From: an uncultured Verrucomicrobiota bacterium | GTDB lineage: Bacteria > Verrucomicrobiota > Verrucomicrobiia > Limisphaerales > UBA9464 | Reading direction: 5' to 3' | DNA: 44,945 bases | NCBI GenBank assembly: GCA_903842505.1 | Contig: CAIMMI010000008.1 | Coordinates: 1 to 44,945 of the forward strand | Part shown: one piece after another, positions 1 to 44,945 of the stretch | Position numbering within the stretch: position 1 is the first letter of the stretch | Layout: the number at the start of each line of letters is the position of its first letter | The notes under the pieces: model-generated | What the model saw: the letters and a program-made list of their open reading frames with translations, nothing else | Databases searched by the model: none | Told to the model about the DNA's origin: nothing | Translations under genes and position numbers: made by a program

Positions 1-189
1 ATCGACGGCAACACCACGATCCAGAGCGAGATTGCCGCCGGCGTGCAGCCTCCCAAGGGGACCAAGCCGCCACAGCCCCTTCCTCCCCCTCCTCCTCCTC
101 CGGCGCTGAAGTTGATCAAGCGACAGGCTGCGGCCCTGCTGCAGGCTGCCGCGATCCTTGAGAACGCCTTTCCGCAGACCAAGCGCTGA
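1..189 (+). CDS. 3' end of an unidentified gene (partial)
   Basis: An open frame enters from the left edge and stops with TGA at 187-189, leaving 62 residues. The visible part has a proline-rich stretch (eight prolines in a row apart from one leucine) followed by a short Ala/Leu/Gln-rich, probably helical tail that ends in Lys-Arg. No domain can be named from this fragment. It converges on the kinase gene, and the 104 bases between the two stops show no clear hairpin. I judged it coding because it is open from base 1, has sensible amino acid composition and ends just before the convergent gene. The family and the start lie outside the window. Confidence 0.5.
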   Translation: MDGNTTIQSEIAAGVQPPKGTKPPQPLPPPPPPPALKLIKRQAAALLQAAAILENAFPQTKR

Positions 190-293
190 CCGCGCAGACG
201 TTTCTTGCGGAGCACGGTGTCGCTGGCGAAACAGGCTAGCCATCGGGCTCCGCCTCGGATTCCAGTCACCCGTGTCGTCCGTGTCGCCTGGGT

Positions 294-3200
294 TCAGTGG
301 GTTGGCGGCCTGAGCCAGGCAGGGAGCGGAGCGGATTGCGGCGCGGCTGAGGCCGACGTGGGAGATGACTCGGAACGATTCCCTGCGGCGGGCCAAAACC
401 AAAAAGAGCCCTCCGTCTGATCGGACGGTGCCTGGGTTCCGACGAGCAGTCCTACATTTCCTGGAGCCACGGAAAGCCAACTGGCGGCTTGGGGATGCTC
501 CCAGGTCATCAGTTCGCGTCGGGTTGCCATCTGCCATGCCCGAATGGCGCCGTCCTGCGAGGCGCTGAACAGCGTCTGGGCATCGTCGGAGAAGGCGACG
601 GACTGGACGGGGGCGCCGTGGCCGATAAGGAACTCGGGTTTGGAATCCGGGTCGGCGAGCAACAGCACGCGCTGGTCCTTGCCGGCGGCAGCGAGCGCCG
701 TTCCGTCGGGTGACAGGGCGACCTCCTCCGCTTGGTAAGGGATCGAGCGGGTGATGCGGGAGAGGGGTTCCCAACGGGTGATGGAATCGGGATGAACCAG
801 GCCAACGACCTTGCCATCGGAAGAAAGGCTGAAGGTGCTGGCGGGGGATTCGGAGCGTCCGAGGATGGAGCCGTCGGACATCCGGATGACGACGACATGA
901 TCCGAGAGGTCGCGGAGTGCGAGAGTGGAGGCATCGCGGGAGAGCAGGCCCTGTGAAGCCTCGGGATGGTGGGCTGGGCGAGGGACGGAGTAAGTGCCAG
1001 GAGACTCCGTGGAACCGATTGTCCAGCGCTGGGTGGAACGGTCCCACGCCAGGTAGCGGGATCGGTCGAGGAATCCGGCAATGAGGCCCGGGACTGGGAT
1101 GGGCGGGGATTTTCCGGCGATCTGGACGACGGTGGAGGTCTCGCGATCCGTGCGCCATTCGAGGGGAAGCGCCAGCCAGCGTGCGTCCGGCGAGAAGAGC
1201 GTGCGACCGACGTAGTATTTCATTCGGTGCCGGAGGGTGAGGCCGGGCGTCTGGGCGGGAGGCGGCAGCGTCCAGAGTCGGAGGAAGCCGTCCCGGCCGG
1301 AGCTGACGAGGGTATCATCGGTGGGAAACGTCAGGCTGGTGACGTCGGATCGATGGCCGCGCAGTCGGTGGAGGACAGTCCAGGTGGCGGTGTCGTAGAT
1401 GGCGATGGCATCCTGGCCGCCGGCGATGGCACAGCGGGAATCGGAGGGGGAGAAGGCGATGGAGATGCCTCGGAAGGAGTGCCCCGGAAGGCGGGCACGT
1501 GGTTGTTTGGAAGGCTGGGTGGAATCTTCGACGGACACGGTCCCGGCTGCGTCGACGCGGGCGAGGAACCGACCGGAAGACGACCAGGTGGCGTGAAGGG
1601 ACATGGTGCCGGAAGGCGGGAGGATCTCCGTATAGGAATGGGCTGTCGGGTCCCAGATCCCTGCGCCGCGTTCGACGAGGGCAATCAGGAGTTCCGGGCG
1701 GTCGGGCTTCCATCGAAAGGCGAGGCCGGCGTCCTGCAGGCGCTCGGCTGCCTTGCCGTCGGTGAGGCGTCGCAGGCGGAGCATCATCGGCGGGTCGTTC
1801 TCGATCCGTGGGCTTCGGCCCGATGCGAGGGTTGTTCCGGTTGGGTCGAAGGCGACGCAGTTGGCTGGGTTGGTATCGACGAGGACGGGCTTTGAGGCGG
1901 TGGATGAAAGGAGCCAGGAGCCGAGTGGCGAGGCGATGGCGATGTGTCCGTCGGCGGCGAGGTCGATGGCTTGTGGCTCGATGGAGTCCGGCAGCGGGAT
2001 GGAGGACGCGGTGAGGGGTTCGGCGAGGTTGACGAGATGCAGGTGGGTGCGAGTGAGGGCAGCGACTCGGGTGCGGTCGGGGCTGGGAGCGATGGCGGTG
2101 ATGGGGGAGTCCAGTTGGAGGAGTAGGGTGGCGGGTTCGAGGTCCAGCCAGGAACGGAGCAGGTACCATTCGAGGCCGCGCAGGTCGGACTGTCCGGGGT
2201 TCGTTTGCTGGGCGTCGAGTAGGTTCGCCATGCGGGCGAGGGTGCCGGAGCGCCAGGCGTTGTTGGCGAGTTGGAGGTCGACGACGTAGTTGAAGTTCCG
2301 GCGTTGGGCGTCGAGGAGGCGTTGGCGTTGGAGGCTTTCGCGGCTGCGGTTCCAGTTCAACGTAGCTGCTGTGAGGGCGGCGAGGGCGATGAGGCTGACA
2401 CCGAGGAGTGAAGCGCGGGCGGGGTGGCGTCTGGCCCAACGTCGGGCCTGCTCAAGCCGGCTGAGGCGTCTGGCGGAGACCGGCATTCCGTCGAGCCACC
2501 GGCGGAGGTCGGTGGCGAGTTCGGCTGCAGAGGGGTAACGTTCGATGGGCCGCTTCCGGAGGCAGCGGAGGCAGATGGTCTCGAGGTCGAGGTCGATGGA
2601 TTCGCGGAGCTGTCGTGGAGGGCGGGGTTCGTCCTCGGCGACCTTGCGGAGGATGTCGGCGAAGCTGTTGCCGACGAACGGAGGCTGGCCGGTGAGGAGT
2701 TCGAACAGGATGGCCCCGAGTCCATAGACGTCGGTGACCGTGGTCACCTCGATGTTCCGTCCCAAGGCCTGTTCCGGGGCCATGTAGTTGGCGGTGCCGA
2801 GGATGGTGGCGGTGACTGTGATTTCGTGAGGAGAGTGGAGGAACTTGGCGATGCCGAAGTCGGTGAGGTAGGGCGTGCCCGACTCATCGACGAGGATGTT
2901 GGCGGGCTTGAGATCGCGATGGAGGATGCCGCGGGAGTGCGCGTGGTGGACGGCGTCGACGATGGGGAGGAGGAGGGCGACGGCCTCGCGGTCGGAGAGG
3001 GGTAGGCGACGGGCCAGCAGTTGGGAAAGGTTGCAGCCCTCGACGTACTGGAGGGCGAGGTAGAGTTGGCCCTGGTGTTCGCCCACGGCGTGGACGGGGA
3101 CGATGTGCGGGTGGCTGAGTTGGGCGGTGGCCTCGGCACCGGCGCGGAAACGGCGGCCGGCTTCGGTGCCGGGAGGCGTGACGAGGATCTTGAGGGTGAC

Positions 3201-3410
3201 GTCGCGTCGGAGTTCGGGGTCGTGGGCGCGGTAAACGCGGCCGCCAGAGCCGGCCCCGAGCTCGGGTCCGAGCGCATAAGGGCCGAAGGTCGATGGAGCC
3301 GGATCCGGCTCGGTCGAGGCGTTCAGCCCGGCGAGGAGGCAAGGGAGACAGAGGTCGGATGGGGCCTGTTCCGGGATCGGATTGCCGCATTTCGAGCAGG
3401 TCGCACGCAT
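294..3410 (-). CDS. Membrane-anchored Ser/Thr protein kinase with WD40-type repeats
   Basis: A 1038-residue Hanks-type kinase. The N-terminus has two Cys-x-x-Cys pairs (C5/C8 and C21/C24), suggesting a small zinc ribbon. The kinase domain spans about 44-310: glycine loop around 52-57, VTLK with Lys74, a candidate helix-C Glu93, catalytic HRDLKPAN at 164-171, DFG at 184-186 and APE at 211-213. All key residues are intact, so it should be active. A hydrophobic segment at about 334-352 is the single membrane span. The remaining 680 residues contain WD40-like units (for example GH...V..LTF...SSGRDGFLRLW), probably a beta-propeller outside the membrane that senses or binds a partner. It starts 3 bases after the ECF sigma factor gene, an arrangement common in Planctomycetes and Verrucomicrobia, so the kinase probably controls that sigma factor. 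Substrates are unknown. Confidence 0.93.
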   Translation of the reverse strand: MRATCSKCGNPIPEQAPSDLCLPCLLAGLNASTEPDPAPSTFGPYALGPELGAGSGGRVYRAHDPELRRDVTLKILVTPPGTEAGRRFRAGAEATAQLSHPHIVPVHAVGEHQGQLYLALQYVEGCNLSQLLARRLPLSDREAVALLLPIVDAVHHAHSRGILHRDLKPANILVDESGTPYLTDFGIAKFLHSPHEITVTATILGTANYMAPEQALGRNIEVTTVTDVYGLGAILFELLTGQPPFVGNSFADILRKVAEDEPRPPRQLRESIDLDLETICLRCLRKRPIERYPSAAELATDLRRWLDGMPVSARRLSRLEQARRWARRHPARASLLGVSLIALAALTAATLNWNRSRESLQRQRLLDAQRRNFNYVVDLQLANNAWRSGTLARMANLLDAQQTNPGQSDLRGLEWYLLRSWLDLEPATLLLQLDSPITAIAPSPDRTRVAALTRTHLHLVNLAEPLTASSIPLPDSIEPQAIDLAADGHIAIASPLGSWLLSSTASKPVLVDTNPANCVAFDPTGTTLASGRSPRIENDPPMMLRLRRLTDGKAAERLQDAGLAFRWKPDRPELLIALVERGAGIWDPTAHSYTEILPPSGTMSLHATWSSSGRFLARVDAAGTVSVEDSTQPSKQPRARLPGHSFRGISIAFSPSDSRCAIAGGQDAIAIYDTATWTVLHRLRGHRSDVTSLTFPTDDTLVSSGRDGFLRLWTLPPPAQTPGLTLRHRMKYYVGRTLFSPDARWLALPLEWRTDRETSTVVQIAGKSPPIPVPGLIAGFLDRSRYLAWDRSTQRWTIGSTESPGTYSVPRPAHHPEASQGLLSRDASTLALRDLSDHVVVIRMSDGSILGRSESPASTFSLSSDGKVVGLVHPDSITRWEPLSRITRSIPYQAEEVALSPDGTALAAAGKDQRVLLLADPDSKPEFLIGHGAPVQSVAFSDDAQTLFSASQDGAIRAWQMATRRELMTWEHPQAASWLSVAPGNVGLLVGTQAPSDQTEGSFWFWPAAGNRSESSPTSASAAPQSAPLPAWLRPPTH

Positions 3411-3413
3411 GGC

Positions 3414-3896
3414 TCAGTGCTCCCGTTGTCTTCCCGGGACGGAAGCGAAGTGGCGTCGCTCCGCGTTGAAGTCATCCGGGTGGAGAAGGGTTTGGCGGAT
3501 TTCGTCGGACACGAGATCCTTGAAGGCGGCGCGAAGGCGGCTGACACGGGAGTTGAGGGTATCGACGCTGATGCCGAGGTTGGCGGCCGTGAGTTCGCGG
3601 GCCGGGAGAGAAGCGGCCCCGGGCAGGTAGTCGCGCAGGGCGAGGTCGTTCCGGCGGATCAGCTCAGCGATGAACCCGTGGGTGAGGTCCTCGGCATCCT
3701 GAGGATCGCTCCAGTTGCGACGGACGAAGGAAACCAGCGGAACGCGGTAGGCCTTGCAGAGGCTTTCGAGGGCTTCGCCCGAACCAGCGCCCCCGCGGCG
3801 GACCACGGTCCACAGCGTTGGCGGAAAGTCGGACGCCCCTCCCTGAGTCGGCTCGGCCACGGTCCCGATAAGACAGTGCCGGGGTGCGGGGCACAA
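3414..3896 (-). CDS. ECF sigma factor, unusually short (internal region missing)
   Basis: A 160-residue protein of the sigma-70 ECF type found in Rhodopirellula and Verrucomicrobium. Residues 24-84 match the family's region 2 start (FPPTLWTVV, then a Leu/Cys/Tyr helix and the DAEDLTHGF motif). Residues 97-132 match the region 4 helix-turn-helix end (LGISVDTLNSRVSRLRAAF) and the DEIRQT tail. Family members are usually near 200 residues or longer. Here the stretch between the two, which would hold the rest of region 2 and the linker, is reduced to about a dozen residues (LRDYLPGAASLP). The listed start is TTG. GTG at 3858-3860 would remove 12 residues and is about as plausible. The stop lies 3 bases before the kinase start, so the two genes are co-transcribed. 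It may be a minimal regulator or a decaying gene; the frame is intact. Confidence 0.72.
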   Translation of the reverse strand: MCPAPRHCLIGTVAEPTQGGASDFPPTLWTVVRRGGAGSGEALESLCKAYRVPLVSFVRRNWSDPQDAEDLTHGFIAELIRRNDLALRDYLPGAASLPARELTAANLGISVDTLNSRVSRLRAAFKDLVSDEIRQTLLHPDDFNAERRHFASVPGRQREH

Positions 3897-3962
3897 GGGC
3901 GGGGGAAGAGATGCAAGTTTCAGGATTGAAGGTTGAAGCGGGAGAGGAGGCGCAGAACACGG

Positions 3963-4033
3963 GCTCCTTCGCCCAGGGCCGTCGACGAGGGTACTCGTAC
4001 TCGTACTCCTACTCGAAGCGATGGGGGCTTGGG
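3963..4033 (+). repeat. 71-bp direct repeat, copy 1
   Basis: Begins GCTCCTTCGCCCAGGGCCG, runs through tandem TACTCG units and ends ATGGGGGCTTGGG. It matches 4170-4240 with a single difference, G versus A after GTCGAC. The high identity implies recent duplication or gene conversion. Confidence 0.9.
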
Positions 4034-4059
4034 AGGTGATCGGGAGGAGGCTGCGGATC

Positions 4060-4110
4060 GAGTACGAGTACCGCCCTGCGGGCTGAGTACGGGTACGAGT
4101 ACGAAGGGGG
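4060..4110 (+). repeat. TACGAG-rich repeat tract, copy 1
   Basis: Contains GAGTACGAGTACCGCC, then GGCTGAGTACGGGTACGAG. A near copy lies 34 kb away at 38270-38317 between gspG and gspF. In both places a GGACACTCGCCCCACC element follows within about 20 bases, so the two travel as one composite unit. Within this space the tract is the inverse of the TACTCG runs at 3990-4016 and could pair with them. Confidence 0.75.
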
Positions 4111-4116
4111 AGAGAC

Positions 4117-4142
4117 GGCTCGTGAGGACACTCGCCCCACCC
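4117..4142 (+). repeat. GGACACTCGCCCCACC-family dispersed repeat
   Basis: Core GTGRGGACACTCGCCCCACC preceded by GGCTC. Other copies in this window are at 10025-10050, 34059-34085, 38327-38352 and 38372-38397, with a diverged one near 5581-5607. All are in the same orientation. Confidence 0.8.
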
Positions 4143-4169
4143 CTGTGGAATGAGGAGTGGAGAGCGGGT

Positions 4170-4240
4170 GCTCCTTCGCCCAGGGCCGTCGACAAGGGTA
4201 CTCGTACTCGTACTCCTACTCGAAGCGATGGGGGCTTGGG
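4170..4240 (+). repeat. 71-bp direct repeat, copy 2
   Basis: Second copy of the 3963-4033 repeat with one base difference. The 136 bases between the copies hold the TACGAG tract and a GGACACTCGCCCCACC element. Confidence 0.9.
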
Positions 4241-4496
4241 TGGAGGCTCAGCGGACGCTGAAGCGGAAGTCCTGATGGTTAATCGCCAGGAGGCTACCGG
4301 TAGAAGGATTGGCTAGGGATACCGAAGACCGGTCAGGACTTGTTTTGGGGTGTGTTTTAGTAACCTGAATTGGATTTGTTCATGGATGCAGATGTCCGGA
4401 TTCGATGGTTGGCCTGAAAAGAATCCCGGGGTCGATCCGGGACAATTGTTTCTGGGTGCTCCCCAAGCGACGGGCAGGCGGGCAGGATCGGGGCGA

Positions 4497-5474
4497 GTGA
4501 AGTCTTTCCTGAGTCGGAACTGGTTTGTGATGTCGTTGCCGTTGGTGGTGGTGCTGGCGTTCCTGATCCCGGAGGTGGGCGCGACGGGCGGGTGGCTGCG
4601 GACGGAGGTGACGACTCGGCTGGGAGTGGGTCTGATCTTCCTGCTGCAGGGACTGGTGCTGCCGACGGCGGCATTGAAGCAGGGGGCATCGCGGTGGCCG
4701 CTGCACCTGCTGGTGCAGGGATTCACGTTCGTGCTGTTCCCGTTGCTGGGCATCGGACTGGACCTGTTGGTGGGTTCGCGATTGCCGGCGGACCTGCGAC
4801 TGGGGTTCCTGTTCCTGTGCGTTTTGCCGTCGACGGTGTCGACCTCGGTGGTGCTGACGGGACTGGCGAAGGGGAATGCGGTGGGGGCGATCTTCAATGC
4901 GGCGTTGTCGAATGTGATCGGGGTGGTGCTGACGCCGCTGTGGGTGGCGTGGCTGATGAAGAAGGGGGGCGGCGGGCCGGACCTGGGTGGGGTGGTGAAG
5001 GAGATCGTGCTGCTGTTGCTGTTGCCGCTGGCGGTGGGGCAGGCCTTGCGCTGGTGGGTGTCGGGTTGGGCCGACAAGAACAAGAAGAAGATGGGGAATG
5101 CGTCCTCGGGGTTGATCCTGTTCCTGGTGTTCGCGGCTTTCTGCAATTCGGTGAAGGGGCGGTTCTGGTCGGGTGTGGGCGGGGATGTGCTGGCGGTGGC
5201 GGCGGTAGGGGTAGTGCTGATCTTTGGAATGGCGGTCGGGGCGGTGGAGGCGTTGTCGAGGGTGATGGGCCTGGACCGGGGAGACCGGATCGCGGCGTCG
5301 TTCTGCGCGCCGCAGAAGACGATTGCGTCGGGGATTCCGCTGGCGAAGGCGATCTTCGGGGCCCACCCGGGGCTGGGACTGATCCTGTTGCCGATCCTGT
5401 TGTATCACCCGCTGCAGTTGATCGTGTGCGGGGTGCTGGCGGATCGGTGGGGGCGGGAGAAGGCGGTGGGGTAA
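4497..5474 (+). CDS. Bile acid:sodium symporter-family (SBF-like) transporter
   Basis: A 325-residue polytopic membrane protein, very hydrophobic throughout, with about nine to ten membrane segments. It resembles the SBF-like branch of the BASS family: an N-terminal NWF motif before the first helix, a VLPSTVSTSVVLT segment, an AIFNAALSNVIGVVLTPLW helix and a late CAPQKTIASGIPLAKAIF segment. Such proteins are inner-membrane carriers coupled to sodium. Some carry bile-acid-like or organic anions, but the substrate here cannot be read. I chose the GTG at 4497 because it directly precedes the family's first conserved segment (KSFLSRNWF) and because the upstream DNA is AT-richer and non-family. 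ATGs at 4350 or 4384 would add a hydrophilic extension. The gene stands alone, divergent from the sigma factor gene. Confidence 0.82.
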   Translation: MKSFLSRNWFVMSLPLVVVLAFLIPEVGATGGWLRTEVTTRLGVGLIFLLQGLVLPTAALKQGASRWPLHLLVQGFTFVLFPLLGIGLDLLVGSRLPADLRLGFLFLCVLPSTVSTSVVLTGLAKGNAVGAIFNAALSNVIGVVLTPLWVAWLMKKGGGGPDLGGVVKEIVLLLLLPLAVGQALRWWVSGWADKNKKKMGNASSGLILFLVFAAFCNSVKGRFWSGVGGDVLAVAAVGVVLIFGMAVGAVEALSRVMGLDRGDRIAASFCAPQKTIASGIPLAKAIFGAHPGLGLILLPILLYHPLQLIVCGVLADRWGREKAVG

Positions 5475-5635
5475 GGGGAGACGAAAGGGGGACGGTGTGG
5501 GGTGGGGTTCGCGCGAAGCCGCGAGGGTGCGAAGGGGGAAGGGGGTTGTTGGGTTGGCGAGGGGCGCGAGTGCCAGGAACGGCTCGACGGAGAGTCTCGC
5601 CCCACCCCGGGATGAGGCTCGGGAGAGTGTGGACA

Positions 5636-5689
5636 GCCTCCTGACGTCGTCTCCTACGCTGCGACCGTAGCCGACTACTGAGGAGGCGG
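5636..5689 (+). repeat. GCCTCCTGACGTCG-family repeat forming an imperfect hairpin
   Basis: The left arm begins GCCTCCTGACGTCG and continues to CCTACG. The right arm CGTAGCCGACTACTGAGGAGGC is its approximate reverse complement. It sits 160 bases after the transporter stop and may act as a transcription end or RNA-stabilising structure. A closely similar hairpin is at 10069-10115. Confidence 0.7.
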
Positions 5690-5741
5690 GATCATGGGAA
5701 GTTGTCGAACTGGAGATTGGAGACTGGGAACTCAGCCACCC

Positions 5742-5800
5742 GCCTCCTGACGTCGTCGGCTACCGAGGGGTGCGCCTCCTGACGTCGGCAGCTACGGCGG
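5742..5800 (+). repeat. Two tandem GCCTCCTGACGTCG-family units
   Basis: Copies begin at 5742 and 5774, each continuing into GGCTACC or GCTACGG. They lie immediately after the DUF1501 stop on the other strand. Confidence 0.7.
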
Positions 5801-5801
5801 T

Positions 5802-7232
5802 TCAGGACTGGACGAGGCCGTGGACGACGTTGCCTTTGACGTCGGTGAGGCGGTGGTCGCGTCCGCCGTAGCGGTAGGTCAGGTCTTCGTGGTTGAGGCC
5901 GAGGAGGTGGAGGAGGGTGGCGTGGAGGTCGTGGACGTGGACGGGGTTCTGGACGGCCTTGTAGCCGTAGTCGTCGGTGCTGCCGAAGGAGAGGCCGGGT
6001 TGGGAACCGCCGCCGGCCATCCAGAAGGTGAAGCCCTTGGAATTGTGGTCGCGTCCGTCGGATTTCCGGCTGTCGGGGGTGCGGCCGAATTCGCCGCCCC
6101 AGATGACGAGCGTGTCGTCGAGGAGACCGCGGGAGCGGAGGTCGTCGAGGAGTGCGGCGATCGGGCGGTCGATGGCGCGGCAGTTGCGGCGAAGGGCGGT
6201 TTCGAGGTTCTGGTGCTGGTCCCATCCGCCATGATTGATCTCGATGAAACGGACGCCGGCCTCGGAGAGGCGGCGCGCGAGGAGGCATTGGCGGGCGAAG
6301 GAATCGGTGGCGGAGTCACCGACGCCGTAGCGGGCGAGCGTGGCAGGGGATTCGCCTTTGAGTTCGAGGAGTTCGGGCACCTCGGACTGCATGCGGAAGG
6401 CGAGCTCGTAGGACTGGATGACGCCCTCGACCTCGGGGTGGCCGTCGGTGGCCTGGAGGAAGTCGTGGTTCATCTCCTGGACGAGGTCGAGCTGGCGGCG
6501 TTGCTGGGGATCGGTGAGGAGACGGTTCTCGATGTTGCCGAGGGAGGCGGAGGCGTTGTTCTCGCGGAGCGCGCCGATGCGCGTGCCCTGATAGACGGCG
6601 GGCAGGAATGCGCTGCCGAAGTTCTGGGCTCCGAACTGGAGCGGCGGCGACAGGGTGATGAAGCCGGGAAGGTTTTCGTTTTCGGAACCGAGGCCGTAGA
6701 GGACCCAGGCGCCCATGGACGGGCGGATGAACTGGGAGGAACCGGTGTGAAGTTGGATGAAGGCCTGTGGATGATTCGGGATGTCGGTGTGCATCGAACG
6801 GACGAGGCACAGGTGGTCGGCGTGGCGGGCGACGTTGGGGAAAAGTTCAGAGATCCAGAGCCCGGATTGGCCGTGTTGACGGAACTGGAAGGGGGAGCCG
6901 ATGAGCTGGGCACCGCCGCCGCGGGCCTGACCGGGCTTGCCGGCGTCGCGTTGGAGCAGGGGTTTGTAGTCGAAGGTGTCGAGGTGGGACGGGCCGCCCT
7001 GCATGCACAGGAAGATCACGCGCTTGGCGCGGGGTCGGAAGTGGGGCGGGCGAACGCCGAGGGGCGCGGTGGTGCTGGGCTGGACGGCGGGCTGGGACGC
7101 GGCGCGGGCGGCCAGGCCGGAGAAGGCCATCCAGCCGAATCCGGCGGCGACGCTCTGGAGGAGCTGGCGGCGGGACCAGGGGCGGGGTTGGACGCCACTG
7201 CACGAGTACGGGGCATTCATGGGAGGGTTCAT
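5802..7232 (-). CDS. Tat-exported DUF1501 protein
   Basis: A 476-residue protein of the DUF1501 family, which has an alkaline-phosphatase/sulfatase-like fold. The N-terminus carries a twin-arginine signal: SRRQLLQS with R21 and R22, a hydrophobic stretch, and an Ala-x-Ala site near residue 44, so it is exported folded. Family landmarks include VIFLCMQGGPSHLDTFDYKP, EINHGGWDQHQNLE, WGGEFGRTPDSR and GRDHNSKGFTFWMAGGG, which hold the likely metal-binding His and Asp residues. These genes almost always accompany PSCyt2/PSD1 genes in planctomycetes and verrucomicrobia, as here: the DUF1549/DUF1553 gene lies 169 bases upstream on the same strand. The biochemical role is not established; degradation of complex sulfated or organic matter is often suggested. 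ATG at 7230-7232; a second ATG four codons later is equally possible. Confidence 0.93.
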   Translation of the reverse strand: MNPPMNAPYSCSGVQPRPWSRRQLLQSVAAGFGWMAFSGLAARAASQPAVQPSTTAPLGVRPPHFRPRAKRVIFLCMQGGPSHLDTFDYKPLLQRDAGKPGQARGGGAQLIGSPFQFRQHGQSGLWISELFPNVARHADHLCLVRSMHTDIPNHPQAFIQLHTGSSQFIRPSMGAWVLYGLGSENENLPGFITLSPPLQFGAQNFGSAFLPAVYQGTRIGALRENNASASLGNIENRLLTDPQQRRQLDLVQEMNHDFLQATDGHPEVEGVIQSYELAFRMQSEVPELLELKGESPATLARYGVGDSATDSFARQCLLARRLSEAGVRFIEINHGGWDQHQNLETALRRNCRAIDRPIAALLDDLRSRGLLDDTLVIWGGEFGRTPDSRKSDGRDHNSKGFTFWMAGGGSQPGLSFGSTDDYGYKAVQNPVHVHDLHATLLHLLGLNHEDLTYRYGGRDHRLTDVKGNVVHGLVQS

Positions 7233-7250
7233 CGGAGCAGCGAGGGTTGG

Positions 7251-7379
7251 ATCCGCAGATGGCGCAGATGAGCAGGGGCTTGAACCAACGTGCCGGGACG
7301 CCGACAGGGTGAGGTTCTGGATGAGGTCCGATCCTGCCTGGCGGTCATTCCATCTGCGGAATCGGCGACATCTGCGGAT
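7251..7379. repeat. Inverted ATCCGCAGATG / CATCTGCGGAT repeat pair
   Basis: In the 169-base gap between the DUF1549/DUF1553 and DUF1501 genes, ATCCGCAGATGGCGCAGATG at 7251-7270 faces CATCTGCGGA and CATCTGCGGAT at 7351-7379. The 11-bp arms are perfect reverse complements about 100 bases apart. This is a REP-like motif rather than a normal terminator, and it could structure the RNA between two probably co-transcribed genes. Confidence 0.65.
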
Positions 7380-7401
7380 AAATGAATGGCGGATGCTGGG
7401 T

Positions 7402-9525
7402 TCATCGGAGGAAGCGGAATTCGGCAGACGCGAGGAGCGCCTGGGCGAAGGACGTCCAGGCGACTTCGCCGGGGCGCATGGCTTCGCGGGAGCGCGCGGG
7501 TGGGCGCCGGCGTCGGTCCGGGGGTGGATTGGAGGGTTGGGAAGGGGGTGGATTGCGGGCGATGTCGCCGATCTCGAGCCGGAGGAATTCAGCGGCGCGG
7601 GTCAGTTCGCGCGGGGTGGCGGGGCGACCGAAAGCGAGGCGGTAGGCGCGATCGATGCGTTCGCGCGGGGAGAGGCCGGCGTCGGCGAGGAGGCGTCGTG
7701 CGAAGGCTCCGGAGATGCGGAGGATGTCCTCATTGTTCATGAGGTAGAGCGCCTGGGAGGGGACGTTGGTGGTGTCGCGGTCGGCGACGACAAGGCTGGG
7801 TTCGGCGAAGTCGAACAGTTCCATGGATTCGGGGACGAATCCGCGGATGACCGGGAGGTAGACGCTGCGTTTGCGGGCGAAGGAAGCGTCGCGGAGGGAA
7901 TCGGCGCCGCGCCGGAGCGGGGCATCGCCGATGGCGGCGACGGGCGAGGAGCGCGGGGGTTCGGTGTCGAGGATGCCGCTGACGGCGAGCATGGCGTCGC
8001 GGATCGCCTCGGCTTCCAGGCGGCGCGGGGTGGAGCGCCAGAGGAGCGTGTTGTCGGGATCGAGGTTGGCGGCCTGCGGGGAGGCGGTGGAGGCGAGTTG
8101 GTAGGTGCGGCTGAGGACGATCTCGCGGAGGAGCGACTTCAAGGACCAGCCGGACGACTGGAACCGGAGGGCGAGGTTGTCGAGGAGTTCCGGGTGGGTC
8201 GGCTTCTCGCCGAGGGCGCCGAAGTCGTCGGCGGTGCGGACCAGGCCGCGACCAAAGAGGTGGAGCCAGGCGCGGTTGACGGCGACGCGGGCGGTGAGGG
8301 GATTCCCGGATCGGGTGAGCCAATCGGCGAGCTGGAGGCGGCCGGATTCGCGGGTGGGGATCGGGGGCGGTGGGGTCGTGTTGAGGACCTCGACGAAGCC
8401 GCGGGGGACGACGGGTCCCTTCTGGGTGATCTCTCCACGGACGAGCAGGGCGCACTGCATGGGCCGGCCCTCGCGAACGCCCATGGCCCGAGGGGAACCT
8501 TCGGGAGGCATGGGCGGGAGGGGAGCCTCGGGTTCCGGGCGGGGGCGGTTGTTGGCGGCGGCGCGACGGGCGGCCTGGCGGGCGGCCTTGCCGGCGGGAC
8601 GGGTGCGATCGGGTTCCGGGGATGCGGTGGCGGCAGCGGCGGGCGCTTCCGGAAGCTTGCCGAGGGCGAGGAGGCTCGAGGGTTGGCGATTGCCCTGGTT
8701 GGTGACGGTTCCGTAGAGCGTCTGGGTGCTGCGGAAGATGCCGGCGAGGGCGTAGTAATCGCGCTGGCTGATGGGATCGAACTTGTGGTCGTGGCAGCGG
8801 GCGCAGGCGACGGACACGCCGAGGACGGCGCGGCTGGTGACGTCGATCTGTTCGTCGACAAGGTCCATGAGGAACTGCTCGCGTCGGCGTTCGTTGAGGC
8901 CCTTGGGTCCGACGGCGAGGAATCCGGTGGCGATGACGTTCTGGTCGCGCTGTTCGGTGGAGGAGGCGGGGAGCAGGTCCCCGGCGACCTGGCGGCGGAC
9001 GAACTCGTCGTAGGGAAGGTCGGCGTTGACGGCGTCGATGACCCAATCGCGATAACGCCAGGCCTCGGGGAAGGCGTTGTTGCGTTCCTTGCCGGTGCTT
9101 TCGGCGTAGCGGGCGACATCGAGCCAGTGGCGTCCCCAGCGTTCGCCGAAGCGTGGGGAGGCGAGGAGGTCGTCGACGATGCGTGCGAAGGCTTCGGGGG
9201 AGGGATCGGCGGCGTACTTCTCGACGAGGTCGGGCTCGGGAGGTAGGCCGGTGAGATCGAAGCTGACGCGGCGGAGGAGGGTGCGGGGATCGGCGTCACC
9301 GACCGGGTTGATGCCGCGGGTCTCGAGGGTGGCGAGGATGAAGCGGTCGACGTCCGAGCGGGGCCAGTCAGCGTGGCGGACGGCGGGGATGGCCGGGGCC
9401 TTGGGCGGCTGGAAGGACCAGAACGAACGGCCGGTGGCGACGTCGGGGGCTCCGCGGACGGTACCGGCCGCGGTGAGGCAGGCCAGGAGGAACCGGACGG
9501 CGAGGCGATGGAATGAAGAATTCAC
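7402..9525 (-). CDS. PSCyt2/PSD1 (DUF1549-DUF1553) protein
   Basis: A 707-residue exported protein. A Sec-type signal peptide covers about residues 1-26 (RFLLACLTAAGTVRGA). DUF1549 (PSCyt2) spans about 55-270, with FDLTGLPP, SPRFGERWGRHWLDVARYAES and a heme-type CARCH motif at 241-245 followed by DHKFDPI. A variable Pro/Ala-rich middle follows, then DUF1553 (PSD1) at about 425-690 with GRLQLADWLT, NRAWLHLFGRGLVRT and RRLEAEAIRDAML. The N-terminal cytochrome domain (PSCyt1) found in many relatives is absent, so at most one c-type heme site remains. Start codon GTG at 9523-9525. It is upstream of and probably co-transcribed with the DUF1501 gene. The family's activity is not established; a role in extracytoplasmic degradation with an electron-transfer step is inferred. 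Confidence 0.93.
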   Translation of the reverse strand: MNSSFHRLAVRFLLACLTAAGTVRGAPDVATGRSFWSFQPPKAPAIPAVRHADWPRSDVDRFILATLETRGINPVGDADPRTLLRRVSFDLTGLPPEPDLVEKYAADPSPEAFARIVDDLLASPRFGERWGRHWLDVARYAESTGKERNNAFPEAWRYRDWVIDAVNADLPYDEFVRRQVAGDLLPASSTEQRDQNVIATGFLAVGPKGLNERRREQFLMDLVDEQIDVTSRAVLGVSVACARCHDHKFDPISQRDYYALAGIFRSTQTLYGTVTNQGNRQPSSLLALGKLPEAPAAAATASPEPDRTRPAGKAARQAARRAAANNRPRPEPEAPLPPMPPEGSPRAMGVREGRPMQCALLVRGEITQKGPVVPRGFVEVLNTTPPPPIPTRESGRLQLADWLTRSGNPLTARVAVNRAWLHLFGRGLVRTADDFGALGEKPTHPELLDNLALRFQSSGWSLKSLLREIVLSRTYQLASTASPQAANLDPDNTLLWRSTPRRLEAEAIRDAMLAVSGILDTEPPRSSPVAAIGDAPLRRGADSLRDASFARKRSVYLPVIRGFVPESMELFDFAEPSLVVADRDTTNVPSQALYLMNNEDILRISGAFARRLLADAGLSPRERIDRAYRLAFGRPATPRELTRAAEFLRLEIGDIARNPPPSQPSNPPPDRRRRPPARSREAMRPGEVAWTSFAQALLASAEFRFLR

Positions 9526-9705
9526 GGCGGACAGGTTGGAACGGACGCTCTGAAGGGATCGACGCGCGGGGATGGGGGGAGGTTACGGGTGGTGGGCGAG
9601 TTTCAAGATTCAAGGCTTCAAGTTTGAAGCGGGTTGGGCGGGGAGTTTCCAGATGCCAGGGAGGGGCCGAAGCCCCGGTGGTCCAGGTTGAAGTCAGTCG
9701 TAGCA

Positions 9706-9901
9706 GGTGCGGAGCACCGACAGAGGGTAGCCCAGCGCGTGAGCGCTGGGTTCTGGTCCTCAAAGCGGATCGAGCCCCGGAAGGGGGACAGAAGGCTAGG
9801 GCGCGCGGTTCGGTCTGGAATTCTGTCGCCCCTCCGGGGCTCGAAGCGTTACGGGACGCGGTCTCCACGGCTGACGCTATCTTCTTTCGGTGCTCCGCAC
9901 C
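9706..9901. repeat. 196-bp nested imperfect palindrome (MITE/REP-like)
   Basis: The outer arms GGTGCGGAGCACCGA (9706-9720) and TCGGTGCTCCGCACC (9887-9901) are perfect 15-bp inverted repeats. Inside them, CGAGCCCCGGAAGGGGGACA... (9771-9793) pairs with ...GCCCCTCCGGGGCTCG (9820-9843) with about two mismatches, and CCCAGCGCGTGAGCGCTGGG (9731-9750) forms its own 8-bp stem with a 4-base loop. The flanking 20 bases also pair imperfectly. It has no coding capacity. Confidence 0.8.
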
Positions 9902-10024
9902 GATGGAACCCCGGGGGTCTACGCGGTTTCGGGCGAGGGCGAAGGTTCGCAAGGCAGGTAGGTTTCGCGCGAAGCCGCGAGGGCGCGAAGGGATCCGTGC
10001 TGTCGAGTCGGTGCGGGATTCATC

Positions 10025-10050
10025 GGCTCGTGGGGACACTCGCCCCACCG
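10025..10050 (+). repeat. GGACACTCGCCCCACC-family dispersed repeat
   Basis: The core continues into GGAGGGTGG. It is followed after 18 bases by a GCCTCCTGACGTCG hairpin, the same order as at 5581-5689. Confidence 0.8.
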
Positions 10051-10068
10051 GAGGGTGGCAGGGGGACA

Positions 10069-10115
10069 GCCTCCTGACGTCGACTGCTACAGCGTAGTCG
10101 ACGACGTGAGGAGGC
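10069..10115 (+). repeat. GCCTCCTGACGTCG-family hairpin
   Basis: The left arm GCCTCCTGACGTCGACTGCT and the right arm AGTCGACGACGTGAGGAGGC are near-perfect reverse complements around a short loop. This is the best-preserved hairpin of the family in the window. Confidence 0.78.
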
Positions 10116-10147
10116 GAAGGATCGGGAGACTGGGAACTCGTCCACCA

Positions 10148-10212
10148 GCCTCCTGACTTTGGCTGCTACGGCGGTGAGGGGGACAGCCTCCTCACGTCGA
10201 CTGCTACAGATG
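10148..10212 (+). repeat. Two tandem GCCTCCTGAC-family units just upstream of the RidA gene
   Basis: Copies begin at 10148 (GCCTCCTGACTTTGGCTGCT) and 10186 (GCCTCCTCACGTCGACTGCT). The second ends about 55 bases before the RidA start codon, inside what should be its promoter or leader region. Confidence 0.72.
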
Positions 10213-10266
10213 CGGTGCTGGAGGAAGCGTATTGGCCCGGGGCTGAAACTTCGGCAGGGTTGTCGC

Positions 10267-10728
10267 ATGAGTGCTGAATCGCGATTGAAGGAGTTGAATC
10301 TGGTCCTGCCGCCTGCGCCGCGTCCGATCGCGGTGTACAAGCCGGTGGTGGTGCTGGGGAACACGATCTATGTGTCCGGGCACGGGCCGGTGCGGACGGA
10401 CGGGACGTTGATCACGGGCGTGGTCGGGAAGGATCTGGACCTGGAAGCCGGCAAGGCGGCGGCTCGTCAGGTGGGCCTGGCGATCTTGGCGAACCTGAAG
10501 GCGCACTTCGGGACGCTGGACAAGGTCAAGCGGGTGGTGAAGACGCTGGGCATGGTGAACACGGCGCCGGATTTCTATGATCATCCGAAGGTGATCAACG
10601 GCTGCAGCGAGTTGTTCGCCGAAGTGTGGGGTCCGGAGAACGGGATCGGGGCGCGGTCGGCGGTGGGCATGGGGCCGTTGCCCGGCAACATCGCGGTCGA
10701 GATCGAGGTCATCTTCGAACTGGCCTGA
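10267..10728 (+). CDS. RidA-family (YjgF/UK114) protein
   Basis: A 153-residue member of the RidA superfamily, of the slightly longer type with the ending GARSAVGMGPLPGNIAVEIEVIF. RidA proteins form trimers that hydrolyse reactive enamine/imine intermediates released by PLP enzymes. The conserved arginine that binds the substrate carboxylate appears to be R130 in IGARSAVG, and VEIEVIFEL is the typical last strand. I chose ATG at 10267 (MSAESRLKEL); the open frame extends 36 codons upstream, but that part lies in dispersed repeats. The stop is 3 bases before the next gene, a PLP enzyme acting on amino acids, which suits the imine-clearing role. Cytoplasmic; exact substrate unknown. Confidence 0.9.
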   Translation: MSAESRLKELNLVLPPAPRPIAVYKPVVVLGNTIYVSGHGPVRTDGTLITGVVGKDLDLEAGKAAARQVGLAILANLKAHFGTLDKVKRVVKTLGMVNTAPDFYDHPKVINGCSELFAEVWGPENGIGARSAVGMGPLPGNIAVEIEVIFELA

Positions 10729-10731
10729 TTC

Positions 10732-11844
10732 ATGAAGCCGTGGCCCGGGATCGAGAATGCCGACGAGGTTCCCTCGCCGGCGCTGTTGCTGGATGAGGCG
10801 CGGATCGATGCGAACATCGCGTCGATGCTGCGGATCGCCGGGGACCCGGGCCGGTTGCGGCCGCACCTGAAGACGCACAAACTGCCGCAGTTGGTGCGTC
10901 GTCAGGTGGCGGTGGGGATCACGAAGGCCAAGGTGGCGACGATCGCCGAGGCGGAGATGGCGGCGGTGCACGGGGTACGGGACGTGCTGTTGTCGCTGCA
11001 ACCGGTGGGGCCGAATGCGGCGCGGTTGGTTCGGCTGTTGGCGTTGTTTCCGCAGGTCCGGTTCTCGGCAGTGGTGGACGACGTGGCGGTGGTGGCGCAG
11101 TTGGCGAAGCGGGTGGCGGAGTCCGGAGTGGAACGGGTGCTGGGCGTTTTTGTGGATCTCGACATTGGGCAGCATCGGACGGGCGTGGCACCCGGGCCGG
11201 GTGCGGTGGCGGTGGTGGAAGAGATCCGGCGACATGCGGAGCTGCAGTTCCGTGGATTGCACGCCTATGACGGGCATCTGGGGATCACCGATCTGACGGC
11301 GCGCACGACGGCGTGTGACGCCGGGTATGCGGCGGTCGAGGCCTTGCGGCAGCAGTTGGAAGCGGGTGGAATTTCTGTGGGAGCGATCATCGCGGGCGGT
11401 TCGCCGACCTTTCCGATCCATGCGCGTCGGTCGGGCGTGGAACTGAGCCCGGGCACGACGGTGTTCTGGGATGCGGGATATGGAACGAAACTGCCGGACC
11501 TGCCGTTTGAACCGGCGGCATTCCTGATCACGCGGGTGGTGAGCCGTCCAGCACCGGATTGCCTGTGCCTGGATCTGGGTCACAAGGCGGTGTCGGCGGA
11601 GATGGCGCCTCCGCGGGCGGTGTTTCCTTCGCTGCCCGATGCGGAAGCGGTGAGCCACAGCGAGGAGCATCTGGTGATCCGGACGGCGCGGGCGGCGGAG
11701 TTCCAGATCGGGGATGTGCTGTACGCGATCCCGTGGCACGTGTGTCCGACCGTGGCGCTGCATCAGGAAGCGTGGCTCGTGCGCGAGGGCAAGGCAGTGG
11801 AGCGATGGACAGTGGAGGCCCGGGCGCGGCGGATCACGGTCTAG
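10732..11844 (+). CDS. D-threonine aldolase / D-serine dehydratase-like PLP enzyme
   Basis: A 370-residue fold-type III (alanine-racemase-like) PLP protein. The N-terminal barrel begins VPSPALLLDEARIDANI. The PLP lysine is the first Lys in RPHLKTHK (K47). A glycine-rich IIAGGSPTFP segment follows, then GTTVFWDAGY. The C-terminal beta domain ends with PWHVCPTVALH, where H336 and C338 fit the His-x-Cys metal site of the D-serine dehydratase-like domain. Members cleave or dehydrate D-beta-hydroxy amino acids; aldolase (glycine plus aldehyde) and dehydratase (via aminoacrylate) cannot be told apart here. It is preceded by a RidA gene at 3 bases and followed by an exported glycosidase at 10 bases. 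RidA would remove aminoacrylate or imine released by a dehydratase, which slightly favours that reaction. Confidence 0.88.
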   Translation: MKPWPGIENADEVPSPALLLDEARIDANIASMLRIAGDPGRLRPHLKTHKLPQLVRRQVAVGITKAKVATIAEAEMAAVHGVRDVLLSLQPVGPNAARLVRLLALFPQVRFSAVVDDVAVVAQLAKRVAESGVERVLGVFVDLDIGQHRTGVAPGPGAVAVVEEIRRHAELQFRGLHAYDGHLGITDLTARTTACDAGYAAVEALRQQLEAGGISVGAIIAGGSPTFPIHARRSGVELSPGTTVFWDAGYGTKLPDLPFEPAAFLITRVVSRPAPDCLCLDLGHKAVSAEMAPPRAVFPSLPDAEAVSHSEEHLVIRTARAAEFQIGDVLYAIPWHVCPTVALHQEAWLVREGKAVERWTVEARARRITV

Positions 11845-11850
11845 GAGGGA
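11843..11850 (+). promoter_or_regulatory. Strong Shine-Dalgarno AGGAGGGA
   Basis: AGGAGGGA ends 4 bases before the ATG at 11855 and overlaps the stop of the PLP enzyme gene. It fixes the glycosidase start at 11855 rather than the longer open frame beginning at 11714. Few other genes in this window have such a clear ribosome-binding site. Confidence 0.8.
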
Positions 11851-11854
11851 AGAT

Positions 11855-13684
11855 ATGACCGCGGACAGTGGTTGGATCGGGTGGGCGTTGCGCGGGGCGC
11901 TGTTGCTGGCGTTGCTGGCGGGGGGCGGGCGTGTGGATGCGGGGCCGGCGCGGATCGAGCAACGGACGAATGGCTGGTGGTGGGTGGGGTCGGATTCGAA
12001 GCCGTTCCTGAGCGTCGGGGCGTGTGTGGTTTCTGGGTGGGACAGCCGGGAGAATCACGATCCGGAGAACCCGGGATATTCCGTGTGGAAGGTGCACCCG
12101 ACGCCGGAGGCGTGGGCGGACGTGACGTTGCGGCGGCTGCATTCGTGGGGGTTCAACACGCTGGGCGCGTGGGCGGATCCGTCGGTGTTGGGGCCGGCGC
12201 AAAAGCGGGCGGCGGCCGAGGGCCGGGCGTTGTGGGTGACGCCGGTGCTGCACATGGGGTCGTCGGCGGGTGCGCCGTGGTGGGACCTGTGGGATCCGGT
12301 GGTGGTTGGCCGGATGGAGGAGAAGGCGCGGGACGAGATGGCGCTGTATCGGGGGGATGCGCGGGTGCTGGGGTATTACTCGGACAACGAGCTGGGTTGG
12401 TGGGGAGCGACGTTGTGGAAGCTGACGCTGGAGCAGAAGCCGACGAGCGGGCAGCGGCAGCGGTTGGTGGGGTTGCTGCGGGAGCGGTATGCGGGGGACT
12501 GGGGGCGGTTGCGGGAGGACTTTGATGCGGAGAATGCGGATGGATGGGAAGCGTTGGAACGGGGTGGGGCGCTGTATGTGAAGGCGGGTGGGCGAGGGTT
12601 TGGGGTGTTGCGTGAGTTTCTGGGTCTGGTCGCGACGCGGTATTACCGGTTGTGCCGGGACATCGTGAAGAAGCACGACCCGGAAGCGCTGTTCCTCGGG
12701 GATCGGTACGCCTCGTTCTATTACCCGGAGGTGGCACGGGCGGCGGGTCGGTATGTGGATGCGATCTCCAGCAACCTGAACGCGGACTGGAACGACGGGA
12801 CATTCGTGCGGTGTTACCTGGACACCCTGCACCGGATCACGGGCAAGCCGATCCTGGTAACCGAGATCTATGGCGCGGCGGCCGAGAACCGGTCGGGGAA
12901 CCGGAACACGCATGGCATCTATCCGGTGGTGAAGCGGCAGTCGGATCGGGCGAAGCTGGTGCGGCGGACGCTGGAGCAGTTGGTGCGGACGCCGAGTGTG
13001 ATCGGGGTCGACTGGTTCCAGTACGCGGATGAACCGCTGCACGGGCGAGGGGATGGGGAGAACTTCAACTTCGGGTTGGTGGACATCCACGACCGTCCGT
13101 ATGCGGAGTTGGTGGGCGTGTTTGCGGAATTGGATACCGAGCGGGAGCGGGGACGGGGGCGGCAGGAGCGGATGGATGCGCGGGGTGGGTTGCCGCGGGC
13201 GCCGCGGGATGTCTTTGAGGATTTCGTGGCGACGCGGGCGATGAAGGGTTGGGACCGGGAGCGGGGGTTCATTCCGCCGACGAGTGAGGAGCCCTGCGCG
13301 GATCTTTACGGTTGCTGGGAGGGCGGGTCATTGGTGCTGGGGTTGTGCGCGATGGATGCGATGGAGCCGGCGTTGTATCGGGGGGGCTTCGTGCCGAAGC
13401 AGGATCGGGCGCAGTGGGGGGTGGAGATCGACGGGCGGGAGGTGGTGCGGGTCCGGGTGGGTTCCGGGAAAGAGCCGATTCCAAGCCATCCGCGAGTGCG
13501 CGTGGAACAGATCACGGGTCCGGCGCCGGCGGTGCGGACGACGGTGGCGATGCGGATTCCGGTGGAGGAGTTGGGGCGGAAGCGGTGGGCTGCGGGGACG
13601 AAAGTGCGACTGAAGGCGTGGTATGAGACGCACGGCCAGGTGCAGCGGGTGGAGTGGGAGGGGGAGTACGGTCTGGGCCGGTGA
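11855..13684 (+). CDS. Exported glycoside hydrolase, agarase-like (clan GH-A fold)
   Basis: A 609-residue protein with a signal peptide (hydrophobic ALRGALLLALLAGG, cleavage near VDA at residue 29). Residues about 35-430 look like a clan GH-A TIM barrel of the beta-agarase (GH50)/GH42 kind. YYSDNELGWW places the acid/base Glu at E179, ILVTEIYGA places the nucleophile at E337, and VDWFQYADEPLHG...FNFGLVDIHDRPY is a typical barrel end. The last 150 residues (from about 450) resemble a CBM9-like beta-sandwich, with repeated Trp/Val strands. It therefore probably cleaves an extracellular polysaccharide; the sugar cannot be read. It ends 6 bases before the convergent acyltransferase. Co-transcription with the RidA and PLP genes is likely from spacing but the functional link is unclear. 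Confidence 0.75.
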   Translation: MTADSGWIGWALRGALLLALLAGGGRVDAGPARIEQRTNGWWWVGSDSKPFLSVGACVVSGWDSRENHDPENPGYSVWKVHPTPEAWADVTLRRLHSWGFNTLGAWADPSVLGPAQKRAAAEGRALWVTPVLHMGSSAGAPWWDLWDPVVVGRMEEKARDEMALYRGDARVLGYYSDNELGWWGATLWKLTLEQKPTSGQRQRLVGLLRERYAGDWGRLREDFDAENADGWEALERGGALYVKAGGRGFGVLREFLGLVATRYYRLCRDIVKKHDPEALFLGDRYASFYYPEVARAAGRYVDAISSNLNADWNDGTFVRCYLDTLHRITGKPILVTEIYGAAAENRSGNRNTHGIYPVVKRQSDRAKLVRRTLEQLVRTPSVIGVDWFQYADEPLHGRGDGENFNFGLVDIHDRPYAELVGVFAELDTERERGRGRQERMDARGGLPRAPRDVFEDFVATRAMKGWDRERGFIPPTSEEPCADLYGCWEGGSLVLGLCAMDAMEPALYRGGFVPKQDRAQWGVEIDGREVVRVRVGSGKEPIPSHPRVRVEQITGPAPAVRTTVAMRIPVEELGRKRWAAGTKVRLKAWYETHGQVQRVEWEGEYGLGR

Positions 13685-13690
13685 GGCGGA

Positions 13691-14884
13691 TCAAGGGGAG
13701 GTGGGACGACGGAACCAGGCGGCCACACGGGTGGGCCAGTCGCGTCGCATGAACGGCTTCTCCACCCAGAGGAAGAGGAGGGTGCAGACGGCGAGCATGG
13801 GAGGGATGCTCACGGTTGCGATGAGGAGGAAACGGCCGACGTGGTTTTGGGTGGGGCCCAGCCAGTGGTTGAGGGAAGGGGCGTACGATTGCATCAGCCA
13901 CTGGTGCCAGAGGTAAATCGTGTAGCACATGCCGCCCACGGTGAAGATCCAGCGGTTGGCGAGGAAGCGTGGGAGGACAGTGCCGCCGAGGGAGCCGAGG
14001 AAGGCCAGCGTCAGGCAGGCAGAGTGGAGGAGGGCGCCGTGGGTCGTGGCGGCGAGTTCGTTCAGGAAGAGGAATCCAGTCCAGCCAACGAGGGCAGCGA
14101 AGTCCCATCCGATCCAGTTGGGCAGGGTGGCTTTCCATCGGGACAGGTAGACATCGACGGAGATGAATCCGGCGGCGAAGTACTCGAAGGAGCCTGGGAG
14201 CGAGAGGTGGATCCGTTCGTTGGTGACGTTGCGGAGGGCGCCGACGGCCAGGACGGCACCTGCCAGAATGAGCCAGCGGATCCATTGGTTGGGGATGGCG
14301 AAGAGGAAGGTGAGGGCGGGGGCGAGGAGGTAAAACTGGAACTCGACCTCGAGTGACCAGGCCGCGGCATTGATGGTGCTGAAGTGGTCGAAGGTCTGGT
14401 TGTGTTGGTAGACAAGGCTCGCGAGGAGGTTCGGGATCCGGTCGACCAAGGGGGCGCCGCTGATCAGATACGACAGCAACCAGAGGACGATCAGGTTGAA
14501 GAAATAGGGTGGCTCAAGCCGGGTAAGCCGGCGGAGGAAGAAGTTGCCGAGGGTGGGTTTCCGGCCGCCGTTGAGGTGATGGTTGGCGTAGGGGAGCGCG
14601 ACGATGAAGGCGCTGATGGCGAAGAAGAGCGGTACTCCGAGGAAACCGCGTCGAACCAGTGCGAAAACGCTCCGATCGAGGAGTGAAGTCGTCACCGGGC
14701 GCCCCAGTTGGGCGTCGAGGTGAAAGCAGACGACCGCCATGACGGCGATGAAGCGGAGGCCGTCGACCTGCGGGATCAGTCTGCCGGCTGAGGTTTCCCG
14801 GGCGCACGCTGTGAGCAGCCGGTCCGACCAGGATCGGTGTTGATTCTGACCGGAGCCTTCAGCGGGAGTCACGGTCGGTTCCAT
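13691..14884 (-). CDS. Acyltransferase family 3 membrane protein
   Basis: A 397-residue integral membrane O-acyltransferase (Acyl_transf_3). Family marks are IPQVDGLRFIAVMAVVCFH near residues 38-55, with H55 the probable catalytic His, then RRGFLGVPLFFAISAFIVAL at about 79-97 and RRLTRLEPPYFFNLI. About ten membrane helices follow, with a WSLEVEFQFYLLAP segment and a C-terminal LFLWVEKPFMRR. Such enzymes acetylate or acylate cell-surface polysaccharides, peptidoglycan or lipids; the acceptor is unknown. I chose ATG at 14884. The open frame runs 49 codons further but that part covers a hairpin and the end of the phosphofructokinase gene. The gene follows phosphofructokinase by 79 bases and converges on the glycosidase. 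Confidence 0.9.
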   Translation of the reverse strand: MEPTVTPAEGSGQNQHRSWSDRLLTACARETSAGRLIPQVDGLRFIAVMAVVCFHLDAQLGRPVTTSLLDRSVFALVRRGFLGVPLFFAISAFIVALPYANHHLNGGRKPTLGNFFLRRLTRLEPPYFFNLIVLWLLSYLISGAPLVDRIPNLLASLVYQHNQTFDHFSTINAAAWSLEVEFQFYLLAPALTFLFAIPNQWIRWLILAGAVLAVGALRNVTNERIHLSLPGSFEYFAAGFISVDVYLSRWKATLPNWIGWDFAALVGWTGFLFLNELAATTHGALLHSACLTLAFLGSLGGTVLPRFLANRWIFTVGGMCYTIYLWHQWLMQSYAPSLNHWLGPTQNHVGRFLLIATVSIPPMLAVCTLLFLWVEKPFMRRDWPTRVAAWFRRPTSP

Positions 14885-14888
14885 GAAG

Positions 14889-14935
14889 AAGCCCCCGTGA
14901 AATCCCGCCGATTGACGGGGCTTGCACGGGGGCTT
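14889..14935 (-). terminator. 11-bp perfect hairpin after phosphofructokinase
   Basis: The arms AAGCCCCCGTG (14889-14899) and CACGGGGGCTT (14925-14935) are perfect reverse complements with a 25-base loop. It lies 28 bases after the phosphofructokinase stop and 4 bases before the acyltransferase start. The following minus-strand bases (CTTCAT) give only a weak U-tract, so it could also be a leader structure of the acyltransferase messenger. Confidence 0.6.
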
Positions 14936-14963
14936 TGGTCGGGTTGGAAGGAGCGGCCGGGGC

Positions 14964-16238
14964 TCAGTTCCGGGGCGGCAGCACCTTTTCCACGGGGCTG
15001 CGGGCGAGGATGACGTACTGGGGCAGGCCATCCTTGGTGGGGACCTTGACCTCGCCGACGATGAGGGGGGCGGCGTACTCGACGAACTGCTCGTTGGGGA
15101 GGAAGCCGTCCTCGGAGATCCAGTTGCGGGGGATGAAGTGTTCGACGTTGGCGATATTGCCGAGGTCTTCGAGTTCGATGGTCCAGCGGTAGGGCTTGGA
15201 GCTGAGGCGGACGATCTTGGGCATGAGGCCGGACTTTCCGTTGACGGCGGCCTTCACGGCGGCGGTGCCGCAGGCGAAGGATTCGTCGGAGTCGGTCTGG
15301 CTGGCGAAGTGGGCGGCGGCGCGCTGGGCGTAGCCCAGAAGGACGGTGCGGGTCTTCAGGTTCAGACGGCCCTGGATGATCTCCTTGAGCTTCTCGGAGG
15401 CTCCGGCGAGGACGGCGTGGCCGAAGGCATCGAGGCGGGTCTTGTCGGCCCCGATCTCCTCACCGGCGGCGTTCTTGACGCCTTCGCCGCAGACGACGAT
15501 GCAGTACTTGTTGGTGGCGACGGTCTCCTTGACCTTCGCGATGAACGCGTCCTCGTTGAAGGGGATTTCGGGGAGGAGGATGATGTGCGGCGGGCGGGCA
15601 GGGTCGCCTTGCTTGGCGAGGACGGTGCCGGCGGCGATCCATCCCGCGGCGCGACCCATGACCTCGATGATGCAGCAGGAGCCGTCATCGGTGGCCATGG
15701 AGCCGACGTCGAGACCGACTTCGGTGACGGTGGCGCAGTTGTATTTGACGACGGAGCCGTAGCCGGGGCAGTGGTCGGTCTTGGGGAGGTCGTTGTCGAT
15801 GGTCTTGGGGACACCCATGACCCGCATGTCGTAGCCGCGCTTGACGGCTTCGAGGTGGATCTTGTGGGCGGTGTCCTGGGAGTCGTTGCCGCCGGCGTAG
15901 AAGAAGTAGCGGATGTTGTGGGCCTGGAAGACCTCGAAGAGGCGGTCCATGTCCTTGGCAGCCTTTTCGGGCTTCTTCTTGAAATCGATCTTGTAGCGGC
16001 AGGTGCCGAGGGCGGCCGCGGGGGTGTAGCGGAGGCCTTCGATGGCGCTGCGCTTTTCGTCGCCGAGGTCGATGAGTTCCTCGTTGAGGATGCCGAGGAT
16101 TCCGTTCAAGCCGCCGTAGATTTCCTCGATGCACTCGTGGTGTCCGGCCTCGGTGATCACACCGGCGACGCTTGCGTTGATGACGCTGGTGGGACCACCC
16201 GATTGGGCGACGAGGAGATTGCCGTTGAGTTCAGCCAT
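14964..16238 (-). CDS. pfp: 6-phosphofructokinase, PPi-dependent type
   Basis: A 424-residue PfkA-fold enzyme that phosphorylates fructose 6-phosphate in glycolysis. The N-terminus has the nucleotide/PPi loop AQSGGPTSVINAS (11-23). GGND at 116-119 replaces the ATP-type GGDGS. PKTIDND at 144-150 carries the catalytic Asp and, with K145 in place of the Gly of ATP enzymes, is the signature of pyrophosphate users. MGRAAGWIA (194-202) binds the sugar phosphate. The enzyme would be cytoplasmic and reversible. I chose ATG at 16238 because it leads directly into the conserved first strand (MAELNGNLLVAQSGG); the 91 extra upstream codons fall in repeat DNA. A 621-base repeat-rich space lies upstream. 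Phosphate-donor assignment is by motif only. Confidence 0.92.
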   Translation of the reverse strand: MAELNGNLLVAQSGGPTSVINASVAGVITEAGHHECIEEIYGGLNGILGILNEELIDLGDEKRSAIEGLRYTPAAALGTCRYKIDFKKKPEKAAKDMDRLFEVFQAHNIRYFFYAGGNDSQDTAHKIHLEAVKRGYDMRVMGVPKTIDNDLPKTDHCPGYGSVVKYNCATVTEVGLDVGSMATDDGSCCIIEVMGRAAGWIAAGTVLAKQGDPARPPHIILLPEIPFNEDAFIAKVKETVATNKYCIVVCGEGVKNAAGEEIGADKTRLDAFGHAVLAGASEKLKEIIQGRLNLKTRTVLLGYAQRAAAHFASQTDSDESFACGTAAVKAAVNGKSGLMPKIVRLSSKPYRWTIELEDLGNIANVEHFIPRNWISEDGFLPNEQFVEYAAPLIVGEVKVPTKDGLPQYVILARSPVEKVLPPRN

Positions 16239-16327
16239 ATCGGTAGAAAGTTCTGACGACAGTGCCCGCGTGGGGAAGGGTGAGGCAAGACTGGAGGTTC
16301 GATGGAGTTGCGGGATTGGAGGGGGCA

Positions 16328-16351
16328 GCCTCCTGACGTTGGCTGCTACGG
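16328..16351 (+). repeat. GCCTCCTGACGTCG-family dispersed repeat
   Basis: GCCTCCTGACGTTGGCTGCT followed by ACGG. This is the seventh recognisable copy in the window, again in the plus orientation. Confidence 0.72.
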
Positions 16352-16492
16352 GGGGAGTTGCCAGTTGCCAGATTCCAGAGCGGAGCTGGGGACTGGGATC
16401 AACGATTCCACAACGAAGCGAGGAAGGGCGCGCCGGCTGCAGCCCCTCCGGGGTTGGTGTCGAAATGGGACGAGGGACTGCAACGCCGTTTT

Positions 16493-16554
16493 GTAGGCTG
16501 CGTGCCCCCACGCGGCGGTTGATGATCCACGCCGGGTGAGGGCACCCGGCCTAC
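16493..16554. repeat. REP-like palindromic block
   Basis: Bounded by GTAGGC (16493-16498) and GCCTAC (16549-16554). Inside are GCGTGCCCCCACGC (5-bp stem) and GCCGGGTGAGGGCACCCGGC (8-bp stem, 4-base loop). The layout of two small hairpins within a longer inverted repeat is typical of bacterial REP elements. Confidence 0.6.
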
Positions 16555-16643
16555 TGAAGCCCCGGGGTCGGTGCCCTTTGGCCGAAGGGCCTGGAAGGGC
16601 AACGAGGACGTTGCAGCCCCGTTTGAGGGAAGTGGACGCCTAA

Positions 16644-16675
16644 GAGGCGCTCCGCAGTTGCCCGCGGAGCGCCTC
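16644..16675 (-). terminator. 12-bp perfect GC hairpin downstream of the cysteine desulfurase
   Basis: GAGGCGCTCCGC (16644-16655) and GCGGAGCGCCTC (16664-16675) pair perfectly around an 8-base loop. It lies about 185 bases after the cysteine desulfurase stop. There is no U-tract on either side, so termination here would be unusual; it could instead be an mRNA-protecting structure. Confidence 0.5.
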
Positions 16676-16859
16676 AACCTATGCGTAACTCAAGCCGTCT
16701 ACCCACACGGGTCGACGGACACGCCCTGATTTAGCCATTGCTGTGCCAAGCGGCGCCGCGTGAGGGCAAACCGCAGGAAGTTCATGGAGACGGCACATGG
16801 ATGACGCGGGAGCGGGACGAAAACCGCCATCGGCTGGCGAAATGCGTTCAGGGGGCGGT

Positions 16860-18002
16860 TCAGCCGCGTGCCCGGGCGATGGCGATGGGGAGGATTCTGG
16901 CAATCCGGTCGACTTCGGCCGGGGTGTTCTCGCGTCCGAAGCTGAAACGGAGGAGGGCGTTGCATTCGGCGGGAGGGACGCCCATGGCCTGGAGGACGTG
17001 GCTGGGTTCGAGGGAGCCGGCGGAGCAGGCGGAACCGCTGGAGGCGCAGATGCCTTCGAGGTCGAGGTTGGCGAGGAGGGCGATGGCATCGGCGCCTTCG
17101 ATCGAGAAGGCGACGGTGTTGGGGAGGCGGTTGGTGGGGTGACCGCGGCGGTGGACGCCGGGGATGTCGAGGGCGGCGGCGGCGAGGGATTCGGTGAGGG
17201 CGAGCATCCGGCCGGGTTCGAAGACGGGGGTGGGGACGAATCTTTCGAAGGCGTCGGCGAGGCCGACGATGGAGGGGAGGTTTTCGGTGCCGGCGCGCCG
17301 TTCGTTTTCCTGGCCGCCCCCGTGGAAGGTGGGGTGGGGAAGGAGGGGAGAACGGATGAAGAGGGCACCGGCGCCTTTCGGGCCATGGAACTTGTGGGCG
17401 CAGACGGCGACGAGGTCGGCGTTGAACTGGTGGATATTGGCGAAGGGAAGTTTGCCGGCGGCCTGGACAGCGTCCGTTTGGAACAGCACGCCGCGCTCGC
17501 GGCAGAGGCGTCCGATGTCCGCGACGGGTTGGACGGTACCGACCTCGTTGTTGGCGGCCATGACCGATACGAGGGTGGTGTCCGGGCGCAGGGCGGCGCG
17601 GATGGAATCGGGGTCCACCTGACCGTGTGAGTCGACGGGGACGCGGGAGACCTCGAATCCCTCGTGGTGCTGGAGGTAGTCGAGGGTGTGGAGGACCGCG
17701 TGGTGTTCGACGGCGGAGGTGACGAGGTGTTTGCCTTTGGGGCGGAGGAGGCGGGCGGTGCCGAGGATGGCGAGGTTGTTGGCCTCGGTGCCGCCGCTGG
17801 TGAAGACGACTTCACTGGGTTTGCAGGACCAGAGGCGGGCCATGCGGTAGCGGGCGTCGTCGAGGAGTTCCCGGGCTTCGCGTCCGAAATGATGGATGCT
17901 GGACGGGTTGGCCCAGCCCCGTTCGAGAGTGGCGAAGAGGGCTTCGCGGACGACGCGATCGAGTGGGGTGGTGGCGTTGTAGTCGCAGTAGATCCGTTGC
18001 AC
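16860..18002 (-). CDS. nifS: Cysteine desulfurase (NifS/IscS family)
   Basis: A 380-residue fold-type I PLP enzyme that takes sulfur from cysteine, leaving alanine, for Fe-S clusters and other thio-cofactors. The motifs are complete: YCDYNATTP at the N-terminus, TSGGTEANNLAI around 68-80, H101 in AVEHHAVL, TDAVQAAGK, the PLP lysine K204 in CAHKFHGPKG, and the catalytic C326 in SSGSACSAGS followed by LEPSHVL. The long flexible Cys loop places it in the NifS/IscS group rather than SufS. The start is GTG at 18000-18002. It follows the small lipoprotein gene by 29 bases on the same strand. No iscU/nifU gene is in the window. Confidence 0.95.
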   Translation of the reverse strand: MQRIYCDYNATTPLDRVVREALFATLERGWANPSSIHHFGREARELLDDARYRMARLWSCKPSEVVFTSGGTEANNLAILGTARLLRPKGKHLVTSAVEHHAVLHTLDYLQHHEGFEVSRVPVDSHGQVDPDSIRAALRPDTTLVSVMAANNEVGTVQPVADIGRLCRERGVLFQTDAVQAAGKLPFANIHQFNADLVAVCAHKFHGPKGAGALFIRSPLLPHPTFHGGGQENERRAGTENLPSIVGLADAFERFVPTPVFEPGRMLALTESLAAAALDIPGVHRRGHPTNRLPNTVAFSIEGADAIALLANLDLEGICASSGSACSAGSLEPSHVLQAMGVPPAECNALLRFSFGRENTPAEVDRIARILPIAIARARG

Positions 18003-18031
18003 GGGGAGCGTGAGGTTGCCGGGGGTGGCGG

Positions 18032-18511
18032 TCAGCGGGTGGCGAGGGAGATGGCGGAAGGGCCGGACACGACGGGGTTGCCGGACTTGGGGCGGTAACG
18101 GGCGAAGACGGTGACGCGGTTGCGGGTCGGTGGGGTGCCGGCCCAGGGGAGGGTGAACTCGTATCCGGTGCCGAGTCGGTTCTCGTTGGCGAGCGCCTTG
18201 AGTTGCTGGGGTGAGAACGACCAGATGCGGAGAGGCTTTCCGGTGATGGGTTGGTTGGGGGGGAAGCTTCCGTCGAAGAGGACGATATCGAGCGTGCCCT
18301 GACGGATGCTGACGCCCTTGGGTTGCTGGGCGGTGGAGGCGTAGATGCGGATGGAGAAGGCGTCGGCCCCGGGAACGTTGTCGAGGTTGATGGCGACGGG
18401 GAGGCCGAAGAGGTGGACCTCGGTGATGTCCGATCGGGAGCTGTCGGAGGTGGCGCAGCCCGCGAGGGCGAGGACGAGGGCGGCGACGGTGGTGGCGAGG
18501 GAGCGGCGCAT
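18032..18511 (-). CDS. Small lipoprotein downstream of the giant secretin
   Basis: A 159-residue protein with a lipoprotein signal: positively charged MRR, a hydrophobic core, and the lipobox LAGC with C19 as the lipidated cysteine. Residues +2/+3 are Ala/Thr, which suggests outer-membrane sorting if Lol rules apply. The mature part looks like one compact beta-rich domain (VHLFGLPVAINLDN...FSIRIYAST...GTLDIVLFDG) of no family I recognise. It starts 57 bases after the secretin stop on the same strand, separated by a GATCGGTC hairpin. Position, size and lipidation make it a candidate pilotin or accessory lipoprotein for the secretin, but nothing in the sequence proves this. Confidence 0.8.
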   Translation of the reverse strand: MRRSLATTVAALVLALAGCATSDSSRSDITEVHLFGLPVAINLDNVPGADAFSIRIYASTAQQPKGVSIRQGTLDIVLFDGSFPPNQPITGKPLRIWSFSPQQLKALANENRLGTGYEFTLPWAGTPPTRNRVTVFARYRPKSGNPVVSGPSAISLATR

Positions 18512-18519
18512 GATGGGTA

Positions 18520-18560
18520 GATCAGACCGATCGGATGGATCGGTCTGATCGGTCTGATCT
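18520..18560. repeat. GATCGGTC hairpin between gspD and the lipoprotein gene
   Basis: AGATCAGACCGATC (18520-18533) is the perfect reverse complement of GATCGGTCTGATCT (18547-18560). An overlapping second copy of GATCGGTCTGATC starts at 18538. The hairpin begins 8 bases after the secretin stop on the minus strand and ends 8 bases before the lipoprotein ATG. It could attenuate transcription between the two or protect the long messenger. Related GATC-octamer tracts lie in gspH and gspK. Confidence 0.7.
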
Positions 18561-18568
18561 GTGATGGG

Positions 18569-21500
18569 TCAGGAGCGCGGAGTCTTGCGGCGCTTGTTGT
18601 CGGGAGCGGCGGGGGGCGGCTCGGGGGGGAGGATGGGGTCGACGATGGAGCGTTGGAGGGCGTCGCGCTTGATCTCCTTGTGGAAGGTCGAATTGCGGAT
18701 GATGTCCTGGGTGACCTTCTGGGCGTCTTCGAGGGGGACCTTGTCCTGGTTGTTGGCGAGGACGAGGGGGGTGAGGAAGATGAGGAGTTCCTTGCGTTCG
18801 CGGGTGGACTTGGTGGAGCGGAAGAGGGCTCCGACGTAGGGGATGTCGCCGAGGACGGGCATCTTCTTCACGCGTTTGTCGTCGGTGGTGGAGATGAGGC
18901 CGCCGATGATGATCGTCTGACCGGACTGGACGGAGACGGTGGTATTGGCGCGGCGCTGATTGATGATGGGGACGACGGCGGAGGAGTTGATCTCGACGGT
19001 GGAGGAGGAGAGGGCGGAGTTGGTGGTGCCGAGCTCCATCTTGACGAAGCCGTCGGGGGAGATCTTGGGAGTGACGGTGAGGTTCACGCCGACGTCCTCG
19101 TAGCGGAAGGAGTTGATGGTATCGCCCTGTGGGGTGACGCGGGAGTCGGTGATGAGGGGGATGCGTTGGCCGATGTTGATGGTGGCGGGCTTGTTGTCGG
19201 CGGTGACGATCTGCGGGCGGGAGAGGACTTCGAGGCGACCGTCGGTGCGGAGGGCACGGAGGAGGAAGTTGAAGTCGGTACCGGAGACGGAAGTGGAGTA
19301 GCCGCCGAGGGACTTGAGCTGGTTGGCGACGCCGAAGTCGGTGCCGACGCCGTAATTGACGTCGCCCTTGGATCCGCCGTGGTTCCACTCGATGCCGAGT
19401 TCGCCGAGGGAGTCGAGGGTGACTTCGGCGAGGAGGACCTGGATGAGGACCTGGGGTTGGGCGGTGTCGAGTTCGTCGATGATCTTGCGGACCTGGTCGA
19501 AGTAGCGGCGGTTGGCGGAGACGAGGAGGGTGTTGGAGGTCTGTTCGGCGACGACGGCGACCTCGCGTTCGAGCATGCGCTGGGCGGTGCCGATGGCATC
19601 GGCGCCGAGGACCTGGACGAGGCGTTGGCGTTCCTGGTCGAGGAAGTTGCGGATGGCGGTAGCGACTTCGGGGGCCTGGGAGTTCTTGAGGCGGACGACC
19701 TCGGAGGTGCGTTCGGCGGCGGGGCTGGAGTCGAGGGAGTCGATGATCTGGGAGACGAGGGTGACGTAGTGGTCGGTGCCGCCGATGAGGAGAGAGTTGG
19801 TGCGGGGATCGACGGTGACGGTGAGGGCGTTCTGTTCGGCGGTGCCGAGGGTGACGGAGGCGACGGCCTCGTCCTCGCCTGGGGAGTCGAAGGAGCCATC
19901 GGCGCCGCGGGGGCGGACGAGGGTGTACTGGACGGAGCGCTGGGTACCGTTGGAGGGGGCGGCGGTCATGCGGAAGAGCTGGGTGAGGAGCTCGGACATC
20001 TGACGGGCGTCGGCGTTCTGGAGGGTGAAGACCTTGATCTTGGCCTGTTGGGGGGAAGAGGCGTCGAGGCGGTGGATGATCTGTTCGAGGAGGCCCATGT
20101 ACTCGATGGGGCCGGACACGATGAGGGAATTCATGCGGATGTCCGGGGTGATGAGGACGGCCTCCTTGAGGGCGGCGGTGACGAGTTCCTGGCCCTCCTC
20201 GGTGCGGGTGATGAACTGGAGGAGGGACTGGGCGTTGGGGTTCTGCTCGGTGAGCGGGGTGGGCTTGGTATTGAGGGCGGCGGTGAGGATGGTGGAGAGC
20301 GTTTCGGCGCGGGCGTGTTCGAGGGGGAAGACGCGGATCTCGGCGACGCGGGCGACCTGGTCGGTATCGAGTTGCTTGACGAGTTCGCCGATGCGGCGGG
20401 CGTCGACCTCACCGCAGGAGACGACGAGGGCGTTGATGCGTTCGTCGGCGTTGACGGTGACGGGGAGGATCTGGTTGGGAGTGTTTTCGCGGAACAGGCC
20501 CTGGACGGTGGTGGCGACGCGGCGGGCGTCGGCCTTGGAGAGGGGGAAGACGTGGATGGCGAGGCCGGTCTCGGTGGGCTCGGAGTCGAGCTGCTGGATG
20601 AGGGAAGCGACGGTGTCGAGGTCATCGACGGTGGCGCCGACGAGGAGGGCGTTGACCCAGGCGTCGGCGACGATGGTGATGGGGTCGATGGGCTCGCCCT
20701 TCACCTTGGGTGGGCGGTTGGCGACGATGGACTGGAGGGTGGACTGGAGCTTGGTGGCGGTGGCCTTCTGGAGGGGGAAGACGCGGAAGTTCAGGCGGGA
20801 GAACGTGCCTTCGCCGTCGAGTTGGGGGAGGAGGCGATCGACGAGGTCGAAGGCTTCCTTGCCGCCGGTGACGAGGATCGAGTTGACGCGGTCATCGGGG
20901 ATGACGGCGACGGGGAGGGAGCGTTCGTTGGCGTTGACGGCGATGGCGTCGGCGGTGCGTTTGGAGCGGAAGAACTGTTCGAGGATGGAGGCGAGGGAAG
21001 AGGCGCGGGCGTGGCGGAGTTGGTAGAGCTTCACGTCCGCGGTGGCGGCGAGGTCCTTGGTGTCGATCTTCTGGATGACGCCCTTGACGATGTTCAGGTT
21101 CTCGGGAGAGGCGGAGACGATGAGCGTGTTGGAGCGTGGGTCGACGGAGACGGAGAGGATGTTCTCCGGGGCATTGCGGCCGCGGGGGGCGGTGGTGGGC
21201 ATGCCGGGGCGGTAGAGGCCCTGGTCGACGAGGGAGCGGATGATGGTGGCGACGCGTTGGGCGTCGGCGAACTGGAGGGTGAACATCTCGAAGACGCCGC
21301 CGGGGATGGTGGGTTGGGCGTCGATCTGGGCGACGAGGCCCTGGATCAATTCGAGGTTCTCCTTGGAGGCGGAGATGATGAGGGCGTTGTTGAGAGGATC
21401 GGGTTGCACCTCGATCTGCTGGGAGGGGAGGGGTTGCTGGCCCGGCAGGGTCATGGCGCGGACACGGGCGGCGAAGATGCCTTCGAGGAGGGGGGCGACG

Positions 21501-24500
21501 CGGCCGGAGTCGTTGTTCTTGAGGGGGATGACGGTGAGGGTGAGAGCCGGGTTCTCGAGTTTGGCGTCGAGCTTGGCGAGGAGGTCATCGAGCGTCTTGT
21601 TGTCATCCTGGGAGGCGGCAACGAGGAGGGCATTGGCGCGGGTATCGGGGATGATGATGGGCTTCTGGCGCTGGAGATCGGTGCCGCGGGAGGCGGCGTA
21701 GCGCTGATCGAAGAGGCCGGCGAGGGTGGTGGCGAGGACGCGGGCATCGGCGTGGACGATGGGGACGATGCGGATGCGGCCGGAGAGGGCGGGGCTGGCC
21801 TGGTCGAGTTGCTTGGCGAGGGATTCGACGAGGTCGAAGCCTTCCTTGCTGCCGCCGACGAGGAGGGCGTTGGAGCGGGTGTCCGGGATGATGATCACCT
21901 TGAGGGCATCGGCGGCACCGGCGTTGAGGGTGGCGCGTTGGGTGACGCGCGCGTCCATGAGGCGTTGGAGGGTGGCGGAGACGACGGCGGAGTCGGCGTG
22001 TTCGAGGGGGATGAGGCGGATCTCGCGGAGGTCGAAGGCGAGCTTCTGGTCGAGTTGCTTGAGGAGGCCGTCGATGATGCCGAAGGACTTGGAGGAGCCG
22101 GCGACGATGAGGGAGCCGGAGCGTGCGTCGACGGAGATGATGGGCTTGTCCTCGTTGCGGAGGTTGGCGGCGCGGTTGCCGCTGAAGAGGTCGCCAAGGA
22201 TCTTCTGGATGACGGCGGGGTCGGCGTGCTGAAGGGGGTAGACGCGGACGGTTTCGAGGCCGGAGGCGGCGGGGATGTCGAGTTGGTTGATGATCTCCTC
22301 GACGAGGGGGATCATGTCGGTGCGCGCGGCGATGATGAGGATGTTGGAGACATCGTCGGCCTGGAGGGTGAGGGCGGCGCGGGTCTTGGCGGTCTGGGTG
22401 GTCTTGGAGGCATCGCCGCCCTCACGGAGGGTGCGGAGGCGGGTGATCTGGGTGGCGAGGCCCTCGGTGCCGGGGACGTTGGGTCCTTCGGTGAAGACGG
22501 ACTGGAGGAGGGGGACGAGTCGGGTTGCGGAGGCGTGCTTGAGGCGGAAGAGGCGGACGTCGGTGAGGAAGCGTTCGAGGGGTTGGTCGAGGTCGGTGAT
22601 GACCTTCATGGCCAGGTCGATCGTCTCGGGTTGGCCGGCGAGGACGAGGGTATTGGAGCGGGCGTCGGTGGCGACGTTGAGGGGGTGGACGAGGGCCTTG
22701 CCCTGATCGGACTGGGGTTCTGCGCCGGTGGTGCCACCGGGGCCGGTGGCGAGGCGGGCGCCCTGGGTGAAGATGGTGTTGAGCGTCTGGGCGACGGTGG
22801 CGGCGTCGGCGTGGACGAGTCGGACGAAGCGGACGCGGACGCCCTCGACGATGGCGGGGGTGTCGAGGAGGTCGATGATGGCGGCGAGGGCGGTGAGGTT
22901 GTCCGGAGTGGACGTGACCATGAGGCGGTTGCCACCGGCGCCGGCGGGATCGGGGCTGATGCGGATGGGTTGGGTGAGGTCGAGGGAGACGGGTTTGTCG
23001 TCGGCGGTGCGGACGTTGAGGCGGCGGATCTGTTCCTGGAGTTCGCGGGCCTCGGGGGTGGATTCGCCCTGGGGACCGGGCTTGAGGAGGTTCTGGAGGG
23101 TGACGGCGAGTTGGGTGGCGGAGGCGCGTTTGAGGGGGAAGACGCGGACGTCGGCCTCGATGTTCTTCGCGGGTTGGTCGATGGATTCGATCATCTTGCC
23201 GACCTGGGAGATGACGCCTTCGCGTGCGACGATGAGGAGGCCGCGGTCACGCGGGGAGACCGTGACGGTGACGGGGTCGCCGGGTCGGGTGACATTGAGT
23301 TGGGCGACCATCTGCTGGACGAGCGGGAGAGCCTTGTCGGGCTGGGCGTGCTGGAGGGGGAAGACCTTGAAAGAGACCTGAGCGGCCTCGCCGGCGGCGT
23401 CGAGCTGCTTGATGAGGGATTCGAGGAGGGTGAAGTCGGTGGGGCGGGCGCGAACCACGACGGACCGGGTGCGGGGTTCGGCGACGACGGTGATCTTGGG
23501 CTGTTGGTTGACGACGCGCGGGGGTTGGCCGGGTTGCTGGGGCGGGACCTGCACGGGTTCCTGCTTGAGGACCTCGGAGAGGGTGCGGGCGACGAGGACG
23601 GGGTCGGCGTCCTTGAGGGGGAAGAGGCGGAACTCGGCCTCGTTGCCGTAGAAGTTGAAGGAGAGGTCGGAGATCAGGCGTTCGACCTGATCGAGGTCGG
23701 CGACGGGTCCGGCGAGGATGAGGGCGTTGGCCTCGCGGTCGATGGCGATGGCGACTTCGGTGGGGGCGTTGGTGGAGCCGGCCTCGGGCGGGTTGATCTT
23801 CTCGACCACCTTGAGCGGGGTGCGGGCGGTCTGGGGGTAGATGTTCTCGAGGAGACGGGCCATCTGTTCGGCGGCGACTCGTTCGAGGGTGCGGAGGCGG
23901 ACCTGGTAGGAGGATTCCTTGCCCTGCTCGTCGAGACGGGAGACGAGGTCCTGGATCTGGGCGAGGTCGGACTTCCGGCCGATGACGGTGATCGAGTTGT
24001 TCTTGAGGTCGGGCTCGATGACGGGGCGGTCCTTGCGGGTGCGGTCGGCGAAGAGGGATTCGAGTTGGTCGGCGACGTCGAAGGCGCGTGCCTTCTTGAG
24101 CCAGACGAATTCGACATCGCGGTCGGCGCGTTCGGGGGCCTTGTCGAGGGTGGGGAGGATCTTCTCGACGACGGCGAAGTGGTCGGCGGTGCCGGTGATG
24201 ATGATGGAGTTGGATCGGTCGTCGATGGTGACGGAGGCGCCGCCGCGGTTACCGCCTTCACCGCCGCCGGTGAATTCGCCACCGCCGCCGCCACCGGCGC
24301 GGAAGAACCGGCGACGGGAGACGGTCTGGAGGAGTTGCTGGATGATGGTGGAGACTTCCTTGGCGGTGCCGTTCTCGAGCTTGTAGACGCGGACCTCGAT
24401 CTCGGAGGAGGAGCCTTCGGCGTCGAGTTCGCGGACGATCTTGAGGACGTCCTGAACGGCGTTGGTGGGGCCGTTGAGGAGGATGGAGTTGGCGCCGAGG

Positions 24501-27500
24501 ACGGGGGTGATGGTGACGCGGGAGGCGGGGTTGTAGTTCGGGCGGTTGGTGATGACGCGATTGACGGCGGAGGCGATTTCCTCGGCGCGGCCCTTGGTGA
24601 GGCGGACGGACTGGACGAGGGCGCCGGAGGTGGCGTCGGGGAGTTCGAGGTTCTCGACGATGAGGGTGATGGCGTTGAGTTGGGCTTCGGTGCCGGCGAG
24701 GACGAGTTGGTTGGAAGCGGGGTCGTCGAGGATGAGGGCTTCTCCGTTGCCGAGGTCGGGGTTGGCGCGGGCTTGGTCCTGGAAGAGCTGCTTCACGCGG
24801 GGAGAGAGCTCGGTGGCGCGGCGTTCACGGAGGGTGATGACGCGCATGGACCGGGAGCCGTTGTTGCCGAGGGACTGGTCGAGTTGCTCGATGATGGCGG
24901 TGGCGGCCTGGAGTTCCTTGGGGTCGCCGGTGGTGATGAGGGTGCGGGTCTTGGAGTCGACGGTGACGGTGACGCGCTTTTGCGGGCGACCGAAGGCGTC
25001 GTAGCGGACGAGGGCGGTGGAGAGGATCTCGGCGACCTTTTCGGGGTCGGCGGACTTGAGTTTGACGATGCGGGTGGAGGCGGACTGGGCGGAGACCTTG
25101 TCGAGTTTGCGGATGATGTCCTCGACGATGGCGAGTTCGTTGGTGGCGGCGGTGACGATGAGGCGGTTGGCGCCGGTGTCGGGGAGGATGAGGGTATCGG
25201 TGGCGGGGGCGCCGGGGCGGGTCTTGGCCTGCTCGGTGTAGAGGGTGCGGACGGTGGTGGCGAGTTCGGCGGCGTTGGCGGTGGAGAGGTCGATGACGCG
25301 GGTCTCGCGGGGCTGGGTGTTCGAGTCGTTGCCGCGGAGTTGGGTGATGATCCGTTCGATCTCGACGAGGTGGTTGGTGCGGGCGGTGACGATGAGGCGG
25401 GCGTTCTTGACGTCCGGGACGAAGACGGCGTCGGGGCGGTCGGTCGGGTTGTTGGTCGAGCGGACCTGGTAGAGTTGTTGGACGAGAGGTTGGAGGCGGG
25501 TGAGTTCCTCCGCGGAGCCGAGCTCGATGAAGCGCGTTTCGCGGGCGGCGGTGGCGCCCTGGGCGGCCTGGAGTTCGGAGACGATCTTCTCGACGACGGT
25601 GAGTTGTTCGTCGGAGCCGGCGAGGATGAGTTGGTTGGAGTCGGGGTCGTCGAGGATGAGGAGTTCGGCGGTGCCGAGTTCGGGCTGGGCCTGGACGCGG
25701 TCGGAGTAGAGCTGGCGGACGCGGGGGATGATGGTGGAGGCGCGACCCTGGGTGAGGGTCATGACCTTCATGCGGCGTTCGGATTGGGAGCCGAGGCCCT
25801 GGTCGAGTTGGTCGATGATGGAAGAGACGCCCTGGAGCTCCTTGGGATCACCGGTGACGATGAGGGTGCGGGTCTTGGCGTCGACAGAGACGGCGACGCG
25901 TTTCTGGGGGCGGCCGTAGGAGTCGAAGCGGACGAGGGTGGTGGAGAGGATCTCGGCGACCTTGGAGGGTTCGGCGGACTTGATCTTGAAGACGCGGGTG
26001 GAGGCGGACTGGTTGCCGACCTTGTCGAGTTTGCGGACGAGGTCCTCGACGATGGCGAGTTCGTTGGTGGCGGCGGTGATGATGAGGCGATTCGCGCCGG
26101 AGTCGGGGAGGATGAGGGTGTCGGCGGCGGGAGCGCCGGGGCGGTTGCGGGCCTGCTCCTGGTAGAGGGTGCGAACGGTGGTGGCGAGTTCGGCGGCGTT
26201 GGCGGTGGAGAGGTCGAGGATGACGGTCTCGCGGGGCTGGGCGGCGGTGTTGTTGCCGCGGAGTTGGGTGAGGATCGAGTCGATCTCGGCGAGGTGGTTG
26301 GTGCGGCCGGTGATGATGAGGCGGGCGTTGCGCGTGTCCGGGACGAAGACGGCGTCGGCGGGATCGGACGGGTTGTTCTTCGAGCGGTCCTGGTAGAGCT
26401 GCTGGACGAGGGGCTGAAGGCGGGAGAGTTCCTCGGCGGAGGTGAATTCGAGGATGCGGGTCTCGCGGGCGGAACGGGCGGTCTGGGCGGACTGGAGGTC
26501 GTTGACGATCTGTTCGACGGCGGCGAGCTGCTGCTCGGATCCGGCGAGGATGAGTTGGTTGGATTCGGAGTCCTCGAGGATGAGGATTTCGTCGGTGCCG
26601 AGGTCGGGCTGGGACTTGATGCGGTCGGCGAAGATCTGGCGGACCTTGGGGGAGAGGGTGGCGGCGCGGCCCTGGGTGAGGGTGACGACCTTCATGCGGC
26701 GGTCGGAGGAAGTGCCGAGGGACTGATCGAGTTGCTCGATGATGAGGGAGACGCCCTGGAGTTCCTTGGGGTCGCCGGTGACGATGAGGGTGCGGGTCTT
26801 GGCGTCGACGGAGACGGTGGTGCGCTTTTGGGCGCGGCCATAGGCGTCGTAGCGGACGAGGGCGGTGGAGAGGATCTCGGCGACCTTGGAGGGTTCGGCG
26901 GACTTGATCTTGAAGACGCGGGTGGAGGCGGACTGGTTGGAGACCTTGTCGAGCTTGCGGACGATATCCTCGATGGAGGCGAGCTCGTTGGTTTCGCCGA
27001 CGAGGATGAGGCGGTTGGCGCCGGCGTCGGGGGTGATGAGGGTATCGGGGGTAGCGGTGCCGAAGCGGGACTTGGCCTGTTCGAGGTAAAGGGTGCGGAC
27101 GGTGGAAGCGAGTTCGACGGCGGAGGCGGTGGTGAGGTCGAGGATGCGGGTCTCGCGGTTGGAGGAGGAAGTGGACTTGGAGGTGCCGACCTGTTGGAGG
27201 ATGGCCTCGATCTGTTTCAGGTGATCGGGCTTGCCGGTGATGATGAGGCGGCCGGAGCGGGGATCGGGGAGGACCTGGGCGTCGGCGGGGTCGGACTCGG
27301 AGCGTTCCTTCCACTGATCCTGGTAGAGTTGCTGGACGAGGGGAGCGAGGCGTTGGGCATCGGAGACGGAGCCGACGTCGACGGTGCGGGTTTCGCGGGA
27401 GGGGGAGGCGGTGCCGACGTTGCCCTGGAGGCGTTCGATGACGGCGACGATGTTGGTCATCTGGTCCGAGCGGGCGGAGACGATGATGCGACCGGTGCGG

Positions 27501-30500
27501 GCGTCGGTGATGAACTGGGCGTCGGGGGTACCGAGTTCGGGGTTGCCGTTGAGTTGGTCGCGGTAGAGTTGCTGGGCGAGGGGGAGGATGCGGTTGGCCT
27601 CGGACATGCGGCCGAGGTCGAAGACGCGGGTTTCGCGTGCTGGGCGAGCTGGGGCGGCGAGGGTTTCTACGATCTGCTTGATGGAGGCGGCCTGTTCGGG
27701 GGTGCCCTGGACGAGGAGTCGAGCGCCGGTGGGATCCGGGTAGAGGGTGGCGGGCTTGAGGGTCTTGCCGGCGGCCTGTTCGGTGTAGATCGACTGGACG
27801 CGGGGGAGGATCTCGGCGGCGGTGACGTTCTTGAGGTCGATGGGGTGGAGTTCGCGGTTGCCCTGTTCGGGCTTGGTGTCGAGGGAGGTGATGACCTGCT
27901 CGATCTGGGCCATGAGGTTGGCCGGGGCGGTGGCGATGATGCGCTTGGAGGCGGGCTCCGGGGTGAGGGAGACCGGGTTGACGGTGGCGCGGGGGTTCTG
28001 GGAGGTGAAGACCTTGTTGGCGAGGGTGGCGATGGTGTCGGGGTCGCCCTTGATGTCGAAGATGCGGAGGATGCGTTCGCGGGAGCCGGGGGTGGAGGCG
28101 GAGCCACCGGAATCGTTGTCGAGTTTCTCGATGACGGATTCGGCGTCCTGGAGGTCGGCGCGGGTGCCGGAGACGACGAGCGAGTTGGATTTGTCGTCGG
28201 CGGTGACGGTGACGCGGCGGATGGGGTTGCCGCGGGTGTCGTAGCGCATCATCGCGGAGGAGACGATGGGCGCCATCATGGTGGCGTCGGATTGGTTGAG
28301 CTTGAAGACGCGGGCGCCGGGGGCCTGCTGGGGTGCGTTGTCGAGTCGGGTGAGGAGGGAAGCGACCTGTTCGATTTCCTCGCGTGGGCCGGTGACGAGG
28401 ATGCGGTTGCCGGCGGGGTCGGCGGTGATCTTGGTGGTGGAGACGAACTCGGGGCCGTGCTGGTCGCGGAGGAGTTCGGTGAAGAGGTTGTTGAGGGTGG
28501 GGGTGATGGAGGAGGCGTCGGACGACTTGAGGTCGAGGATGCGGAACTCGCGAGGTCCGGCGTCGTTGCGGGTATCGAGTTGCTGGATGATCTGGCCGGC
28601 CTGTTCGACGGCGGCCTTGTCCCCGGAGACGACGAGGGAGTTGGAGCGGGTGTCGAGGATGACGCGGACGAGTTGGCCCTGGGCGTTGACGGATTTCTCG
28701 ATGAGGGAGGCGAGTTCGGTGGCGGAGGCGGTTCGGAGCCGGAAGACGCGGGTTTCCTCCTTGGAAGCCTTGCGGTCGTTGGGGTCGAGTTGGCGGATGA
28801 TGGCTTCGACGCGGGCGATTTCCTTGTCGGAGCCGGAGACCATGAGGCGGTTGAGCTTGGTTTCGGCGAGGACGGAGGCCGGGCCGCCGGCGGGTTCGGG
28901 GAGGCCCTTGATCTGTTCTGCGTAGAGTTGCTGGACGATCGGGGCGATCTCGGCGGCCTGACGGGACCCGAGTTCGATGGCCTTGAAGGAGCGGGGGGCG
29001 GAGGCGGCGGGCGAGGTGTCGAACTGGCGGACGAGGGTCCGGATCCGTTCGATGTCATTGGTGCCGGCGAGGGCGAGGATCTGCTTGCCGGTGGGATCGG
29101 GGATGAGGGTCGGGGCCTCGGAGTTTGGGGTGCGGAGTTGACCGAGGAGTTGATTGACGAGAGGGATGACCTCGGAAGCGGGCTTGGTGGAGAGGGGGAT
29201 GATCGTCAGGTCGCGGCGGTTGGCGTCGGTGGCGGTGTCGACGATGGAGACGATCTGTTCGATCTCGCGGAGTTGGTCCTCGGTGGCGGTGATGAGGAGG
29301 CGGTTGTTGGGGGCGTCGGCGACGAGGGAGGGTTTGGGGATTGAGTTGAAGCGGCGGTCGCTGAGGCGTTCGTTGAGGAGCGACTGGATGGAGGGGAGGG
29401 CGACGTCGGGTTTGGTGTGGGCGAGGGTGACGACCTTCAGTTTGCGGGGCTGGGGGTCGGATTTCTCGGCGCGGAGTTGGCGGACGAGGCCCTCGATGCG
29501 GGTGAGGTGTTCCTCGGAGGCGGTGACGATGAGACGGCCGGAGTCTGGATCGGTGATGATGCGGGCGTGGGCGGCGGAGGAAGAGGTGCCGGAGGTGGTC
29601 TGGGCCCGGTAGAGTTGTTCGACGAGGGGGAGGAGGCGTTTGGCTTCCTCTGGGGAGCCGACCTCGATGAATCGGGTCTGGAGGGCGACGGGTTGGGTGG
29701 AGCCGGTTTCGAGTTGGGAGACGATGTCGGCGGCGATCTGGACATCGTTCAGGGTGCCGGAGACCACGACCGACTGGGAGGTGCCATCGACGGAGATGGA
29801 GGCGGTGGTGGAGGGGGAGCCGTTGGGGGCGCGGCGGGTGAGGGCCTGGGTGAGGATGGAGGCGACGTTGGTGACCTCACCGGAGCGCGGTCGGAAGATG
29901 CGGGTGAGTTGGACGGAAGCGGACTTGTTCGGGGTGCCGCCGGAGGAGAGGGCGGGGGAGGAGCCGCCGCCCTGGATGGCGCCCTTGTCGACGCGGGAGA
30001 TGAGTTGCTCGATCTGTTCGAGTTGGCCGGGGATGGGAGCGGCGACGATGAGGCGGTTCTGCTGGGCGTCGGGGATGACGCGGGCCTTGGTGGCGGCGTT
30101 GGCGGCGGTTTCGTTGGGGCCAGCGACGGCGGGGATGGCCTGGCGGATGATGTTGGCCAGTTCCTCGGGTTTGACGGTCTGGGGGTAATAGATGCGGACG
30201 TCCCCGGCGGCGCCGTCCTTCTGTTCGAACTTGTTGATCAGTTGTTCGGCGAGGGCGAGGCGTTCGTCGGGGCCGAAGAGGACGAGGATTCGGGAGGCTT
30301 CGTCGTAGACGGCGGTGATGTAGTCCTTGGGATCCGGCGGGAGAACGTCCATTCCCTTGGTGTTGGGATTGAAGGCGGTCCGTTTTGGGGCGGTGGCGAG
30401 GCCGAAGGTCCGGTTGAGGAGATCGGAGATGATGGCGCCGGACGCATTGAGGAGCGTGTAGGTGCGCATCTGGCGTTCGGCGGCCTCCTGGTTGTCGAGG

Positions 30501-31213
30501 GTGGCGAGGAGGGAGCGGACGCGCTGGATGTTGGCGAGACGGTCGGTGATGACGAGGCGGCGGCCGCGTCCGAGGGGAGCGACGGCGCCGGCATTGGAGA
30601 GCATGGGGGTGACCGACTCGGCGACCTCGCGGGCGTCGAGGCCGTCGAGGTCGAGGACGACGGAGACGACGTCACCGGGGCGGACCTCACCGGTGGGGTC
30701 GGTGCCGCGGAGGATGGGGATGGGGAGGGAGCGGAGGTCCTTGAAGGGGACGAGGCGGAGTTGGTTGCCGGTGTCGAGGAGCATGACCCCCTTCATGGAG
30801 AGGATCAGGTTGAGCGTCTCGATGGCCTCTGGGAACGTGTAGGAGACGGGGTCGTTGTAGGAGAGGGTGCCGACGACGTTGGTGTCGGAGAGGAGCGGCT
30901 TGCCGGACATCTGGGCGAAGCGTTCGAGGACATCGGAGTAGGGGATGCCATCGAACTGGAACCGGATGTTGCGGGCGGGGTTGTTGGTGAGTGGCGCGGG
31001 CGTGGTCTGGCCGGCGACGACGATCTCACGGTTGGGTGTGGGCGCAGCGGGTGCGCTGGGTGCGGGTTGGGCGGAGGGAGCGGGCGGCTTGGGAGCATCG
31101 CTGGTGGCCGGGGCCTGGGCGAGGGAACGGGAGGCGATGCCGAGGGCGGCGAGCGCGGCGAGGAATGAGGTCGACTTCATGATGCGGGGACGGAAAGGGA
31201 TTGGGTGGGTCAC
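18569..31213 (-). CDS. gspD: Giant type II secretion secretin (GspD) with about 46 N-domain modules
   Basis: A 4214-residue secretin, the outer-membrane channel of the type II system. An N-terminal signal peptide (MKSTSFLAALAAL... to SLAQA, residues 12-34) is followed by a Pro/Ala linker and an STN/N0-like domain (83-157). From residue 182 to about 3919 I count 46 consecutive Secretin_N (N1-type) modules of 67-110 residues. Each has a first strand of the R-x-F-x-L type, a helix, then D-x-R-x-N-x-L-I-V and a last helix ending in Q-L-D. Normal GspD has three. The pore domain (about 3920-4165) is standard: VLIQVLLAEVTL, SRPQIVTADNKPA, VGVNLTVTPKI, SVQSGQTIIIGGLI and VPxLGxIPxxG-type MPVLGDIPYVGALF. 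A 50-60-residue charged tail follows. The GTG start forms a GTGA overlap with the upstream gene, a pattern repeated in this operon; ATG at 31180 is the alternative. Residues 1273-2198 are three four-module blocks. Confidence 0.95.
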   Translation of the reverse strand: MTHPIPFRPRIMKSTSFLAALAALGIASRSLAQAPATSDAPKPPAPSAQPAPSAPAAPTPNREIVVAGQTTPAPLTNNPARNIRFQFDGIPYSDVLERFAQMSGKPLLSDTNVVGTLSYNDPVSYTFPEAIETLNLILSMKGVMLLDTGNQLRLVPFKDLRSLPIPILRGTDPTGEVRPGDVVSVVLDLDGLDAREVAESVTPMLSNAGAVAPLGRGRRLVITDRLANIQRVRSLLATLDNQEAAERQMRTYTLLNASGAIISDLLNRTFGLATAPKRTAFNPNTKGMDVLPPDPKDYITAVYDEASRILVLFGPDERLALAEQLINKFEQKDGAAGDVRIYYPQTVKPEELANIIRQAIPAVAGPNETAANAATKARVIPDAQQNRLIVAAPIPGQLEQIEQLISRVDKGAIQGGGSSPALSSGGTPNKSASVQLTRIFRPRSGEVTNVASILTQALTRRAPNGSPSTTASISVDGTSQSVVVSGTLNDVQIAADIVSQLETGSTQPVALQTRFIEVGSPEEAKRLLPLVEQLYRAQTTSGTSSSAAHARIITDPDSGRLIVTASEEHLTRIEGLVRQLRAEKSDPQPRKLKVVTLAHTKPDVALPSIQSLLNERLSDRRFNSIPKPSLVADAPNNRLLITATEDQLREIEQIVSIVDTATDANRRDLTIIPLSTKPASEVIPLVNQLLGQLRTPNSEAPTLIPDPTGKQILALAGTNDIERIRTLVRQFDTSPAASAPRSFKAIELGSRQAAEIAPIVQQLYAEQIKGLPEPAGGPASVLAETKLNRLMVSGSDKEIARVEAIIRQLDPNDRKASKEETRVFRLRTASATELASLIEKSVNAQGQLVRVILDTRSNSLVVSGDKAAVEQAGQIIQQLDTRNDAGPREFRILDLKSSDASSITPTLNNLFTELLRDQHGPEFVSTTKITADPAGNRILVTGPREEIEQVASLLTRLDNAPQQAPGARVFKLNQSDATMMAPIVSSAMMRYDTRGNPIRRVTVTADDKSNSLVVSGTRADLQDAESVIEKLDNDSGGSASTPGSRERILRIFDIKGDPDTIATLANKVFTSQNPRATVNPVSLTPEPASKRIIATAPANLMAQIEQVITSLDTKPEQGNRELHPIDLKNVTAAEILPRVQSIYTEQAAGKTLKPATLYPDPTGARLLVQGTPEQAASIKQIVETLAAPARPARETRVFDLGRMSEANRILPLAQQLYRDQLNGNPELGTPDAQFITDARTGRIIVSARSDQMTNIVAVIERLQGNVGTASPSRETRTVDVGSVSDAQRLAPLVQQLYQDQWKERSESDPADAQVLPDPRSGRLIITGKPDHLKQIEAILQQVGTSKSTSSSNRETRILDLTTASAVELASTVRTLYLEQAKSRFGTATPDTLITPDAGANRLILVGETNELASIEDIVRKLDKVSNQSASTRVFKIKSAEPSKVAEILSTALVRYDAYGRAQKRTTVSVDAKTRTLIVTGDPKELQGVSLIIEQLDQSLGTSSDRRMKVVTLTQGRAATLSPKVRQIFADRIKSQPDLGTDEILILEDSESNQLILAGSEQQLAAVEQIVNDLQSAQTARSARETRILEFTSAEELSRLQPLVQQLYQDRSKNNPSDPADAVFVPDTRNARLIITGRTNHLAEIDSILTQLRGNNTAAQPRETVILDLSTANAAELATTVRTLYQEQARNRPGAPAADTLILPDSGANRLIITAATNELAIVEDLVRKLDKVGNQSASTRVFKIKSAEPSKVAEILSTTLVRFDSYGRPQKRVAVSVDAKTRTLIVTGDPKELQGVSSIIDQLDQGLGSQSERRMKVMTLTQGRASTIIPRVRQLYSDRVQAQPELGTAELLILDDPDSNQLILAGSDEQLTVVEKIVSELQAAQGATAARETRFIELGSAEELTRLQPLVQQLYQVRSTNNPTDRPDAVFVPDVKNARLIVTARTNHLVEIERIITQLRGNDSNTQPRETRVIDLSTANAAELATTVRTLYTEQAKTRPGAPATDTLILPDTGANRLIVTAATNELAIVEDIIRKLDKVSAQSASTRIVKLKSADPEKVAEILSTALVRYDAFGRPQKRVTVTVDSKTRTLITTGDPKELQAATAIIEQLDQSLGNNGSRSMRVITLRERRATELSPRVKQLFQDQARANPDLGNGEALILDDPASNQLVLAGTEAQLNAITLIVENLELPDATSGALVQSVRLTKGRAEEIASAVNRVITNRPNYNPASRVTITPVLGANSILLNGPTNAVQDVLKIVRELDAEGSSSEIEVRVYKLENGTAKEVSTIIQQLLQTVSRRRFFRAGGGGGGEFTGGGEGGNRGGASVTIDDRSNSIIITGTADHFAVVEKILPTLDKAPERADRDVEFVWLKKARAFDVADQLESLFADRTRKDRPVIEPDLKNNSITVIGRKSDLAQIQDLVSRLDEQGKESSYQVRLRTLERVAAEQMARLLENIYPQTARTPLKVVEKINPPEAGSTNAPTEVAIAIDREANALILAGPVADLDQVERLISDLSFNFYGNEAEFRLFPLKDADPVLVARTLSEVLKQEPVQVPPQQPGQPPRVVNQQPKITVVAEPRTRSVVVRARPTDFTLLESLIKQLDAAGEAAQVSFKVFPLQHAQPDKALPLVQQMVAQLNVTRPGDPVTVTVSPRDRGLLIVAREGVISQVGKMIESIDQPAKNIEADVRVFPLKRASATQLAVTLQNLLKPGPQGESTPEARELQEQIRRLNVRTADDKPVSLDLTQPIRISPDPAGAGGNRLMVTSTPDNLTALAAIIDLLDTPAIVEGVRVRFVRLVHADAATVAQTLNTIFTQGARLATGPGGTTGAEPQSDQGKALVHPLNVATDARSNTLVLAGQPETIDLAMKVITDLDQPLERFLTDVRLFRLKHASATRLVPLLQSVFTEGPNVPGTEGLATQITRLRTLREGGDASKTTQTAKTRAALTLQADDVSNILIIAARTDMIPLVEEIINQLDIPAASGLETVRVYPLQHADPAVIQKILGDLFSGNRAANLRNEDKPIISVDARSGSLIVAGSSKSFGIIDGLLKQLDQKLAFDLREIRLIPLEHADSAVVSATLQRLMDARVTQRATLNAGAADALKVIIIPDTRSNALLVGGSKEGFDLVESLAKQLDQASPALSGRIRIVPIVHADARVLATTLAGLFDQRYAASRGTDLQRQKPIIIPDTRANALLVAASQDDNKTLDDLLAKLDAKLENPALTLTVIPLKNNDSGRVAPLLEGIFAARVRAMTLPGQQPLPSQQIEVQPDPLNNALIISASKENLELIQGLVAQIDAQPTIPGGVFEMFTLQFADAQRVATIIRSLVDQGLYRPGMPTTAPRGRNAPENILSVSVDPRSNTLIVSASPENLNIVKGVIQKIDTKDLAATADVKLYQLRHARASSLASILEQFFRSKRTADAIAVNANERSLPVAVIPDDRVNSILVTGGKEAFDLVDRLLPQLDGEGTFSRLNFRVFPLQKATATKLQSTLQSIVANRPPKVKGEPIDPITIVADAWVNALLVGATVDDLDTVASLIQQLDSEPTETGLAIHVFPLSKADARRVATTVQGLFRENTPNQILPVTVNADERINALVVSCGEVDARRIGELVKQLDTDQVARVAEIRVFPLEHARAETLSTILTAALNTKPTPLTEQNPNAQSLLQFITRTEEGQELVTAALKEAVLITPDIRMNSLIVSGPIEYMGLLEQIIHRLDASSPQQAKIKVFTLQNADARQMSELLTQLFRMTAAPSNGTQRSVQYTLVRPRGADGSFDSPGEDEAVASVTLGTAEQNALTVTVDPRTNSLLIGGTDHYVTLVSQIIDSLDSSPAAERTSEVVRLKNSQAPEVATAIRNFLDQERQRLVQVLGADAIGTAQRMLEREVAVVAEQTSNTLLVSANRRYFDQVRKIIDELDTAQPQVLIQVLLAEVTLDSLGELGIEWNHGGSKGDVNYGVGTDFGVANQLKSLGGYSTSVSGTDFNFLLRALRTDGRLEVLSRPQIVTADNKPATINIGQRIPLITDSRVTPQGDTINSFRYEDVGVNLTVTPKISPDGFVKMELGTTNSALSSSTVEINSSAVVPIINQRRANTTVSVQSGQTIIIGGLISTTDDKRVKKMPVLGDIPYVGALFRSTKSTRERKELLIFLTPLVLANNQDKVPLEDAQKVTQDIIRNSTFHKEIKRDALQRSIVDPILPPEPPPAAPDNKRRKTPRS
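24620..25543 (-). repeat. gspD super-repeat unit 3 (308 codons)
   Basis: Residues 1891-2198 of the secretin. Four modules begin RETRFIELGSAEEL, RETRVIDLSTANAAEL, STRIVKLKSADPEKV and RSMRVITLRERRATEL. They match units 1 and 2 in order and length. The DNA marker AGAGGATCTCGGCGACCTT is at 25021. Confidence 0.92.
25544..26467 (-). repeat. gspD super-repeat unit 2 (308 codons)
   Basis: Residues 1583-1890. The modules start RETRILEFTSAEEL, RETVILDLSTANAAEL, STRVFKIKSAEPSKV and RRMKVMTLTQGRAST. The same DNA marker is at 25945, exactly 924 bases from the copy in unit 3. By eye its second module is about 84% identical to that of unit 3. Confidence 0.92.
26468..27397 (-). repeat. gspD super-repeat unit 1 (310 codons)
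   Basis: Residues 1273-1582. The modules start RETRTVDVGSVSDAQ, RETRILDLTTASAVEL, STRVFKIKSAEPSKV and RRMKVVTLTQGRAAT. The DNA marker is at 26869, again 924 bases on. The first module is two residues longer and more diverged, so this is the oldest or boundary copy. Confidence 0.88.
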
Positions 31214-32220
31214 GGGTTGCGTGCGAGTGAGGTCGGCAGTTCGGCCGGACCCAGTTTGCGTTTGTCGGCGAAGGAGCGTCCGCGTTCGATGGCCCAGTAT
31301 TCGGAGCCGATTCGGAGGATGACGCGACTGTGGGAAAGGAGGCCGGGTTGGGAAGGGGAGGGGAGAGGTCTGTAGTCGATCATGACGACGGAGCCGCCGG
31401 CCATTTCGTCACCGACCTTGAATCGGAGGGTGCGTTGGGCGGCGGTGTCGCGGACGTGGATCTCGGGTTGGCCCTGCCATTCGGAGAGGGAGACGACGCG
31501 GAACGATTCAGGACCTGGAGGGCGTGGCGGGCCGGCGACGGCGGGATTGCCGGGGGAGCCCGGGGGCGGGACCGGAGGTTGGGGTGGGCGCTTGATGTAG
31601 GGCCGGAAAAAGTCGCGGGAGACGATGCCGTTGAGGAGGGCGCGGTCCGGGGAGTCGAGGGTGAGTTTTCCGGCGAGGTCCTTGCGGGTGACGTCGGGTG
31701 CGGGATCGAGGACGAGGGTCAGGTATGAGAAGGAGACGCGGACATCGCCGGGGCGGTTGCCGGCGGAGACGGAGAGTCCCTCGAGGCGGTGGACCCAGGG
31801 GGAGTCGTTGAGGAGGTAGAGGAGGTGGACGATGTTGGTGAGGGGGCCGTCGCCCTGGACGTTCCAGCCGATTTCCTGGGCGCCGCGGAGTTTGCGGGGG
31901 CCGAAGAAGGATCGGGTGAATTCGGATTCGGCGAGGCGCGCGTCGGCGAAGGTGCGGGTGAGGATTTCGCCGGACTTGGCGGCGGCCTGGTCGACGGTAT
32001 CGGCGAAGGTGCGGGCGCCGATGACCTTGAGGTTGTCCTCGGCGGCGAAGAAGGCGCGTTGGTCGGCCTTGATCTTGGCGAGTTTCTCGCGGGTGACGTC
32101 GATGTTCTTGCGGACCTCGAGGACGGGCTTGAGGACGAAGGACCGGATGCCGAAGAAGCCGCCGAAGAGGAGGAAGATGCTGCCGACGGCGCCGGCGAGG
32201 ATCTTTTCGCGCTGGTTCAC
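31210..32220 (-). CDS. GspM/PilO-like inner-membrane protein with a C-terminal GspC/PilP-like domain
   Basis: A 336-residue bitopic protein. A short cytoplasmic N-terminus and one membrane span (about 7-25, ILAGAVGSIFLLFGGFFGI) lead into a helical coiled-coil-like stretch (KNIDVTREKLAKIKADQ) and an alpha/beta domain like PilO/GspM (TNIVHLLYLLNDSPWVHRLEGLSVS...VRVSFSYLTLVL). A Pro-rich linker (about 220-245) joins a C-terminal beta-rich domain (FRVVSLSEWQGQPEIHV...LRFKVGDEM.GGSVVMID...SRVILRIG), which has the pattern of the GspC HR or PilP domain that binds secretin N0. No separate gspC is present, so this protein may combine both jobs in linking the inner-membrane platform to the giant secretin. 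It overlaps gspL (GTGA) and gspD (GTGA) by 4 bases each. The family assignment rests on position and topology more than on strong motifs. Confidence 0.72.
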   Translation of the reverse strand: MNQREKILAGAVGSIFLLFGGFFGIRSFVLKPVLEVRKNIDVTREKLAKIKADQRAFFAAEDNLKVIGARTFADTVDQAAAKSGEILTRTFADARLAESEFTRSFFGPRKLRGAQEIGWNVQGDGPLTNIVHLLYLLNDSPWVHRLEGLSVSAGNRPGDVRVSFSYLTLVLDPAPDVTRKDLAGKLTLDSPDRALLNGIVSRDFFRPYIKRPPQPPVPPPGSPGNPAVAGPPRPPGPESFRVVSLSEWQGQPEIHVRDTAAQRTLRFKVGDEMAGGSVVMIDYRPLPSPSQPGLLSHSRVILRIGSEYWAIERGRSFADKRKLGPAELPTSLARNP

Positions 32221-33950
32221 GCGCCACCTCCGCGCTTCATGAGGGCCGGGTCGAGGGATCCGTCATCGGCGGGCCGGGCTGGGGTCTTGAGCTTGGTGAT
32301 ATCGATCTTGAGTTTGGCTGGGATGAGGAGTTCGACGACGGAGGCGAAGTCGTATCCGTAGCGATCGGAGCCCGGGGTGATGGCGGAGGGTTTGACGTCG
32401 TAGCCGGCGGCGCGGAGTTGTTTGTCGAGGCGGGCGATGATTTCGCCGGAGCGTGCCTGGACGGCGATGCGGAGGGAGCCCTGGCCGGTGACGGAAAACT
32501 TCTTGATGTAGAGATCCTCGGAGGGAGGGAGGACGGCGGAGAGGAGGGCGAAGTGGTCGGTCCAGTCCCGGCCGGTCTTGATCCAATTATCGACGGTGGT
32601 GCCCTGGAGGATGCCGCGGCGGTAGATGGGGCGCTTCTTTTCGGCGTCCATCAGTTCGGCGTAGGCCTGATTGTACCGTTCGGTTTCGCGGCGGACGAGG
32701 GTGGTGCGGATGCCGAAGGTGGCGACGAGGGTGAGGATGCCGGCGGTCGCTCCGAGGAGGATCTTGAGTCGGCGGGTGTCGCGTTGGACGGGGGGGCGTT
32801 TGGGATTGAGGAAGTCGAAGGGGAGGCCGACGCGGTCGGCGAGTCCGAGGGCGAGTCCGAGGGCGGCGAGGGCGCCGGGGGCCTGGGCGCTGGCGTCACC
32901 GGTGAGGTGGAGTGGGCCAGCGGGGTCGAGGTGGGTGGTGGGGAGGCCGAGTCGATCGGCGAGGACGGTGGAGAGTTCGGCTTCGAAGCCGGTGGCGCCG
33001 GCGACGACGATCTTGGTGATCGAAGAGTCGGGCTCGGATCCGGAGAAGGCGTGGAGCGAGCGGAGGGTTTCGCGGGCCGCGTGCTGGACGAGGGAAAGGG
33101 ACTCCGGGCGTGGGACCGGGGAGTTGGCGGGGTCGGTTGAGTCCGTTGGGGAGGGATCGGGGGAGGCGGAGAAGTTGGTGGCGCGGGAGAAGAGGAGGGC
33201 GTCGTGGGAGAGGACCTCGATGGTGACCTCGTCCGGGCGGAGGGAGACGAGGGCGAAGGCGTTGTCGGTATCGGCGACGTGGCAGGCCTGGATGCAGCGG
33301 GCGTGGGCGTGCGGGAGGAATCCGAGGGCGGCGAGTTTGAGGCCGGCGGATTCGGCGAGTTGCTGGTGGAAGGTGATGGTGTCGCGTTTGACGACGGCGA
33401 CGAGAACCTCGAGTCGGGAGGTTGAGGTGGATTGGGTGGGGTTGGGTGGGGAGGCCGATGCGGGAGAGCCCGGAGTGGTTTCGGGGGCTTGGGTGGCGCG
33501 TTGGGGGACGTTGATGGTGCGGCGGACCTGGAAGTCGACGATGGCGTCCTCCGGGCGGAAGGGGAGGTCGCGACCGGCCTGGAGGTGGACGAGGCTGGCG
33601 AGTTCGCCGGCGTTCTGGACCGGGGGCAGGAGGAGGCTGCGGAGGACGACCTGGGCGCGGGGGATGCCCATGACGAGGGTCGCGGGCTTGATGCGGAGTT
33701 TGGCGAGAGCGCGGGCGATGGCTGGGCCGACGATGGCCGGGTCGGTGCGGTTGGCGTCCGGGGGAAGTTCGAGGGAGGCGGAAGCGAGCTTGGTGACGAC
33801 GGGTCCGCCGGAGCGTTGGGTGGCCTGGCAGACGCGGAGGGTGTTGCCGTCGAGGTCGACGGCAGTGACGACCGCGGGGGTGCGTTGGCGCTTGTCCCGG
33901 ACAAACGGGAGGCGGCGCCGCGGCGGATCCTGGATCGCGGGGTCAGACAT
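32217..33950 (-). CDS. gspL: GspL / PilM-PilN-like platform protein
   Basis: A 577-residue inner-membrane platform protein. Residues about 20-390 form a PilM/GspL actin-like cytoplasmic domain. It starts VVTAVDLDGNTLRVCQ, then has TLVMGIPRAQVVLRSLLLPP and LVHLQAGRDLPFRPEDAIVDFQV, and ends LAALGLALGLADRVGLPFDFLNP. A single membrane span follows at about 397-415 (ILLGATAGILTLVATFGI). The periplasmic part has a coiled-coil stretch and a ferredoxin-like PilN/GspL domain (LYIKKFSVTGQGSLRIAVQA). It connects the GspE ATPase to the pseudopilus and to GspM. I chose ATG at 33950; the open frame extends 44 codons further through a dispersed repeat and gspK. It overlaps gspK by 8 bases and the gspM-like gene by 4. 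Confidence 0.85.
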   Translation of the reverse strand: MSDPAIQDPPRRRLPFVRDKRQRTPAVVTAVDLDGNTLRVCQATQRSGGPVVTKLASASLELPPDANRTDPAIVGPAIARALAKLRIKPATLVMGIPRAQVVLRSLLLPPVQNAGELASLVHLQAGRDLPFRPEDAIVDFQVRRTINVPQRATQAPETTPGSPASASPPNPTQSTSTSRLEVLVAVVKRDTITFHQQLAESAGLKLAALGFLPHAHARCIQACHVADTDNAFALVSLRPDEVTIEVLSHDALLFSRATNFSASPDPSPTDSTDPANSPVPRPESLSLVQHAARETLRSLHAFSGSEPDSSITKIVVAGATGFEAELSTVLADRLGLPTTHLDPAGPLHLTGDASAQAPGALAALGLALGLADRVGLPFDFLNPKRPPVQRDTRRLKILLGATAGILTLVATFGIRTTLVRRETERYNQAYAELMDAEKKRPIYRRGILQGTTVDNWIKTGRDWTDHFALLSAVLPPSEDLYIKKFSVTGQGSLRIAVQARSGEIIARLDKQLRAAGYDVKPSAITPGSDRYGYDFASVVELLIPAKLKIDITKLKTPARPADDGSLDPALMKRGGGA

Positions 33951-35568
33951 CCTCTTGAGAGTAGCGGATTTGAGGTTGGGGGCGGAAGCGGTTTGGCGTG
34001 TTGGGCGGGGTGGAGTTCCCAGATTGTAACACCCGGTTGTCGGAAGGGTTGGTGCGATGGCTCGTGAGGACACTCGCCCCACCGGAGGGGGTGGGGGCAG
34101 CGTCGCGATGGAATGTGTGCATGCGATTGCGGGCGCGAGGGTACTGGATCGACGCGCCGGGAGGGGTGGACGTCGTGGAGGGGGCGCCGGATTCGGAAAG
34201 GATCAAGGGAAAGCCGAGTCGGGTGACGTCGCGGAGTTGGGTGATCTCGGGCTTGCCGGAGGTGATGTCGATGTGGACATCGAGGACGCGGAAACGGCCG
34301 GAAGGGAGGCCGTATCCGACGACGCGGCAGTGGAACTGGTGGGAGCGGGCGGTGAGATGGGGGGCGATGGACTTGAAGAGTTCGGGGGTGACGGTGCCTT
34401 CCTGGACGAGCCAGGCGATGGTGCGGCGGCGGTCTGGGCTGATGGAGGTTCGGGACGAGACGATGGATTCGGCGAGGGATTCGTCGATGCCGGGGACGGT
34501 GGCGAGGACGGCGGCGGCGGCGGTATTGACGTTGATGAGGCCGATTTCGGGTTGGTCGGAGGAGCGGGCGGTGAAGTGTTCGAGGACGAGTGGGAGTTCG
34601 TCCTTGGAGATGCCGGAGGGGATGGCGACTTCGGCGCCCTGGGCGTCCTTGACCTTGGAGGTGGCATCGAGGAGGTCGGCGGGGTGGTCGATGCGGGTTT
34701 TCGAGGCGCGGACGGCTTCGAGGTAATTGGTGAAGGCAGGGGGCAGGTCGATGGCTGGGAGGGGATCGGACGGGTCATTGAGGCGGGTGCGGCGGCGGCC
34801 TTCGCGGGTGCGGTCGGGGTCGGTGGAGTCGAGGGTGAGGTACTGGATCAGGCCGCGGTCGAGGTTGCCGTCCTGATTGAGGTCTTCGGAGGCCTCGAGG
34901 CGGCCGTTCTGGTTGACGTCTTCGCCGAGGAGAAGGGCCGGGGAGAGGCCGGGGAGTTGGAGGAGGTCTTCGAGGCTGTGGATGGGGGGCTGGGGGGAGG
35001 AGGAGGGGGAGGGGTCTGGGTCGTCTTGGGTGGATGGGACGGATGGGACGGATGAGACCGATGGGACCAATGGGGATGATGGGCCGGTGGCGGCGCGGAG
35101 GGTGCGGGCGAGTTCGGGGGTGAGGCGGGGGAGTTTGGAGAGTTGGTCGATGGTGGTCTGGCGGAGGTTGATGCGGGAGGCGTCGTCGTCCAGGCCGTAG
35201 CGGAGTTCGGCGAGGGAGTCCTGGGAGGAGGGGGTAAAGACGGTGAAATACCAGGAGTCAGCGCCGTCTTCGTAGACGAGTTGGTGTTTGAGGCGGGCGG
35301 GGTTGTCCTGCCAGTCGAGTTCGGGGCCGCCGGCCTGGGGAGCGAGGCGGAGGAGTTCTGCGACGCCGGAGAGGGTGGAGGACCAGGCCTGTTCGGAACC
35401 GGCGGAGGCGTTGGCGGCGGATTCGTCAGCCGCGGCCTGGAACAGGAGGCTGGCGACGATCATGGAGAGGAGCAGGACGAAGACGAGGACGGCGAGGAGG
35501 ACGAAGCCGCGGCGCTTCCCGGGAGGAGGGGAGGGGAATCGGAATCCGGGATGTGGGCGGGGATGCAT
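33943..35568 (-). CDS. gspK: GspK minor pseudopilin with an extra C-terminal tail
   Basis: A 541-residue GspK, the pseudopilus tip protein. The class III signal is RRG with cleavage after G21, then FVLLAVLVFVLLL. Position +5 is Ala (A26) instead of Glu, the hallmark of GspK. Two GspK regions follow: an alpha domain with helix-hairpin-helix-like LINVNTAAAAVLATVPGIDESLAESIV, and LEDLLQLPGLSPALLL followed by a Ca-binding-like DVNQNGRLEASEDLNQDGN loop. A low-complexity VPSVSSVPSVPST tract is coded by GATGGGAC DNA repeats (35033-35085). After the normal end (LRDVTRLGFPL) comes a tail of about 80 residues, part of which is read from a GGACACTCGCCCCACC dispersed repeat (34059-34085). The ATG overlaps the gspJ stop by one base. 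Confidence 0.9.
   Translation of the reverse strand: MHPRPHPGFRFPSPPPGKRRGFVLLAVLVFVLLLSMIVASLLFQAAADESAANASAGSEQAWSSTLSGVAELLRLAPQAGGPELDWQDNPARLKHQLVYEDGADSWYFTVFTPSSQDSLAELRYGLDDDASRINLRQTTIDQLSKLPRLTPELARTLRAATGPSSPLVPSVSSVPSVPSTQDDPDPSPSSSPQPPIHSLEDLLQLPGLSPALLLGEDVNQNGRLEASEDLNQDGNLDRGLIQYLTLDSTDPDRTREGRRRTRLNDPSDPLPAIDLPPAFTNYLEAVRASKTRIDHPADLLDATSKVKDAQGAEVAIPSGISKDELPLVLEHFTARSSDQPEIGLINVNTAAAAVLATVPGIDESLAESIVSSRTSISPDRRRTIAWLVQEGTVTPELFKSIAPHLTARSHQFHCRVVGYGLPSGRFRVLDVHIDITSGKPEITQLRDVTRLGFPLILSESGAPSTTSTPPGASIQYPRARNRMHTFHRDAAPTPSGGASVLTSHRTNPSDNRVLQSGNSTPPNTPNRFRPQPQIRYSQEDV
34059..34085 (+). repeat. GGACACTCGCCCCACC repeat inside the 3' end of gspK
   Basis: Same element as in four intergenic spaces. 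Here it is read in the gspK frame on the minus strand (coding SGGASVLTSH). The surrounding DNA codes the non-family tail of GspK. Confidence 0.8.
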
Positions 35569-36374
35569 CACGGGTTGAGGGAGGGGGGTGGGACGTCGAA
35601 GGGTTCGGCGTTGGTATCCGAGAGGGTTGTGTCGGCGGCGCGGCCGGAAGGGATGAGGACGACGCGGCGGAAGCGTTCGTAGGGGTAGTTTTCCGGGGTG
35701 GCGTCGTCGGGGATGGGATCGGCGCCGAGAGTGATTTCGATGCCTGGAGGTGGGGCGGAGGCGAACCAGGAATCCTGCCAGGAGGATCCGTTCCAGTAGC
35801 GGAAGTTGAGGAAGTGGATGGCCTCGGTGAAGGGTCGGTTCTGGGGTTCGGGCGGGTAGTTGGTGGCGGTGGATGCAGGATTCGAAGGTGGGGCGGGGAG
35901 TGAGTTGGTGGATTGGAGGGGGTCTGGGGAGGGAGGACGGAAGAGCGGGGATTCGGTGCGGGCGAGTCCGCGGACGGAGAGGTTGGTTCCGTTCTGGGAA
36001 ACGAGGGCGTTGATGGTGAGGCGTTGGAGGGAGGGTGCGGCGAATATCCCGTTGGTGCTGTGTGGTTTGTTGCTGGGAGGTGCCATGCGGGCGAACTCGA
36101 CCGAATTGGGCCCGCCGATGAAGGAAACGGAGGGGACGGGAGTGGCGGCGCGGAGGTCGAAGGCGATCTGGTCGAGGGTGAGCCGGATGGCGGAGAGGTC
36201 CTGGGAAGCGCGGAGGATCTGGGTGCGGAGGTTGGCGGCCTGTTGGTAGAAAGTGAGGGCGACGAGGAGGAGGGCGGTGGCGAGGCCGATGGCGAGGATG
36301 ACCTCGATGAGGGTGAAGGCGGCTTGGGCCTGGGTGAGGCGGTGATGCCGGGATGGGAGGCGTGGTGGGATCAC
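35568..36374 (-). CDS. gspJ: GspJ minor pseudopilin
   Basis: A 268-residue type II pseudopilin. The prepilin signal ends QAQAA, cleaved before F20 (FTLIEVILAIGLATALLLVAL), with Glu at +5 (E24) and Ala rather than Gly at -1. The rest is a beta-rich domain with LTLDQIAFDLRAAT, then a Pro/Ser-rich insert, and FTEAIHFLNFRYWNGSSWQDSW near the end, as in GspJ proteins. GspJ builds the pseudopilus tip complex with GspI and GspK. The start is GTG at 36372-36374, overlapping gspI by 4 bases, and the stop overlaps the gspK ATG by one base. Confidence 0.88.
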   Translation of the reverse strand: MIPPRLPSRHHRLTQAQAAFTLIEVILAIGLATALLLVALTFYQQAANLRTQILRASQDLSAIRLTLDQIAFDLRAATPVPSVSFIGGPNSVEFARMAPPSNKPHSTNGIFAAPSLQRLTINALVSQNGTNLSVRGLARTESPLFRPPSPDPLQSTNSLPAPPSNPASTATNYPPEPQNRPFTEAIHFLNFRYWNGSSWQDSWFASAPPPGIEITLGADPIPDDATPENYPYERFRRVVLIPSGRAADTTLSDTNAEPFDVPPPSLNP

Positions 36375-36832
36375 AGGCCTGTTCCTCCGGTGGGCGGTTG
36401 GAAGAGCGAGTTGGTGGAGGCCGTGGGGTTGGAGATCCTTGGGGGGAGCCGCTGGGCGAGGCGTTGGACGATGGGTTCGGTGCGGTGGCGGATGATGACC
36501 TCGACGCGTTCGAGAGGATTGGATTCGGAGAAGTCTGAGGCGCCACTATCGGTAACGATCTCCCAGGTCCAGTCCTGGAAGGGGGCTTCGAAGGGTTGAG
36601 CGGCGGCGGAGCCACCGGATGCGGAACGGATTCCGAGCTGGAGTTCCGCCAGGATGGACGAGGCGTGCTGGACGGCGTGGGTCTGGAGGCGCTGACGTTC
36701 GAGTGAGCGCAGGGACGAGTTGAGGCTGGCGGTAGCGATGGCGGCGGCCGCGACAAAAAGGGCGACGGCGAGGAGGACCTCAAGAAGGACGGCGGCCGAC
36801 TGACGGCGGAGTGGGTGGGCTGGCCGAATCAT
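36371..36832 (-). CDS. gspI: GspI minor pseudopilin
   Basis: A 153-residue small pseudopilin. The N-terminal helix AVLLEVLLAVALFVAAAAIATASL has Glu at +5 (E18) if cleavage is after A13; again Ala stands at -1 in place of Gly. The RQTHAVQHASSILAEL-type region after the helix and the short beta domain (WTWEIVTDS...LERVEVIIRHR) fit GspI, which starts tip assembly. It overlaps gspH by ATGA and gspJ by GTGA. Assignment is supported by size, position and the single helix plus ferredoxin-like body. Confidence 0.85.
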   Translation of the reverse strand: MIRPAHPLRRQSAAVLLEVLLAVALFVAAAAIATASLNSSLRSLERQRLQTHAVQHASSILAELQLGIRSASGGSAAAQPFEAPFQDWTWEIVTDSGASDFSESNPLERVEVIIRHRTEPIVQRLAQRLPPRISNPTASTNSLFQPPTGGTGL

Positions 36833-37614
36833 GGGGTGCGGTCCGGCCGGGAAGGTTTGGTGGGCGGGGCTGCGGCCGAAGATCCGTTGGGATCGGCGGT
36901 GATGAAGGCTGGATCGGTTTCCGGGGATTCCCCTTCGTCGAGGGTCTCGTCTTCGGAGGGCAGTTCGTTGTTGGGGCGGCCGGGATCCGAGGCGAGGTAA
37001 CGGCGGTGGATGGCCCCGGTGATGGCGTCGACGTGGATGTGGATGCGCCGAGGGTCCTCCGGGTCCTGAGGAACGAGGATGAAGTCGGCGGCGTCGGAGG
37101 AGCCGTCGGGGTTGAAGGTGAGGATGGGGGTGAAGGGGGGGGCTGGGGAGGATGGGAGGGAGGGAGAGGCGGGATCCGACGGATCGGTCCGATCCGACGG
37201 ATCTGTGCGGGATGGGAGGGGGATTTCGAGGCGGATGAGGTCGGAGAGTTGGGTGAGGAGGAGTTGGGTGGAGGGGATGGTCTGGAAGAGGTCGGGTTGG
37301 CGGAGGGGATCGGGTTGGGAGAGGACGGCGAGGGAGAGGGAGTTGGGGGTGTCCTGGGAGGGGGAGGCGTTGGTCGCGCTGAGGAGGGCGAGGAGGACGG
37401 GGCGGCCGGAGGTGGCGGCGTTGGCGCGGGAGAGGCGGAGGAGGGCTTCGAACTGGGAAGCGCCTTCTTCGAGGGACTGGCCGCGGGCGAGGGTGCCGAA
37501 GTTGAAGGCGACGGCGCCGAGAAGAAGGGAGACGAGCGCCACCACGAGGATGAGCTCGATCAGGGTGAACGCGGCCCCGGGCTGGCGCTGGAGCGCTCGG
37601 GGCCGTGGTAGCAT
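36829..37614 (-). CDS. gspH: GspH minor pseudopilin
   Basis: A 261-residue pseudopilin. Signal QPGAA then FTLIELILVVALVSLLLGAVAF; E20 is at +5 and A15 at -1. The following LEEGASQFEALLRLSRANAATSGRPV segment is the typical GspH/FimT region. The second half is acidic and Pro/Ser-rich and includes a DPSDRTDPSDP tract coded by GATCCGAC repeats (37172-37205), which looks like an inserted low-complexity loop. A late strand (PRRIHIHVDAITGAIHRRYL) completes the body. It is 35 bases downstream of gspG and overlaps gspI by 4 bases (ATGA). It is longer than most GspH proteins because of the low-complexity parts. Confidence 0.85.
   Translation of the reverse strand: MLPRPRALQRQPGAAFTLIELILVVALVSLLLGAVAFNFGTLARGQSLEEGASQFEALLRLSRANAATSGRPVLLALLSATNASPSQDTPNSLSLAVLSQPDPLRQPDLFQTIPSTQLLLTQLSDLIRLEIPLPSRTDPSDRTDPSDPASPSLPSSPAPPFTPILTFNPDGSSDAADFILVPQDPEDPRRIHIHVDAITGAIHRRYLASDPGRPNNELPSEDETLDEGESPETDPAFITADPNGSSAAAPPTKPSRPDRTP
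37172..37205. repeat. GATCCGAC tandem tract inside gspH
   Basis: GGATCCGACGGATCGGTCCG continuing to GATCTG is a run of GATC-containing octamers, related to the hairpin at 18520-18560. It is in frame and codes alternating Asp-Pro-Ser / Asp-Arg-Thr. Confidence 0.65.
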
Positions 37615-37649
37615 GCGGGCTGGCCGGGGGTGGCCGTAGCGGAGGAGGC

Positions 37650-38156
37650 TTACTCCTTCCGGTCGGACTCCTCGGTGAAGAGCTTCACGTCGTCGGCGGT
37701 GTCGGGTTGGCCATCGGGCCCGACGGAGAAGAGTTTGTAGGGGAGGGCGCCGGACTTGTCGGCGTCGGGAGCGGAGTTGTCGGCGAGTTCGTAGCGGAGC
37801 TTGTTGCCCCAGGGGTCATCGAGGATGGTGCCGGGCTTGAGGTAGGGGCCGGTCCACTTGTCGCCCATGCGTTCGTTTTCGAAGCTGGGCTTCTTGGTGA
37901 GGGCGTCGAGGCCGCCTTCCTGTTCGGTGGGGTAGTGGCCGAGGTTGAGGCGGTAGGTATCGAGGGCGGCGGCGACGTTCTTGAGGAGGAGGGCGGTGGT
38001 GTTCTTCTCGGCGCCCTTCTGTTGGGGGATGACGAAGATGACGAGGGCACCCGCGAGGAGGAGGATGATGACGATGACGAGGAGGATCTCGATCAGGGTG
38101 AAGCCCTGGGAGGAACGTTGGGCGCGGGCCCGGCGGAGCGCTTGTTGCAGATTCAT
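37650..38156 (-). CDS. gspG: GspG major pseudopilin
   Basis: A 168-residue major pseudopilin, the main subunit of the piston-like pseudopilus. It has the canonical prepilin site SSQG with cleavage before F19 (FTLIEILLVIVIILLLAGALVIFVI) and E23 at +5. The family body is complete: ALDTYRLNLGHYPTEQEGLDAL-like segment, GPYLKP, DPWGNKLRYEL, and the C-terminal calcium loop VGPDGQPDTADDV. It is the only one of the five pseudopilins here with both Gly at -1 and Glu at +5. It begins a new cluster after a 246-base repeat-filled gap from gspF, so it may have its own promoter for higher expression, though none is obvious. The prepilin peptidase gene is not in this window. Confidence 0.95.
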   Translation of the reverse strand: MNLQQALRRARAQRSSQGFTLIEILLVIVIILLLAGALVIFVIPQQKGAEKNTTALLLKNVAAALDTYRLNLGHYPTEQEGGLDALTKKPSFENERMGDKWTGPYLKPGTILDDPWGNKLRYELADNSAPDADKSGALPYKLFSVGPDGQPDTADDVKLFTEESDRKE

Positions 38157-38269
38157 ACTCGGTAAAGACTCAGAAGACTGAGGCTAGGGGGACGGGGAGA
38201 AATGCGACAAGATTCAAGGTAGTTTTGGTTGGTTAAAAGTTTGTGGAGAAGTGGGGGAGGGGGTGGGTC

Positions 38270-38317
38270 GAGTGCGAGTACCGCCGGGCGGGCTGAGTAC
38301 GGGTACGAGGGGGAAGG
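38270..38317 (+). repeat. TACGAG-rich repeat tract, copy 2
   Basis: Near copy of 4060-4110: GAGTGCGAGTACCGCC, then GGCTGAGTACGGGTACGAGG. It is followed, as there, by the GGACACTCGCCCCACC element. Confidence 0.75.
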
Positions 38318-38326
38318 GTGTCAGGC

Positions 38327-38352
38327 GGCTCGTGGGGACACTCGCCCCACCC
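38327..38352 (+). repeat. GGACACTCGCCCCACC-family dispersed repeat
   Basis: First of two copies in the gspF-gspG gap, matching the core exactly. Confidence 0.8.
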
Positions 38353-38371
38353 GTGGAGTGAGAGGTGAGGT

Positions 38372-38397
38372 GGCTCGTGGGGACACTTGTCCCACCG
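38372..38397 (+). repeat. GGACACTCGCCCCACC-family dispersed repeat (diverged)
   Basis: Second copy, with ACTTGTCCC in place of ACTCGCCCC. It ends 5 bases before the gspF stop codon on the other strand. Confidence 0.75.
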
Positions 38398-38402
38398 GGG
38401 GG

Positions 38403-39605
38403 CTATTTGGAGCCGAGGGCGGAGGCCATGGTGAAGATGGGGAGGAGGAGGCCGAGGGCGAGGAAGCCGATGGCGGCGGCGACGGCGCAGAGGATGACGG
38501 GTTCGATGAGGCGGACGGCCTGGTCGACCTGGCGGTTGGTGCGGCGTTCGACGGTATCGGCGATCTGGACGAGGACTTCGTGGAGTTTGTTGGATTCCTC
38601 GGCGACGGTGATCATGGCGAGGATCTGTTCGGGGATGAAGCCGCCGACGGAGAGGGGTTCGGAGAGTCGTTTTCCGTCTCGGACGGACTCGGTGGCTTCG
38701 GCGATGCGGTCGGCGAGGATATGGGATCCGGTGGCGTCCTTGGAGATCTTGAGGGCCTGGAGGAGGGGGACGCCATTGGCGAGCATGGTGCCGAGGATGC
38801 GGCAGAATCGGGTGATGGCGAGGAGGCGGAGGGCGGAGCCGACGACGGGGATGCGGAGCTGGAATTCCTCGAGTTTGCGGCGGTGTTTTTCGTTATGGAG
38901 GGCGGACCAGAGGCCGAATCCGGCGACGGCGAAGAAGGGGAGGACGAGGTACCAGTAGTTGCGGAGGGCCCAGGAGGCGCCGAAGAGGAGTTCGGAGGGG
39001 AGGGGTTTCTTGGTGGCGGCGAGGAGGGGTTCGAACTTGGGGACGAAGAAGATGAGGGCGGCGACCATGACGACGGTGCCGAGGGTGGCGAGGAGGGCGG
39101 GGTAGATGAGGGCGCCCATGACCTTGGAGCGGAGTTCCTCGAATCGTTCGATGAAGCCGGAGAGGGAGCGGAGGACCTCCTCCATGAAGGCGGCGCGTTC
39201 GCCGGCCTGGATCATGGCGGTGTGGAGGACCGGGAAGACGTCGGGGTATTGGCGGAGGGTGTCGGTGAGGGACTGGCCCTCGGAGACGGAGCCGCGGATT
39301 TCGCGGAGGAGGGATTTGAGGGAGGGGTTGACGGTGGACTTGATGAGGGAATCGAGGGAGCGGAGGAGAGGGACGCCGGAGCCGAGGAGGTCGGCGAGCT
39401 GGGAGTAGAGCATGCCGAGGTCGGCGGCCTTGACGCGTCGGGTCTTGGGTTTGCCGTCGGAGGTGGCTGAGTCGCCCTGGATGGAGAGGGGGTAGAGTTT
39501 GCGTTCGGCGAGGGCGCGGAGGGCGGCGGGCTGGGAGTCGGCCTCGATGGAACCGGAGGTCTGGGTCCCGGCCTCGGAGATGGCGGTGTAGGTGAAGCGG
39601 GGCAT
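38403..39605 (-). CDS. gspF: GspF inner-membrane platform protein
   Basis: A 400-residue polytopic protein of the T2SSF/PilC family. The N-terminal cytoplasmic part (MPRFTYTAISEAGTQTSGSIEADS, ALRALAERKLYPLSI) is canonical. Two T2SSF domains follow at about 70-195 and 275-395, each with a DLGMLYSQLADLL- or ITRFCRILGTMLANG-type helix pair, MIQAGERAAFMEEVL and MITVAEESNKLHEVL signatures, and three membrane helices in total (the last, VILCAVAAAIGFLALGLLLPIF, ends the protein). It is the base on which GspE turns and the pseudopilus is built. ATG at 39605 overlaps the gspE stop by one base; the longer open frame upstream is within gspE and was rejected. Confidence 0.95.
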   Translation of the reverse strand: MPRFTYTAISEAGTQTSGSIEADSQPAALRALAERKLYPLSIQGDSATSDGKPKTRRVKAADLGMLYSQLADLLGSGVPLLRSLDSLIKSTVNPSLKSLLREIRGSVSEGQSLTDTLRQYPDVFPVLHTAMIQAGERAAFMEEVLRSLSGFIERFEELRSKVMGALIYPALLATLGTVVMVAALIFFVPKFEPLLAATKKPLPSELLFGASWALRNYWYLVLPFFAVAGFGLWSALHNEKHRRKLEEFQLRIPVVGSALRLLAITRFCRILGTMLANGVPLLQALKISKDATGSHILADRIAEATESVRDGKRLSEPLSVGGFIPEQILAMITVAEESNKLHEVLVQIADTVERRTNRQVDQAVRLIEPVILCAVAAAIGFLALGLLLPIFTMASALGSK

Positions 39606-41272
39606 CAGAGGGCGGTGCAGAGGACGACTTCGTCCGGGGTGGTGGCGCCGAGGCGGGTCTTGACCCAGCCGTCCTCGCGGAGGAGGCGGAGACCGGAGGG
39701 TCTGCCGGCGGCGACGATCTGGTGGGAGGGGGCGCGGGCGATGATGAGTTCGGAGATGGCGTCGTTGGTGACGAGGAGTTCGTAGAGGCCGGTACGGCCG
39801 CGATAGCCGGTGTTGCGGCAGTTGGGGCAGCCGGAACCGCGGGCGAGTTGGGTGCCGGGGTCGAGGGCGAAGTCGCGGGGGAGGTTGGCGCGGTCGGGTT
39901 CGTACCAGGTCTTGCACTTGGGGCAGACGCGACGGACGAGGCGTTGGGCCATGGAGCCGATCAGGGTGGAGGCGACGAGGAAGGGTTCGACGCCCATTTC
40001 GCAGAGTCGCATGGGGGCGGAGGCGGCGTCGTTGGTGTGGAGGGTGGACAGGACGAGGTGGCCGGTCATGGCGGCCTGGGTGGCGGCGGAGGCGGTTTCG
40101 AGGTCGCGGATTTCGCCGATCATGACGACATCGGGGTCATGGCGGAGGATGGCGCGGAGGCCTTTCTCGAACGTCATGCCGACCTGGTGGTTGACGGGGA
40201 TCTGGTTGACGCCGGTGAGGTTGTATTCGACGGGGTCCTCGACGGTGATGACCTTGAGTTCGGGTCCGACGATGGCGTTGAGGGCGGCGTAGAGGGTGGT
40301 GGTCTTGCCGGAGCCGGTGGGGCCGGTGACGAGGAAGATGCCGTGGGGTCGGTCGATGAGGCCCTTGAAGATGGCGTAGGTGCCATCATCCATGCCGAGT
40401 TGCTGGAGGGTGAAGAGGACGTTGGACTTGTCGAGGAGACGCATGACCACGCCCTCGCCGAAGAGCATGGGGATGATGGAGACGCGGACGTCGACCTGGC
40501 GGCCGCCGACCTGGAATTTGATACGGCCGTCCTGGGGGATGCGGCGTTCGGCGATGTTGAGGTTCGCGAGGATCTTGATGCGGGAGATGATGGCCGCGGA
40601 GTAGCGGTGCATCTGGGGAGGGACTGGGGATTCCTGGAGGACGCCGTCGATGCGGTATCGGATGGCGATGTGGTGTTCGTACGGCTCGATGTGGATGTCG
40701 GAGGCGCGTTCTGAGACGGCTTCGAGGATGATCTCGTTGACGAGCTTGATGACGGAGGCTTCCTGGGCGGCTTCGAGGAGGTCTTCGCCGACTTCGAGAC
40801 CGGATGCGGCGGGGCCGTCATCGGCGCCGGTCATCTCGTCGAGGGTATCGCCGCCGAGGCCGTAGTGGGACTTGATGATCTTCTCGATGTCGTCCTTGGG
40901 AGCGAGGACGGGCTGGATGGCGAGGCCGGTGGTGAGGCGGAGTTCGTCGAAGGAGTAGAGGTCGAAGGCGTCGGAGGTGGCGACGTTGAGGGTGCCGTTG
41001 GAGCGGGAGACGGGGACGAGGCGTTTGCGGTAGACGACCTTGGAAGGGAGGGCGCGAAGGATGTCGGGCTCGATGGTGACGTCGGTGAGGTTGACGAGGG
41101 GGAGGTCGAGGTGCTCGGCCATGATGGCGAGGAGCTGGCGTTCGGAGAGGGTACCGAGCTGGATGAGGGCGCGGTCGAGGCGGAGGCCCTCGGCGCGTTG
41201 AAGGGCCTGGGCCTCCTCGAGTTGTTCGGGGGTGACGAGGCCCCGGCGAAGGAGGATCTGGGCGATGCTCAT
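39605..41272 (-). CDS. gspE: GspE secretion ATPase
   Basis: A 555-residue hexameric ATPase that powers pseudopilus assembly. The N1E domain (about 1-140; RRGLVTPEQLEEA, LAIMAEHLDLPLVNL) docks on GspL. The ATPase core has the N2E start ASDIHIEPYEHHIAIRYRIDG, Walker A GPTGSGKT with K323, the Asp box VITVEDPVEYN, Walker B RHDPDVVMIGEIRD, and the His box GHLVLSTLHTNDAA. A zinc-binding tetracysteine, CPKC then CPNC about 30 residues on, is typical of GspE/PilB. All catalytic parts are present. It is the first gene of the secretion operon and lies 67 bases after the helicase gene on the same strand, so it may be read from a promoter in that gap or from further upstream. Confidence 0.96.
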   Translation of the reverse strand: MSIAQILLRRGLVTPEQLEEAQALQRAEGLRLDRALIQLGTLSERQLLAIMAEHLDLPLVNLTDVTIEPDILRALPSKVVYRKRLVPVSRSNGTLNVATSDAFDLYSFDELRLTTGLAIQPVLAPKDDIEKIIKSHYGLGGDTLDEMTGADDGPAASGLEVGEDLLEAAQEASVIKLVNEIILEAVSERASDIHIEPYEHHIAIRYRIDGVLQESPVPPQMHRYSAAIISRIKILANLNIAERRIPQDGRIKFQVGGRQVDVRVSIIPMLFGEGVVMRLLDKSNVLFTLQQLGMDDGTYAIFKGLIDRPHGIFLVTGPTGSGKTTTLYAALNAIVGPELKVITVEDPVEYNLTGVNQIPVNHQVGMTFEKGLRAILRHDPDVVMIGEIRDLETASAATQAAMTGHLVLSTLHTNDAASAPMRLCEMGVEPFLVASTLIGSMAQRLVRRVCPKCKTWYEPDRANLPRDFALDPGTQLARGSGCPNCRNTGYRGRTGLYELLVTNDAISELIIARAPSHQIVAAGRPSGLRLLREDGWVKTRLGATTPDEVVLCTAL

Positions 41273-41339
41273 GATACGGTTGGAACGAGGAGGGCTGGGG
41301 GCTATTCGGGGAGTTTTCGGGGTGTTTTTTGGGGCTGGA

Positions 41340-44300
41340 TCAGAGGGTGGGCTCGGCGGAGCTGAAGAGGAACTGGAGGTCGTCGATGGTGAGGGCCTGG
41401 GAGAAGCGTTCCTCGCCGAGGATATCGCCGGCGAGGGCGGACTTCTGTTTCTGGAGTTCGCGGATCTTCTCCTCGATGGAGCCTTTGATGAGGAGGCGGT
41501 AGGCGATGACGGTGTTTTTCTGGCCGATGCGGTGGGTGCGGTCGATGGCCTGGGATTCGACGGCAGGGTTCCACCAGGGGTCGAAGAGGACGACGTAGGA
41601 GGCGGAGGTGAGGTTGAGTCCGAATCCGCCGGCCTTGAGGGAGATGAGGAAGACGGCGGCGCCGTCGTGCTGGTTGAAGGAGTCGACGAGTGGGCCGCGG
41701 TCCTCGGTATCGCCGGCGAGGTAGAAGTCCTTCCAGGAGCGTTGGCGGAGTTCCTCCTGGAGGAGGTCGAGCATGGAGACGAACTGGGAGAAGATGAGGA
41801 CCTTGTTGCCCTCCTCCATGAGGGGTTCGAGGACGTCGAGGAGAGCCTCGACCTTGGCGGAGGGTTTATTGATCTGGCGTTTGTCGACGAGGGCGGGGTG
41901 GCAGCAGATCTGGCGGAGGCGGAGGAGCGAGGTGAGGAAGTGGAAGCGGAGTTGGTCGAGGTCGGCGGAGGACTTCACCTTGAGGAGGAGGGTGCGGGCC
42001 TTCTTGTATTCGGCGCGGTAGAGGTCGCGCTGGACGCCATCGAGTTCGCAGATGAGGTCTTCCTCGATGCGAGGGGGGAGGTCCTGGGCGACCTGGGATT
42101 TGGTGCGGCGGAGGAGGAAGGGGCGGACGCGGGCGGAGAGGCGTCGGCGTGCGAGGGAATCGGAAGCCTTGCCGAAGGTGCGTTGGAAATCGGCGCGGGA
42201 GCCGAGGGCGCCGGGCATGGCGAAAGAGAGGATGGACCAGAGGTCCATGAGGCGGTTCTCGATGGGGGTACCGGTGAGGGCGAGGCGGTGGGAGGCCTTG
42301 AGGGAGCGAGCGGACTGGGCGGTCTGGGAGTCCGGGTTCTTGATGGCCTGGGCTTCGTCGATGATGACGGCGAGCCAGTGCTGGGCGGCGAGTTGGTCCT
42401 GGAGGCTTCGCAGTTGGGCGAAGTTGAGGACGAGGGCGTCGGATTCGGCGAGGATGGAGGTGAAGTCAGCGGTGGATTGGCCCTGCCAGACGGTCACGCG
42501 GATGCCGGGGAGGAAGCGGGTGGCTTCGGCGCGCCAGTTCGGGGCGACGCTCTTGGGGCAGACGATGAGGATGCGGGAAGGTTGGTCCGGTGCGGGATTG
42601 GAGGAGGCGAGGCTGGCGCGGAGCCAGGCGATCCAGGTGAGGGTCTGGAGCGTTTTGCCGAGGCCCATGTCATCGGCGAGGACGCCGCCGAAGCGGTTTT
42701 CGGCGAGGTAGGCGAGGAAGTGGAAGCCGTCGATCTGATAGGGGCGGAGGGAGGCCTGGATTTCGGTGGGGACGGCCGGGGTGACGCGGGCCTTGATCTC
42801 GGAGGCGCGGCGTTGGATGGCGTCGGCCTGGGCCTCGGGGAGGAGTTTGCGGGTGACGTCGTCCGCGAGTTGGAGGGCGTGGAAGCGCTGGGGTTCGGAG
42901 GAGAGGTCGAGGGGATTGAGGCCGATGTGGGCGAGTTGTTCGGTGTCCTCGGGGGACAGGTTGATCTGGGCGCGGCGCCAACCCTTGTCGCCGAGGCGGA
43001 CGTAGCCGCCGCGAGCGTTGAGGAGGAGGTTGAGTTCTTCCGGGGTGAGATCGGTGTTCTGGGAGGTGATCTCGACCGAGAGGTCGAACCAGTCGACGTC
43101 GGTGGGGGTGGCGTTGAGGGCGACGGTGGCGACGACGGGGTCGTGGAGGATGGACTGGAGGAGAGCTGGGAGGGCGAGTTCGATGGAGGGGTGGAGCGTT
43201 CGAGCCCAGGAGGCGAAGGTCTCGGGGAAATTGCGGGTGATCCGGAGGGAGAAGGCGCCCACGTTTTCGTCCCAGCGGGCGCCGAGGGCATCGAGGGCGT
43301 CGGTGGGGGACCAGACCCTTTCGCGTTCGTAGAGGGTGATCCGTTGGGATTTGGTTTTGCGGGATTTGGGTTGGACCCAGAGGCCGCCGAGGTAGGAATC
43401 GACGATCTCGTTTTCGGCGGTGCGGGCGGAGGCGGAGATGACGATCCGTTCGACGGGTTTGTACGCGTTGTCGGGGGCGACGACGCCGAACTCGAGGTGG
43501 AGGTGGAGGGGGACTTTTTCGGCGAGGGTGGCGAGGTTTTCCGGGAGCGAGGCCCCCATGCGGGTGAGGAGGCGGATGCCGGCCTCGGTTTCGACGGCCT
43601 TGGCTGGGATCAGGGTCGGGCGGTCGGGGGCGAATGCGGAGGGGATGGGAGGGAGCCGGTGGACGGCGTCGCCCGTGATGGCAAAGGCTGGGGGACCCTT
43701 GAGGCGGATGCGGACCTCCTGCAGCGGGCGTCCGTCGGGGAGGACCAGTTCGACGTGGTACTGGGGTTGTTCGGGGGTTGGGGGAGAGACCTTCCAGTGG
43801 AGGGGTTCCTGGGGGAACTGGAGGGGTTGGAGGTCTTCGCCGAGGATGCGGGAGTGGAGGGCGGGCTTCTGGAGGACCTGGCAGATGAGGCGTTGGAAGG
43901 GGAAGCCGTCCTGGTAGGAGAGTTCGAAATCGTAGGGGGAGCCGGCGGAGCGGGCGATGGGTTCCCAGAGTTGGACGCATTCGGGGAGGACGTCGAGACG
44001 GCCGAGGAAGTAGTCGGAGGCGAGGTTGCCGAGGACGGACTTCTTGGCTGGGCGCCAGGCGGGTTGGGAGGCGGTCCAGATCTCCACGCGTGGGCTCTTG
44101 GTGGCGAGGACAAGACGGACGTCGAGGGTCTCGGTGAGGGTGGGCTGTTCGGGAGCGTTGCCGAAGGGGTTTTCGAGGTTGCGATCGGATTCCTCGAGTC
44201 GCTTGAGCCAGCCTTCGATGTCCTTCTTTTCCCAGGCCTTGAGCCAGGCCTTGGGAGGCGGGGCGAGTTGGGCGACGCGTTCCATGAACGCGGGGAGGGT

Positions 44301-44915
44301 GAAGTTTCGATGGCGCGCCTGGCGGGCGATGGCATGCCAGAACTCGATGGGATCGGCCGGGAAGGAGGGCCAGGCGTCGAGGTTGAAGTAGGCGGGGTTC
44401 CCGGCGATGCCGTTGGATCCTTCGGTTAGTCCGATGACGTCGAGGAGGGTTGCGGTGCGGGTGGACTGAGCGCGGACGTAGAAATTTTCCAGGCGTTGGA
44501 GGTAGGTGACCTCGGTGGTGATGAGGCCGCGGCCGAGGAGGTCAGCAACCTGCTGGAGGAGGCCTGAGGATGGGGTGGGGCGGGACTTGGTCTGGGTCGA
44601 GGGATTGGCCTGGAGAGCGGTGGTGCGGGTGCCGAGGGCGGCATCGGCGACGGCGGCGCAGTGAACGCAGTTGCGAGTCAGGTCGCAGGTGCAATCGCCT
44701 TCCCAGTTGTCGGCCGAGATCCGTTCGAGGTGGACGATGAAGGGGTTCCTGCCGGGGATGGTGGCGACGATGCGGTCGTCGGGAAGGGACCGGCGGAGGT
44801 CGAGGACCGAGCCGACCTTGTCGCGTTCCTGGGAAGAAAAGTGTCGGAGGCTGCGGCTGTAGAGGGTCAGGCCCTGACGCTCGGCGAGGCTGAGGTTGAG
44901 AGGGATGACCGGCAT
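41340..44915 (-). CDS. SWIM zinc finger / SNF2-family DNA helicase
   Basis: A 1191-residue Swi2/Snf2-type ATPase. The SWIM zinc finger has CTC...CVH with C75, C77, C83 and H85. A long middle region (about 150-680) is of the bacterial SNF2-associated kind with many beta strands. The ATPase then follows: FHFLAYLAENRFGGVLADDMGLGKT (Walker A Lys near 753), DEAQ box with IIDEAQAIKN (near 850), LTGTPIENRLMDLWSIL, and the second lobe with VLIFSQFVSMLDLL, FLISLKAGGFGLNLTSA and the QAIDRTHRIGQ motif VI. It should move along double-stranded DNA; its cellular role (repair, transcription recycling or defence) cannot be read. The ATG at 44913-44915 is close to the window edge; the upstream neighbour is not visible. 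It probably shares strand and possibly transcript with the secretion operon by chance of position. Confidence 0.93.
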   Translation of the reverse strand: MPVIPLNLSLAERQGLTLYSRSLRHFSSQERDKVGSVLDLRRSLPDDRIVATIPGRNPFIVHLERISADNWEGDCTCDLTRNCVHCAAVADAALGTRTTALQANPSTQTKSRPTPSSGLLQQVADLLGRGLITTEVTYLQRLENFYVRAQSTRTATLLDVIGLTEGSNGIAGNPAYFNLDAWPSFPADPIEFWHAIARQARHRNFTLPAFMERVAQLAPPPKAWLKAWEKKDIEGWLKRLEESDRNLENPFGNAPEQPTLTETLDVRLVLATKSPRVEIWTASQPAWRPAKKSVLGNLASDYFLGRLDVLPECVQLWEPIARSAGSPYDFELSYQDGFPFQRLICQVLQKPALHSRILGEDLQPLQFPQEPLHWKVSPPTPEQPQYHVELVLPDGRPLQEVRIRLKGPPAFAITGDAVHRLPPIPSAFAPDRPTLIPAKAVETEAGIRLLTRMGASLPENLATLAEKVPLHLHLEFGVVAPDNAYKPVERIVISASARTAENEIVDSYLGGLWVQPKSRKTKSQRITLYERERVWSPTDALDALGARWDENVGAFSLRITRNFPETFASWARTLHPSIELALPALLQSILHDPVVATVALNATPTDVDWFDLSVEITSQNTDLTPEELNLLLNARGGYVRLGDKGWRRAQINLSPEDTEQLAHIGLNPLDLSSEPQRFHALQLADDVTRKLLPEAQADAIQRRASEIKARVTPAVPTEIQASLRPYQIDGFHFLAYLAENRFGGVLADDMGLGKTLQTLTWIAWLRASLASSNPAPDQPSRILIVCPKSVAPNWRAEATRFLPGIRVTVWQGQSTADFTSILAESDALVLNFAQLRSLQDQLAAQHWLAVIIDEAQAIKNPDSQTAQSARSLKASHRLALTGTPIENRLMDLWSILSFAMPGALGSRADFQRTFGKASDSLARRRLSARVRPFLLRRTKSQVAQDLPPRIEEDLICELDGVQRDLYRAEYKKARTLLLKVKSSADLDQLRFHFLTSLLRLRQICCHPALVDKRQINKPSAKVEALLDVLEPLMEEGNKVLIFSQFVSMLDLLQEELRQRSWKDFYLAGDTEDRGPLVDSFNQHDGAAVFLISLKAGGFGLNLTSASYVVLFDPWWNPAVESQAIDRTHRIGQKNTVIAYRLLIKGSIEEKIRELQKQKSALAGDILGEERFSQALTIDDLQFLFSSAEPTL

Positions 44916-44945
44916 GCGGGGAGCGGGGTTCAGGCTGGGTGGGTC

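What the first reader, a model, noticed from the sequence alone, without database searches (positions are those of the whole stretch)
18569..31213. A 4214-residue secretin with about 46 tandem ring-forming modules
Seen: one uninterrupted frame codes a signal peptide, one STN/N0-like domain, about 46 N1-like modules and one standard secretin pore domain. Known: T2SS secretins have N0 plus three N1-type domains, and about 15 subunits form stacked periplasmic rings. Inference: if every module formed a ring of the usual 2-3 nm height, the stack would be on the order of 100 nm, far more than an ordinary periplasm. So the modules must fold back, stay as flexible arms, form only some rings, or the envelope must be unusual. 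It could also be a secreted or surface filament scaffold that uses the secretin pore to cross the outer membrane. It lies in a complete T2SS operon and the frame is intact, so it is probably functional.
Basis: partly seen in the sequence, partly recalled or inferred. Interest (0 to 1): 0.95.

Follow-up and report, generated by a model that had tools for sequence, protein, structure and literature searches.

The report
Giant secretion pore with 46 modules
A bacterium that appears to belong to the Verrucomicrobiota carries, in an ordinary-looking protein-export operon, an outer-membrane pore protein with about 46 ring-type modules instead of the usual few; giants of the same kind, with roughly 20 to 62 modules and sometimes cut into two separately exported genes, occur in many genomes of two phyla, which suggests a very long export tube across the cell envelope.

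Summary
Window 18569-31213(-) is one open frame of 4214 aa: signal peptide, GspD-type N0, 46 contiguous Secretin_N/N1-type modules (Pfam passes 42; my iterated profile 46), a T2SS-type secretin pore and a helical tail. It ends a GspE-F-G-H-I-J-K-L-M-D operon and is followed by a small lipoprotein, a candidate pilotin. It is not a misassembly: at least 20 of 58 related genomes (own included) have frames of 3000 aa or more, and so have at least 41 of 198 genomes of a planctomycete class (Phycisphaerae by record titles), four of them essentially single-contig. Within the own family and its nearest relatives modules are individually orthologous and under purifying selection; recent change came in four-module blocks. 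All 76 giant rows of a pore tree group together. In nine planctomycete loci the giant is two adjacent genes, a pore-less 22-28-module protein and a 13-17-module pore protein, each with a signal-like N-terminus. This favours stacked rings over covalent arms. Best reading: a GspD elongated into a transperiplasmic tube, perhaps over 100 nm. Rings and length are inferred.

The parts
18569..31213 (-). giant GspD-type secretin gene, 4214 aa from GTG (4203 aa from ATG at 31180)
31115..31213 (-). N-terminal signal peptide (residues 1-33; MKSTSFLAALAALGIASRSLAQ from residue 12)
   Evidence: read by eye from the translation; no predictor run
30719..30976 (-). N0 domain of GspD type (about residues 80-165)
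   Evidence: profile A4 to GspD N0-N1 in PDB, E 1.2e-13; PF21305 at E <= 0.1 in 20 of 20 members
19463..30652 (-). array of 46 contiguous Secretin_N / N1-type modules (residues 188-3917)
24641..27148 (-). youngest part of the array: four-module (308-aa) block repeated nearly three times (M16-M26), 50-88% identical at offsets of four and eight modules
18758..19255 (-). secretin pore domain (residues 3987-4152)
   Evidence: PF00263; T2SS GspD 15-mers as best PDB matches
18572..18757 (-). C-terminal tail with predicted helices, in the place of the T2SS S-domain
   Evidence: model of A3; S-domain role is by analogy (PMC6532946 passages)
18032..18511 (-). 159-aa lipoprotein directly downstream, candidate pilotin
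   Evidence: lipobox LALAGC by eye; homologue on the same strand within 1300 bases downstream of the pore frame in 24 of 25, 58 of 78 and 2 of 5 loci with room; no Pfam match
31210..32220 (-). GspM-like protein: one hydrophobic N-terminal segment, 336 aa
   Evidence: position and anatomy by eye; no Pfam match; conserved upstream of the giant
32217..34082 (-). GspL-like protein with PilM similarity (frame 621 aa)
   Evidence: PF11104, E 2e-16
33943..35571 (-). GspK-like minor pseudopilin (the listed frame runs on to 36783)
   Evidence: NF037980, E 1e-9, under its cut-off; HHH_3 and a T2SSK match just under its cut-off
35568..36374 (-). GspJ-like minor pseudopilin
   Evidence: prepilin-type N-terminus by eye; weak gspJ match, E 0.07; no Pfam match
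36371..36832 (-). GspI-like minor pseudopilin
   Evidence: TIGR01707, E 9e-6, under its cut-off; no Pfam match
36829..37614 (-). GspH-like minor pseudopilin
   Evidence: PF12019; TIGR01708, E 2e-10
37650..38156 (-). GspG major pseudopilin
   Evidence: TIGR01710 over its cut-off
38403..39917 (-). GspF inner-membrane platform protein (frame 504 aa, true start probably later)
   Evidence: PF00482, E 2e-52
39605..41272 (-). GspE ATPase
   Evidence: PF00437, E 1e-133; TIGR02533 605.9 bits, just under its cut-off of 630

Best explanation
It is the secretin (GspD) of a type II secretion system in a Pedosphaerales-like verrucomicrobial bacterium, lengthened about tenfold by tandem duplication of its N1-type ring module. 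SHOWN: sequence architecture, T2SS operon context, conservation and purifying selection, grouping of the giants in a pore tree, natural two-gene versions, conserved adjacent lipoprotein. INFERRED: about 15 subunits form the outer-membrane pore; the modules stack as coaxial rings into a hollow tube of roughly 100 nm or more (46 rings at 2-3 nm each), some 7 MDa; the lipoprotein helps to bring the pore end to the outer membrane; the N0 at the far end meets the GspL/M/pseudopilus platform of the inner membrane, so that exported proteins are led through a periplasm much wider than in E. coli. The number of modules sets the reach; in this lineage it changed recently in steps of four modules.
For: (1) The modules have the secretin N1 signature: Pfam; the model of M36-M41 shows repeated beta-alpha-(alpha)-beta-beta-alpha, and all 29 Foldseek hits at E <= 0.001 are T2SS or T3SS secretin entries. 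(2) N0 at one end, T2SS-type pore and S-like tail at the other. (3) Linkers of 8-11 aa in 42 of 44 cases, a constant step. (4) Modules correspond one to one: L039 41 aligned, 40 reciprocal best, 67% identity against a matrix mean of 28%; module dN/dS median 0.10 and 0.20 against two relatives. (5) The system seems to come and go as a unit: of 12 genomes the GspL neighbour is clear in four (G001, G020, G024, G032); three of these have giant arrays (4010 aa; 40 modules in a broken frame; 39 modules up to a contig end) and in G001 the contig ends after GspM; seven have no match, and their listed secretin frames do not exceed 1320 aa; G036 has only a weak PilM-like match. (6) Nine loci with the array cut into two adjacent genes, pore only in the downstream product in 9 of 9, all 18 products beginning with a signal-like hydrophobic segment: a stack of rings tolerates a break between rings. 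(7) A smaller secretin of the own genome is also in two pieces, about four modules and one module plus pore, as in three of three genomes looked at. [quoted passage not shown] channel about 35 nm (PMC4463427, passages). Strain Ellin514 of verrucomicrobial subdivision 3 has a paryphoplasm (PMC2647929, passages), which others read as enlarged periplasm (PMC3422733, passages).
Against: No ring, tube or protein product has been seen. Both models are of moderate confidence (pLDDT 68-69, pTM 0.37), so the relative placing of modules is not predicted. The own genome has three other secretins of ordinary size, which could hardly bridge a uniformly 100-nm periplasm. V. spinosum, P. dejongeii and C. flavus have the same paryphoplasm plan; I could not look them up by name, but in the class sample no listed genome outside the own order has more than 13 Secretin_N hits, so a wide periplasm does not seem to require a giant. 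In a planctomycete, crateriform structures sit where the two membranes are close (PMC5394234, passages). GspC, which normally links N0 to the inner membrane, was found in 0 of 8 genomes. TamB, which could have served as a ruler of periplasm width, was also found in 0 of 8, so that test could not be made. In 9 of 17 Phycisphaerae giants there are one or more stretches of 178-417 aa without a recognised module, which would interrupt a regular stack.
Confidence: 0.5

Rival explanations
1. Only the membrane-proximal modules form rings; the remaining modules of each chain are flexible beaded arms, which fill the periplasm, tether the pore to peptidoglycan or the inner membrane, or catch substrates.
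For: Low inter-module confidence of both models (pTM 0.37). Modules in the C-terminal half tend to have longer loops than those in the N-terminal half. [quoted passage not shown]
Against: The two-gene forms leave the N-part without a covalent link to the pore, so as arms they would need another attachment. Uniform linkers and one-to-one module orthology suggest a defined arrangement.
Confidence: 0.25
2. A tube used locally: the giant spans deep invaginations or junctions of the envelope (or contributes to structures like the planctomycete crateriform contacts with their 12-nm fibres) rather than the general periplasm, and may guide a pilus or pseudopilus more than soluble proteins.
For: Ordinary-size secretins in the same genome; crateriform structures link outer and inner membranes and bear pili-like fibres (PMC5394234, passages); a set of pseudopilins in the operon.
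Against: That paper is on Planctopirus and Gemmata; I could not test whether such species carry giants, and 'secretin' does not occur in its text. No direct link.
Confidence: 0.15
3. The frame is a misassembly or a decaying repeat array with no full-length product.
For: Most relatives are metagenome-assembled contigs; long arrays are prone to assembly error; several loci have broken frames (L082/L060, L185, probably L115 and L170).
Against: Similar lengths in at least 20 of 58 relatives and at least 41 of 198 planctomycete genomes, four of these essentially one contig; dN/dS medians 0.10-0.20 with no module above 0.63; one-to-one orthology of modules.
Confidence: 0.02

Closest known systems
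T2SS secretin GspD / PulD / XcpQ / ExeD (15-mers, e.g. 6hcg, 5wq7, 5zdh)
   Same: Signal peptide, N0, N1-type modules, pore, S-like tail; best sequence and fold matches; operon with GspE-M; small lipoprotein beside it, in the manner of pilotins.
Thermus thermophilus PilQ
   Same: Extra stacked rings, explained in print by a wide periplasm (PMC5745081, passages; PMC4463427, passages).
   Different: Six N-terminal rings and 757 residues, against N0 plus 46 modules; type IV pilus and DNA uptake, not T2SS.
Deinococcus DR_0774 secretin (8co1, titled Type II Secretion System)
   Same: Top Foldseek match of the mid-array model.
   Different: 740 aa, so no giant array. The structure paper was not found or read.
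MCE ring tunnels (LetB), recalled only
   Same: Transperiplasmic tunnel made of stacked rings from tandem modules in one chain.
   Different: Unrelated fold and lipid cargo; recalled, from no call.

Membership tests
Secretin superfamily (PF00263) | C-terminal secretin pore domain | tested here: met
   E 1e-50, residues 3987-4152; modelled beta-rich pore, best fold hits are secretins
Secretin superfamily (PF00263) | Sec signal peptide and N-terminal periplasmic N domains | tested here: met
   Signal by eye; 42 Pfam / 46 own-profile modules
Secretin superfamily (PF00263) | 12- to 15-mer ring in the outer membrane | not testable with these tools
   No multimer prediction or experiment; the best solved T2SS relatives have 15 chains an entry
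GspD (T2SS secretin) | Score over the GspD equivalog cut-off | tested here: met
   TIGR02517 1292.7 against 351.35 bits; repeats inflate the sum, and the PilQ and SctC models also pass their cut-offs
GspD (T2SS secretin) | GspD-type N0 domain | tested here: met
   Profile to GspD N0-N1, E 1.2e-13; own copy alone only E 0.02-0.09, under the Pfam cut-off
GspD (T2SS secretin) | Usual length and three N1-type domains | tested here: not met
   4214 aa, 46 modules; hence 'variant', not plain member
Type II secretion system | GspE, F, G, H, I, J, K, L, M with the secretin | tested here: met
   I, J, K and M rest on weak matches, anatomy and position
Type II secretion system | GspC linking protein | tested here: not met
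   PF11356 in 0 of 8 genomes, own included; the same search rings in 2 of 14 controls; a diverged GspC is not excluded
Type II secretion system | Export of folded proteins by this machine | not testable with these tools
   no experiment
T2SS pilotin (GspS/AspS) | Small lipoprotein that binds the secretin C-terminus | tested here: inconclusive
   Adjacent, conserved, lipobox; no Pfam match; binding untested

The most novel reading that the evidence does not exclude
Bacteria of two phyla (a verrucomicrobial order and Phycisphaerae) build the longest secretion channels known: tubes of about 20 to 62 stacked secretin rings, about 100 nm or more and several megadaltons, reaching across an enlarged periplasm; module number acts as a ruler that evolves by block duplication, and in one planctomycete clade the tube is assembled from two separately secreted proteins, a pore-less ring stack docked on a pore-bearing one.
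Probability: 0.42. Interest if true: 0.95.

Novelty: new variant of a known kind. Interest (0 to 1): 0.86.

Why it matters
[quoted passage not shown] It would show how bacteria with a wide, invaginated envelope (the long-debated PVC cell plan) still export proteins, and it offers a molecular ruler: species differ in module number, so the predicted tube length can be compared with periplasm width by cryo-tomography. The natural two-gene forms make the ring-stack idea directly testable. My ten searches of the open PMC library listed no paper whose title or abstract start describes giant secretins; that library lacks most subscription journals and all preprints.

Tried and rejected
Misassembly or decayed array: rejected. 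Surface filament: not favoured, on topology. Planctomycete origin of the window, my first guess from its DUF1501/PSD1 genes: corrected to Verrucomicrobiota by titles of related records. Wide-periplasm ruler from TamB length: not possible, PF04357 matched in 0 of 8 genomes. A short GspD at the same place: L115 (1189-aa frame) looked like one, but its GspM homologue lies 7.8 kb upstream of the pore, so the frame is probably broken. Reading the four-module step as universal: rejected; offset four dominates in the own family, but Phycisphaerae giants show few recent duplicates (none or one pair each, at offset four or five, in 16 of 17), L145 shows a mixture, and some relatives have offsets of one, two or three. 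A crude lipobox pattern found a lipoprotein downstream in only 41 of 108 loci with room, because pattern and frame choice miss many; the homology search counts better but misses 20 of the 78 loci (16 of them titled Phycisphaer- or Planctomycetota; L115 counts as a miss because its frame is broken) and 3 of 5 further Phycisphaerae loci. A strict N0 pattern matched 24 of 41 giants, only 1 of 17 in Phycisphaerae; profiles did better, but one Phycisphaerae N-terminus (L150) and one N-part (L160) showed no N0 match at E 0.1. The pore pattern fails in most loci; one search repeats it with a profile. Before the tree I dropped the L001-L033 rows except eight, as clipped copies of giants or for want of length, and took 16 of the 80 loci.

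Full report
WHAT IS THERE. The minus strand of 18569-31213 holds one open frame of 4214 codons. It starts at a GTG that overlaps the stop of the upstream GspM-like gene, or at an ATG eleven codons further on. A signal peptide (by eye) is followed by a GspD-type N0 domain, then 46 modules of the Secretin_N/N1 type between residues 188 and 3917 (Pfam alone passes 42 of them), a secretin pore at 3987-4152, and a tail with predicted helices. NCBIfam names it GspD; a profile search of solved structures ranks T2SS GspD chains first.

THE MODULES. The model of M36-M41 (25 aligned sequences, mean pLDDT 69, pTM 0.37) shows six repeats of the N1-type order of strands and helices; all 29 Foldseek matches at E <= 0.001 are T2SS or T3SS secretin entries. 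The second model (M43 to the end, 30 sequences, pLDDT 68, pTM 0.37) matches GspD, PulD and ExeD best. Module positions relative to each other are not predicted with confidence. Linkers are 8-11 aa in 42 of 44 cases.

SURROUNDINGS. Upstream, in the same direction, lie GspE, F, G, H, I, J, K, L (PilM-like) and M; I, J, K and M rest on weak matches and position. GspC was found in 0 of 8 genomes tested. Directly downstream is a 159-aa lipoprotein (18032-18511). A homologue lies on the same strand within 1300 bases downstream of the pore frame in 24 of 25 loci of near relatives, 58 of 78 loci of the named-genome scan and 2 of 5 further Phycisphaerae loci, counting loci with more than 700 bases of room; the first two sets overlap in part. 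I take it as a candidate pilotin by position.

RELATIVES. In 58 related genomes (own included), at least 20 have a secretin frame of 3000 aa or more; several others are cut by contig ends. In a class-wide sample of 286 genomes, 15 have at least 20 Secretin_N hits, all of the own order, and no listed genome outside the order has more than 13; the search scores at most 20 candidate stretches a genome, so the counts are lower bounds. In 240 genomes of the phylum (no other member of the order in the draw) no listed frame besides the own exceeds 1214 aa; the list is cut at the best rows. In the class of the complete chromosome CP070772.1 (G324), at least 41 of 198 genomes have frames of 3000 aa or more, up to 6169 aa (my count of a list that is cut). 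G324, G333, G368 and G496 have the gene on a contig about as long as the genome. Module counts: 28-46 in 24 verrucomicrobial frames, 42 in ten of them; 35-62 in 17 planctomycete frames; the shortest frame with a signal-like start and N0-like motif has 20 (L162).

EVOLUTION. Modules correspond one to one between species: against L039, 41 aligned and 40 reciprocal best at 67% identity, against a matrix mean of 28%; against L053 of another family 45 aligned, 38 reciprocal best, 63%. Four modules of the repeat region (M21-M24 in this alignment) have no partner in L039, which has one unpaired module itself; M16-M26 form a four-module repeat. Against L034 the correspondence is weaker (34 aligned, 24 reciprocal). 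Against 16 of 17 planctomycete giants it is poor (13-24 aligned, 4-12 reciprocal best; L145 28 and 19), so those arrays diverged or were rebuilt. dN/dS by module has median 0.10 (L038, 45 modules) and 0.20 (L036, 42 modules); maxima 0.63 and 0.49. In a tree of 85 pores the 76 giant rows (eight or more modules in the frame) lie on one side of a branch (96/96; 98% of bootstrap trees), with verrucomicrobial giants nested among planctomycete ones, which suggests transfer between phyla; the root is a midpoint, the short rows are only nine, and the program warns of long branches. Of 12 genomes searched for the GspL neighbour, four have it clearly (G001, G020, G024, G032), G036 has a weak match, seven have none. 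G020 has the giant; G024 has 40 modules in a broken frame and G032 39 modules up to a contig end; in G001 the contig ends after GspM. The seven without include G026 and G028, which lack the giant although genus-mates have it.

CUT GIANTS. Of 16 planctomycete loci examined, nine (L160, L168, L169, L172, L175-L179) hold two complete adjacent genes: 2601-3084 aa with 22-28 modules, then 1556-1843 aa with 13-17 modules. A pore profile finds a pore in 0 of 9 upstream and 9 of 9 downstream products. All 18 products start with a hydrophobic signal-like segment, judged by hydropathy and eye. L161 (interrupted by Ns), L171 and L174 (cut by contig ends) fit the same plan; L170 looks frame-broken, L173 is cut, L180 and L181 are intact. 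Eleven rows (the nine, L161 and L174) form one clade (100/96). In the own genome a normal-size secretin is likewise in two pieces.

HOW IT MOST LIKELY WORKS. The pore end sits in the outer membrane, perhaps brought there by the lipoprotein; the N0 end faces the inner-membrane platform; the modules between stack as rings into a tube. The strongest argument for rings rather than arms is that the array can be cut into two secreted proteins. The reason for the length is probably a wide periplasm: six rings let Thermus PilQ cross most of its wide periplasm (PMC5745081, passages), and strain Ellin514 of verrucomicrobial subdivision 3 has a paryphoplasm (PMC2647929, passages), read by others as enlarged periplasm (PMC3422733, passages). 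Against a simple ruler: ordinary secretins in the same genome, other Verrucomicrobia with that cell plan while giants are seen only in the own order of the class sample, and module-free stretches of 178-417 aa in 9 of 17 planctomycete giants.

NOVELTY. The parts are all known; the scale, the spread over two phyla, the two-gene form and the module-by-module conservation are not described in the papers that my ten searches listed. Giant genes in planctomycetes are known in general (PMC5177795, passages; 'secretion system' does not occur in it), and giant proteins in other PVC lineages (PMC12057145, passages; 'secretion' does not occur). I file it as a new variant of GspD.

Noticed in passing
G000:C351:28500-35500 (L182); L183, L184: A normal-size secretin is encoded in two adjacent secreted pieces: a 524-543-aa frame with an N0-like start (by eye) and about four modules, and a 415-463-aa frame with its own signal-like segment, one module and the pore (three of three genomes looked at).
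   Followed up: partly
L145 (G374:C18), 6169 aa: Longest giant seen: 62 modules, with 48 module pairs at least 50% identical at mixed offsets, i.e. a young, actively changing array.
   Followed up: partly
L152 residues 2848-3265 and L154 residues 3203-3419: Module-free stretches inside intact giants; in L152 proline-rich with a hydrophobic signal-like segment, as if two genes of the cut kind had fused.
   Followed up: no
window 18512-18568: The 57-base gap between the giant and the lipoprotein gene holds an inverted repeat (AGATCAGACCGATC and GATCGGTCTGATCT); terminator, attenuator or repeat element.
   Followed up: no
window 18653-29344 (+): An antisense frame of 3563 codons lies open across the giant gene; probably a by-product of codon use, as its translation is low-complexity.
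   Followed up: no
window 294-3410 (-): Protein kinase domain fused to WD40 repeats, a eukaryote-like signalling protein.
   Followed up: no
L063, L087, L095, L097: Record titles at odds with the tree or kinship: Akkermansia (L063 and others), Proteobacteria (L087, L095) and Phycisphaeraceae (L097) for rows among the verrucomicrobial giants; probably labels of unclassified MAGs or transfers.
   Followed up: no
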